Below, one piece after another: positions 1 through 64,000 of a DNA stretch of 64,000 nt. Within the stretch, counting starts at the first letter, position 1. Each line of letters begins with the position of its first letter. The DNA is taken from NCBI GenBank assembly GCA_026874595.1, contig CM049317.1:75732891-75796890 (forward strand), given 5' to 3'. Position numbers and translations under genes: made by a program. The notes below the pieces were generated by a model. The model made no database searches. It saw only the letters and a list, made by a program, of their open reading frames with translations, and was not told the origin of the DNA. This DNA is from Sipunculus nudus (lineage: Eukaryota; Annelida; Sipuncula; Golfingiida; Sipunculidae).

Positions 1-1157
1 ATGGGAATAAAGACAAATATGGGTCAGACGGTAATAACATAAATACATAGAGTACCAGGACATTAATAACGATAAAAAACATAATGCAGTATTATATTTT
101 CACTTCGCACAAATGTATACAAGTCCCTAAATATATATGGATATACAAATACAAATATTTGTATTACATAATACAAATGGGCACATTTCATACTTTTTAC
201 TAGACCTTTTATGAAATTTAATTGAGTATTATTGTTCATCTTAATGTAAACCGCAAACTAATTTGTTTCATCCACGAAAGCCACATTTTCAAGAGCATTT
301 TCGTGTAAATGATCATGTGTGAAACTGCCAGATTTCAATTGAGAAATGTGATCTCATTTGAGGTATTGCAATATGTTCAAACAACAATTAATTTAACTTT
401 AATTGCAATTTACCCGTCTCTTTGGGAATGAGCTACCTATAATATTTGTCACAGTGTAAAGTCTTAATGGAAGACAATTGGTTCCCATGCACTCAAATGA
501 TATACTTTACTAACCAACATTGTTATACTCTTCACAGTGGCTAATTAACCAATTGTAATGTTCCGGTTGCGAAGTTTTGTCACATGGGTTCGTTTGGAGG
601 CCATCTTGGTGGCCATCCGAGATCTCCGCTGATTATTAGGACTATACATACCTTTTGAAATAGACGTCACAGCAAGGTAAATGGGCAATATTATTTTCCT
701 GCAATTTCAGTAAGAAAAATCGATTGGGATGGTTGTTTAAAATATATAAAATTAAAGAAAAACGTATCATTTGGGCGCATAGGAACCTTATCTTCCGACT
801 ACACATATATTATTGATGAGGATGACAATACATACCAGCACCTATTCCACGGCATATAATGATGGCAAATGCATGATATTCATCTATTTTTAGAAATGTA
901 GTTAAAACCCAAATGACATAAATAACTGCTATCTGCAGCTTCCTGCTGAAAGGTTTTCTTCTAGCAGGGATCACGTGATAATAATGATCTAGCAAATATT
1001 CCTATTCTGAATTACTAAAACCATGTATGTTTACTCAGCTGTATCATTATAGCATATAAACAGAATAAGAGGACCTTTCTGTCCTCATAAAAAATTAAGG
1101 TTCCAGGCTCTTTTTGTCTCCTTAACTATTAACTACCTTTAAAAATAAAATAATGCA

Positions 1158-1160
1158 CAT

Positions 1161-1204
<44 letters not shown>
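1158..1204. repeat. (TA)n microsatellite
   Basis: An almost pure run of alternating T and A, with occasional AA interruptions. It is one of about 18 similar arrays in the window; the others longer than 40 bp lie near 9922, 10680, 10906, 15127, 15600, 26212, 32838, 33285, 37290, 40620, 40804, 45180, 51257 and 51572. Confidence 0.95.
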
Positions 1205-1207
<3 letters not shown>

Positions 1208-1549
1208 TTTCTTCATGTTTATAATATACATGTAGATTGTCTATACTAACGCTCAGATTTCTCGGGTTGGTGCGACTATAGAATCCTTGCCTACGCATAA
1301 AACGACTGGCATCCAAGTCTGCAGCACCTTACCTTATTTCGACACGGATATATGCTCTTATATTTGCCATTCACACATATTATTCAGTTCCATCTGCTCA
1401 ATATACACCGCTACATATCTTGCATTTCTCAGGCGACGCTACTTCCGTATACAATGTCGCCATGATGCAAGATCGGCAAACACTCACACACCCTATTGAA
1501 TTCACTCTTTTCTGAGGGCCACTTCTGGGATTTTCATCAAATTCACTGC

Positions 1550-1790
1550 TATACAGGGCAAGTGGGGCGGGGGGGGGGGGGGGGAGGAGTCTCCCCCCAT
1601 TTCTCTTTACTTTTTTATTCATTTTACACGTACCACCAATATGCAAAGGAAGTAAAAAGGGGGGGGGGGGTACGGGGGTCTCCCACAATATTACTTGACT
1701 TACTTTATCTACCTTTTACACGTACCACTACTATGCAAGGCAAGTTGGGGTGATGGGGGGGAGGGGGGTTGGGGGGTCTCCCCCCAATAT
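1550..1790. repeat. Imperfect tandem repeat with long G runs
   Basis: Three diverged units of roughly 90-115 bp. Each carries a copy of ACACGTACCACYAMTATGCAA or part of it, then AAGT, then a run of 8-16 G, then TCTCCC..CAATATT. The G runs lie near 1567-1584, 1660-1670 and 1745-1777. The G-rich strand could form quadruplexes; that is inference from composition only. Confidence 0.75.
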
Positions 1791-2061
1791 TCGCACAATT
1801 ATTTTCATTTAATTCCATTATCTTATGCTTACATCATTTACGTTTAACAATATAATTGTGCCTACATGTAACCAGTCCTTACCTCAAGTCCTCGCTCGAC
1901 ATCTCATATCCATTCTCCTCTTACGTCTCAGTTCTCCTAGTGCCGGTACCAAAATGTAACATATATACATTCACCCTATTTACAAATGTTCCTCCTCCTG
2001 CCCTGTCCTTAATGACAGAATTTGCTGCTCTCTTTGCCGCAATTTCCATAATATATTTTTG

Positions 2062-2935
2062 TCACACTTGTGACAAATTCACTAAATAGGTTTTTCCCTT
2101 GGTTTTTAAACGCCAAATGTAAACACCTAGGTAACTTTGGAGATGAAACGATTTTCCACCGAACCTCGGCATGCCTACACCTCTCTTTACCTTCTGCCAG
2201 TCACCCTCTATTGAGTTGTTGTGGCAACCAGTCGCTGGATAATTAAAGTTCTGGCTGTGATTTACACTTTCATGGACTTAACCATGTGCACTCAGCCAAT
2301 CTTACGCTTTCCAGCAGTCCGATCTGATGATAGATCCAGCGTTTATATACTTCTTAATTAAAGGCAAAAGTGTTTCCTGCGACCTGTCGGGTACTACAAA
2401 CATGAACACCTTCCTCTTGTCTGTCTGTTCACGACTCCCAAAAACCCAGTCACCTTTTACCATGTGTCCTCTATGAAACTTTCGTTTGAAAAATTTCGAT
2501 TCGTCAATTTCCACAATTATTCCCTCACCATCGATCTGTACATCGTCTGTCTGTGAGAGGATGCTGTGTTCGAAAACCTCTCGACAAAAATTACACCAGT
2601 CTACACTGGTATTACTGCTTATTTTCAATTCATTTATCATTTGAGTTTGAGTCATACCGATTGACCACATATACGTGAGTTGGATGATTTCCTCTATGGT
2701 CAAGTTATCGAAACTAAACCAACTGCCATGCCTAATCGATAATCTAACATCATGTTTCACCGGCTGCCTTTTCTGACACCGCCACTTTTAGGCGTCACTT
2801 GATGTCAGCTCATCTGCATTCACAAGGGACATATCCCCACCACATTTATAGCACTTTCTCTCATTTTTAATCATTCCCACACTCATTAACCAATTGATTG
2901 TACATTCTTTTGATATCAAGATTTTTTTGCATCAG
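2062..2935 (-). pseudogene. Merlin / ISXO2-like (IS1016 group) DNA transposase, decayed
   Basis: One reading frame on the minus strand runs from about 2935 to a TGA at 2064-2062 with the layout of Merlin transposases. It has an N-terminal segment (SKECTINWLMSVG), a zinc ribbon with CYKC at 2853-2842 and a degenerate second knuckle (WRCQK), then a DDE-type catalytic core. The three acidic positions are visible: IDES in the VEIDESKFFKRK motif, RSDCWKA at about 2320-2302, and SIEGDWQKVK at about 2205. Three in-frame stops interrupt it (2790-2788, 2301-2299, 2280-2278). This family moves DNA by cut and paste; this copy cannot make a full protein. I could not find its terminal inverted repeats. 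Confidence 0.85.
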
Positions 2936-3021
2936 GGTCTGCAAAGTTATGTCCTGTAATTCAGGGATATCCTTACGTTGTTAGCTGCCTTTACAGGGGT
3001 TATACTGTGTCCCAGTTGTTT

Positions 3022-3363
3022 TTAAATTTTTTTTTCACCAATTATCACACATTGTGTTTCTGCGTCTGTCACTTTAATTCTCTGTTTCACTGCGGTGTGT
3101 GTGCTTTTTCTGCTACTGGTATTACCCGATACTGTTGTACGCCGTTCTGTTCTTTCACTGCGACACCTCACGGAACCCCCAGAACTGTCACATTCTATCA
3201 CCTTCACTTTCTTTCGGTTTACTGTGCTCTCCTTAACTATTTGTCTTTTTTGCCCGCACGATTGTGTATGTTTTGCCTGTTCACCGCTTTTCTCCATGAT
3301 CAACTCGTCTAATTTACTCCTGAATTTCTTAATTTCGGCGACTCAAACTCACTGTCCGATGAC
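3022..3363 (-). other. Basic Ser/Lys/Arg-rich open frame next to the Merlin transposase
   Basis: A 93-codon open frame at 3303-3022 is rich in K, R, S and T, unlike the hydrophobic chance frames nearby. It lies just upstream of the Merlin transposase on the same strand. A start-like segment, MSSDSEFES, lies at about 3364 in another frame and would join it after a frameshift (KKFRSKLDELIMEK follows). It may be the N-terminal or accessory part of the same transposon, but I recognise no domain and the assignment is inference. Confidence 0.35.
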
Positions 3364-3536
3364 ATGATGCCTACTGTTAACGTCAACAGATTAACTACCT
3401 TGAAAATCTTGACCGTTATTGATTACATCACTCCTTATTACATAACCCGTTATTGTTATCATTCTACACTAGTGAACCAATGCACTGAACGACCTGTAAC
3501 TTAAATAAAACCCCCGATGCCCGGTCAGTATCAAAC

Positions 3537-3612
3537 CTTCATGGCTTAGGGGTTTAACTCCTGTACGTCTGCGGAGCGGAAGGTCGCCGGATCGATTCCC
3601 ACATGGGACTTT
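3537..3612 (+). repeat. tRNA-like SINE head (A box and B box)
   Basis: The segment starting near ATGGCTTAGGGG resembles a pol III A box. GGATCGATTCC, about 45 bases downstream, resembles a B box (GGTTCGANTCC). The spacing and sequence fit a tRNA-derived SINE promoter rather than a functional tRNA, because the 3' acceptor pairing is not seen. The body past 3613 is not recognised. Confidence 0.55.
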
Positions 3613-4107
3613 GTATGTTTATTTATTTGCATGTTTGTGATAATACATAATGTCTCTTCCAGATTCCTGATGATGTATAGATCGCTGAGAGTGTCAAAGT
3701 CACTTAGTCGGATAGAACAGAGATAATAGAAAGTAGAGAGGAACATGAATGAATAACAACACAAATGGTACTGAAACATATTTATTTATAATTTTTTTTT
3801 ATAAAACCCCGAAAAAATCTACACCCCATTTTCTACTCTATCCCCATCAAATATATCGCCCTCTTTAGCTTGAGTACTATTCCTATAGCCAAATTCATCA
3901 TTTTATGCGTAGGCAAGGATTCTATAGTCACTCCCTAGGGTTTACCAGACAAGTTTTTTTTTTTTTATATATATATATAAGCAAAATTCAATTATGGGTT
4001 ACTTGTACTGGCAGAAAAGGCAGTGAACCTCGGTAATATAAAACACGCCTCAAACAGAATGTTCTCTAAGGTGTTTTTGTCATTATATATAAAGTCATTG
4101 TAATACC
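3613..4107. other. Spacer with no gene seen
   Basis: Contains T-rich and TA-rich tracts (about 3953-3982) and the end of a possible SINE body. I see nothing else that can be supported. Confidence 0.5.
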
Positions 4108-4600
4108 GTTGATGGCTCTCCGTTTACTGTATATATCACACCTTGCTGGGGGCTCTCCTGTAACCCTATATTTATACCATGCTGACGGCTGCTCTCCTGT
4201 TTACACTATGTTTTACACCATACAGACTGCTCTCCTATTTACACTATATTATACACCATGCTGGGGGCTCTCCTGTATAGACTATATTACACATCATGCT
4301 GACGGCTCTCCTGTTTACACTATATTATACACCATGCTGATGGCTCTCTAATTTACACTATATTATACATCATGCTGACGGCTCTCCTGTTTACACTATA
4401 TTTCACACCAGACAGACTGCTCTCCTATTTACACTATATTATACACCATGCTGACGGCTGTCCTGTTAACACTATATTACACATCATGCTGACGGCTCTC
4501 CTGTTTACACTTTATTTTAAACCATGCTGACGGCTCTCCTGTTTACACTATATTATACACCATGCTAACCGCTCACCTTTCTACACTATATTTTACACAC
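4108..4600. repeat. Minisatellite, about 38-bp unit
   Basis: About 12 tandem units, each of the form ATGCTGACGGCTCTCCTG followed by TTTACACTATATTATACACC. Units vary by substitutions (GACGG/GGGGG/GATGG) and a few short deletions, and one variant (CAGACAGACTGCTCTCCTA) recurs twice. The array keeps an open frame on the plus strand by chance of period and composition; I do not regard it as coding. Confidence 0.92.
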
Positions 4601-4999
4601 TGCGCATTCCAAAGGTACAAGAAGTGACCAAGCATACCAACACTGACGCTTTGATATTGGTCCCTTCGGCGGCAGTGTAAAAGAGAGGACTGTCGAAGAC
4701 CAGATACACGACAGGCGTCAGTCATCCATACCATAAGTACAGCTGATAGGGACAGCAACACGAATGACACAGCTCAATATTCGAGGGATGGTATTAGGCC
4801 TATAACGCAGACGCGTTGCGAAAACTGCAACAAAAGATCCTGTTATATCTAAAATGATGATTCTCCTAAGCTGGGATCGAGAAAAATCACCATGAGCAGT
4901 GATAGAGTTTAGAGATCTCCTTTCGCCATATGGAGCCAGTGGAAAAATTTTGATAGTTCTTGAAATTTACTGTACGGAGGGTGGGCTCCAAGTGAAAAC

Positions 5000-5870
5000 A
5001 TGCCGAAGGCCCAACAATTTGTGACACCTTGGCCTTTGCAAAAGCAAATCATGAAATTTATTCATAACAAGAAACTAGCCGGACATTCAAGCGTAACTAA
5101 AACTTTGCATAATGTACGCAAACGCGTTTATTTGCATGGTCACAAACAAGATGTAATTCGTTGGTGTCAGAGGTGTAACGTGTGTGCCAGTAGAAAACCA
5201 CGTACGGGACCACTCACAGCTCCACTTTACTTAAGCCCTGTAGGAGACAGGATGGAGGGTGTGGCCATAGCCATTCGGGGACCGCTCATGACCAAATATG
5301 GAATCCCAAGCGCCCTGCATAGCAATCAAGGATCTAGATCAAAAGTCAAAGATGATGCACCAGCTTTGTAAGTTGCTGGAGATTGTCAAAACAAGGACGC
5401 GTGTACATATCGTCTCCAAAGCGATGCAATCGTGGAGCGTGCAAATAGGACCTTGCAACATATGCTGTCTTGTTTCGTGAACGAATATCAAGACAACTGG
5501 GACGATATGTAACCCTACTTGATGTCAGGGTATCCTGCGACTGCCCACGACAGCACAAGGTGCTCAGCGGATCTTAGGTTCCCGAGTAAGAAAAAACAAC
5601 GCCCATCGACCTATTAATGGAGGAAACCTCAAAAGACCAGGTCCGACAGTGTTCTCACCAATATGTCACCTGACTGATGGAGGTCACATGAAAGCCCATG
5701 AATATACAAGGGAATACATCAAGAAGGCAGGCGAGCGTCAGAAACGCAATTACGAAGTCAATACAGTGTTTGGAAATATCCCTCTTGAAGTTGGGTGTGG
5801 TATTATCATGGCGGCCTGTCCTAGATAAACAAAGTATACGGGAACCTCTGGACTGATCATATAAATCTTT
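5000..5870 (+). pseudogene. Ty3/gypsy retrotransposon integrase remnant
   Basis: The start encodes an integrase HHCC zinc-binding module (HNKKLAGHSS...VYLHGH...WCQRCNVCASRK, about 5060-5210). The core is internally deleted: the first catalytic Asp region is missing and the frame jumps to KYGIPSALHSNQG, where the usual second Asp is Asn. In another frame AIVERANRTLQHMLSCF carries the third catalytic Glu, followed by NEYQDNWDDM, a stop, and PYLMSGYPATAHDSTR. A last piece, GERQKRNYE near 5740, matches the tail region downstream of the core. No LTRs were identified. The element is dead. Confidence 0.85.
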
Positions 5871-7100
5871 GACAGTTTTATTTGTTCGGTCGAGGATTCT
5901 TGTGTTTATTGTTCTTTTTCCTTATTTTGTTAATAATCATTTGAATCTAAACATCTGACCTTTGTTTATTGACTGTCGTGAACTCTGGCAAGTAAAACAT
6001 TTGCCTGGTGCAGGTTTCACTTTGCCAATCCCCTAAGTAGAACCTTTGGAGCATCGGGCTGGTGGAGCCCTGGTCTACATAGCACTCTATATAAAACATT
6101 GGTGTGCTAGCGAGGACACTGATTTTAAATAAATCATATAATTAGCTTAAAATAAACAAACGTGGGTCTTTACCCGGGTGTGTGCACCGTTTCTAATAAA
6201 TTAAAACAAGAAAATGTGCAGGTAGCTACAAGCCCGCTTGGAGCCTTATTTGTGTTTTAGTCACTAGATGGCACTATTTTAGGGACAAGGCAGTCAATCT
6301 TATGCTTGGATTTTCTTGATGAATGAGCCTGAAACCAAACAGCCAATCAGAAGAAGCACTTTGAAAACTGGCTGCTCCCTGTGACCTTGACTCTAAGCAA
6401 CATGTCATGTCTGGTTAGAAACTTGCTAGCATCGCTCCGTAACTGTGCACCTAGATAATATGTTTCGTTTTCCTATGTGAGCAAGAAAACATATAAGATG
6501 TTGTAGTTAAAGTTTGTTGGCTAGTTTGTTTGGTTATGTGGCCAGAGGAGGGACATATGGTAATATCAGACAGGGCACCACTAGAATGCATGCGGTGCTG
6601 TCCGTCTCTGTATAGAGAAGGATACTGCCTCAAATGTGCATATAGCACAACAGTGGTTGGAAGGGTCTGCCTGAAATCTTGTATGTCCATACATCTTCGA
6701 GCGTATTCTCATACACAAGACTACTGGCACCACCTACAATCATTTTTGTTTTGTGTCATCCATGCCATAATTTCAGGAGTGACGTTATTGTATTGTTGCT
6801 CGTACTCGGGTTCAAAATGTTTAGTACCTGTATTGCATTGTACATTTACATGTTACACATGTACTTAAAAAGTAAGGAAGTGCTTTCCAAATAATGGTAA
6901 AGCATGTTATCCTGGAAGCATTATACCTGATGTGTTTCCCATTGCATAAGTTCGCATTATTTCTGTAGCCCGTGTTCCAATTATGGACTGGTATGTCAGC
7001 AGGGAAGGGTTTTACCTGATGTTTATCCCATTGAACACGTTTTTATTAGGCCTGTAGGCCTAGTTAAGAGATGGCTGGAACATCTGATGTCACAAGGGAT
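5871..7100. other. Spacer, no gene recognised
   Basis: No recognisable domain, RNA gene or clear repeat. Parts may be LTR or other element debris from the gypsy remnant that ends just upstream, but I could not show a direct repeat. Confidence 0.45.
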
Positions 7101-7103
7101 GCA

Positions 7104-7290
7104 TTAATGGTGGATGTGATGATCGGCACACTGTTTTAGGAGCCAGGTTGTTAAAGGATCAAGATCACAATGTTTTGAAGAAGCATCTGTCAGAATTTTC
7201 TTGATCTCATCGTGGGTTGCTGGAATAAATTCAGTCAATTCCTCGGCTTCAAAAATGTCATTCCTTGTCATGGACATCAGCGGCTCTATC
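7104..7290 (-). pseudogene. Non-LTR retrotransposon (CR1/Jockey-like) fragment
   Basis: The minus-strand peptide contains LTEFIPATHDEIKKILTDAS followed by SKHCDLDPLTTWLLKQC. This is the conserved linker just before the reverse transcriptase fingers in CR1/Jockey-type elements (consensus F.P.T..EV.KII..SP.KSC.LDPIPT.LLK.C). Only about 60 residues remain. A SINE directly abuts the upstream side. Confidence 0.75.
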
Positions 7291-7335
7291 TTTGGTTTCT
7301 TGAGCAATAACAATACAAATTTTGAACAGGCTTCT

Positions 7336-7640
7336 ATAGCTAAGGGGTTGAGCATAGGACTCAAAGGCGGGAGATCGTATGTTTAAATCTTAGCCGAGCC
7401 GGTGAGATTTTTCACCGTCGGCCATTCCCAGGGTAAGCGCTCTGCAGGTTTAATGGGATGGGTAGGCCCTGCGCTTTAAGAGGGTAACTTGGTGGTATGA
7501 CCAAGCAATGGGGATAAATACACACCGAGGTCCTGCAGGTGCAGTAGTCACCGGGTCTGGTTAACACCAGGATATAAAATTAGAGGAAGCGCGTGATACT
7601 GCCTTGTCGCAGAGTGCAAAACCGGAATTGAATTCTGCAG
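7336..7640 (+). repeat. tRNA-derived SINE, copy 1
   Basis: The 5' part looks like a decayed tRNA head (TTGAGCATAGGACTCAAA...GATCGTATGTTTAAATCT). A body follows with CGCTCTGCAGGTTTAATGGGA, CCTGCAGGTGCAGTA, and AGGAAGCGCGTGATACTGCC. The body blocks reappear in the same order at 63375-63620, which defines a repeat family within the window. Confidence 0.7.
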
Positions 7641-8489
7641 ATGTACATATACTTAGTTATGCTAGGATAAATATATATATATAAAAAATAAAAATTTCAG
7701 GCAATCTTAGTTTTGAAGAACTGTATCACTCTCTGCTTAGTAAGCAGAAGATTTGTGCTCAGGAAATACAGATTTACTCGTGTCTCCCATCAGAGTTTTA
7801 GTTTGTGCATATAGCTGCTTCTGGTTTCTTCAGCATGCATCTTCTCAAGGAAATGGGGTTTTCTTTGCGATAAAGAAGACATTTAAGTTTAGAGCGATGC
7901 AAAATACGCGCTCTCTTTTCTTGCTTTGCCTTCCGCAACTCCTCTGTGTATCATGGTGTTTGGTCCAAGTGTAATTCTTTTGTTATAACAGGTGCACGCT
8001 GATTTAAAGGTTCTTCAAGGACATCACTTTAATTTCAGCCAGATCTTCCAATGACTTTTCGCAAATCATTCAATAGTGATGAGTCTAATTTGTCTTCTCT
8101 AAACTGTTCAACACAAATAGTTTTGCTTTCTAAAATCGACTTATTTATGTTTGACTTGTTTCGATGGTTTGCTAAGAGTTATTTTCACTGGAAAGGGCGC
8201 AAAATATTCACCTACAGCTACCTCGGGCATCATAAGTACAAGATCAACTTTTGTGTTGTAGTGATGACATCCAAACATGACCGTTCTTATTCGTGAAAGC
8301 AGTGCATGTTGTATTATTCCGTAGGGCCAAAGGAGGTTTAAAAGCGAGAGGTTTCTGCATTTGCAGTGCTATCTAAATGCAAATTTATTTCACCAGTAAT
8401 GAGCAGTTCTGTGGTTTTGGTCGATAGATGATTACCACTCTTCCAGGAATGTCTTGTTTTTTATTTGAAGGAGGTAGCCACTACACATA
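7641..8489. other. Spacer, no gene recognised
   Basis: Contains a short TA/A-rich tract near 7668-7695. The open frames are short and show no family resemblance. Confidence 0.45.
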
Positions 8490-8529
8490 ACCTCATTGTA
8501 CCACTTTTACCTCAAACGGAACACTCCAT

Positions 8530-8960
8530 ATGTTCAAATTGAGCCTATCCCGAACAAAGTTCAGCATATGCTGCTTTTGGAGCAGCTGCTGTGTTTGTGC
8601 TGTATTTGTACTCATTATTATGCTGACAACTGGAGCAGCAATCCAGCAGATGTTACTATATGCCTGTCTTCTCTGTTCCATATCTGCTGCTAGAATCAGC
8701 AGTTTTAGAGCATATGCTCTATTACTATTGAATCTCAGTATATTTACAGCAGATGTACTGAAAATATGCTATCCTGAAATAGCCATATTGGCAGATAAAG
8801 CAACTCCTGCTATTTCTCTGCTTCCTCAAGATGTACCAGCGAGTTCAGTGTGGATTTCACAGAGCAGATTTTCAGCATATGCTCACGCACTGCTGCTTTG
8901 AAATAGTTCCAACATCGATTGACGTTTCCTTAAGCCTGCAGAGCAGATTTTAAACTGGGT
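8530..8960. repeat. Degenerate repeat region with AGCATATGCT and GCAGAT/CTGCT motifs
   Basis: Short near-palindromic words recur: AGCATATGCT, GGAGCAGCTGCTG, AGCAGAT, TTTTCAGCATATGCTC. The same words are enriched again at 11256-11850, so the two blocks are probably related copies of one low-complexity repeat. A 123-codon open plus-strand frame spans 8530-8901, but its content looks repeat-driven. Confidence 0.5.
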
Positions 8961-9875
8961 TTACATGTTCATCACACAAGGCTGCATGGTCTGGTCAAGC
9001 ATGGCCGGAAGCCGATTTCTCTCGGGTAAGTTATCCACTTTCTTAATTCTCATCATGTCTGTTATCTCCGAAATTTGGCATATCTGTATTTGTTACCATT
9101 TTATTTCTGATGAGGAGATCTGTTAATCAGCTGAGTTATGGGATAACGTATAACACATGGGGTATTCACTGCGCCCTCGGACAGTCGGCCTTTCCAGAGT
9201 TCAGTCAGAAGTAGGGCATTTTGAAACCAGAAGGGGGAGGGGGGCAGAACCACAGGCGCTTGACACAATGTCAGTATTAGCCTAAGTAGGTAGACTGGGT
9301 AAGTCACAGAAGTAATATAGATTGAAATTCAAAGTGTTATGTTAGGACTAGAGGGTTTATTTAAGGTGTAAAACTTGAACTGAAATAGTATGGCCGGAGT
9401 CCTTTTTCCCCTCTAATTATCGTCCAGGCTAATGTGTCAAGCGCCTGTGGGCAGAACATATAGCTTTATTTTTATTTAAAAAAGGGCCACAGGCCTACCG
9501 TTCCAAACATTATTTAGCATTAAGGTCTGATATCATTAATTATTAAAAACTGTGTGTTCTGAATTATTCAATATGGCGGTAAAAAAAACAAGGCTTTCTT
9601 TCTGTTTGCACAAAAAAATATGATATCAAGGCCAGAAACTAAAGATTTGCAGTCATACCTTAAATGCTTAATCGAACAAGTTTTAAGGCACAAATTAAGA
9701 CTATTTAGAGCCAAACTTTTTTTTCTAATTTGTGTTCACCCTTGCATCAAGAGGGATAATATCCTGTTTTGTGTGCAATACCAACTTCTTCCATTTTACA
9801 AATTTAGATTAAACATTAAATTTAATTATTTAAAAAGTGATTATGTCATACAGCATTGGCGGTGAAGCAAAATAT
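8961..9875. other. Spacer, no gene recognised
   Basis: No domain-like frame is seen. A duplicated phrase (CAGGCGCTTGACACA near 9255 and its inverse TGTGTCAAGCGCCTG, with one mismatch, near 9430) forms an inverted repeat about 180 bp apart and may mark a small inserted element. Confidence 0.4.
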
Positions 9876-9918
9876 TCATTGGGGGTGGGGGGTGGGGGAT
9901 GGGGGGTGGGGGTGGTTC

Positions 9919-9978
<60 letters not shown>

Positions 9979-9980
9979 TA
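9876..9980. repeat. G-rich tract followed by (TA)n array
   Basis: 9878-9915 is made of repeated GGGGGTGGGGG and GGGGGATGGGGG blocks with quadruplex potential. A nearly pure TA array follows, about 9922-9978. Confidence 0.9.
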
Positions 9981-10350
9981 GAGCTCTGCGATTATCATGA
10001 TTATTGATTATTTGAATTGATGTTTTGAAAATCTTCGATTCACGATTATCTGTTTAATCCTCGAGAATCAGTCCACCAAATTTCATTGATTTGTGCCGGA
10101 ATATCGCCAATGTTCACATGAAAATCATATTCAAGGTCAGTCTCTCAGTATCTTAGTCATGCTGTAAGGGGATCTATAATGCAGATTCTAGAATTCACAA
10201 GGTTAAAAAAATTAAATTTTAGTTCATTCTCTACTTCCAAGGTGGCAGCAGCGTGAGTGTGAGCAGTCCCCATACTGTCCAACTGTCATGTAAAATAATC
10301 GATTATTAATCGATAACCGGTTGCCACAAGTTCCGATTAATCAATTACAA
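9981..10350. mobile_element. Possible hAT-type non-autonomous element
   Basis: The segment opens with AGAGCTCTGCGATTATCATG and closes with blocks rich in ATCGATTA and GATTAATCAATTA. Many animal hAT MITEs have ends of the form TAGRGCTG...GATTAATCG. The termini here are degenerate and no target duplication is clear, so the assignment is tentative. Confidence 0.3.
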
Positions 10351-10593
10351 ATTTATATATATATATTTATATGTACACACTGATGAGGTTGATATTGGGA
10401 GGGGGTAGTCTATCAGGTCTATTAATCCATCAGGTTATCTTGTAGAGGAGAATATTTTACCTGTACATTGAGGATTACTGATTCGCCTTTTTCCATTATA
10501 TTATTGGGGGCCCCTAAGCCCCCTGGTTTTGCCACCTATATATGTACAATATACCAATACTTTCTAACAACATTATCAATATTGAAAACATCT

Positions 10594-10677
10594 TCAAAAA
10601 AGTTGTGTCTTTGGCACTTTTCTGTCAAGAACCTCAGCATAAATTTCATGGTTGTACACTAATATATATATATATAT

Positions 10678-10714
<37 letters not shown>

Positions 10715-10898
10715 ACACTTGTTTTAAGAATATTTTAAGAATAATTTGAACTCGTAATTTCCTCAAAATGTTGTGTCCTTGGCACTTGTCTGTCAAGGAC
10801 CTAATCATAAATTTAATAATTGTTCACTAATATATATTGTTACGGGGAGACATAAAAGCGGACCAGTTCTTTCCCCTGAGCAATTTGTCTTTGTAACA

Positions 10899-10942
<44 letters not shown>
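10594..10942. repeat. Duplicated block carrying (TA)n arrays
   Basis: A block of the form TTGTGTCYTTGGCACTT.TCTGTCAAG.ACCT followed by CATAAATTT and CACTAATATAT occurs at about 10602-10670 and again at 10769-10836. The TA arrays at about 10660-10711 and 10906-10942 follow the two copies. This is a tandem duplication of about 170 bp. Confidence 0.75.
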
Positions 10943-10944
<2 letters not shown>

Positions 10945-11255
10945 TTACTTGTTCTTAGAATAATTGAACTGTTATTTTTTTCATTTTTTCCAGGTTTCCC
11001 TTTTATGCATGGCAGTGGAACACCTGGAAGTGTGAAAAATGACATGATATGTATCCTCACCTCTCCAGGGACATTTTTAGCCAATTTTAGTGTATATCAA
11101 TAAAAGTCTATTATACTGTTACATGTTGAAAGGTATGTGTTTTTTCTTTCCCTTCTGACATTGGTGTAAAAGAGAATGCTGTTGATAGACACAAATCAAG
11201 AAAATACAAAAAAAAAAAGAAAATTGAGAGAGTGAATGTGATGTGAAAGACTATT

Positions 11256-11850
11256 TTGAATGGGTGCGCTCTAGGACAGCACTGCTCAAGGAGAGCACAC
11301 AGGTCTGCTCTAGAAGAGCACAAAGCTCTGTTGCAGGAGAGCACAGAGCACTGCTCCAAGAGAGCACTGCTGCAGGAGAGCACACAGTGTACTCTAGTTA
11401 GGAGAGCACACAGCACTGCTCCAAGAGAGTACTGCTGCAGAAGAGCATACTGTTCTGCTGCCAGGAAAGCACTGCTCTCGGAGAGCACACAGCACTGCTC
11501 TAGGATAGCACAAAGGTCTGCTCCAGGAGAGCATACTGCCCAGGTTCTGCTTAAGAACTGCTGAAAACCTGCTTCTAATATGCAAATAGGCCTGCTCCAT
11601 TGGAGCACTAATTCAAATAATTGGAACCGCTCATTTTGTGCTGCATCACTGCTCCAAATCTGCTGCGCAATACAGGATTATACATAGTCCGTTGGGGAGC
11701 AGACTTTCAGCATATTATCCATAGGTCTTGGAACACATATACAGCATATGCTGTAATATACTGAATAACTGCTGCAGATCTGCTGGAAATACTGCTCTGG
11801 CTATCTGCTGCAAATCTGCTTCAAATGTGCTGCAATACTGCTGAATTTTG
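11256..11850. repeat. Tandem repeat of GAGAGCACA..CTGCT units
   Basis: From 11268 to about 11545, units of roughly 30-35 bp alternate AGGAGAGCACACAG with CACTGCTCCAAG and CTGCTGCAG. From about 11640 to 11850 a looser set of CTGCTGCAGATCTGCTG and AGCATATGCTG words follows. Both strands are open over long stretches because of the repeat period; I do not consider this coding. Confidence 0.8.
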
Positions 11851-12611
11851 GTAGGGGTATATCTTTTGTGGAACTCTAAACCAGAAGAGATGGAAGAAAC
11901 CTTTTCGTTGTCTTGACGAGGACAGTGATACAAATTGTACTTCACTGGATTAAGGTCACTTAACCATTTAGTCCATTCTATTCTATTCAGATTCTAGTCA
12001 AAGCTCCTGCGGTCAATGCAGTACTAGATGTATATAAAATGCGTGTGAATCTTAATATATTTTAAATATTACAACAGAGTATAAGATTAAAATACGTTCA
12101 AACGGAAAGGCAGAAATGTAACAAAAGTCTCTTTTTCTGATTATTGAAACATATTCTATTTCCAGTATAAATATGTTACTTTGTGAATAACGGGGGGGGG
12201 GGGGGGGGGGTGATTATATTTATTATCCCCCATGCCAAAATGCGTGAGATACATACCCCCATCCCCCAGTATTGACGTTCGTGTGTGCATTGAAGCATAA
12301 GAGAGCAGCATGTGTGTCAGAACCTCTATTAAGTTATTTAGGTTAACCAGATACAATTGAAATGGCATGCAGATTATTAGAGTTAACAGCACCTGAATAT
12401 ACGTTGCATTTGATTTGCCAGCCTATCACCCTCGGCAGTCCTGATAGACTTTAAACAGTCAGCTATCTTTCCAACAGGGTTTCCAAAAGACCTGAAATTT
12501 AGTGTCTTTATTTTCTTATGAGCCGCTGTCCACCGCTACTGCCACGCCTTGTTGGAATAAAGGCATTTAAATCCAGGCTAACCACATACCTCAAGGTTGA
12601 TGGGGGATATA
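11851..12611. other. Spacer, no gene recognised
   Basis: Contains a poly-G run at about 12191-12210. Nothing else can be supported. Confidence 0.45.
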
Positions 12612-13214
12612 TTAGTATCTGTATGTTACAAAGTAAATCTGCGCCATAGTTCCACGTGGTTCCACAGCTGGTATCCCGCTAAGTCCAATCCAGTACAATC
12701 GTCCTACAATTCGGAGCGTATGGGTGACTCCAAGATGTCCATCTGTTTTGTGATCATACAGCTGCATCTTTAGCTCTTTGCTGATCTCGACTGAAGCCAC
12801 CAACTGATAGTGCTTGATCAAATTTCTGGTAGAGTGCTCCATTCCGGATCTCCAGGAAATTCAATTGGCTCCACAGGGTCATGAGCTGTCAACCTACATG
12901 AGAGATTTTGAGCCACCTTACATGATCCCGCCCAGACACTTTCGAAAGTTGAGCACAGAGATTACCGGATTTTCGAGTCGGAGCTAGCACAGCTGGCCAA
13001 AACTTCAACACTCCAGTTGTCCGACAACTTGGACTGCTTCGTATGTTGTCATCTCCGTTTTATTGGGCTCACTGGTAGATTGGAGATACTCATGCCATTT
13101 CCATCGGGTGAACTTTTGCCTTTTTAGTCCATGAACTCTGCGGCTACTCCTTCCTGAATCAGTGCGTAACATGTAGTATCGCCCATTTCTTGACAACAAG
13201 GCATTCAACATCAC
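12612..13214 (-). pseudogene. Second Ty3/gypsy pol fragment (RNase H end to integrase zinc finger)
   Basis: The minus-strand frame at 12842-12612 contains LVASVEISKELKMQLYDH followed by DGHLGVTHTLRIVGRLYWIG, the classic start of the integrase zinc-binding domain, with the two His visible and the Cys pair lost. Upstream on the same strand, NALLSRNGRY near 13200 resembles the ADALSR phrase at the end of RNase H. Stops separate the pieces. It is unlike the fragment at 5000-5870 in sequence and is probably a different element. Another frame at 13490-13242 is unassigned. Confidence 0.65.
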
Positions 13215-15595
13215 GCGTGCAAATCTTTATTAAGAACTTCTTTAAAGGAAACCCAACTGTAAGACAAAAAAGGTGTGGTTCGATCCCTGGTTGCATTTTC
13301 GAAACTTTAAACCAATCCCTCCTCTTACGTCCATTAGATATCCCGAGGCAGTGCCGATTTCATAATCCCCATTCTTCAGCTTAAACCTTGTATAACAAGG
13401 GAGCTTCCAAAACCAAGAATGGCAAGGCAATGACATATCTGAAATACTATCCACCAGGACATATTTGTTTTGAACGACCCCCTCTGTCAACCATCCACAC
13501 CTTATACTGGTGGCTCTCTCTTCTGGTTACTCATATTCGGGCATTTCTTCTCTTAAGCTGGACAATTTCTTTTTCCGTACTGGAATGACCAGAACCAAAA
13601 CCTAGTTGTGACGAGCCTTTATTTGAATCGGTCTCACTGTTTACCCAACTCCGGTCACTTTTGGTTCCACGCGTATCACTGTTGCCTATCCTGCTCAGGA
13701 CAAAACTTGTAAAAGTTTGTTAATCCATTTAGTTATAGACTCCTGTTGGTGACTTACACTCTTTATTTTCGAGCTGTGAACACATTTTTTATCTGTAGCA
13801 CGAAATAAAATTGGATAAGGTTCCTGCCATCAAGGTCCTACGGTGACAAAAATTTACATTTCAATGGGTTTAAGTCAAAATGCTCAATGGTTCAGGGGCG
13901 ACACCATCTACCACTCTTAATCGTGGGTTTGGCAGCCGGCCCACTGGATCAATTACGTCACGTCAGTCGTTTATCTCAGCCATAGCTAACGGGTTCAAGC
14001 GAAATTTGGTATACGAATGTACACATGTGTTTATATCTCACAAGGATGCAACAAAATGGTCTGTGATGACATTGTGTTTATTTTTTTCCCCGTATTTGTG
14101 TGTATTGATCCCTTTTGAAATTACACTAATTTCAGCATTTATAAAATCATTTTGCAATATGCACTTTTGATCATAAACGTCTTATAACTTGAAAATCTGC
14201 ATAAATGGACCTATTCGCATACAAGCTATATCAAATTTATGTGAATGTCGTGTCTTTGCTAGAAAATGTTCTGTCTTCCAACAATACTTGCAAGATGATC
14301 GTTGGTGCAAACATGAACATAGCGTGTACGCCAGCTGGTAACCATACGACGAAAATTCACAAGCAACTTTTTTCAAGCTTCAACCGGGCTTCCTTCTAAG
14401 CTTCTTCATTCGTATTTCTTCGCCTTATTTGGAAGTTGTCGCGCATGCCATAGATCAGACCTCTGTTCAAGAAAACCTGAATTACGTGAATTTAGTGTCC
14501 TCACACAGAGAACCATAACAACGAACAAAACAGGTCAGTTGGGAAAAGTACCTACACGTGCAGGGATGGTTTGCATTCATCCAAAATGTCTGGATGTTCG
14601 GCGTGAGACTTCACGCGCACACACACACACACACATACACATATATACTATATATGTACTGTTAATGTTTAGGAACCTTTATGGACCTTGGATCTTGTTG
14701 CCAGCAGTGCGCTTTCCATTAATATCTATGTAGTACTATATATGTGCCTGATCACTTTGTTATTTCTGCTTATTTCACCTAATGTGAAAAAAATAATGTA
14801 AAATTCTATCTCTGTTGAACAAGAATATGTTTAGATATGATTCAAGCCTGTATAACTCCCCCCCCCCCTTAACACACACACGCACCAAATCGGGGAATCT
14901 TTATATTTGTTAAGCATTTCCACAAGTTAAGTCCATCGTTGAAGTGATTATAATCTTCGTGCGTGTTATCTGGCAATAACAGTCTAACGATTTCTTAAGT
15001 GGTTTGGTGGATGTTTTGTGATGTTACCCCCCTGCGGTCATATCATCCACAGCGAAGTGTCTGGTGGTATGTATTTTAATACAAAGGCGCGTTTTCAATC
15101 ACAAAATCATTTTCACACACACCATATTTATATATATTTATATATATATATATAAATATATATATAAATATATATTTATATATATATGTATATATAATTG
15201 AACCCATGGGTGTGTGGCATCAAGCAAATATTACATGCTGGCAGCTTGTCTGTCGCTTACTCGGCAACTTTTCATGGTAACACGCATTGTACACTGCTGT
15301 CAATGTGGGTCCGCCTCAGGGCCTGGCCTTACAAATATGGACACCGAATGAATAAAGTAACTCTGTATGTTATTTTGCTCTCGCTGGCACAGATTCTTTG
15401 ATTTATTTGTCAAGGCATGTAATGCTTCCCTTAAAAGAATCATGTGTATGCCACACAAAATACTTGTACCGATTGTAGTTAAGTACGATGAGCCACGTCT
15501 TCGGTTCTGGTTGTGTATTCATACTTCCTCTTTCACGCAGGGTCAAGTAAACATACGGTGTGTGTGAATAATTCCAGTCTGCTAGGGTACACAGC

Positions 15596-15599
<4 letters not shown>
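13215..15599. other. Spacer with microsatellites, no gene recognised
   Basis: Holds a (CA)n tract at about 14612-14638 and a mixed TA/TATAAA array at about 15127-15197. The phrase near 13880-14040 (GGTTCAAGCGAAATTTGGTAT and flanks) looks like repeat DNA but has no second copy here. Confidence 0.45.

Positions 15600-15664
<65 letters not shown>
15600..15664. repeat. (TA)n array at the edge of the duplicated segment
   Basis: Nearly pure TA. The sequence that begins right after it (GATCAGAGTACGCGGG) is repeated right after another TA array at 40804-40856 (GATTAGAGTACGCGGG), so the array marks or lies near one end of the duplication. Confidence 0.9.
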
Positions 15665-16740
15665 AATGGGGATCAGAGTACGCGGGGTGGGGATGGGGAG
15701 TTGAAGACCAACATTTAATTATTTGAACATTTATATCAATGAGACATTTTCAGATTATATCAAAATGGTGTATCCTTTGAAGTGTGAGGCTAAAATTTGT
15801 AGAAGAGCAAATTAGTATTGCTTTTTATACATTTTAAATGAGGTCGTATTTGACCAGTTATTTCATAAGACCATGCTTCCGGTTCTGTAAGTCTGGATAT
15901 ACAACGGACACAGTATAGAATTTACAATTCTTGGTTTCAGTCTTCATAATACATAAGATACAGAAAACAACAGTTCAGCTTCTTTTTCTTAAATATTTGA
16001 TTCAAATATTTTCTGTGCCAATGCTTTACATAATGTAATTTTATGTGATAGAAAGTAGTTGACATAATAAGCACCCATTATTATTTCTTTGTTCCTTACA
16101 AAAAGGTTCAATGCTAAAATCCTTCGTCAAATTTTGGCTTTAAAACCAGGGGTGCGACTCTAAATATTTAGAGTTCCGAAACGTCACATACTCAAAACGT
16201 TAAGCGCCAACGGTGTTTAATAGTTTGATAAAGTACATTGGGTACCTGTTGGGACCACAGACTTATATAAAAGTATTGATTAACTTCATATTTAACGTCC
16301 CATGTAAGATGCATGCCTCTACAGTTTAATATTTCAAGATAGAACTTCTTTTTACACACCAATTCGGTTAGAAAATATGCTCGTTACTCAATGTACTCAA
16401 CTTTGGTAATGGGATTCAGAGAAGTCTGTGTTTTATTAAAATATTCATTAATTATTAACAAAGCTTATTGAAGAGAATTGACTCATAAAAGAGATATTGT
16501 AAAATAATACCTGTATCATATCTCTTACTACATAAAATCAAAGGTATTAAGTAAAGGGAAAATGGCATCGTGTATCCTTATATAAACCCTCTGCCTAATC
16601 AATAATAACATATAATATGTAACTTTATGCAATGAACTCTTCTGTGCATGTCTGAATAAAATACAAATAAATTTCTGTGGCATATATATTTGTTTGCGAC
16701 AGTACCATCATGCTTGTCCTTTATCTGCAACTTCTTTAGA
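15665..16740. other. 3' flank of the phosphatase gene, duplicated at about 40857-42085
   Basis: Blocks such as TATTTGAACATTTAT..CAATGAGAC, CAAAATGGTGTATC and CCATGCTTCCGGTTCTGT recur in order in the 3' flank of the downstream paralog, showing that the duplication includes untranslated or flanking DNA. It probably holds the 3' UTR of the gene that ends at 16741. Confidence 0.75.
16432..16437 (-). promoter_or_regulatory. Candidate polyadenylation signal AATAAA
   Basis: On the minus strand AATAAA lies about 305 nt after the stop codon of the phosphatase gene, and a matching TTTATT lies in the duplicated flank near 41728. This is a candidate only; the sequence is AT-rich and other hexamers exist. 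Confidence 0.35.
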
Positions 16741-19194
16741 TCACCGGAAATTGGCATAAGTACTGAAGGATTGTATGTAACGAAGTGCCGCTTGGTGGAG
16801 CCACTGGTACTCCTCCTTGATAAAGTAAAGAGAAATAAATAAATTAAGTACCAAACATGCAAAAGTAAACAAAAATGTACCATCCGTATCGAGTGATTTT
16901 CTGTCCGGTATTAATCTGAAATTTGAACTTAAATACTCTGTCTAACAGACAAAAATAAACCACGCATACAGCAGCGATACATTATACATTATAGAGTAAA
17001 CAACTACAACCGTTCAAGTGCAATTTTGGGGCTCTTGATAAAAGGGCAGCTTGTTTTTGCCTTGGAGAAGGTATGCGTTATACTGAATACTATTCAGTTT
17101 TTAGTTCGGCTGACTGAAAGTCATCTTTCAGGAATAGCAATCACTCTTTGTTCGGTCGTCCGGTCGTCCGTTTACAAGGCACAAATCGTAACCGCTTGGC
17201 CTAGACACTATCTAAACACCCATAAAGGTGCTTACAAATCTCCTTGGAAACCTGAAATAAGGTCGCTCTGACCTATATCCTCTGAGCTATTTGGCTCCTA
17301 AGTACCCCGAAAAATAATTTTTTAAAAATGATACAAAAGGTCATGTATCCGAGTAACTAATGCATTGATTGCCATGAATCTTTCCATGTATATTGATCAT
17401 GAAGTGTTTCATCATTTTCTGAAGACTGGTGGCGCCGCTTGTATTTTTTTCTATTTTTATTATTTCATCTATTTAGAGACCTTCATATGAATCAGTGCGT
17501 CCTTTAACAAATCACAAGCCGTAACCGTTAGACCTAGAAACTTCTAACTGTATATCCAGGGAGGTCCTGGGCATCTTCATGAAAACCTGTAATTATGTCA
17601 TGTTGACTCTATATTTTGCGAACTATGGGGCAAAAACATGGTTCTTAGTACCCAGTCAGTCCTATGTGACACAAATTGTATCCGTTAGCCGTAGAAACTT
17701 CTTATGTAACATCCAGGGAAATATTGGGCAAATCTCAATGGAATCCTGAAAATATGGTCATGGTGACCTATAAGGTCATGGTGATCTATACACAAGATAT
17801 GTTGAAGAACAAGATTTGAGCACCCTATGGGACAGATAAAAACAACTGATAACAGTTGGACCCAGAAACTTAAGGGATGTTCCTGCAACAAATCTTGGAA
17901 TCCTGAAATAATTTCACTGTGACCTATGTTCTGTGAGCTTTGTGAAAGAACATTATTCTGGCGTACTTTCAGTCAGATGGACACAAATTTTAGCAGTTGG
18001 ACAAAGAAAATTCTAACTTACCATCTAGGGAGATCCTGGGTAAAACCTCTTGGACAGAAAAGGTAACTGTAAACTATTTCTAAGGACTATTGGCAAAATT
18101 CATGATTTTGAGCAGTCTGGGAGTCATACTACCCATTGTTCAAGGTTCAATGAATTCAGCTGAGCAACATGGCCAATGGGCCACTTGTTTACTATAGTTG
18201 TGGACGAGCCGTGTCTTTGTACACGACATTTGTAGCCGCGTGAGGGGGTCTGACGTTAACGACGCTGTTTATATCTAGATCTATGTAAATATGTGCGCCC
18301 TCAAAACCCATAACCTGACGCCAACTTCCCCGGTGTTCTGTGTCATATGCGTGTGTATACGCTTAACTAAACATAATCGTACCTGGTAAACAAAGTGTCT
18401 AATTACTCACTTAAGTTGTTTAAATACAACTGTGTATTGGTATTAACATATTAAATTAAGGATGCCATAGATTTGTAGAAAAGACGTCTACTCAAAAGTA
18501 AATCAATTGCATTAAAAACAATAAAATAAAACAATGTATACAAGTGCTCACCATACAATTCTTTCCAAGTGATCATGTTTTATTTATTTTCAAATTATTC
18601 CATTAACCTACTGCTTGCACAGGCCTCCTTTGCCATATTTTTAGAACCACCAGATTCAATAAAAGTTCTATTTCATTTCAGCAAACCTGTAAGAAGCACT
18701 CTGATCGATCGGAAAGTTCATGACCCTGTGTCAACGCCATGACGACCGACTACTGAACTGGCGCCGAGGCAGGCATTTGGTAAACACAACGAGTTCAAAC
18801 TAATGTAAGGTGACCACTGTGTGAGGTGTGTATAGCTCACCGGTGACGTTATAAACTCAGGTCGGCTGATCCTGATCTGCTTCACGGCGTGAAACACGTC
18901 CACCTCCTGCTCGTCCTTGACCTTCTGACAGATGAGGCTCAGAGCGCAAAAAAAACCAGTCTCGTTCAGGCCATTCCTTTTGAAATAAATATGGGTATTA
19001 TAGTGATCGAATCTGATATGTAGGCGAATCCTCATATTAAAACCATATCCCATAATCTTTAATGACACGTTCAATAGGATTTCATATATGTTTAATCAGG
19101 ATTATTCTATAACATCCGGGTGCTGTTAATTCTTGCAATTTGATTAGTATAACAGGGTAACAAATATAGAGGTAAAGACTGAGAGAGTGGGTTC

Positions 19195-19237
<43 letters not shown>

Positions 19238-22200
19238 AGGCTTATTAGCACTAATTGTTACAGGAATCATTGATTAATTCTACCAAATCTTGAAACATAG
19301 GTTGATATGAACTCTCATTACATTTGGAAAACAAACTTTACTGGAAATGAATAATAGTTACCTTTATTTTATTACTGAATTAAGTCAGGCCAATGTATCC
19401 AAGAAAATGGACAACTGTTTCAGAATAGTTTAGGTTAAAGGTGTCTGGAACCTTTAGACAAGTTTTAAGTAACTGACCTACAGTGAAGAAGGACTGACTG
19501 ACGGCAGACGATCATTGGTCAACAAAGGACAGTTACTGACGTACAGTAGATCATTGACCTACAGAGGACGGTTACTGATTAACAATGGACGATTATGGAC
19601 CTACATTGGTCGATCACTGACCTACAGAGGACGTTTACTCACCCGCATTAGACGATCATTGACCTACAGTGGACGGTCACTAACCTACAGTGGACGATTA
19701 CTGACCTACAGTGGACGATAAATGATATACAGTGGACGGTAAACGACCCACAGTAGGCTATCGTTGACCTACAGCGGATGGTTATAACCTACAGAGGACG
19801 ATTATAGACCTACAGAGGACGGTTACTGACCTACAGTGTACGATCATTGACCAACAAAGTACGGTTACTAACCTGCAGTGGACGATCACTGGCCTATGGT
19901 GGACTGAAACTGACCTACAGAGGAAGGTTACCGATCTACAGTAGACGATCGCCGGCCTAGAGTAGACAGAGGCCGGTTACTGACCTTCAGGTAGATGACC
20001 ACTGAGAAACAGAGGACGGTTACTGAACTAAAGATGAAAGCCACTGGCCTGTGTTAGACGGTTACTGTCCTACAGGAGACCGTTACTGACCTACATATTA
20101 CTGACATACAGAGACGTTTACATATCTACAGTGGACGAACATTAACCTACAGAGGACAGTTACCTACCTACAGAGGACGGTTACTGACCTACAGTAGACG
20201 ATCACTGGCCTACAGAAGGCTTTCACTGACCGACAGAGGACGTTTACTGTTCTTTTGTAGACGGCCGATGAGCAACGGAGGACGGTTATTGACCTAAAGA
20301 GAACAGCCTCTGGCCTATGGTAGACGATAACCGGCCTACAGTCGGCGGTTGCTGACGTACAGAGACGGTTATACACCTAGAGTAGACGATCATTGACCTA
20401 TAGAGGTCGGTTACCTACCTACAGTAGACGACCATTGAGCAACAGAGGACGGTTACTTACCTTCAGTAGACGATCATTGACCTACAGAGGACGGTTACAC
20501 ACATACATACATGGACGATCATTTACCTACAAGCGACCTTTACTGGCCTACAGTTAACGATCACTGACCCACAGAGGATCGACGGTTTCTGACATACAGT
20601 GGACTATCGTTGACCTACAGAGGACGGTAACTGACACACAGTGGGCGATTGCTAACCGACAGCAGGCGCGGATCCAAGATTTGTTTGCAGGGAGAGATCA
20701 ACGGGTGTCATGCATAACATTTTCAAAAAAGGGCGTTGTTAACAGCGGGGGGGGGGGGACCCCTGTCATGCAAAAGATCTCTACCCCCAACCTCCCCCCC
20801 CCACCCTCCACCCCCTCTCTGGATCCGGGCCTGCGACAGAGGATGTTTATTGACCCATAGTAGACGATGACCTACTGAGGACGGTTACTGATCTACAGTG
20901 GACTATCATTGACCTACAGAGGACGGTTACTTACATACAGTTGACTATCGTTGACCCAGAGAGGACGGTTAGTGACAAACAGTAGACGATTACTAACCTA
21001 CAGTTTTTCGACCTACAGTAGACGATCTTCGACCTACATAAGACTATTACTGACCTTCAGTAGACGAGCTTTGATCTACATCGGAAGATAACTGAGCTAC
21101 AGTAGACGATCATTGACTTACATCGGACGATAACTGACCTACGGTAGATGATCATTGACCTACGGAGGACGTTTACTGACCTACAGTGGACGATGGTTCG
21201 ACCTGTGGTGTCTCCTTGCCGGGTGCTTTGTGCTGCTTCAACAAGGGTTATGTATGTATTGATATCAGGCAGACTGCCGTCAGGTGTATCCCGAGTGGTC
21301 GCCAAGTGGACTACCTTCTCTTGCTCTAATTGCTGAAACAGCCAACATGGTAATATAATATTATTAAAATCAAAGATAGCACATTATCACAAATCTTATA
21401 TTTTTAATTTATCTAGATAATTGTAGCTTCCTTCCCTTACATTCTATTTATATAAACACCTGCTTCATTTATATAGTTCAGAAATGTCATATCATATCCA
21501 TTGATTGTGAATAACGTACCCTGACTGAGTACAATACGATTGACTTGACAAATCCTTCTTCTCTGGTGGTTGACTTGACAGACACACGGAAAGGTCCGTA
21601 TGTGTTACCCATGGTGTAATCTGGGATTTCCTAAAATTTGAAAACAAATTAATTGAACCATACAGACATGGCTGCCGACTACACGTTGACATGATGTCTT
21701 TATTTCAATAACCAGGTCCTGTCGTTAAATGTTGACTACATCTTCAACTTTCGGCTGTATGGAGGGAAGCACCCAGGCTGTGATCGAGTCCACGTGTTGT
21801 CCTCCTGCACTGTTTTAACATTAAAACTTCCTCCCAAATGACTCAAAACTTTCCCCGACACAGTTATTACAATAACAAGTTGTAATGAGTATAATAAATT
21901 AATTCAATCCACAACTGTAGTATATACACACACACACACACATATATATACATACATTGGCAGAATCAAAAAGTACCTCTGTTTCGAACTTGTTTAGAGC
22001 TACGACCACATTGCACTCATAATCATGAATGAGGCGCCAGAAGTCATTAACTGTGCTCTCTAGTGGAGACTGCGTGGCCAGCATACTGTCACTTCTCACG
22101 TCGCTCTGAAACAGATCACTCAGGTTCCATTACTATGTAAACATCAACCTACTTAACCATTTAAGCATATGTCCAAGAATGAAACAATATTCATCAAGTT

Positions 22201-22633
22201 GGTTCAAAATACTAAATGTTGTGAAAACAAGAAAGCATATATGGAAATTTAACAAGAATCCGTTTAATGTCGGGATTCGTATCAAAATTATATAAAAAAA
22301 GTAAATAAAAAAATATATGTAGGTTGTTTCCAACACGCAAAATAATGACATTAGAGAATGATCTCCTTGACAATCTACCAGCATTTAATTGTTTAATGTC
22401 ACTGAATTGTAAACATGTAGTAAACACTTAGTACTAGAGTGAGTGTTTTTACTCATTACCTTTACAAAGACAGCGTTAATGTAATCATTTGAGCGTGGGA
22501 CAGGTGTCATGAGCAGGGGTCGCCACTTGTCAAGCGGAAGCAGCTTTTGGTTCCGGTTCTTCCTCTTGTTCTCCTCTAGTCTCCCTGCGGTAGTTTCTTG
22601 AGGTCTCACCGGGCGTCTCATCTTCTCTAACAT
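16741..22633 (-). CDS. Exons 23-28: PTP D2 pseudophosphatase domain and C-terminal tail
   Basis: Exons at 22633, 22105, 21630, 21332, 18976 and 16815 encode [42 protein letters not shown], then [16 protein letters not shown] where a WPD loop is expected, then the P-loop [35 protein letters not shown], and finally [14 protein letters not shown]...TYANFR. In CX5R the Arg is Glu1094, so D2 should be inactive and regulatory. The tail YANF (Tyr1154) matches the Grb2/Src SH2 site at the end of vertebrate PTPRA/PTPRE. The intron between exons 26 and 27 carries the minisatellite. Confidence 0.9.
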
Positions 22634-25600
22634 CTACGAGGAGAGATAAACCATCTCAAACAAAAAGACTAGATATTCACGGAATGACAATTCAGTACTT
22701 TAAAGAGACATATTGTTATTTCCTGTTAAAACTAAAGTTAATTCTGAATTAAACCTCTGTCATTCTAAGTATAATATATCCTCATTACTTTATACTTCCT
22801 ACCATTAAAGATGATAAGAATGAACTATCTGTATGTACTAGGTCTATCAACATCTTCATGTGGGCACCTTGTTTCCCTCCGTGAAAATAACTTGAATGCG
22901 GCACTAAGAAATAATAACATTCTAGTTGTGCTCAATAATACTAGCTATTTAAACATTAAATATGTATACCTGAAACTGTGTCTTTAATTCCTCACTTTGA
23001 TGTTCATTTATCCATGTTTCGAAGGTTGTGACGTCGTGAACGACCTTTCCACAGTGTAATGCTTCCAGTAGGGCTTCATGGATAAACTTGTACTGGTCCT
23101 AGAGAAAGAGTTTCTTGCCATGAATAACGTGTTTTTACTTAAACAAATAGCAATGGATTTAAAAGGTAAATCTAAAGTCTCCCCAAAGTATCAAGTGCTG
23201 TTTTAATAATTAAACTTAAACGTTACAAGACGCCGATAATGCATGGATCTGTGGGTTTTCTACGAAAAGTCTGTTTCATTTATCTATGACCGTATAACCC
23301 TTTCACATCTTTTATTCACATTTCTGATGAAATAATTGGACCTAAGTATCAAATTTAATAAATGATCTTGTTACCAGACTCTGGACCATGTTAACTCTAT
23401 GTTTCCTCATCTCCACGACACAGTTGTACACGCTGACCCTCCCCTCCTGTTGGGCCTGCTTCAACAGATAATCCATGGCGAGGAAAGTCCCTGTCCGCCC
23501 CACGCCCGCACTATTAGAAAATGACTCAATTAAATCCTCAATATTGTCTTAAGATAATTACTCATATTATATTTTATGATGTAATCCAGAGAAATTAAGT
23601 ATATACGAAAATTACCTGTCTTAATGTATGTAAATAATTAGCAAAGAGCGATAGAATAAACTGTCCATAATATATGTTTTATAAAGTAAAAAGTGCGATG
23701 CTCCATAGAAAATTTGAATTACGTGTTTATCAAAGTGTATTCAGAGACGGTCATAAAAATTAATAAAAGAAATTAAAACCACTTGATGCATCACAGCTGT
23801 ACTTATATATGCTACCTGCAATGTACCACCATTGGCCCTCGTGTGTTGTCATAGTGACTTGCTGCTTCTTTGTGGTATGTCAGGAAAGCCGTAGGACTCA
23901 GAGGGGTTCCGTGGTCAGGCCAGGAGATAAACTGCATGTGTCTCACAGATTTAATATCATCGTCCTAGAATCGTGCACAGAAAGTGTTAATGCCGATATA
24001 TGTAATCGATGTTAAAGAGCATTATTCACCCTTCCGGAATAAAAACAATGGATTTAACTAATCTCACAGCACTGTATGATATATTTCACAAGGGATAATT
24101 GAATTTTAAAAAAAAAATGCTCTGCCTGAATTTACCCAAGGAGCTGATTCCACATTGGAACAAAAAGGAATTTTTAAAATTATATTCCATATAATCTCAC
24201 GTAAATGTGTGAATATGAACTCATCAGGGAAAAACTCCGATACTGTACTTGTATGCAAATATAGGTAGGGCTATTTATTAAAACAATTTATCGATGAGTT
24301 AAATAGAAGTAAGCGGAAGATACAGGTAAAAAGAATTAGAAAAACTAAATACCTTATGTAAAATAAGTTCCCGGGTAATGTAATGCGGCTTCTGTTCCGT
24401 TTTCTTCAAAGACACGATTATCTCGTTAAATACTTTCGGTTTCTTATCATCTGGCCAGTACTGTTCACATTTAGCCTGAAAATATAAATTAAAAAACTAC
24501 GTCTCGACGAATAATATAATAGTATCTGTATTAAACCAGGTCTATTAATACAGATTTGGGCACCTTTGAAAGACGTATAGTGTGTTACATGAGGACGTAG
24601 TCCAGATGCTTAAAGAGCTGATAGATAGCCAGGAAATTCATCTACCATAGAGTCTCTCTTTTTGTTTTAATGTCTTTATCGCGTTAGATAGATACTTTGA
24701 AGTCTTGAAAGGTGAATATATTTCTCAGTCTCGAGTAAATACATTTCTGATACCGGGTACGTTGTTTGAAAATGTTACAAAACAATGCTTCGTTTATACC
24801 TATTTCAGGTAACTGACGAAACTGGGAGAATACTGTGTATAAATGTAAATTAATGTCGTATATAAATGAAAACATGAACGAATTTAATTTTATAAATGCT
24901 TATTCGGTACAAATTTTATTGCAATTAAAACTGTTACAAAATGTTATATACCTTTTTCGCCTTGTATTCTTTAAGCTCTGTTACCATGACAATCAGCGGA
25001 ACGTCATTTTCCCAGACCATGAGGATAAAATCGGCCAAGGTTCCCTCCACTGGACCTAATGAGAGTTAGAAATTGTCATATATTTTACAGGTAAATTACA
25101 TGTACAAGCATTTTATCTATTCTTACGTCGGGACGATCCAATTTCTCATTTTTTTCAACTTTGCATCGTTTCCGAAAGTTCAAGATAAAAACCCAGGTAA
25201 TTTCCAGGCATGGCTACAAAGCAGTTACATAACATCGATTAAGTGAAACCTTCGTAAAAAAAAAATTAAGATATAATGGCAGCAATATTTGATGATAAAC
25301 AACACAACACAAAACACTTGAAAAAGGGTACTGCATACGTCATCTTAAGACGACAAGCTTCAACTAGAGATAAAGAAGGGTTATAAGAATATGTCTTTTA
25401 CTTGGAGTGTAAAGCTTCTTTCAGCAATTGAAGAGTTATTTCGGACAATTGGTTGTTAAACAACTATATTTTTTTCTGTGTGTACTTGTTATTCAAGCCT
25501 AATTGTTTATTCTTTTTACGTGATGGAAACTTGTCATAGTCAATTCGTTTTACGGAATGGGAAAAAAATCATAGACCTGTTCACCCACCCTGAGCGGCGA

Positions 25601-26210
25601 TGAATGTGACAGAGTCGCCATAGCCCTGCGAAAATAATAAAAACAATCATTTGTTGACACATAGAATTATATCCTTTCGATCAACTGTTTTCTGCAAGAA
25701 ACACTGCACAGGATTGAAGGAAATGTCACATACACCTATCTCCTTTGTATAAAATGCGTAAAGGAATAATAAGATTTCATTATATGTATTTGTTGGACAT
25801 GTTCACGTGTGAATTACCGGAATGTAGCTGGCGTTGATGTAACTAGACACGGGATCATCACCAAACGTCTGAAGCTTCACGCGGTTATGATTGTCTGGAA
25901 AAAGAAAAATTTGTGCTGATACGTAAGAGACATTATTTATTGAAATTTCATGAAAGAAGGACGAGTTTTTTACTTTTTATGTGTTTAAAATTTTAATTTT
26001 ATTGACTCTTGAATCTGTTAATAGACGTTCTGATGTTGAGAAAGACACGCACAATGTTGTATACAATATACTAACATGGGATGATATTTCTGAACCTGTT
26101 TCTGGATCGATTTACCTCCATTTTACCAACAGTCACATCAGCGGATGGTTCGATGGAAATGGCCTAGAAAATAATGTGATAAAGAGATTAATAGCTACTT
26201 GTCGACTTCA

Positions 26211-26257
<47 letters not shown>

Positions 26258-29200
26258 CTGTATCATTTGTATAAAGAAAACGCGCGTTAGTGATTTATTA
26301 TTTTACCCATTCAGTCATGTAAATCATTCTTCAGTAAAGAATGTTTAATTGTTTACAAAGTTATAACAAAAATAATTTTATGGGTGGGTTGTCTTTAAGT
26401 CTGAAAATATGGTTAAATCATGGACAGATAGAATCAGAGGTACCCAAGACGAGGTAACAAGCCAAAAAAGGGGTATTCAGAGCACACAGGTAAAAGTTCT
26501 ATATTCACTTTATACTCATCCTCAAATCCGCCTGGAGTGTCCGTCATAAACCGGATATAATCTGGGAACTGACTGACAGAGATGGATGTCTTGTCATACT
26601 CTGTTAGTAGGTTACAGTACACGGCATCAAGGTCTACAGGAGCAGAAGAACTAGCAGCCTCATTCCCCTCGTCCTGGTTTGGTGCTCCAGTATTAGGTTG
26701 TTTGTCAGGGTTTTTGCCTGACTCACCAAAGGTCTCTGTAAGATCTTCAAAGTGTTGGTCTTTTTCTTTCGGCGGGAATATATCATACGACAGTACAACT
26801 TTCATTTCTCAATTAAAAAATATAAAGAAATTGAAATCAAATAACACACATTTATCTATTTGACAGATATCATATTTTGTGAGTGTAAAAAAAAATCTTC
26901 GAGGTGTTCGTGTGTAAGATAATGGTAAGCGTTCTCCTATAATATTGGTTTTATATTTAAATTAAGTATGATATTATCATTTACCTTTAACCGAATCCTC
27001 TTGACGAAAACCGGAGTCGGAATGCCTATCCCTCCGCCTGTAAATTTATATAGAAATATATAAAAGTTTATAAAATCTATACAGTTTATTTCACTTGCTT
27101 ATCGTGTCATGCATTTTGGATTTGAGCCTTATCATAGATTATCATATCGTATGACATATTAGTCACAGAAAGATGGGTATAAACAAGTAAAATATACGAA
27201 TACATTACCTAAGCCACACCACCAACAGAATGACAATGATTAATAAGCAAACGCAACCGGCAGTCGTTCCGGCGATGATTCCCGACATTTGAGGTGAGTT
27301 TGCTGGAACTTGGAGGAAAAAAAATAGATTATTTCAGGAAACTGACTTCGTGTGTGTTTATTTACATGTGAGTGACCAAATCTATGACACCATCAGCTGT
27401 TTGGTTGTCTTTTATCTCTTTCGGGAGATAATCAAGGCGTTTGGTCGTCAGGAAAATGTAACGAACAGAGAGGTGTCATTACAGCCACATATATGAAACG
27501 GTAATTAATATTCTATTTTGCATGTTAAATAGTAATTAATATTCATTTTGGCGTACTTTTGTAAGCTAACATGATTTAGATTTAATCTTACAAATGAGAC
27601 CCCAGAATTATTGGTATAGCCGTTTTAGTCTGTAGTCGGAGTTTAGGGAAAGAGTAAGAGTGACGCTAATTAGACATACTTTTAAACATAATTTAGTCTA
27701 TCTAAAAGGTGTCACTCATATCATATAAGAATTTGAATCATGTGGAAGAGAAGTGATATACAACACTCCCTGTATACATTCATGTCTCTGTCAGATAATC
27801 CGTGATATTTAAACAAAATATACACAGGAATAAGAAAATAATAAGCCAAAAATCAAGATTATGACTTTTCTAACACGCACAAAAACAATTTAACAGAACT
27901 GGTGTTTTGAATGAAATACTTACGAGGCGTCTTTGAATGGGCACAGCGTATTCCAGAGAAAAATTGTTTACAATCACAGCTACCGTTCTTCGGGTCACAG
28001 TCTAGTGTGTCCAGGCAATTTTCAGGACATGTTTCATTACAGTTAATGCCGTATGTTCCGGGATTGCAGCCTGAGAAAGATAGAAAGTAGAACGTTAGAC
28101 TTTAGGACAAATGTGAACGGTGTAAATACAATCTAGTGCGTGCTTAATGGTTTACAAAATTATACAATGCGACCCAAGTGATAAATCTTTTGAGTGTTTT
28201 ACAGTTGAAATTGTAACACTTCCTTTAAAATTTGTTGTTGATAACTTTCCAATTCACTGCAATTTTGAAGAGGAAAGATAAATCTGGTCGATGTTGTATG
28301 TTGACTCTTCAAATTGATTTATAACCTGTTTGACAGCCTTGTCCATGCCATCCAGCAGCACACCCACTCCATGTACACGTACCACTTGTCTTATTACAAT
28401 CTTCAGTAGTGACCAAACATCTACATTTACTGCCGCAGTTCATACCGAACGTACCATCTCTGCATTCTGTGTATCCAATATTGTACTTAAACAGCAATAA
28501 CTTCTCAGACTTATTTTTAGCCGTATTGATAAATCATACATAAAAAACACACTTCATGTGAATATGACTGAATTAACTTTCTTGTGTCTGTTTTATGTAT
28601 TTAATGTACTAGAAACTGAGATTAAAACAAGGGAAATATGTTATCTGATACATCCCATAGTGAACTCAACTTTTCGCGAAAGCTGATTGTACCTAGGCGG
28701 CGAAAACTTATGTTTAAGTGTCTCTTCTGATTAATGAAAGCCTTAATCCAGACAGCATTTTACGTTAAATAGTTTACCTGTGGGACATCTTATTCTGTGT
28801 GACACATACCTTCATGGCATGTCGGAGGCCGGTATCCCGCTTGACAAGTACAGGTGCCCGTTATCTTGTCACACACTCCGGGAACATCGCAGTGATCAGA
28901 GCAGGTATCCGTACAATTCAACCCATACCGCCCTTCTCCACATGCTTATTAATTCATTATATATTAGTAAATAATAAGTGTTATTAAACCCGGCAAAACA
29001 TATTGTAATATGAATAACTTTTTTATCATTTCTCTTAATGATAAAGCCAGCTTAATGTATCTGTGCCGTTGTTTACAATAAACATCCATATTTTTTTAAT
29101 AAGGATTGTAATACTAGGAATGAAAAATAAAATATTAATTATATATTATATCATCATAATAAGTACTCTTCTAGGATTGTAGGAATGTAGAAGATATCCT

Positions 29201-32200
29201 TATACAGACCATATTAATTTATGTAAATCTTTGTTGTTTGGCAGGCAAAGGGTAAATGTGTACTTTTAATAATTATTTAGGCTTATATGGCTTCAGCCTT
29301 AGAATTTATACTATATGTCACACACCGTGTAGACATGTAGGAGGCTGGTAGCCCGCTTGACAGGAGCAGGTGCCCGATTCCTTGTTACAGACTCCGGGTT
29401 CCTCGCAGTGATCAGAGCAGATACCTGAACAATTCAGTCCGTACCGGTCCTTTTCACATGCTAATCAAAAACATTGTGTACATTGAAAATGAGCAACTTA
29501 TAAAAAAATAATCAGCTTTCTTGATTACACTATGATGAAGCCAGATTAATATGTTCATATTTATTCCACTAACAAACGTTAAAATCATTATTTAAATTAC
29601 GTGAAGTATGCAGAAAGGATAATAAAATATTTACTAAATTTTCGTGAAGAAGACTGTCAATCAATAATACATAAATATATTTCAGTTCTTTCACCATATT
29701 AAAAAATCTTTTAATTTTATATAACACAAAAAAGGGATAAATTTTAATAACATAATTATATCTTAAAACTGTTATAAAATTTAGAAGAAGGAAGTATAAA
29801 GAGGAGGGTAACATGGTATCATTACTTTTAATTACTCATTTTGTTTCGCTGTATTTTCGCACGGCTATTCATACTTGCACGTTGCTCATGCCTCGTAAAT
29901 AAAACCTACCGTCGTGGCACGTAGAAGGTTGATAGCCAGCTTCACACGTGCAGCTGCCCGTGATCTTGTCACAAACATTAGGTTCCTCACAATGATCAGA
30001 GCATATACCCGAACAGCTTAGTCCATATTTCCCGCTTTTACATTCTAGGTAACAGTTAAAAATATATAAATTTAATATATACATTTAAACCGTAAGTACG
30101 CGGGTAATGTCTGGATCACAGAGGTTAATGTTCTGTTGACGGCCATTATAATTTGTATAACAATTTCCATATTATTTGATAAATAGCATACCTCATTTAA
30201 ATGATATATTAATTTTTATATTGAAACATCTGAGTTTGCATATTTAAAATATTTAAAGTATTTTACCAAATTAATTCATTAAAATATTTCACCAAGTTTA
30301 TTAATTTTTAATGATTAATAAAACGACAACTCCTATATAAGAATCACGTCCTGTCACAGTTAACAGGGCATTCTCTGGCACAGTCTGGCCCTTACTAATA
30401 ATTTTCATATGCCGCATGAAAATCAACAGATTCAGACGAATGTGTGCTCTATTTTTTAAACAAATTACCTTTGTAATTGTACAATTATTATGTCCATTCA
30501 ACATTTAACCGTATTTGTCTCTTGAAAATGCCACATCTTTTATAACCAATGATTAAATCAAGTAATTTTAGGTACTTACTTATCAATGGTGAAGCATAAA
30601 TAAGTTGTCTGTTTATTTGTTAAATTATTTAATATATTGTTATTAATATTGTTAGGATAAATTTGTAAACAAAGTCAAAGCGAAGTCGTAAATTCTACAT
30701 GGTTCATACAGTGTTATATAATATATATTCATGCCTGTGCTACAGTTACTGCCGGTCCATCCAGCTGCACACCCGGACATGCAACTACCAGTTGTTTTGT
30801 CACAAACCTCAGATGGGATCCGGCAGTGGCAAGGATCACAGAAAACCCCAAACCGTCCGTCTCTGCACTCTGAGTAGAACATAGATTGCTTTAAATCACA
30901 ACTACGAATATCATAACTTGGATTTATTAAACAGACATACATGACACCTCGAAAGGATTTTGGTTGCTCATTTTCATAACGATTGTTTAATGGGTATAAT
31001 AATTGAAATTGCTGAAGGTTTCTGGAAGCACACCGATGTGAGGAGCATCCTTATAAATATAGTGTTGATTTTAATTTGAATGTATTTACGAGTAACGACA
31101 ATAGATTATATGTTAGGCACAAACAAATGTATAATAACCACAAACAATGTACAATATACGGACACTTAGAGATACTCCATTCCTTAATAACCCATGCCTT
31201 CATTGAATACACATACATATTTCTTAGATTTTTTACAAACCTTGACAGGATCTTCCTTGAAAATCCCGATGGCATCCTCTAGGACACACACCCGTTGCCG
31301 AGTTGCATGTGTTCTGTTTATCACTGCAATGGCACTCAGATTCGCAGTTAACTCCAAACCTTCCATTGGGACATGCTACATTAAAAATAAATATAGTAAG
31401 CACGTTTTATCTAAAATAAACCCTTTTCACAGAGAGGGCAACTTTCAATGTGTGCTACGAATAAATAATAATCATTGATCAAAGAAGTAAAATGTGTTTT
31501 GGAATGCTTCATCCAGACAATTCATTGAGAGTTTTAACCATTCTACATAATAAATATTGGTTCAAACCCTATAGTTCGGCATTAAATGAATCACGCCTGA
31601 CCGATGTATGATGTATTACATAATTCTGTGCCACAAGGTGTTGTGATTTTCATTTTTAGACCTTTTGTTTATTCTTATAACCATTTCATAATTGGTTGGT
31701 TTATACAGTAAGCCTTTTTGCCATCACCATCATATATGTTGTTTTAATGCTGATATTCTTTTACATTTTTTATGACTAAACACGTTTAAAAATATGTAAA
31801 GGGCAGATGACGTACCAGAAATGTTCATTTTTTGTTATGGTTTTGGATCTATGAGACTATCTTTAATATTGGACACAAGCCTGTTTTATTCTATCCAGTA
31901 GTAAGGTGAAACATGCACATAATTCATATATCATATCAAATTGTTAACAGCACTACAATTATAATATTATATATTACAACTCGCTCATCTAATATAAGCG
32001 CGACAAAACCTTAACACTATCAATACAGATATTTCTATCTCAAGTGAATACCAGTTAAAACCATGACGAATATATTATTATTAAAACTTAACTTATAACA
32101 CAATTTCTATTAAGATATAAATTAATTTAAAATATTATTGATAAAATAACAGAGCATACTCACTACAAGACTTCATGGTGCACCATTCCCATTTTTCATT

Positions 32201-32838
32201 CAGGTAAGTATAGCACCACGGACTTGAATCATAACCAGGGTTTCGGCAGTAGCCGCCTGCATTCCTGAAATCCGAATCTGGAAATTGCTCTGCTATATAG
32301 CCTGTTACCCTGGTAGCCCAAGTGCTACAAAGACCCCCATTGTCGCCCAATGCACGTTTTCCTTGATACTGCTTACCTATATCGTCATTGTAAGTACATG
32401 ATGAATCTGCGTGAAACAATGATATAAACATACAAATAACTGTCTAGATTACGTCTGTATCTATGAAACTCGCTAGTAGATCTTGTTTTCACTTTTTTCT
32501 GTAACTATTAAACTCGCCGGAGATATCTGCTTAAAAAATGGATCAAAAGAAAGAATCGAACAACATTGTATCTAAAAACATCATTAATAAAAGATTCATA
32601 GTCCTATTCTACAAGAGAATACCTGAAATCTAAATTATGTGCCCATGTCGATAGCTGAGTTTCATATATTTTGAATCGTAGATGAACAACGGGGATTTAC
32701 TTAATAGGCATCCGGGTCCCCATGTCGATCCTGAGCAGCTCTCACACTGTCCCGTCACCCGGTCACATGAACCCGTACATAAACAGTCATACCGGCACTG
32801 CCAACCGAATTTCCTTGCCGGGCATGCTACACCTACAT

Positions 32839-32895
<57 letters not shown>

Positions 32896-33281
32896 ATATA
32901 TACATATATATATAAATATATATATAAATATATATATATGGAACTTCTATTAAACGCCTTGTAACGATTTATTATATGTTTAAAGCTTCACATTACTGCC
33001 CAGGGCCAATTATTATGGTCTTTTTCATAATATGTATTTACTCAACACATTGAACAACATGACAGTCCAGTGGTGCTCGTGTAATGGAAAGCACTTCAAC
33101 TCAACATACAACTATTAACGCGCATTTCTCTGTTTTATATCAAAATGTCAAGTTTATAAACAGTCCTGTTATTAAAGGGCCGGCGGAAGCAATGAGGTCG
33201 GGCAGACCAGAACCTCAATGTACATAATGGAACCCAATACAAGAGTGCTAAAGTTCTAAAAGACAGCTTAACATGTATTCC

Positions 33282-33336
<55 letters not shown>

Positions 33337-35090
33337 TTTAAATATATTTTATTTAATCCATTTAAATCACGTTTATTTTTTGTTATTTTTAGGAAGCCTA
33401 TGATTTTACAGCGTTATTCAACATATGGCTTCTATTATCCTGGTATTCGTTTAATATTTCCCTATGAGACCAAGGACGGATATAGGATCAAAGAAAGGAG
33501 GGCTCAGCACCTTGCCTCAGGTAAGGAAGTGTACATGGAGTGCTTATAGAATTCATACATAATTCTTGCAAGTAGAACAATCGAAAAGACTAAAATTCTG
33601 CAATCTAAGAAAGGCAAGCCTCCGCCATGTGTGTGGTCCCTATTGCTGGATGATACCCATCCACGACGGAGTTCCTAAATCCGGATCATATACCGGGTCC
33701 ACACCAAAATCTATTCGATTCTTCCTTTTCCCATTCTCAAATTGCCCTGAACATTTCATGAGAATTTTTCATACTTTTGTGATATAATAAACTTAAATTA
33801 AAATTCTCTATCCATATACCCCTATAAGACTGAATTTTATTTTATGCTTATCCAAATTACCTTAAATTGGACTGCACTTCCACATATCCTTCCAGAATGG
33901 AAGCTTTTCCACTGTTCAATTTTGACTGTTCTTGCGTATCCATTATTGTTTGTATTTTTAAAGTAATTCATCCCTATACCCAGAAACAGTAAGAAAGATA
34001 AAGGTCAGATTTCCTGACCAACTAACCTAACATTATTTACAGTGTCCAAGGTCCCTGGAATATGTCTATTATATTATTCGTTATGTAATGTTACACGCAT
34101 CTTTGAAAGACTGATAAAACTTAAAACTGATAAAATTTATTTGGCGTATTCCTTCAAGTGACCCGACGAGCAACATCAATCTTACAGAAACGCTGTCATT
34201 GATTGAATTTATGTCACTAAAACCTATACTGTAAGATCAGTATTAGCGAATAGTATATAAAACTGTAGTATGATACTACAAGATGTCGGAGAAATGAGAT
34301 GCAATACCTAAACTGTGGCTCTTTAATAATATCCAGGTAGGTAGTGGTTATATAAGAAGTATCATTGTCACACATATTATACACATAAGATCTAAACCTT
34401 GAAAACACATGGCATGTGTTCAGTGAATCAATATTAGGCATAAATGGCGTTTAACCTGTATTTACACAAAACCCCTGAATAATATAGAAATAAATGACTC
34501 ACCGCTGATTGGATCATATAGTATCATCGACAACAGACAGATCACACAGATCTCAATTACCCAAAGAGACCTAAAAATATGACATTGAAGGTTATAATGT
34601 CGTTTTATTATTTTTTTTGGAAATAACGATAAAGATTATCATTCATGTTTCTTTCTTGTACCCAAAATGTACTGATCAAAGTGTCTAGCATAACGACAGT
34701 GCCTTATGGATTGATCTGATAATAATTCAAATATTATTTTCATGAAAAACGTTGGTTAATCAAATACTTTATTATAAAGGAAACTGTTAATCATATGGGA
34801 AACATCTAGCTTAAGACAAACACATTTAACCCAATACGGGAACTTAATAACTGGACATTTTTTCGAAATTCACGCCATTTTATAACGTTTAGTTGGCTCA
34901 AGTTGTCTAACAACAAGAATAACCAATATTGTATTAGTGTTTTAGAATCACAAATATTCGTGATCATCAATAATTCAACAGTTAATTTAACGTTGGCTTC
35001 GTCTAATTTTATCTCTACATCCCTTTTTCTCTCACACACGTAAACACCGGCAGACACATATATAATGAACTTATATAAATTATACCTCAT
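16741..35090 (-). CDS. Receptor-type tyrosine-protein phosphatase with kringle and EGF-like ectodomain (28 coding exons)
   Basis: Exons 5' to 3' on the minus strand: 35090-35086, 34570-34503, 32826-32701, 32406-32164, 31375-31241, 30869-30735, 30044-29910, 29460-29326, 28944-28810, 28466-28326, 28070-27924, 27308-27209, 27037-26985, 26807-26509, 26163-26076, 25894-25818, 25625-25589, 25055-24952, 24475-24353, 23964-23816, 23510-23375, 23098-22970, 22633-22460, 22105-21977, 21630-21520, 21332-21181, 18976-18841, 16815-16741. All phases agree and the total is 3477 nt (1158 aa) without a stop. Order: signal peptide (1-~24), EGF1 (25-66), kringle (67-147), EGF2-8 (148-468), membrane helix (about 478-501), juxtamembrane, PTP D1 (about 600-895), PTP D2 (about 900-1148), TYANFR tail. 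It should sit in the plasma membrane and remove phosphate from phosphotyrosine through Cys811 and Arg817. D2 is inactive by sequence. One donor is GC; the rest are GT-AG. Exon ends are read by eye. Confidence 0.9.
17150..18180. repeat. Diverged intronic tandem repeat, about 150-170 bp period
   Basis: Within the last intron, units repeat the order CACAAATYGTAACCGTTAG, CCTAGAAACTTCTAACT, ATCCAGGGAGATCCTGGG, GGAATCCTGAAATA, GTGACCTAT, CTGTGAGCTAT. Copies start near 17161, 17493, 17655, 17822 and 17970; the first is followed by unrelated DNA. The downstream paralog shows at most a remnant. Confidence 0.75.
19200..19232. repeat. (GA)n microsatellite
   Basis: A pure run of about 16 GA units inside the D2 intron. 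Confidence 0.95.
19495..21180. repeat. Minisatellite of about 21-bp units adjoining the D2 splice donor
   Basis: About 70 diverged units, read on the plus strand as TGACCTACAGTGGACGATCA alternating with TGACCTACAGAGGACGGTTA, giving a 42-43 bp higher-order pair. On the coding (minus) strand each unit reads like ATCGTCCACTGTAGGTCAGT, which is the same as the end of exon 26 plus its donor (ATCGTCCACTGTAG|GTCAGT at 21190-21176). The array runs from that donor into the intron. The matching intron of the paralog (44226-43416) has only about two such units. Confidence 0.93.
20663..20833. mobile_element. 171-bp inverted-repeat (MITE-like) insertion in the minisatellite
   Basis: The element begins CAGGCGCGGATCCA and ends with the reverse complement of CAGGCCCGGATCCA (13 of 14 match). 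The 6-bp word CGACAG lies directly on both sides (20657-20662 and 20834-20839), which looks like a target duplication. Its inside is G-rich then C-rich (20744-20815). No coding capacity. Family not identified. Confidence 0.8.
22970..25894 (-). CDS. Exons 16-22: PTP D1 catalytic domain
   Basis: Exons at 25894, 25625, 25055, 24475, 23964, 23510 and 23098 encode in order [40 protein letters not shown], the WPD loop [10 protein letters not shown] (Asp779), the P-loop [14 protein letters not shown] (Cys811, Arg817) and the Q-loop region [19 protein letters not shown]. All catalytic residues of a classical tyrosine phosphatase are present, so D1 should be active. The P-loop is split by an intron directly after HC, as in other receptor PTP genes. 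Confidence 0.92.
26076..26807 (-). CDS. Exons 14-15: juxtamembrane region and start of PTP D1
   Basis: The 299-nt exon at 26807-26509 encodes an acidic, Pro/Gly/Asn-rich linker, then AVYCNL (Tyr583, a YxN type Grb2 motif if phosphorylated) and the D1 start, [11 protein letters not shown]...EDEYK. The 88-nt exon at 26163-26076 (acceptor TTTTCTAG, donor CAT|GTTAGT) continues with [12 protein letters not shown] and joins the next exon to give PYNHNRVKL. This is the phosphotyrosine recognition loop; the usual KNRY is RNRF here (Phe643). Confidence 0.82.
26985..27308 (-). CDS. Exons 12-13: transmembrane helix and stop-transfer segment
   Basis: The 100-nt exon at 27308-27209 encodes [17 protein letters not shown] followed by [15 protein letters not shown], a single membrane helix of about 24 residues. 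The 53-nt exon at 27037-26985 continues as [16 protein letters not shown], a strong positive stop-transfer on the cytoplasmic side. Phases join cleanly (CTT AG|G CGG). Neither exon has a visible counterpart in the downstream duplicate. Confidence 0.88.
27924..28070 (-). CDS. Exon 11: EGF-like repeat 8 (membrane-proximal)
   Basis: A 147-nt phase 1-1 exon with [18 protein letters not shown] followed by [12 protein letters not shown] and GIRCAH. Its length and spacing differ from repeats 2-7. A 147-nt paralog lies at 52439-52293 in the downstream duplicate. Confidence 0.85.
28326..31375 (-). CDS. Exons 5-10: EGF-like repeats 2-7
   Basis: Six phase 1-1 exons of 135, 135, 135, 135, 135 and 141 nt. 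Each encodes one EGF/laminin-like unit that starts with xCxxGxxGxxC and ends with a GW/GY-x-x-x-x-C segment. Repeats 4-6 are close relatives (CSDHC, VCDK/NK, CQAGYxPPTC), pointing to recent internal exon duplication; repeats 3 and 7 share CAAGW. Similar units occur in MEGF10-type scavenger receptors and in molluscan EGF receptor phosphatases. The exon at 30869-30735 ends at a GC donor (CACAG|GCATGA). Confidence 0.88.
32164..32406 (-). CDS. Exon 4: kringle domain
   Basis: One 243-nt phase 1-1 exon encodes a full kringle of about 80 residues. Six cysteines are present ([33 protein letters not shown]), with the signature [13 protein letters not shown] and the preceding [12 protein letters not shown] core. 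Kringles bind proteins or lipids outside the cell and are known from clotting proteases, ROR receptors and some molluscan and cnidarian mosaics. Symmetric phases fit gain by exon shuffling. No copy of this exon is found in the downstream paralog. Confidence 0.92.
32701..32826 (-). CDS. Exon 3: EGF/laminin-like repeat 1
   Basis: A 126-nt phase 1-1 exon encoding about 42 residues with eight cysteines in laminin-EGF spacing ([19 protein letters not shown]...[13 protein letters not shown]). Acceptor GTGTAG, donor GTAAAT. It begins the mature ectodomain directly after the signal peptide. A long (TA)n array lies just upstream in the intron. Confidence 0.85.
32838..33335. repeat. Two large (TA)n arrays upstream of EGF1
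   Basis: Nearly pure TA from about 32838 to 32938 and again from about 33283 to 33333, with about 340 bp of unique sequence between them, all inside the intron between the signal-peptide and EGF1 exons. Confidence 0.9.
33336..34502. other. Intron between signal-peptide and EGF1 exons, nothing else seen
   Basis: No extra exon could be supported. A plus-strand open frame at 33566-33787 has no recognisable domain. Confidence 0.5.
34503..35090 (-). CDS. Exons 1-2: start codon and signal peptide of the receptor phosphatase
   Basis: The start ATG is at 35090-35088, followed by AG and a donor GTATAA. The next exon begins after TTTTTAG at 34570 with G, so the split codon reads AGG and gives [20 protein letters not shown]. 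That is a short basic start plus a hydrophobic core, a good secretory signal. The exon ends in phase 1 (AGC G|GTGAGT), which matches the phase of every ectodomain exon downstream. I chose this ATG because it is the only one that joins in phase to the signal exon; the 5' UTR extends upstream of 35090 by an unknown length. Confidence 0.8.
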
Positions 35091-36152
35091 TGCCAATAAA
35101 TCCCCCCTTTCGAATAAGCATAGACCTCTCCACACATTTCAGGTAAGGTAACATTGAGAGTAATAAAGGTAGTAAATAATGTTCCGTCAAGTTCATAAAA
35201 GACTCAACGGAATAATTTCCTGTATATGTTAATTTACTATCCAAACAAAATTTTGCCCACAAGACAACAGAATACAGACATAAATAGAGCATGTTATTGT
35301 ACACTGACAGAACGATCCGTTCCGCTAATATATGTATAAAGCTGTGTCTAGCTGACCTTTGACAACCATCGTATCATATTCTCCTGTGTTAAGTGTTCCA
35401 TAATATCAAAATAACAGAATATACCTCATTTCCAGGTGAACGTAGCTATGATATCCTGCGCAATTCTCATCCCTTCTCTATATGCTCATCGGCTGAATGT
35501 GAGCCTCAACAAGTAAGTAAACACAGAAAGCCAAACCTAGACACGGTTCTAAATCATGTCAGTTTTTTTACTCAAAGGTTCAGATGACATGCACATAGAA
35601 GCATATTCAGTGAAGCGTGAATGAGTTTAGGAAATATGTTCGGCCATTCATAGTTGCTCATTTATATTCGCGGAATCAAAATGCAAAAAAATATCAACAA
35701 ATGAAGTCGTGTTTGCTTGTCTTGTATGTTTAACATATATGGCTCGTGTATTGAGATACACATTAGAAATTATTAAGGACGACTGAGCGAAACAAGTCCT
35801 GTAATATCTGCAGCAAAATTCTCAATGTATGCTAATTGAAACTTTTTCTAATCTGGATAAAATGCAATCTACCCGTCATCGTTTTGTATGCACCAAGACA
35901 ATGAAGTTATTGTATGTTGTTGCACAAATTATTTAAAGGATTTTTATTTTTATTTTTTTTTTTTTGCATTCAGAAGACTTTATTCTGTTCTTAATTAATA
36001 CTTATATTTAAAAATCTAATGTACTTAGTATCTATTTCATCAAATTCATAAATTATGAGTTGCTTGTAGAATTATATATGTTTATGTATATATATATGAT
36101 AATAAATGTATTGATATAAAGAGTAAGAGTGATCAGTTTTAGATCAAGAGTG

Positions 36153-36195
<43 letters not shown>

Positions 36196-37285
36196 AAGAG
36201 ACACCTTTTACCTTTAGAATAACTTATTTATTATCACACACGAATTCGAAGCGCACAGACTTCTTCGTTAGATGATAAGTGACCACGGGCTGAGAGGTGT
36301 TTATTTATATTAGAGTAAAAGTGTATAAGGACCGTAATGCAAGAATCAGTGTTTTAACAATCTGATTTGATTTTAAGTAATATTTGTACCATGATACACT
36401 GTGTGGGCGTGGCACACGACAATACGCATCGCTCCATTAAGCTAATTCCCGGAATCAATATGAATGCCGTCGTCATCCACATTATGGCGTCACGTCACAG
36501 GTCACACGGTACAAAGTGCGGCCCTCTGTGGGACAGAAGTCCATTTTTAATAGGAGCCCCTATCCAATTATCTGTCCAATGCAAAAATTTACATCTCGAT
36601 GAACTTTATGGGACCTGAGTCGCATATTCATTCAATGAATAATCATTGGACTTACGAACAACCAATCAAGTTACCGTTCGCAAAGTAAACGGTCAATTAT
36701 CCAACATAGGAAATTTTGCATATTTTGAGCCACTCTCCCAAACAGAACACGTTTAGTCTACACCAGTAGCTGTTTCGGCATATTATCCGGGATATTTTTT
36801 TTTCAATGCAAAATACACAGTATAAAAATTTTTTTTGGCCAAAGGTTGCAAGAGTCAATCCGCCGGTAACCCAGTGAATAATAATGTCTTGCCTAGCACG
36901 TAATTCGTATGAGATAAATAATCCAAAATATGGCCAAACAGTTCACTATGACGGCGATTTGTTCAGCACTGGAAATACAACAAATGGGACAACTTGGTAA
37001 AAATGAGTAATGCGCTTCGACTGTCGTTATTATGTTCCCAGAGTATCTTATATAACATAATGACATAACATAGTGACATGATATATAAAAGGCGTGTAGA
37101 TTTGTGTATCTTTTTTGCCTTCGTGTTTTTGTGCCATCTCACATCTTTAAATAAACGCTTAGATGTCGTCTCTCTCCAAATGCTGTATTGTTTAGTGAAT
37201 TATTAAATATTCTAATAATAAAAATTATATTTCTATATAATTACTCTTATTTCATATTTATGCACTGGAATTAAAATTCATGCAA

Positions 37286-37335
<50 letters not shown>

Positions 37336-37899
37336 TAGACTTATTTGTTAACGCTCTCAAAATCCAAACAAAAGGTATATTATGATAATGAGTATACTCC
37401 TGTATTTTGTTGCTCACGATAAGGTTCCACTTTAAATCATCCAAGATTATCCTTGGTTATTGAAGTTTTCTACTCTTCCCATCGAAGTGTTCATTACATA
37501 AACTAGAATATTAGGGAAACATCTGTGTACAAAGTTGGCTGATGATAAGATGTGTTTGTAGCATTCGATGAGACTTGCACATGTCTACACCTCATTGAAA
37601 GAGAAGCTTGGTCATCCCTTCCTGTATACTGTGTTGTCATCCTTATTCAAAACTTTACCACCTGTAAAAACAGGATTTATCATCATTTTGTTATCACTGC
37701 ATTCATCAATATTTTAAGTTAGCACTTGTCCTACAGTCTATGTAAAATGTAGATTCATACGCTTTTTAAGACTTGGGGTAACTGGTCTGTTATTAAGTCT
37801 AATCCATTTGGCCTTCAGCACTTTTCCTGCAGCCTGTTCAAAGTGCAGATTTATGCAATACTTAGGACGTGCGGTTTCTCGTTTGTTAAGGGTCTGTTA
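35091..37899. other. 5' flank of the phosphatase gene, no other gene recognised
   Basis: Expected to hold the promoter and 5' UTR of the minus-strand gene, but I cannot place a start site. Contains a compound (CA)n(TA)n tract at about 36155-36195 and a TA array at about 37289-37334. Confidence 0.45.
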
Positions 37900-38135
37900 T
37901 GAAAATGCATTCGGCCATTTTCCCACGCAATGCTGCTTTATCTACAGGACAGCCACCACTTTCAAAGAACTTGAAACTGAATTCAAAAACGCCATACGTT
38001 CCTCCTGTCCCCAGAAGTTGTCTGGGTCACCGGAAATCCGTTTAGAGAAGGTGGCCTTCTGCTTGTTCCCACATCCAATTGCCTTCGTTTTCCCCATCTG
38101 TTCCTTATGTCCATTAAACCGCTACAGTAGGAATA
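37900..38135 (-). pseudogene. Decayed C-type lectin-like domain exon
   Basis: Minus-strand pieces read GTDGENEGNWMWEQAEGHLL, then a stop, and in another frame TFSKRISGDPDNFWGQEER followed by MAFFEFSFKFFESGG. This is the second half of a C-type lectin fold (W.W..G.....W..GEPNN..GxED/ER) and lines up with the intact exon at 56167-55923 (HWVWEATGQ, KWKFGEPNN, GHEDRLAF). A frameshift and stops make it a pseudo-exon. It lies upstream of the phosphatase gene just as the better lectin copy lies upstream of the paralog. Confidence 0.75.
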
Positions 38136-38930
38136 CTAACTAAAACGTAAATAGGCATTTAACCTGGAGACACTATACATCTGACCTTACGTTGGAAATA
38201 ATAAATTGTATAATTGTTTCAAACATACATGATGTGTTTAATCGTATAACACTGAAACGTGATTTGTTAGCTGCTTAATTCACAGCAGAACTCTTGATCA
38301 ATTGTTTCTCGTCTCACTCCTTTCAGGGAACCCGTTCAAAACTAAAGGGAATTTTTCTGACACAAAACGGGATTTCTAATAGAATTTTTCTCTGTTGTGG
38401 CCACCGATACTTCATTCATTCTGGGACTACGTGAGAGCGCGGTAAATACGCTTCCTCTCATATTCCTCTCCCGGCGTCAACTAAGCCCAGTGCCTACTGC
38501 AACTTTGATTCCTTGGTGAATACTAACCCCTGTTGCTAGGTCATAACACAGAAGAATCCCCCGAACTACACTCGTTACACCAAGGTATGAGTCGACCTCA
38601 AAGTTCTTTAGTTGTGTGTCCTCTGTTCTACTGCACAGCAGCCGGCATAAAATGGCAGGTATACAATGCAACGTGTCGATTGCATAAAGGAGAAAGTATA
38701 AAAAATATCTCATTCCTCCTGAATCGTTATAAAAAGGATGCATGCATAATATTTCAAATTAAACTTATGGCATGTACCATTGTATGATTATATGGTGGAA
38801 TGCTGCTTCCATTTTCTTTTCAAACGGCTTTTATTTCTTTTTTTTTATAAACTTAGTTATTTTACCTGGATTGTACAAGTAGTTATTATAACTAATCGCG
38901 GCACTTTGCATGGCTCAGATTGTAGCGTTC
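38136..38930. other. Spacer, no gene recognised
   Basis: No domain-like frame. A matching first half of the lectin fold was looked for here but not found. Confidence 0.4.
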
Positions 38931-38934
38931 TGTA

Positions 38935-39045
38935 GAGTTGGCGGAAACCGGAGAACCCGGAGAAAACCACCGGCCTTGGACGGGCAACTACAACCCATTC
39001 TTATAGCCATGCCCGGGATCGAACCCAATTCGCCAGCGGCTATAT
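38935..39045 (-). repeat. Antisense tRNA-derived SINE, copy A (partial)
   Basis: Plus-strand phrases CGGAGAACCCGGAGAAAACC, then CATGCCCGGGATCGAACCCA and TTCGCCAGCGGC match the same phrases at 39805-39900. The head is truncated at the B box. Confidence 0.65.
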
Positions 39046-39802
39046 CTCATATTGAAAAAAAAAACAGAAAAATATAATCCAATTTCGAGGATAAAGTTGA
39101 AATTAAAGGAAATTCATACAGTTATTCGCTATTTTTACCGTTTTGGGATTCTCCGGAATTGCCTTTACAATTGTTTGTTAGTCTTAACTCCTGGATATCG
39201 CAACTTGTATGTAGGTGGGGTACTGACTGACTGAAAGTAAAGTCGGCGCTCGAGTCAGTCTTAGGTCTCCAGAAAATCGGACAAAGTTTGACAGACTGAG
39301 TCTGTAAACAATTATATATTGAAGGTTACATCGCCATATTGCGTCCCTGCCGACCCGTGTGTACCTAATTGACAGGCCCAGGTGAGAAGGCAGGACCGGG
39401 GTTATTAGGTGCATCACATGCGTAATACGCGTGACAGTGAATGTGTGTGGGGTTTATGCATCATACTAATATTTTAAACAACCGCTAGGGGTACCAGAGG
39501 TCGTCCAAAGTAGGGAGCGATTTTTTAGATCCTGCGACCAGGCGGAGGCGACATCTGGTGGTGGCGCCTTGAACTCACTGTAGCTCGCAATCGAGGTACA
39601 CATGATATAATTTTCTGGTGTATTTTTAAATAGCGCAGATGACTGGCGGCCTGGGACACACACAGGTATTATAAGAATCTCGGTCTATACATGAACAAGT
39701 GGGGATTTGGTAAAACATGTGAAAAAGCGAAAATTATTATGTCGGTGTTACCTTAAGGCGAAAATAGAAGATTATGATAGAGTTGAAGATCGTAGTGAGA
39801 GA

Positions 39803-39940
39803 GGTGGAGGGAACCTGAGAACCCGGAGGGAACCACCAACGGGCCACGACAACCAACTCTCATGGCAGCACCTTGGATCGAACTCGGGTCGCCAGCGCAG
39901 GAAGACCAGCGTTTTACCGCTCAGCTGTCCAGGATCCTGT
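39803..39940 (-). repeat. Antisense tRNA-derived SINE, copy B
   Basis: Read on the minus strand, CAGCTGAGCGGTAAAACGCT is a good A box and GAGTTCGATCC a near-perfect B box. A body follows with GGTTCCCTCCGGGTTCTCAGG. Similar GAGAACCCGGAGGAAACC bodies are common in molluscan SINEs; the family name is not determined here. Confidence 0.75.
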
Positions 39941-39945
39941 GTGGG

Positions 39946-40617
39946 AAGGGTAGGCCACAAGTGATATTTATTCGTATATTCTGTATATTTTCTGATGAAT
40001 AAACAACATACAAATGATTAAACGGATTTTAAAAAATTAATATATTAATCGATTGTAATAGAGTAATATGTTTTATTAATTAATGTAACATTCACCAAAA
40101 TAAAACTCGCCGTATTTTCTGTGACCTGGAACCCAGTCATCATGAATCATTATATTTAATGTGGGTTTGGTGTTACCAAAATTGAATTTTTTGTCATTGA
40201 AGGGGCTCAGTCATATTACCCTATTCTTTTATAACTCCTTGATACACTTTCTTGTCTCTTTAGGTGTACGAAACCGACTTAAGCCCGTGCTTTAGTAAAA
40301 CAAGCATTTATTATCACAAGGCTTATTAAAGAGCTTAGCACTGAGGCGTATTATTAAACTCGGGTTACCTTATACGCAACCCCCGGCACTCGGACTTGGT
40401 GACAAAACCAGATGCCGGCCCTTAACAAAGATAAATAATACTGTACCGCTGACCCTGACCCCACTGACCTTACAATAAACAAAGACCCAGCAACCGAGAT
40501 TCGCAGCAACGGACACCAAAAATCTATAACATCTGAAGAGTACCACACGCCCTGTGCATGTCGTGCAAAACTTATTAGTAATGAAATGCCTTGAAAACTT
40601 AGTTTAGTTCATTCTGC

Positions 40618-40692
<75 letters not shown>

Positions 40693-40799
40693 CTAAGGAA
40701 TAACAACACTGTAAATTCATTGTTGTTTTTCTTCAATGTTATATCGCTCTGGCCTAGTCTGTAGGCCACAGAGCACTTTACAACGGAGGGTAACTCTGT

Positions 40800-40858
<59 letters not shown>

Positions 40859-40860
40859 AA
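39946..40860. other. Spacer with two (TA)n arrays
   Basis: TA arrays at about 40620-40686 and 40804-40856. The second directly precedes the duplicated 3' flank of the paralog. No gene seen. Confidence 0.6.
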
Positions 40861-43771
40861 GATTAGAGTACGCGGGTTTGGGTTAGGGGTTAAAACTAAG
40901 ATTTTATTATTTGAACATGCTTTTATCATAAACCAAAATTGTATCTTGTGAAGGGTGAGTAAAAAACTACATTTATATTGATGAAGTATAAGTTTAGAGT
41001 ACTCATGTGGGGGGTAGTTAGATTGAAGACCAAGGTTTAATGATTGGAACATTTATGTCAATGAGACTTTTCATCTTTCACAAAATGGTGTATCATGTGA
41101 CAATGGCCAAGAGCAATCTCGGTATTTTTATTTCTTTTATTTACATTTTCCAAGTGAATGGGTATTTACCAGTTGTTTTATATGACCATGTTTCCGGTTC
41201 TGTTAGATTACGTACACGTTATAGAATTTATCATTTTTGGTCATAAACAAGACGCAGAAAGTAACAACTCAATATATAATATTTTATTAAAATATTTTCT
41301 GTACCAAACCTTCACATAATGCAACAATATTGTGATATACCGTTATTGAGCTCATAAGCACCCCTTTATGATTTCCTGGTTCCTTACAAACTGTTCATTG
41401 CTTACAATTGAAATTTTAGCTATAAAACCTGGGAAGTGACTCTCTAGAGACGTCCGGGAACGTCACATACTCAAAAAGGTTATCGGTTGTTTTTTTTTAT
41501 TAATGAGGCACATTGTGTGCCTGTCTGAAACTGTAATTATATAAAATATTTATTGACTCTACTAATGTCCCGTGTAAGGTTAATGTCTCTATAGTAAGTT
41601 TAATTTCAAGAAAGTATTTCTTTCGGCACATTTCTCACGGATCTATAATTGGGTTATACATATTGGAAACAATATGGTTGTTTATAACGATACGCATCAT
41701 TAGAAATGGGCTCCAGATAAGCCCGTGCTTTATTAAAACATGCATTTATTATTCACAGGGATTATTAAAGAGAATTTACTGTATTAAAGTGACAGATATA
41801 AACTAAAACTTCATCAAAAACATAAGGCATCATATTTTTGAAGGTGTGCACTTAAGAGGTTTCCGCTTATTGAATATTATTACATTTATCAAGAAATAGA
41901 AAAAAGCAGCGGGTATCTTTATAAATATCTTTCCCCAAATATATTACGGACATATATACAAGTATGTTACTATATGCAAAAAACGTAAATGTGTATGTCT
42001 GAAAAAAATCAGTGAATATCTGTTACATGGTATTTTGTTTTCATCAGTAGCATCATTCGAGTTTTTCATCTGTTGTATCTTCAGATCACCGGAAGTTGAC
42101 ATAAGTCCTAAAGGACTGGATGTACCGAAGGGTCGCTTGGTGGAGCCACTGGTACTCCTCCTAGATTAAATAGATAAAATAATAAATCAATCAATTAAAT
42201 AAATAAAGAAGAGAACGTACCTCAAAACAATGTGTATAAGCAAATTCAGCAAATATCCGTCCAGTGCTGATTTGAAATTGGTACTTAAATACCCTATTTT
42301 TGAAACAAAAATAAACCACGCATAAGGCAGAGACACATTAGTTCTAAGGGTATGCCAGTCACAGCAATACAACTGGTTATTTCCGCCAAGGAGGTTATGT
42401 TTCCTCCGTTTCTGTCTGTTTGTTGGTCGGTTTGTCTGTTGTGAAGCTTACGCAAACTATTGAACAGCTGCTAATTTAAGAAGGATGGTGAAACAGACCT
42501 GGCAAATATTACAAGGTAGGTAATTAAGCAGCTTGGTTTTGCCGTGGAGGAGGTATGGGCTTTACTGATTCTGTGATACAGCAAATGTGTACTAGCTATA
42601 TCGTTGTAAACTACATTTGTATACTATAGCTGCGTGAGCGGAACAGAGGATCACTGAATCTGTTACTTTTTAGATGTATGTAAATATGCAGCCGCTCAAG
42701 ACCCCTAACCTTGCGCCAACTACTCCGGTGTTCCGTGTGTTTTACATATGTGTAAATATAACTGAGCATGACGGTGCCTGGTAATCAAAATATATGTTTA
42801 CTCACCCGTCACCTAATAAATTCTAGTGGTTTGATTAAAAGAAGGTGCCACTGTTTACCTGTACTTAGCCATAAATTCAGGATAAAAAAGGCTGGTGGGG
42901 AAGACTTGTACCCACCAGTAACTCAGTGGCACCGGAACAAATGATTAGGATAATATATGTAAATGTAGGTCATGCCAGTGCTCACCATTCACTCCTGACG
43001 CAGTGGTCACAATCAATCCATTTTAACGTATTCCATAAATGTACAGGCAGCCTTTCCCATATACCCATAAACCCATATACAGCCTCCAGCTTTCCCTCAA
43101 ATTTCTATTTCCCTTTATCCATGTCTGAAACATCCATTCTGATCGGTTGGAAGGTTCTTTACCATGTGTCAGTATCATTGCGGTCATGTACAGGATAGGC
43201 GGCCTAGACAAGCTGTTGACAGGTGGAATGGGTTTAAACGAATGTAAAGTGATCACCACATGAGGAGTTTATAGCTCACCGGTGACGTAATAAATTCAGG
43301 TCGGCTAATCCTGATCTGCTTCACGGCGTGAAACACGTCCGCCTCCTGCTCGTCCTTGACCTTCTGACAGATTAGGCTGAGAGCGCAGAACAAACCGGTC
43401 TCGTTCAGGCCGTTCCTTTTGAAATAAATATGAGTATTCTAGGGAATACTAGTATTATATCCTCCAATCAACACCAAATCTTGAAATATTTAATGGCATG
43501 TTTAGCGAGGGAGCGAGAGAGACAGAAGGCTCAATTTCATTAATTTGCCCTGAATTCATCTGTAAGACATCGCAGCTACCTACCAACTCCTTAACTATGA
43601 GAAAACCGACCCATTAACACCCCTACGATAAAGTAGGCGGTCCTGGGGGTCAGGGTTGGAAAAGCCCTTCACTTGTTCTCTAGCGGCTGAGTGAGATAGA
43701 CGTGTGCCCCTAACCCAGGAGATTTTGGCCGGAAATGGTTATTTCTCCAAAGATTGCTTTTTGTCAAATTA

Positions 43772-44071
43772 TTATAACATGCTAAATGGCCAGACATTAA
43801 TGGACATAAGGTAAACCATTTGGTGGTACAAGTCTCGATTATAAATCTCTTTAATAACCAAGTTTAACACACGGACTGTTAGTATATGTTTCTGCTTACT
43901 TATATGAACCATTATAAATTCGTAAAGATCTTTCAGCAATTTGGTGATTTGTTGATTAAACTGCCTGTGTTTTTTTATATCTGGAAAATATTCTGCACAT
44001 CGATTACTGCTATATAATTTGGAAATTGCCTTCTTCCGTTTATATGAACTCTTCCTGCTTTTTGAAAACAT
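43772..44071 (-). other. Unassigned Lys/Arg/Ile-rich open frame inside a paralog intron
   Basis: A 99-codon minus-strand frame (MFSKSRKSSYKRKKAISKLY at its start) lies in the intron between the last two D2 P-loop exons of the pseudogene. No domain is recognised and there is no counterpart in the intact gene's intron. It may be chance or a piece of an inserted element. Confidence 0.2.
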
Positions 44072-45176
44072 ATTTTAATGGAAGAGACGTCTTATTTATC
44101 TTTATAGTGTTTTGCCACTGCTTCAGAGAATAACAAACAATCGTCTCATGGTGTTTTAGGCTAAAGGTCTGTGTACCATTCATGACAAATCATTGATCAT
44201 TGACCTGAAGAGAACGGTTACCGACCTGCAGTGGATGATGCTTCGACCTGATGTGTCCCCTTGCCGGGTACTATGTGCTGCTTCAACAAGAGTAATGTAT
44301 GCATTGATATCAGGCAGACTGCCGTCAGGTGTATCCTTAGTGGTCGCCAGGTGGACAACCGTTTGTTGCTCTAGTTGCTGGAAAAGCCAACAGGTCATGT
44401 AACCTTTATAAATATAGATTGCCTATTACAAAAAAAGGAATCATGTAAAGAATATATATTTCATGAAAGAATATTTTGATATACATTCAATATATTATCA
44501 GCCCTCGTTGATTTACTATAAATCTACAGGTTTGATTTACATGTTGTGTATATGTGTCAATGTATCATTTACTGTATATATAAAAGGGTTTCTTGTATAC
44601 CCTAGTTCTTTTGTGAGGACAATGTGTTACCCAAATTTAATATTTTGTAGTTCGAATTAATATTCCACTTCTAAGAAGCACCCGTTTCATTTATATCATT
44701 CATGTCAGATTACATCATAGGATTGTGAATAACTTTCCCGGACTGAGTACAGTCCGACTGATTTGACATAGCCGTCGTCCCTGGTGGTAGATTTTACAGA
44801 CACACGTAAAGGCCCGTAGGTGTTACTCTTGATGTAATCTGAGAAAACCTAAAATGTGAAAAAAATACAAAACACATTCATGCCTATCCACTAAAGGTTA
44901 ACACGATGTCCATTGTGTCACTCACCAGGCCTGGTCGTTAAATGTTGACTAAGTTTTGACTACGTTAAATGTCGACTACCTTGACAGAATTACTATGGCA
45001 GCTTTGACCGAGACTACATGTGAATCATTTGGACTGTTTAGCATTAATATTTCCTCCAATTAGCCCCACAAAACCGAAACCATTTAATTATAATAATAAT
45101 TATAATACATTAATTTAATCCAAGTGTAGTGTTTACTTTCACTAGAATTTAATAACTCTATGATATATACACAAAC

Positions 45177-45179
<3 letters not shown>

Positions 45180-45228
<49 letters not shown>
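45180..45228. repeat. (TA)n array next to a paralog D2 exon
   Basis: Pure TA run 21 bp downstream of the donor of exon 45377-45249. Confidence 0.9.
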
Positions 45229-45231
<3 letters not shown>

Positions 45232-45422
45232 GGCAGAATCAAAAGTACCTCTGCTTCGAACACGTTAAGGGCCACGACCACATTGCACTCATAATCACGA
45301 ATGAGGCGCCAGATGTCATTAACGGTGGTCTCTAGTGGAGACTGCGTGGCGAGCATACCGTCATTTCTCCCGTCTCTCTGGAACAGATCACTAAGGTACC
45401 ATTTAAAACATTTAAAACGGGG

Positions 45423-45729
45423 CTGGGCTAAATACCGAAATACACAAAAATCACCTAAAAAATACCAAAATACACCGAAATACACTGAAATAACACCGAG
45501 AAACAATTAAATAACACCGAAATACATTTACATAACACTAAATTCACACTGAAATAACACCGAAATATACTTAAATAACAGTGAAATACACTGGAATAAC
45601 AGTCAATACCACCAGTATATATGTTCAATACACAATATATATACATTTAAACCTTATTAATATATAATCTATATTTATAATATAAATATGAATATATAAA
45701 ACCCAATTTATGATCTTTAAGAAACCTTG

Positions 45730-45764
<35 letters not shown>

Positions 45765-46312
45765 ATATATAAATATATAAATATATAAATATATACTTAT
45801 ATCTAAAGTATATATATTTATATATGTATATATATATATTTTTTTTTTCTAGGTTATAAATATATATATAATATAATTATATATAAGAAACCTATAAAAT
45901 AAAGATAGACCTAGAAGGAATTTTTTTACAGTAACAATAGTATTATCATCTTTGCACCCTCAGAATTAAGTTAGTCACACACCAGAGTAGATGTCAATGG
46001 ACTGTTTACTCTCCTATTTACCTTTTCCCCTTGGAGCTCCTAGGAAGCCCACTCCACAGCCAGGTTTGTACCTGCTTCACCCATGACTGGACATACACAT
46101 CCAGCATTATGTGACATAATGGCATCCACCCAACTTGTTTAGATGCTGCACATGGTAATGCCAGGGTAGGGTTTCTCAATGTTTATAAATCTATTATGAC
46201 TATACTAAGCTCAATTATATATTAGCTCAAAATACACCGAAATAACAACAAAATACAATGACATGACACAATAATACACTGAAATAACTGTCATTACCAC
46301 CAATATAGGTGT

Positions 46313-46350
<38 letters not shown>

Positions 46351-46842
46351 ATTATAAATCTATTATGACTATGCTAAGCTCAATTATATATTAGCTCAAA
46401 AGGCACCCAAATAACAATAACATACAATGAAATAACATAATAATACACCGAAATAACTGTCATTACCACCAGTATAGGTGTATAATATATATATATATAT
46501 TATTATAAATCTATTATGACTATGCTAAGCTCAGTTATATATCAGCTCAAAATGCACCGAAATAGCAACAAAATACAATGCAAATAACACGATAATACAC
46601 TGAAATAACTGTCATTACCACCAGTATAGGTGTACAATATATATATATTTAATTATATATATATATATTTATATAAAAGGTATATATATATATATGTATA
46701 CTGGTGGTAATGACTTTTATTTCGGTGTATTTTGGTGTTATTTCAGTGTTATTTCAGTGTATTTTGGTGTTATTTTAGTGTATTTTGGTGTTTTTTCGGT
46801 GTATGTTGGTGTTTTTTGGTGTATTTCGGTATTTAGTCCAGA
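45423..46842. mobile_element. Foldback-like element with long inverted arms built of short repeats
   Basis: The left arm (about 45423-45620) begins CTGGGCTAAATACCGAAATACAC and is a string of CACCGAAATA/CACTGAAATAA words ending CCACCAGTATA. The right arm (about 46695-46842) is the inverse, starting TATACTGGTGGTAATGAC and ending GTATTTAGTCCAG. Between them lie AT arrays and three tandem copies of a unit of about 150-170 bp that starts ATAAATCTATTATGACTATG (46185, 46354, 46504), each also ending in CATTACCACCAGTATAGGTG. No protein coding. It interrupts the intron between two D2 exons of the pseudogene; the intact gene's intron (22106-22459) lacks it. Confidence 0.72.
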
Positions 46843-48207
46843 ACCTTTGTCTGAGAAAGAAACGATGTGTATTTAGTTAGGTCACCATGATATAATAAAT
46901 TTTTTAGGAATACATGATAATCATATATGAAAATGTAAATAAAATAAGTTAAATGTCGTAATTCTTGGCAGAATTACAGTACATAGAAAAATCATCGAAC
47001 AATTAAAACCCTTTTAATATTGGGATTCATGGCAGGATTAAACTAAATAAAATGCGAAAAATAATTATACTAGAGAACAACTACCATAAGAATTTTCCAG
47101 CATAATAGTCAGACATTTGGGACTTTATTTTTAAAGTCACTATTTAGTAAACATATTGTAAACACTCAGCATTATAGTGAGTTTTTACTTATAACATTTA
47201 CAAAGACAGCATTGGCGTAATCGTTAGAGCGTGGGACAGTTGTCATGAGCAGGGGGCGCCACTTGTCAAACGGAAGTAATTGTGGGTTCCGGTTCTTCAT
47301 CTTGTTCTCCTCCAGTCGACCTGCGGTAGTTTCTTCAGGTCTCACCAGGCGTCTCATCGCCTCTAACATCTGAAAAATCATGTATAAGTAAAATTCCTAT
47401 TTCACTTTTAAACCAGTTACAGTATGATCATCAGCCTTAAACGAATGTTAGCTGAGTACTTTAAATACCGATTATTTGCCTGCCATTCATACTCGATATT
47501 AAATATTCAAAGGGCTCCCATGTATTAAATTTTTCTGTCAACACTAAATTTAATTCCGACCTATATATGTTGGTCGCAACACTAATTCATCCAGAGTGCA
47601 TTAAGATTAACAACATATTTAAGGAAATGAATTTCACATATATAAAAAATTGTTTTGATCTTGAATAAAGGCAAGTTTGCCTGAGAATAGAGGGCGACAT
47701 TGTCTTAAATAATTAGACAATCATGAGGTACCTTGTCACCCCAGGGTGATAATAAATATATAGAAATGTATACCTGAAATTGTGTCTTTAATTCTTCACT
47801 CTGATGTTCATTCATCCAGCCTTCAAAGGTTGTGACATCGTGGACAATCTTCCCACAATTTAATGCTTCCAGTAGGGTTTCATGGATAAACTTGTACTGG
47901 TCCTGAAGTAAGAATTTCTGGCTATGAACTATAGTGTAATGTTTATTATCAAACAGGTAGTATTTATATTATGAAAATATCCCAACATTTTCGGGCATGG
48001 TATTGTTCTAAAATTCTTTCGAGTGAAACTTTGTTTTCTTCTACACGGGACAGAATATTTCTCGAGACTACCGATAAATGGCTTTATATTCATACCCTAC
48101 CATTTTGTAATATTTCTGCTGCAACCAACAACAAAACAGCTAATTTTCCCATAGAAAATGAACTTATCAGATTTATTTGGGGGTGAAAGATCAAAAGTAT
48201 CAGTTAC

Positions 48208-48771
48208 CAGACTCCTGACCATGTTAACTCTATGGTTCCTAAGCTCCTCGACTCAGTTGTACACGCTGACCCGCCCCTCCTGTTTCGCCTGCTTCAGCAG
48301 ATAATCCATGGAGAGGAAGGTCCCTGTCGGCCCCACGCCATCACTGATGAAATGACATAAAACCTCAACATCGTTTAAAGATCATAATCCTGTCTTATGT
48401 GTCATTAGCTGATCAAGGAAAATTAAGAATATATACGTATATTCGCTACCTTATTGCATGTAAATAATTAGCAAGTATTGATATGATATACTGATTATAT
48501 TATTATTATATAAAGTAAAGATTACGATGGTCTAGTGGGATCAAAGTGTACTCAGACTAAGTCATTAAAATAACAAAAATGAATACCACTGGCTGCATTA
48601 CCTGCGTATTTTTCTATACTACCTGCAGTGTACAACCATTGGCCCTCGTGTGTTGTCATAGTGATTTGTTGCTTCTTGGTGGTATGTCAGCAAAGCCGTA
48701 GGACTCAAAGGGGTCCCGTGGTCAGTCCAGGAGATAAACTGCATGTGCCTCACAGATTTACACTCACCATC
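48208..48771 (-). pseudogene. Paralog D1 WPD and P-loop exons with catalytic losses
   Basis: The exon at 48771-48623 reads FISWTDHGTP (Pro lost from WPD) and ends VVHC. The exon at 48343-48208 then gives SDGVGPTGTF, so the active-site Arg is Pro, and 24 codons later the codon for Cys in VYNCVV is TGA. The intact gene has SAGVGRTG and TGT at these places. Splice sites of both exons are still good. Confidence 0.9.
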
Positions 48772-51252
48772 CTAGAATAAGCAAACACAGTGGCAATGAT
48801 AACATTTGTATGGAGTGGAGAATGCCGTTATTTTACTTGCAAATTCAGAAAAACAATCCTTGATTCGCCCAATCACACTGCAGTTAATATTTTTGGAAAA
48901 GTTGAAGGACTGTTGAATTATCAACGTTTGTTGAGCCGCAATTTTGCCCGCAGTGCTAGTGATCATAGGAACCAAAGAACCATTTTTTATAATCCATAAA
49001 ATCATAGGTAGATATGTAAACAGCTTAGTTTGTCACTTTATCACCTGACTTCTTTAATTAGGCCTATTCCGATATTTGATGATCACTTGAACTTGAACAT
49101 TAGTCCAAACGCACACAGGCTGTTTGTTTTGCATTAATCGCCTGTTTGTAAAATTTGAGGCCCGCCTATACAATCCAAAACACAGTCAACAAGGACATCT
49201 AGTAGCATACCAGACAGACGGTTTTCAACTAGGGGCCTTTCAACTTCAGCACATATGCAAACATTCATCTTAGGTTACATGATTTTTATGTTTATTACCA
49301 TTGGCTGATCTACCGTGTTAACAAACAACTTGTAGCTAAACAAGCTCATACAGCCATCCAAAAAGCGCCATAAGATTTTTCCTTTACAGAAATTACCTAC
49401 AGTTTATTAATATGTACGCAGGCTCAGTCAGAAATTAAATAAATTCCACAAAAATGGAAATAGCTGCTTAAAGGATCACTGTGCCAAAGGACAAATATAT
49501 GGACATAGCTAGAGAAAAAGCGTTAAACGAAATTCCCCAAGCATGTAAAAAGTATATATGAGCGCTGGAGGTAAATGTACTGAGAAATATACTAGGCACC
49601 TTGTATAAAAAAAGTTCCCGGGTAACGTGATTTGGACTCTGGTCAGTCTTTTTCAAAGACACGATTATCTCGTTAAATAATATGGGCTTCTCATCATCAT
49701 GCTAATACTGTTCACCTTTAGCCTACAAATAACAAACACTTTACGGAAAGGCATGTTGCCTGGATAATTTTTGCTTTCATGTGACCAATAATTTATATAA
49801 AACAATACCCGTTATCCACTGGGTTAAACAAAACCGTTACCCACTGTGTCACCTTTAAGAGGAAGTCTGTGCATTAAATTTCAGCAAAATGTGTTTCTTA
49901 CATAAGGAATTTGTTCATCTGGCGTCTCTGTCTTTTAGGCTTTTACCGATCTTGACGATAATCGTACAAATCAGCTACCAACAATCTTTATTTTGCTTTA
50001 ATATATTTTTTTACGGTGTTAGACATTATTCTTTCCTATCCGTTAAAGATAATGTTTGCATTAATATTTGCGGCACCGGTTATGTTTAATAAAAGTCGCA
50101 CAACCAGGCACAGGCTAATTTTAGGTTATGTAGACAAACAGGATGGATAATTCAGCAGTATATACTTTAAAAACCTTTGTACAAATTGTGCTGCATTTTA
50201 TATATACCTTTTCTCCTTGTCTTCTTTAAGTGCTCTCAGCATGATAATCAGCAGAACGTCGTTTTCCCAGACCATGAGGATGAAGTCAGCCAAGGTCACC
50301 TCAACTGGTCCTAATGAATGGTGGACATGATCCTACAATTCATGTCTAATTTACATGTTTTAACATGACAAGGGTTTCCACGGGGCGAATCGGCATGAGC
50401 CTAGTTCACTTGTGGTCCTTTTTGACATGGATAAGATAACTGGCTGATTTATGATAGATAGGGCTGCGAAAGTACTTTTGCAAAATTATGTCAAATTTGT
50501 CAGGATTTATGAGAAACTATGAAAGAAGAAATCCCTTATTTCGCACCTTGCATCGTGCTAGACAGTTTAAGAATAAAAACGAGCATTTCCAACGAATAAA
50601 AACAGTGGACAACGATCGGGTATCACTTTGGTTTATTTTCATATTAGTAAAACGTAAGCAGTACTTGTAATGATAAAATAGGTTATAAACAACACAATGA
50701 ATAGTATTTAGGAAAATGACAGGACAATTTCCTTTTTATAATGAAAGACCATAAGAACTAGTTTCTTATTTGAGCGTGAAACAGCATTAAGAAGAAGCTA
50801 AATTTATTAGGAAAACAATCTCAATTTGTTTTGCTTTGTTCAATGTTAATTGTATTATGTGAGAATGGTGAGGAATGTTTCTCTTTAGGTGATGGAAAAA
50901 ATACCCAGGGACATGTACACCTACCTTGAGCAGAAATAAATGTGATCGAGTCGTCATAGCCCTGAAGAAATAAATAAAACACTATTTTATCACATGAAAA
51001 TAATGTATTCATAATGTATCACATATAACTATATCTTAATTTGTCTGAGTTGCATATCGTCAAGAAATAAAAAACACGAAATTAAACTTTATAACCTATT
51101 TATATATTGGCTATGGTCTCACAAGACGTACCGGAATGTAGCTTGTGTTGATGTAACCAGACACAGAATCATCGCCCAACATCTGAAGCTTCACGCGGTT
51201 TTGATTGTCTGGCAAAGAATAAGTTGTGCTGATGAAGACGGTGGTCGTAAAT

Positions 51253-51256
<4 letters not shown>

Positions 51257-51303
<47 letters not shown>

Positions 51304-51567
51304 ATGGTATGCTTGTACGCAGTCTTTCTTCCGCGGGCACACAGCGCTCTATGTTTTGCAACAGAGCATGATATGCGATGAATTTGAATCACTACCGTAG
51401 GTTTCGCCTCATCTGCTCATCAGGTGACTGAAGTTCAACTAATTGTGATATTGTTTTTTATAATTTCTTTTTAGCACGGTTAGGCGCCCTTGAACGACCA
51501 TGGCGGCAGGTAGAAATAATTTCCGAAAGAACCTGTTGAACAAACGTTCGGTAATTGTTTCTCTCTC

Positions 51568-51628
<61 letters not shown>

Positions 51629-51640
51629 TCCTTGAATGTA
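51257..51640. repeat. Paired (TA)n arrays in the gap where paralog membrane exons are missing
   Basis: TA arrays at 51257-51299 and 51571-51626. Sequence homologous to the intact gene's intron is seen up to about 51256 and again from about 52030, but not between. The interval holds the ribozyme-like motif at 51380-51437. Confidence 0.8.
51380..51437 (-). ncRNA. Type I hammerhead ribozyme motif
   Basis: On the minus strand the order is stem I (TCAC, 51427-51424), core CTGATGAG (51423-51416), a short stem II (GC..GC around AGATGAG), CGAAA (to 51402), stem III ACC-TAC-GGT, then A at 51393 and stem I partner GTGA (51392-51389). All invariant core positions of a hammerhead are met, with a GUA cleavage triplet between 51393 and 51392. 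Stem I continues with further pairs (GAA with TTC) beyond an internal loop. Very short stems II and III are typical of hammerheads in Penelope-like retroelements and retrozymes. I recognise no linked coding region, so the host element is unknown. Confidence 0.72.
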
Positions 51641-52689
51641 TGCCGATGAAAAATGCATGCTGGTTGTGGACCCCACGATCTGAGCATATCTGATTATAGT
51701 TTGGAACATCTTACTTTCTTTGAATGGTTTCGAGTTTTTCTCACTGCTCTTTTGTTTTAAATACACTAATTACTTATTGGATGTAAACCGTGTTTCCTTA
51801 CTTCATAACCCTATCGGATAATTAGTGAAACCTATAATAGTTTGGAAGTCAGGTTATAAAAAATACTTAATTTATTGCTGTTTAGAAGGCACATAAGCTC
51901 AGTTAGTGAAAGTGCATTTAGATCACTGATTTTCTGAAAGACAGCTAAAGACCATTTACATGCGTTCTAACTTTGAGTAATGCAAATAATTTAAAATTGA
52001 CATTTTTTTTCAATGTGACAGGGAGTGATAGGCCACTGTTTATTTCTTTTCTTAATCAGATAATCCGTCATAATATCAACATAAATAACACAATAGGAAT
52101 ATAGAATAAGACATATAACCATTCAAACTTTTACGACTCTAACACACACTTTATAAGGTGAGCTTCCACTCTTGGTATGGACAAATTACTTATAACACGA
52201 CTGTGTAAGAACAATCGGGTTCACGGAATTTCTTTATTTCCGCAAATATAATAAAACCGTAAAATTATGTGATTTTTAAAAGAATTACTCACAGCTTGCT
52301 TCTGTGTGAGCACAGCTGGATCCATAGATACACTGTTTACACACGCAGCTACCGTTCTTAGGGTCACAGCCGGATGTGTCACGACAGTTTTCAGGACCTG
52401 TTTCATTACAGTTATTGCCGTACGTTCCGGGTTGGAAAACTGCAAAGATACAGAGAAGACAGAAAAGAGCGTTAGTCTTCACTACAAATGCGATATGTGA
52501 AAAAGCTCATCCATACCTTCTTTTTTTTTTATAAAACTATATCAAAGGATACTAGTGAAACACAAGTTTACATTTTAATGTTTAGTAGAGAATTCTCCCT
52601 TTCCAGTTAATATGTTATTAGTATCTCTGGAAAAACACTTTGTATTGGTCTTTCATGTTCCCTCCGAAAATAATAAATTCGAGATATAA

Positions 52690-52810
52690 GCTGCTTGCCA
52701 GCCTGGTCCATGCCAGGCCCAGGCTTCTCACAAACGTGGATAGTATTTAAATTGATGCATTTACTGCTATGACTGCTATCACTGTTGATACCAAACGTAC
52801 TACTTCTGCA
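52690..52810 (-). pseudogene. Paralog EGF7 exon, badly decayed
   Basis: The acceptor and first residues survive (ECRSSTFGIN for [10 protein letters not shown]), but the cysteine pattern is gone (SDSSHSSKCINLNTI) and the 3' end with its donor cannot be recognised. It sits between well-preserved EGF6 and EGF8 paralog exons. Confidence 0.75.
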
Positions 52811-53111
52811 TTCTGTGTACAAAATCCATCAGATTGAAAGTCAACAATTTCGGATAGATGTCCGCAGATTAAACTTACAACGATGTTTAAAAGTGTCATC
52901 CAATTAAAAGTGCTATTATTTTAGGTAACATTTTACGTAGAATTTAAGATTACCAACATCGCTGTGTGACACTCACCCTCGTGGCAGGTCGGAGGCCGGT
53001 ATCCCGCTTGACAAGTGCAGCCGCCCGTTGTCTTGTCACACACTCCGGGTTCCTCACAGTAATCTGAGCAGGTATCCATACAATCAAGCCCGTACCGCCC
53101 TTCTCCGCATG

Positions 53112-55922
53112 CTGCCCAGTATATGTGTTATTAAACCAGACAAAAGCATGATGTAAAATGAATCACCATTATGTTTTTAGTTTCTCCTTTAGGTAAACCC
53201 AGCTGAAGCTGTTCTATGATTATCATAAGGTTATACTTTTGTTCTCGATTATTTTACTTCAAAGATGGCATATTTTATATTTTTGTATGTATACATTTTA
53301 GCGTACAACATTTCTTCATTTATAAAGATTAATAACACGCCAGTTTTGTTATCAATAATTCAGCTCTGGTTTAGCACTCATTTAAGATTTTTAGTTTTTT
53401 ATTTAAATAATAACCGTCGTTATTTCGTTGGTTTTTCTTTAATTTCAGAATAAAGGCTCCATGTTATTGAACGACGTAATAAATTAAAAATTTTTATAAC
53501 AGATATTAAATTATATTACTTTGAACGATCAGAAATGAAAAGGAAAAACTAAAACAGAAAAAATAATGTTTGAAAGTCCCGCCGATAAACGTCACTTGCC
53601 ACATTCTGATATGATATATAAAAAAAGGCTTTTGTTGGGTCATTGCTAATACCTTAACCACTTTTCACCTGATATTAATATTATACGGCATTTGGAGACA
53701 GATGGGAGTTTGGCGTTTTGCATGTCCTGTTCTCACAATCGCCCACTTTGTTAAAAAATCTGCTGCACAACATATTAATCATAGGGTTGTTAAGAACACC
53801 GTAAAGTCGCTCTTCTTTATTGCAATTTAAAATAATAAGGTGTACACCTTTCTGTTTACGCCTGGATATACAGGATATATGAAGATATGTAGTAAAATAA
53901 ATATACACAGACGATAACCCATACACATATTTATTGAATTCAAAATGTTCATACAAATCCTCATATATCCCGGAGAAATGAATACAAAGACAGCATTTTC
54001 AAACCAGCAGAAGTTACATATGGACATAAAACAACTAGTATCAAATATAAAAATATGCACCAGTAAGTATATCGAAGACCACATTGTCTCGGGCGCATAT
54101 TTCGGCATAATTTAATGTACTGCATATGTTAGAGTAATTTATTTAATGTAAATACAGTCGCCTATGCGCTTGGCTTGCTCAGTCGAATCAAAGTTATAAC
54201 CCCACTATCAATAGGCAATAGATTATAGTCATAAGTACATCGACCCCACACCTTTTTAACTATAGACGCCTGGGTCACCTTAAGAACATGTCGAGAACTT
54301 ATTGAAAACAGGCTTCGATTCTAGTAGGTTTATTCTGCATTTTCTGTTTACAAATGTACATACATTTGATCATTATATATATATACTGGACCATTAATAA
54401 AGTCCATATGAGCGATATCAGCAGCAATAAGGTTTCTAAATGTTCGGGATTAGGGTTAGCTGGTCTCAAGGCAATGAGGTACCTCAGCACGTTTTCATTA
54501 TAACGGTTAACCGCTATTGCATATCAGCACCATCTTTGATTCATTATTGAAGCACATAACGTTTGCGTAGGGCATTCAAACTGGACAATCCTTTGTATAT
54601 TCATATGCATTTGAGTGGATCGCCGACGAAAATACATCAGGATTCACTCTACTGAGCTCAACTATGGTTAAAGTTAACATTTAATCGGAAAGACATCTTA
54701 CACTACTTAATCCTTCAATCTTTGCACACTAAATGGCGCGGAAAAGCAAAAGCGGTGGTTACCATTAATGACAATACCCTTGTTAAAGGGTACCCCTATT
54801 TACATCTAGATTTTAATATAAGTAAGCTTAAGCATGTTCGCTTTAATTTAACATTTTAAAAAACAATACACGTTGCCGGGGCACACTGACACAGGTATGA
54901 GAATGTTGAATGATATAACATTTTACCGTTTTGTTAAAATTACCAGATTGAGAGGACAAAAAAAATTATCGTATGAAATAACACGTAGGTTATTATTTGG
55001 ATTATTATGTTCTTTAGATGATGTTGTCATTTTAAGCATCACTTTAAAATTTAAAATGAATTTGTATTACTGAATCTTAGGACACGTAACATTATTTTCG
55101 AAGTCACAATATATCAATAAACATTCAGAAAAATGCTGATGTGTGAATCATTTACTAGGTCTGATGGCTACATAAAATTACCATTTAGGTATCACTTGTC
55201 GTCACTGTGATTCACAAGATGACATTTACCCAGATGTATACCTCTAGTTGTATTAACACTAAGGTTTCTTGTGATGCCAAAATATCTAAAACACATTCAC
55301 AACGTTCTTTGATTTTTTATTCAATATCTAAGACAGTACTGCTCCAAAATAACATGTTGGTGAATTATAAGGCAAAAAGCAGTGACTGATGTTCGGTATA
55401 AAGCACATGCATCCTTACAAAATAAACACAGTGATTGAGATTCAATATTTATCACAGGCACCCTTACAACATGGACACAGTGACTTATGATCAATCGTTA
55501 AGACAGGATCGTTTACAACAGGGTATGTCGATGAATTACAAGACAGGAACCAGTGAATGAACTTCATTTTTTTCGAGAAACATCTTTTCTTAAAGATATG
55601 TGAGAAATATTTGGTAATTTAATGAGAGTTAAAAACAGCATATGTGTCCAAGTTAATTTGAAACTAGATATTGATATCTAATCATTTATAAAAACCGAAC
55701 ACGTCCTTCAGGTAAGAAAAAAGCATTTGTCGAGTAATATCAGTTTGGATGATACCCGCGAGTGTATTTCACAAAATTCCCTAGAAAGGAGGTTCCGTTT
55801 ATGTTAGTAGCATATGATTAATAGATAACTATATGCCAATAGCATTTCAGGACCACTACTTATACAAAAGTTAAGTAACTTAACTGATATTTGTAAGATA
55901 AAGTTAGTGGTCTGTTTGTGTG
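53112..55922. other. Spacer upstream of the pseudogene, no gene recognised
   Basis: The first 140 bp or so still resemble the intron upstream of EGF6 in the intact gene (GTGTTATTAAACC, AGACAAAAGCAT). Beyond about 53250 no homology, domain or RNA gene is seen; paralogs of EGF1-5 and of the kringle were looked for and not found. Confidence 0.55.
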
Positions 55923-57331
55923 TCAAGTGCATTTGGATTTTTTCTCGCATAAAACTCCTTTTTCGAAGTGTTCACCAGCGCTGTCAAAATATTTGAAATC
56001 CGAAGTAGAAAACGCCAAACGATCTTCATGTCCTAATAGATTATTTGGTTCGCCAAACTTCCATTTTATGAAAGTAACCTGTTGACCCGTGGCTTCCCAA
56101 ACCCAGTGGTCTTCGTTCTCCTGAACTGCTCCGGATGTCCAGTATCCCTCGCCGTTTGGAAAAACAACTAGAAAGCAATTAACAAATTGAATCAGATTGT
56201 CCCTATAACCTGACGTGAATATATGATAAAAAGAATGCAGCCCTAATATAGGATATTATTATCTGATGCAGAGATTATTCAGATGTTGCAGTTTATGTAT
56301 TGATTATTAGTGTACAATGAACGACAAGAAATAATTACTTCAAAACATAGTGTAATGTGTGTATGATGCTTGCTCTGAAAGTCGGAATCAACCACAGCAC
56401 CGCATAAATATTAATGTTCTATCAGCTGGTACATCCTAACCTCAACTACAGTTTATCACAGAAAAGCAGTCGGATTGAACGCCCAGTTGTCGAAGCGAAC
56501 ATGTGGTATATCCACATTGCCGTCAGACATGTCTCGTCAACACTCGCACCAATTCTTGATATCGTTTGATATTATTTTAGACAATGTCATTTTTTGACCT
56601 GAGTTTACACAACTGTGCCGGCATTAAGGCATACTGAAAAGCTACTCCGTTCAAACACCACAGATCATATGCAATAATTATTGTTCAGCCACACAATAGG
56701 CAACGATCTATACGCATCACAGCTTCACCACAAATAAGCAGTCGCCTCTCTGGGAACTACATTTGATCATTCCACAGATAATGAACACCGTCAAACGCGA
56801 CAGTGTTACCAGACGGCTCCTTCTCTTGAGTTCGTTTGAACTTGCATACACCAACGGACGCACGAACGCACAGACTCCTCTCTTGGACAAACCAATTATG
56901 TTCTCTCATCCGCGCTTTGAGGTGGCCTGACTGATGTATGCAATTTTCTACCAAATCCTGGCCTGTCGCATAAATTTCTGTACTTACAAGCAGGAAGCAG
57001 TGTGACCCATTAAACTTTGCATGTGGGGACCTTATCTGGACGATTGTTTTTTTCTTAAACAGCCACAAGCAAGAGATAATTAAGGTTAGTTAAGGTTAAG
57101 TTATAATAAATTTACCTGGTACTGATAAACTAGCGTTGCTTTCAATGACACCTCGGATGTGTAGCATCTCCTCTTCTGTTTCAATACTGACGGGAGTCGC
57201 ATTTGCTTCGTGACAAAACTTTTCTGCCTCCGGGTAGTTAAGTCGTGGTGATGGTCGAAATTCATAGCAGGAGGTTGGGCTAGACAAACTTGATGTGAAT
57301 GGGTGGCCGAATGGTGGGTAACACGGAGAAC
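55923..57331 (-). CDS. C-type lectin-like domain protein, two 3' exons (5' end not found)
   Basis: The 216-nt phase 1-1 exon at 57331-57116 encodes SPCYPPFGHPF, SCYEFRPSPRLNYPEAEKFC, HEANATPVSIETEEEMLHI. The last exon, 56167-55923, encodes FPNGEGYWTSG, HWVWEATGQ, FIKWKFGEPNN, GHEDRLAF, GEHFEKGVLCEKKSKC and a TGA at 55925-55923. Together they form a C-type lectin fold; the sugar-specificity motif is EPN with an ED dyad, which would suggest mannose-type calcium-dependent binding, although the last WND segment is absent and replaced by KYFDSAG. Splice sites are canonical (CCAG|GTAAAT; TTCTAG). An upstream exon with a signal peptide is expected but was not identified; a retrotransposon begins about 260 bp upstream. 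Confidence 0.75.
56710..57020 (-). pseudogene. Decayed C-type lectin domain inside the lectin gene's intron
   Basis: Between the two lectin exons, the minus strand reads KFNGSHCFLLVSTEIYATGQ, DLVENCIHQSGHL and EHNWFVQE (start of a lectin fold), then after a non-matching middle NTVAFDGVHYLWNDQM, a stop at 56756-56754, and FPERRLLICGE (its end, WND..C..ICE). The middle is missing or out of frame. It looks like a third lectin copy with an internal deletion. Confidence 0.55.
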
Positions 57332-58835
57332 CTTTTGAACCAAATAAAAACACATATGCAAGTACATTGACACATGGTCGAAGATAACATTCTTTTATAC
57401 TTTTACCCTGAATAAGGAGAATGGTTTTAGATCGGATCAGGGTAGAGTGTATACGTTTGAAAAAGGTTATTCTTGATATTCATCACGTTATTCACCTTGG
57501 TTCATTCACAATTGATGATTGAGAACAATTATGGATGTCTTAACATTTAACGTGCAACGGTATACTGCTCCTGTTATTCATGAAGCAATTGCTCTTTGAG
57601 TTGCGAGTAACGATCAGCATGAAGTTTCAACTGTCTTTTCCAGTGAGTCCAGGTGTGAAGCCTGGGAGGTCTTTGATCCTTTAGCGATGGCAAAGCGCAA
57701 GGAAGATCTGTTGGTGGCGATATTCTTTCAGTTGTTGCTGGAATGCAGCCATATCATGTTTCAGGGTGCCTTTGAACCTTAGGCGGGGCCTCCCTCTTGG
57801 CCTTGGACCGTTATCCAGTTCTCAATAGAGAATTGCTTTTGGTAGGCGGGTGTCATCCATCCGATATACATGTCCAGCCCAGCGGAGGCGGCGGGAGCGG
57901 AGCAGAGGATATAAAATCAGAGAAGCATATTTTCTCCAACACGACTGAATTTGAGACGCGATCTTTCCAGGTCACGCCCATGATTCGGCGAAGACAGCGA
58001 ACGTGGAAGGAGTTTAACCTGTGTTCCTGATTCCGGTAACTTGTCCATGTCTCACTTGCATACAGGAAAGTTTTGGGACACAAGCATGGTAAACCCTGAA
58101 TTTCAGCAACAGAGGAGGGTGCTTGTTTTGCCAGACCCACTTGCTCAATGTGACAAAGATGGTAGAGCCCTTGCCAATGCGCACGTTCAGCTCGTCTTCC
58201 ATGCTGTTGATGTTGTTTACAGTAGAGCATAAATATGTGAATATTTATACCAGAGCCAGAGTACGTGCCGTTTATTTTGATGACCGGTGACATTGAGGTT
58301 GGTTGAGTTAGGACAGTTGTCTTCTTAATGCTGATTCTAAGGCCAAATTCCTAACATCTAGTTTCAAAGGCTGAGCATAGTACTTGTAAATTTGTTTCTG
58401 AGTGAGACATAAAGGCAGCATCATCTGCATACAACAGCTCACGCAAACTAACCCTTTACACTTTGGTTTTAACACGTGGTCTAGCCAGGTTAAACAACTT
58501 ACCGGAGGTGCGGGTGTACAGTCACGCGCTAGAGACCTGTATGAAATCACGGCGTGAGAGGGCAGGGAAAATACACGAGATAGTCTAGGGGCAGGAACAC
58601 ACCCTTGCTTTACTCAATATGAGAGCGGAAACACTTCCGATCGAGAGCCTTCAAACTGTTGTTGTCCTTGTGTTGTTATGTAACTCCTCAATGATTGTTT
58701 TAGCATCTTTGGAGGACAGCCAAGCCTCTGAAGTAATAACAGGAGACCAGACCGACTAATATAGTCAAAAGCCTTGGTGAGGTCGACAAATACCATGAAG
58801 TGAGGCTTCGGTTGCTCAACACACTTCTCCCGGAG

Positions 58836-59243
58836 CTAACGAATGCAGAACACCATGTCGATTGTTGAATGAGACGGACGGAATCCATATTGGCTTTCAG
58901 GCAGAATTCTCTCTGCCAGGGTCTGAAGTGGTGGAAGAATAACACAGGCCGGTATCTTCCTGGCTACGCTGAGCAGGGAGATTCCTCTGTAGTTGTTACA
59001 TTCTGTACGGTTTCCTTTGTTTTTATACAACGTAATGATGTTGACGTCCCGTAGTCGTCTCGGAATCTGACCAGCATCCCAGCACGTGTGAAACAGGTGC
59101 AAGAGCTCAGGTATTGCGATGGCACCTCCGGATTTGAAAAGTTCTATTAGCGATCCATCTGAGCCAGGTGACATGCAATTGTTTAGCAGAGCAATGCCAC
59201 CCTTCACTTCATCATATGAGATCACGGGATCAAGGTCTTCCAT
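58836..59243 (-). pseudogene. Reverse transcriptase fingers/palm fragment of the LINE
   Basis: A 135-codon open piece of the element above, from DLDPVISYDEVKGGIALLNN to GFRPSHSTIDMVFCIR, covering RT motifs 0-2. The next block with the catalytic FVDLTKAFD continues at 58796-58614 in another frame. Confidence 0.85.
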
Positions 59244-60020
59244 AAACGGGAATTAGGCTACTTCAGCAGTAATGGCCAGTTCGCTAGCTGTGAGAGGTTG
59301 GGCGTATAGAGAGCTGTAATGTTTTATCCACCGTTGCAGCTAGGCTTCCAGATCTGACAGTAACTGTACATCTGCTGAGCACGAAGCGGGGGGGGGGGTC
59401 CTTTTCGGGGTAGGGCGCTGTAGTATGGCAGCGCAGATACTGGAGTTTGGCAGCACGTTTTGCAGCAAGTACATGCAGGAGTTCCCCTGCATTAGTTATG
59501 AACAGACCATGTAGGTATTACACTTTCCTGACAAAGATGGAGAGTCCAACATCTGAAACGATGGATAAAAAAAAACGATTCCAGGCTAGTTCCACTCCGT
59601 CAGGTTTGTCACACACCTGGAAAATCGGTTGTGTGATTTCCCTGAGGGTTGAAGTTTGCATTTAGGGCCTTTCTCGGAAGAAGCTTTCAGCGCACCAGGA
59701 AATGATTGGTATCACAGTCAGCGGAGTACAAGGTGCAACATTGAGTTACCTGGTGTAGCTGTTCGAACCTCACAAAAATATGAATAGCTGGCGCCATTTA
59801 ACTTCGGAGCTTCCTGTCCCCTGTAGTAGGATCTTGTGACGCAAAGCTTGTGGGTGGTTCACGCTTCCAACAAGCGCTGAGCACTGTCATTCATGTTTCC
59901 AAGGCCAAACTTGCCTAAAACATTAGGCCAGGCTGAATGATCACAGCCCAACCGAGCTTTGAAAGTACCCATGATTATTAGACGTTCATTCTTTGGAGTT
60001 TTCCTGATGATGGTATCGAG

Positions 60021-60380
60021 TTACTCGTAGAATGTATCCTTGGAGATATCAGAGACCATAAGGGTCGGAGCATATGCAGAGATAACTGCGATGTGTTTGC
60101 TGTTGGTGTTTTGTCCCATAGACACCAGGAAAGGTGAAACCAAGACAGGTTGATCAACTCCGTCTAAACATTTGTTATGCGCTGCAAATCGTAAACGTTG
60201 CATTGGTTGTTTTCCTTCTAGATGTCCATTCCAGAAAAATGAGAAATCTGCTTCCCGAATGGAACCTCTGCCAGTAAGCCAAGTTTCGCTGATGGCTGCT
60301 ATGATGATGTTCAGGCGAGTAAGTCCTCCGTTGATTACAGATGACTTTTTCAGTGATGGTGAGTCAGCATCGGACTTCAA
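60021..60380 (-). pseudogene. Endonuclease fragment of the LINE
   Basis: A 119-codon open piece with the ETWL, W.GH and SAYAPT blocks of EEP-type endonucleases. Downstream the frame is lost, and a further piece reads IIMGTFKARLGCDHSAWP where GDFNARVG is expected, so the catalytic Asp-Asn pair is Thr-Lys. Confidence 0.75.
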
Positions 60381-60720
60381 ACTAGGAGAGCGAACATTCC
60401 AACAGGCAATGGAGACTTTGGATTAGGCTTTGCGTGCTGCCTGGTTGATGAACTATTTGAGCCATAGTCGGGGGTATCGTTTATGTGTGTCAGGGCGTGT
60501 CCACACGTCGATGGGCCATGCGCATACCTCATCTGGGGGCAAACCTTCTCCGAGTCCCTCGTTATTTAGCCTGGGACCTCAAGGTACCCAGTTACTATTC
60601 GCCAACAGGGAGGCTCTACGTAGGGCTCGCTGGTGGAGAGGCTTTGTACTGGCATGTGAGACTTACAGACTCGGCTCCCTTCTTGTGTGAGCTAGCTAGC
60701 GATGATAGCTGAAAGCGAGA

Positions 60721-63369
60721 AGTGTCGAGCGCCAGGACAGCACTACACAACCACACCAGACGCGTCACACATAGCCATTTAGACACACCATAAACCAATT
60801 ACAATGATTCATTCATTTAAAGATTCATGGAAAATTGTCTTACATCAACATATAATTTCGTCTCATTGTTCATATACAAATCAAACTGCTATTTAGATAT
60901 GCCCAGAGGAGCTTTTCATTTCAGTTCTCATTGTACATTAATATACCTACAGCTTGGTCGTGGTGTAGGGGTACTGTGAAGGCGAATTATCATACGTAAG
61001 GTGTACGAAATGTTCACAGCTTCGTGAAGCCCATTGCATGCTGTGTACTGTGTCTTGTTAATATTTTTCACATCATCATGTGCGTTTGATATATCTGTGG
61101 AAACATAGAATACTCAAAGAAAATTTAAGATATAATGACATTTAAATTTACAGTTAAATTAAAATAACCATATTGTTTCCTGTCACTATGAATTACTCTT
61201 ACTCGTATCAATTATAAAAATGGCGTTTGGTAAGGTATTTTAGAGCGTTTTGTATATGAATATTAACAATTACCTGTTAGAACCATAAAGTATAAATTAA
61301 AGACCATGATAATTTTCATTCTTCGTCATTCGCTCTGTAAAGAAAATGATATGCGCTGACTCTCCATATAATGTACTGAATCTATATGAATATGTACCCC
61401 AGAAAAAGGAACTGAATCTTAGTACAATTAAAATTTTCATGAGATATCAATAACATTGAATGTGTCCCATTGTCTTAATGTACGCTCTCAAAAAAAACCA
61501 GGGCCATATCAACAATACATATGTCAAATACCTTAGTCTTGACAGTGCCAAATGGTACAGGGACAATTTTAAGTCCTGCAGGATCTTCCAGCTTGACGAT
61601 CAGAGTCAATTATATATAATGGATCGCCAATTTCCTTAAATTGGTCAATATGTCACACATTCCGGTTGGCATATACACGACTTAAACACCGATGATAGTC
61701 CTGGCAATCAATTAGCTCCATGAAAGCGCCTACGTCAGTCATGCTTAGCATTCTGTCATCAAAGCATATCACATATTAAAAAAAAATATTTATTCTGACA
61801 AAACAACAAAAAAATACAAAATACATGATATTTAAACAGGTACCACAAACACACAAAGAATTTTACAATCATAACATAAACTGAGGTCATATTTCTAAAT
61901 GTACATGAGGTTTTTTACCGATACAATTTGTATTATCAAGATAAACCACATGAACAAATAGACACGGCGAGACAGTATTTACCCATGGTAATTACATTAT
62001 ATAGATAAATCTTCAGTTCAAAAATGTCAAAATATTGGTTAATTACCACATTTTTTAATTATTGTTTATAAAATATTCTGTCTCTCTTAGTCTGCTGTTT
62101 TAAAACAGTGCAAAAAAGGAAGAACAACTTTCCTCTCTTTGTTTGTAGAGGACATTATACAATTTCAGAAGCAGATATTGCAGCCTGTTTTTTTCTTTAA
62201 CTGGCATGATACCCTATATTATTTTTGTAAATGACATGGCTGGCAAACATAATGCTTATTCTAAACCATGCCTGAAACCATGCCTTGACCCATAACTGGT
62301 ATCAAAATTTTTCTAACCATACATTAAAAAATGATAAAAATACTTTCATGATCATTGAAACAAAACTGAACATCAAAAAGTTTTATTTTATCTTTATATT
62401 TGTATATTTAACTGAAATATTATGTTGATTTCAAATAAGGACCACTTTGCAACATCCTTCCAGTTCAGGTATGGTAAAGTAATTATGACGAGGTGAACTT
62501 CAAAGAAAGACGAAAAAAGACACATTCATAGATTTACTCATCAAAAATGTATAAAAAACAGTGGAAAATTGAAGGGTAAAATCTAACATTTCTTCACATT
62601 TTCCCCCCATTGTAATGTTTACTTTGGTCGTTTTGATACTCCCGGTAAAGCGTTTATCCCTTTTTTGTTGTCCTTTACAGAAAGTACAAGAGAATCCCCG
62701 TCGCATTGCATTGCGAAACATTGCAAAACGTTGTCAGACGTCTTTTTTATCTTAAGACATAAGCAAAAATTCTCCAATTTGAGTAACTAAAGTTTATTTA
62801 ACATTATTATATTTATTGTGTTCAAAACATATTCTAAAAGTTGTCAAAGCACAATGTCTATCGAGCTTCAGGTCCGACGGCCGCTATCTTGAAAATTGAT
62901 GACATTGCTCGTCCTTCATAACAGGCAACATAAACATGGAAAATATCTTAAGGAATGAGAAATATTAACTGGCACGGTCAGTTGAAACATCGCTTTTGTT
63001 GACATCACGGGTGTCCCTTGCCGACACCTTTCATACAGAGTCTAAATTAGAATTTTATGAATATTTATGAGTATTCATGATAAATGAATAAAAATTTATC
63101 ATCTTTACAGTAAGGGTGTCCTGGGACCGTATAAAAACGTATCCAACGTTAATTTTACCTCCAAAACCGAGCTAAAACGGGGAGTTCTAAGTGTCAAATT
63201 TGAGTACGTTTCCATGGCTTATGAATAACTGTGGGGATGTCACGTGATGTGGCTTGTAGTGGCTTTTCAAATGTTAAAGCATTAAACACAAACTAGCTTC
63301 AAAATTGTCTAAGGATGATTACAGGACTCAAAACCAGTTTATGAGCTTTAAACTTGAGATGTTCAACGT
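60721..63369. other. Spacer, no gene recognised
   Basis: AT-rich without domain-like frames, clear tandem repeats or RNA genes. A short A-tract lies near 61778. Confidence 0.5.
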
Positions 63370-63374
63370 TGGCC

Positions 63375-63620
63375 CCCGCCAAGATTGAGCGCTCTGTAGG
63401 CTAATGGGAAGACTGTGCCCAACGGCCGTGCATCACTCACAAACGAATGAGTCTAGGGGAGGTTCCTTGGTGTTTTGACAAATTTGGACAATAACACATG
63501 CATGACCTGCAGGTGCAGTATACATGGGGCCATATGTGACATCAGGATACAAGATATATGACAGGAAGCGAGTAATAGCCCTGTAGTCCTCGACACAGAA
63601 TTTGGTACTAAAACCATATA
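63375..63620 (+). repeat. SINE, copy 2 of the family at 7336-7640
   Basis: The blocks GCGCTCTGTAGGCTAATGGGA, CCTGCAGGTGCAGTATACATG, CATCAGGATACAAGATATATG and AGGAAGCGAGTAATAGCCCTG match copy 1 in order and orientation. The tRNA-like head is not recognisable. Confidence 0.65.
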
Positions 63621-64000
63621 AAGTACTTAAACTCTGTCTTGTAAAACAATATTCAGCCGTATCAGTTCAGGAGGATTTCAGTTCATCTAATTCTAAAAGC
63701 CGTGCAATATTAACCAATCTCATTCCTGATTTGTGTTTGGCACTTTTCCTAAAATCATCATAAATGTGAATGATAGGGTATATATATACACACATAAAAT
63801 AATAATACCTCTGCAAAACCTGATATATTAAATTCATGTTGACCCGGGCACAAATGACAGTAACAGCAGCTTTATCATAAAACAAACTAATCAAGATCCT
63901 GTACAATTAACATTGGTCTGCCTGACAATTTTTAATCGAAATAATGTTCCTGAATTTTCAGTTGTGGAACTGAACAGAGCTACTCCCGACAGATGCCATC

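Follow-up and report, generated by a model that had tools for sequence, protein, structure and literature searches.

A predicted receptor tyrosine phosphatase with a kringle in its ectodomain and its relatives in the genome of Sipunculus nudus

Receptor protein tyrosine phosphatases (receptor PTPs or RPTPs) are grouped by their ectodomains, and to our knowledge the usual ectodomain types do not include a kringle, a domain familiar mainly from proteins of coagulation and from growth factors. The stretch of 64,000 nucleotides analysed here, referred to as the window (G000:C12:75732891-75796890 of the Sipunculus nudus assembly GCA_026874595.1, which comprises 1.43 Gb in 153 contigs), contains a kringle exon and exons for a membrane helix and two PTP domains (D1 and D2) on the same strand. 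The locus raises the question of whether the kringle is part of a receptor PTP gene, as an earlier note on this DNA had proposed, and what such a domain would do on a phosphatase. It very probably represents a type I receptor gene encoding a signal peptide, an EGF domain, a kringle, seven further EGF domains, a helix, a D1 with intact motifs and a D2 pseudophosphatase, and belonging to a family.

A single gene model of 29 exons (E1-E29) extends from 35090 to 16741 on the minus strand, with exon borders chosen by frame and homology from the genomic sequence alone (Table 1). From the ATG at 35090 to E24 at 21977 the model is a single open frame with GT-AG borders, except for the GC donor after E6. 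Every exon from E3 to E11 (EGF1, the kringle and EGF2-EGF8) has phase 1-1, so that a module could be inserted without a frame shift. The kringle exon has a clean acceptor (tttcacgcag/) and donor (TTGTA/gtgagt) as well as phase-matched neighbours, and its placement in phase between EGF1 and EGF2, as first described in the earlier note, is borne out. E3-E14 share one frame, which joins the ectodomain to a single helix followed by RRRDRH (the helix and topology were read by eye). A likely GC-AG intron follows EGF3 at 30730-30740 (CACAG/gcatga).

Table 1. Features of the kringle-PTP locus and of the neighbouring copy (positions in the window; a slash marks an exon-intron border)
Feature	Position	Strand	Basis or remark
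E1, start codon exon (ATGAG)	35086..35090	-	donor ATGAG/gtataa, in-frame join to E2
E2, hydrophobic signal-peptide-like exon	34503..34570	-	read by eye
E3, EGF-like 1 (ends WGPGCLL), phase 1-1	32701..32832	-	resembles EGF2-EGF8
E4, kringle exon, phase 1-1	32164..32406	-	PF00051, PDB kringles, own-genome relatives
E5, EGF-like 2, laminin-EGF type, phase 1-1	31241..31375	-	frame and Pfam
E6, EGF-like 3, phase 1-1, GC donor	30735..30869	-	frame and Pfam
E7, EGF-like 4	29910..30044	-	frame and similarity to other repeats
E8, EGF-like 5	29326..29460	-	frame and Pfam
E9, EGF-like 6	28810..28944	-	frame and similarity to other repeats
E10, EGF-like 7	28326..28466	-	frame and similarity to other repeats
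E11, EGF-like 8	27924..28070	-	frame and similarity to other repeats
E12, transmembrane helix exon	27209..27308	-	by eye; same exon in paralogue L077
E13, juxtamembrane basic stop-transfer exon	26985..27037	-	counterpart in L077 is RRRNGRACDGFRRNKPAE
E14-E22, PTP domain D1, WPDHG and signature motif intact	22970..26807	-	Pfam, PDB
E23-E29, PTP domain D2, degenerate, without WPD	16741..22633	-	Pfam; stop TGA 16743-16741
Decayed tandem copy, 3' part of same gene	42089..53113	-	EGF6-8, D1 and D2 remnants

The kringle exon alone matches the Pfam family PF00051 with 48.0 bits (1.6e-12; gathering cut-off, 34.3) and encodes six cysteines. The same family is found with 45.4 bits in a 194-aa piece composed of the kringle exon and its neighbours. 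The kringle is absent from the hmmscan output for the 902-aa protein and the 470-aa ectodomain, which contain the same residues, and we take this for an effect of HMMER's filters. The exon also matches 92 PDB sequences (E up to 1), and the 60 of these that were listed include the kringles of plasminogen, HGF, tPA, prothrombin, apo(a), ROR1/2 and factor XII. AlphaFold gave no usable model of the exon alone (pLDDT 43.7), and NCBIfam contains no match for it. Within the 64-kb window, no Rfam match and no second kringle (E up to 1) were found. One plasminogen-type kringle is located 45 kb past the window end (C12:75842169, L065).

In the EGF array, Pfam EGF_laminin and EGF_2 were detected (E up to 1), and the PDB match of the array is Tie2 (angiopoietin-1 receptor). 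EGF1 alone has no Pfam match (E up to 1) and is assigned as EGF-like because it is similar to the other EGF repeats. Y_phosphatase matches D1 with 252.2 bits (6.5e-75) and D2 with 150.3 bits (8.8e-44; query with X at the start of E25), and the 60 PDB matches listed, of 257, for D1 and the initial part of D2 include PTPRS, LAR, PTPRA/E and PTPRK/M/T. D1 retains both SWPDHG and the HCX5R signature, the motif region of which spans an exon border; with these catalytic motifs intact, it is predicted to be an active phosphatase. D2 has neither the catalytic Arg nor a WPD loop. A second, usually inactive PTP domain is common in receptor PTPs, though not universal.

The earlier note had further stated that the gene continues without a stop through the membrane helix into two PTP domains. 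This is exact as far as D1, but in D2 exons E24 and E25 can be connected only by non-consensus donors. The best donor of E24 ends in phase 0 and E25 requires phase 1 or 2; allowing a single GT-AG exon in between, a script returned 14 frame-keeping combinations from six donors, none of them near consensus. The junction (21740-21990), which affects D2 only, may reflect a lesion, an assembly error or unusual splicing. It favours the view that, within a real kringle-RPTP family, this copy is a pseudogene or has been damaged in assembly, as does the clearly decayed neighbouring copy, in which the equivalents of E19 and E21 contain stops and the WPD and PTP motifs are changed. That view is nevertheless considered unlikely, because the other 28 exons are open, the D1 motifs are intact and the motifs of the affected D2 are non-catalytic in any case. 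Within the long D2 intron, after E27, lies a 21/42-bp minisatellite (19507-21194) with a unit resembling the E27 splice junction (CACTGTAG/gtcagt), so that translation of many copies yields VHCRS-like repeats; one matching stretch is listed for the decayed copy (44195-44239).

Relatives of the kringle were sought in the genome with PF00051 (150 of 350 candidates scored, many clustered) and with the window kringle exon as query. The best relatives after the exon itself, among the 150 of 272 candidates scored with this query, are located on contig C2 and show up to 64% identity. Thirty loci from the kringle-exon search were fetched with 1.5-kb flanks, and 21 of them contain EGF1, kringle and EGF2 in order. 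At L032, EGF1 and a kringle are followed by EGF2 in the neighbouring L077; L048 contains EGF1 and a kringle, and L040 a kringle and EGF2. The other six are kringles only, four of which (L052, L057-L059) group with the plasminogen type. A phase-1 AG is present at the kringle exon start in 29 of the 30 loci, a feature that is weak by itself, several positions being allowed. Large clusters of plasminogen-type kringles (L001-L030) occur at C9:28.9 Mb, C10:33.3 Mb and C15:50.5 Mb (150 of 350 candidates scored).

The exons for EGF1, the WPD region of D1 and D2 gave 56, 65 and 70 matches in the genome, respectively. Same-strand matches separated by gaps of up to 36 kb were arranged in an ordered list, which was built partly from kringle matches and took 41 of 150 kringle rows, 56 of 56 EGF1 rows, 19 of 65 D1 rows and 23 of 70 D2 rows, rows elsewhere being omitted. 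This list comprises 16 EGF1-kringle-D1-D2 loci, 20 EGF1-kringle loci, 19 EGF1 loci, five kringle loci, four loci with D2 alone, two D1-D2 loci and one EGF1-D1-D2 locus; at the last of these a kringle-like exon starts when the sequence is read. Thirteen of the 16 complete loci are on C2, nine of these within 51.58-52.27 Mb, and the least sure is a C4 locus stretched over 56 kb. As the kringle-PTP order is found at 16 loci, it is above chance.

Linkage was also counted with every row included, namely 211 merged kringle places and 65 D1 and 70 D2 matches. A same-strand kringle lies upstream of 15 of the 65 D1 matches within 20 kb and of 16 within 36 kb, compared with two of 65 that have one downstream and none with an opposite-strand kringle within 20 kb upstream; by simple arithmetic, the chance of a same-strand kringle at most 20 kb upstream of a random place is about 0.15%. 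The D1 matches with an upstream kringle have ranks 1, 3-15, 27 and 56, so that nearly all of the nearest relatives have one. For 14 of the 15 best matches the distance is 6-17 kb; the one exception, at rank 2, is the window's decayed copy. No kringle is listed upstream of the RPTP matches on C13 and C15, and the kringle lists are lower bounds. Ten D1 loci (L067-L076) were read; nine contain both WPD and the signature motif, and the tenth is the decayed copy. Four PTP matches are located in open frames of 902-1347 aa (C5:69714399, C9:10216818, C10:10515068 and C10:10505795) and perhaps represent intronless or retrocopied phosphatase genes.

A second gene, L032/L077/L069 (C2:51.68-51.70 Mb), was read in part and contains EGF1, kringle, EGF2, more EGFs, a helix exon ending in VWLR/gtgagt, the basic exon RRRNGRACDGFRRNKPAE and the D1 exons. 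That ectodomain, helix and D1 can be read together in another gene argues against a rival arrangement of two head-to-tail genes, one for a short secreted kringle-EGF protein and the other for an EGF-RPTP, with the single model as an artefact of exon joining. Such an arrangement would draw on the 20 EGF1-kringle loci, e.g., L033, L034 and L035 (C2:88.1-88.4 Mb), at which the same searches detected no D1 or D2 exon, so that the kringle ectodomain seems to exist also without a phosphatase. It is highly improbable for the locus in the window, where the exons are matched in phase from the kringle through the transmembrane exon to D1 in an order that recurs at 16 loci. This recurrent order, together with exons of compatible phase running from the signal-peptide-like E2 past the kringle into D1, supports the proposal of a kringle encoded within a receptor tyrosine phosphatase gene. 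A tyrosine kinase tail was considered for the PTP-less kringle loci and rejected, as no kinase match was present nearby among the matches listed. At L078 (C2:88872400-88875200), a kringle-like exon is preceded by a row of several EGF1-like copies, one of which contains a stop.

The kringles of this family were compared with 34 other kringles of the genome and eight human kringles in a tree of 84 columns, with many forks left unresolved and an arbitrary root. A branch with support of 99/86 sets 25 family kringles apart, and a single origin of the family kringles is likely. Among 27 kringles, up to four of which may be plasminogen-type loci, pN is lower than pS in 351 of 351 pairs, with a median pN/pS of 0.49. 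The median pN/pS is 0.31 for EGF1 (pN < pS in 252 of 253 pairs), 0.29 for EGF2, and 0.24 and 0.16 for two D1 exons with the decayed copy included. Twenty loci have all three exons, and in 188 of the 190 pairs that they form the kringle has a higher pN than the EGF mean, at about equal median pS. Restricting the comparison to non-overlapping pairs gives the same result in all 10 (Wilcoxon p 0.002), but these were picked by low EGF pS, a choice favouring this outcome. The median pS of 0.80 is near saturation for most pairs, which makes estimates of selection rough, and relaxed constraint would give the same picture. Judged by these pairwise values, the kringle exon is shown to change faster at the protein level than its EGF neighbours.

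The loop between CRNP and WC has 6-16 residues in 21 family kringles versus 7-9 in 30 others. Asp after CRNP is present in two of the 21 family kringles versus 28 of 30 plasminogen-type kringles, GPWC in one versus 30, WC[YF]T in 11 versus 30 and RW.[YFW]C in two versus 25. Six cysteines are kept in all 21 aligned family kringles, but the extraction pattern required them. Lysine-binding kringles of the plasminogen type have an acidic pair (D55/D57) and an aromatic pocket. In the window kringle the acidic-pair positions are occupied by Gly and Asp, and W62, Y64 and a Trp near 72 are present. Asp at loop positions 1 and 3 occurs in none of the 21 family kringles and none of the 30 plasminogen-type kringles (Asp then Asp/Glu, in eight of the latter), and the textbook acidic pair thus does not separate the two groups. 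The idea that the plasminogen type retains a lysine-binding acidic pair which the family has lost was rejected, Asp at both positions being absent from all 30 plasminogen-type kringles too. The family kringles have lost most of the residues conserved near the lysine site in the plasminogen type, which fits changing ligands and also relaxed constraint. The loss of these residues in most relatives argues mildly against plasminogen-like ligands; the window kringle itself could still bind lysine. The ligand classes suggested in the earlier note, protease-like and lipid/Wnt-type, are neither favoured nor contradicted by these sequences.

The scarcity of Asp after CRNP and of GPWC in the family is also what would be seen if the kringle were a structural spacer or a relic without ligand-specific function, and a raised pN is likewise expected from relaxed constraint. 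This reading is possible but doubtful. Against it stand the excess of pS over pN in every kringle pair, the six cysteines, which were however required for extraction, and the kringle listed at 16 of 17 EGF1-D1-D2 loci in a list partly built on kringles, the 17th also starting a kringle-like exon.

If the locus encodes a single receptor with a functional kringle, the kringle would provide a divergent protein-recognition surface that differs between family members, and the EGF rod would keep it away from the membrane. In receptor PTPs, ligand-driven clustering or relocation changes the access of D1 to substrates. Ligand binding, clustering or relocation of the S. nudus receptor may similarly alter the access of D1 to phosphotyrosine substrates at the membrane, and D2 would be regulatory, as suggested by receptor-PTP biology. 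A more speculative and rather improbable extension is that the duplicated receptor PTPs form a diversified recognition system, in which the kringle is remodelled, in sequence and loop length near the lysine site of plasminogen kringles, from copy to copy for different microbial, self or matrix ligands and the phosphatase stays much more constant. If true, kringles would form the basis of a repertoire comparable to those of immunity or allorecognition. Conserved phosphatases with variable kringles would also represent a natural experiment in the change of kringle partners and offer testable orphan receptors.

No kringle receptor PTP was found among the titles and abstract starts listed from the open-licence PMC literature, in which searches on bivalve receptor PTPs listed no paper; predicted proteins with this architecture may exist in sequence databases. 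In the available parts of two papers, a kringle is mentioned in coagulation factor II only (PMC11788884) and in a MAC/perforin protein only (PMC4581086). Receptor PTPs are among the higher-expressed transcripts in oyster hemocyte comparisons, with no mention of a kringle in the available part of the paper (PMC13070813), and this expression is only a hint as to where such receptors might be looked for.

The gene in the window is similar to the double-domain receptor PTPs (PTPRS/LAR, PTPRA/E and PTPRK/M/T/U) in that it encodes a transmembrane receptor with a D1 carrying WPD and signature and a D2, and these proteins are among its best PDB matches. Unlike them, it has an ectodomain of EGF1, kringle and EGF repeats; Fn3, Ig, MAM and carbonic-anhydrase domains went undetected with Pfam at thresholds of E 0.1 (long construct) and 1 (ectodomain). 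With Tie2-type EGF arrays it shares the PDB match of its EGF array, whereas it encodes a phosphatase instead of a kinase and has no Ig or Fn3 by Pfam. The Pfam family, the six cysteines and the CRNP...WC pattern are common to its kringle and those of the plasminogen/HGF type, but the family kringles form a separate group in which the conserved motifs are mostly lost and the loop is more variable in length.

ROR receptor kinases consist of Ig, Frizzled and kringle domains and a kinase. They resemble the present gene in that the kringle is part of a membrane receptor within the tyrosine phosphorylation system, and ROR1/2 kringles are among its PDB matches. Unlike ROR kinases, the gene encodes a phosphatase rather than a kinase and EGF rather than Ig and Frizzled domains, and it is not an ROR member; no kinase match was present near the C2 kringle loci among the matches listed. 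A kringle located 0.7 kb before a same-strand tyrosine kinase match (C4:18697132-18698899) probably marks the ROR gene of the same genome. As a phosphatase counterpart to the ROR kringles, the architecture seen at the 16 ordered loci would show that the module has been recruited to the opposing arm of tyrosine signalling.
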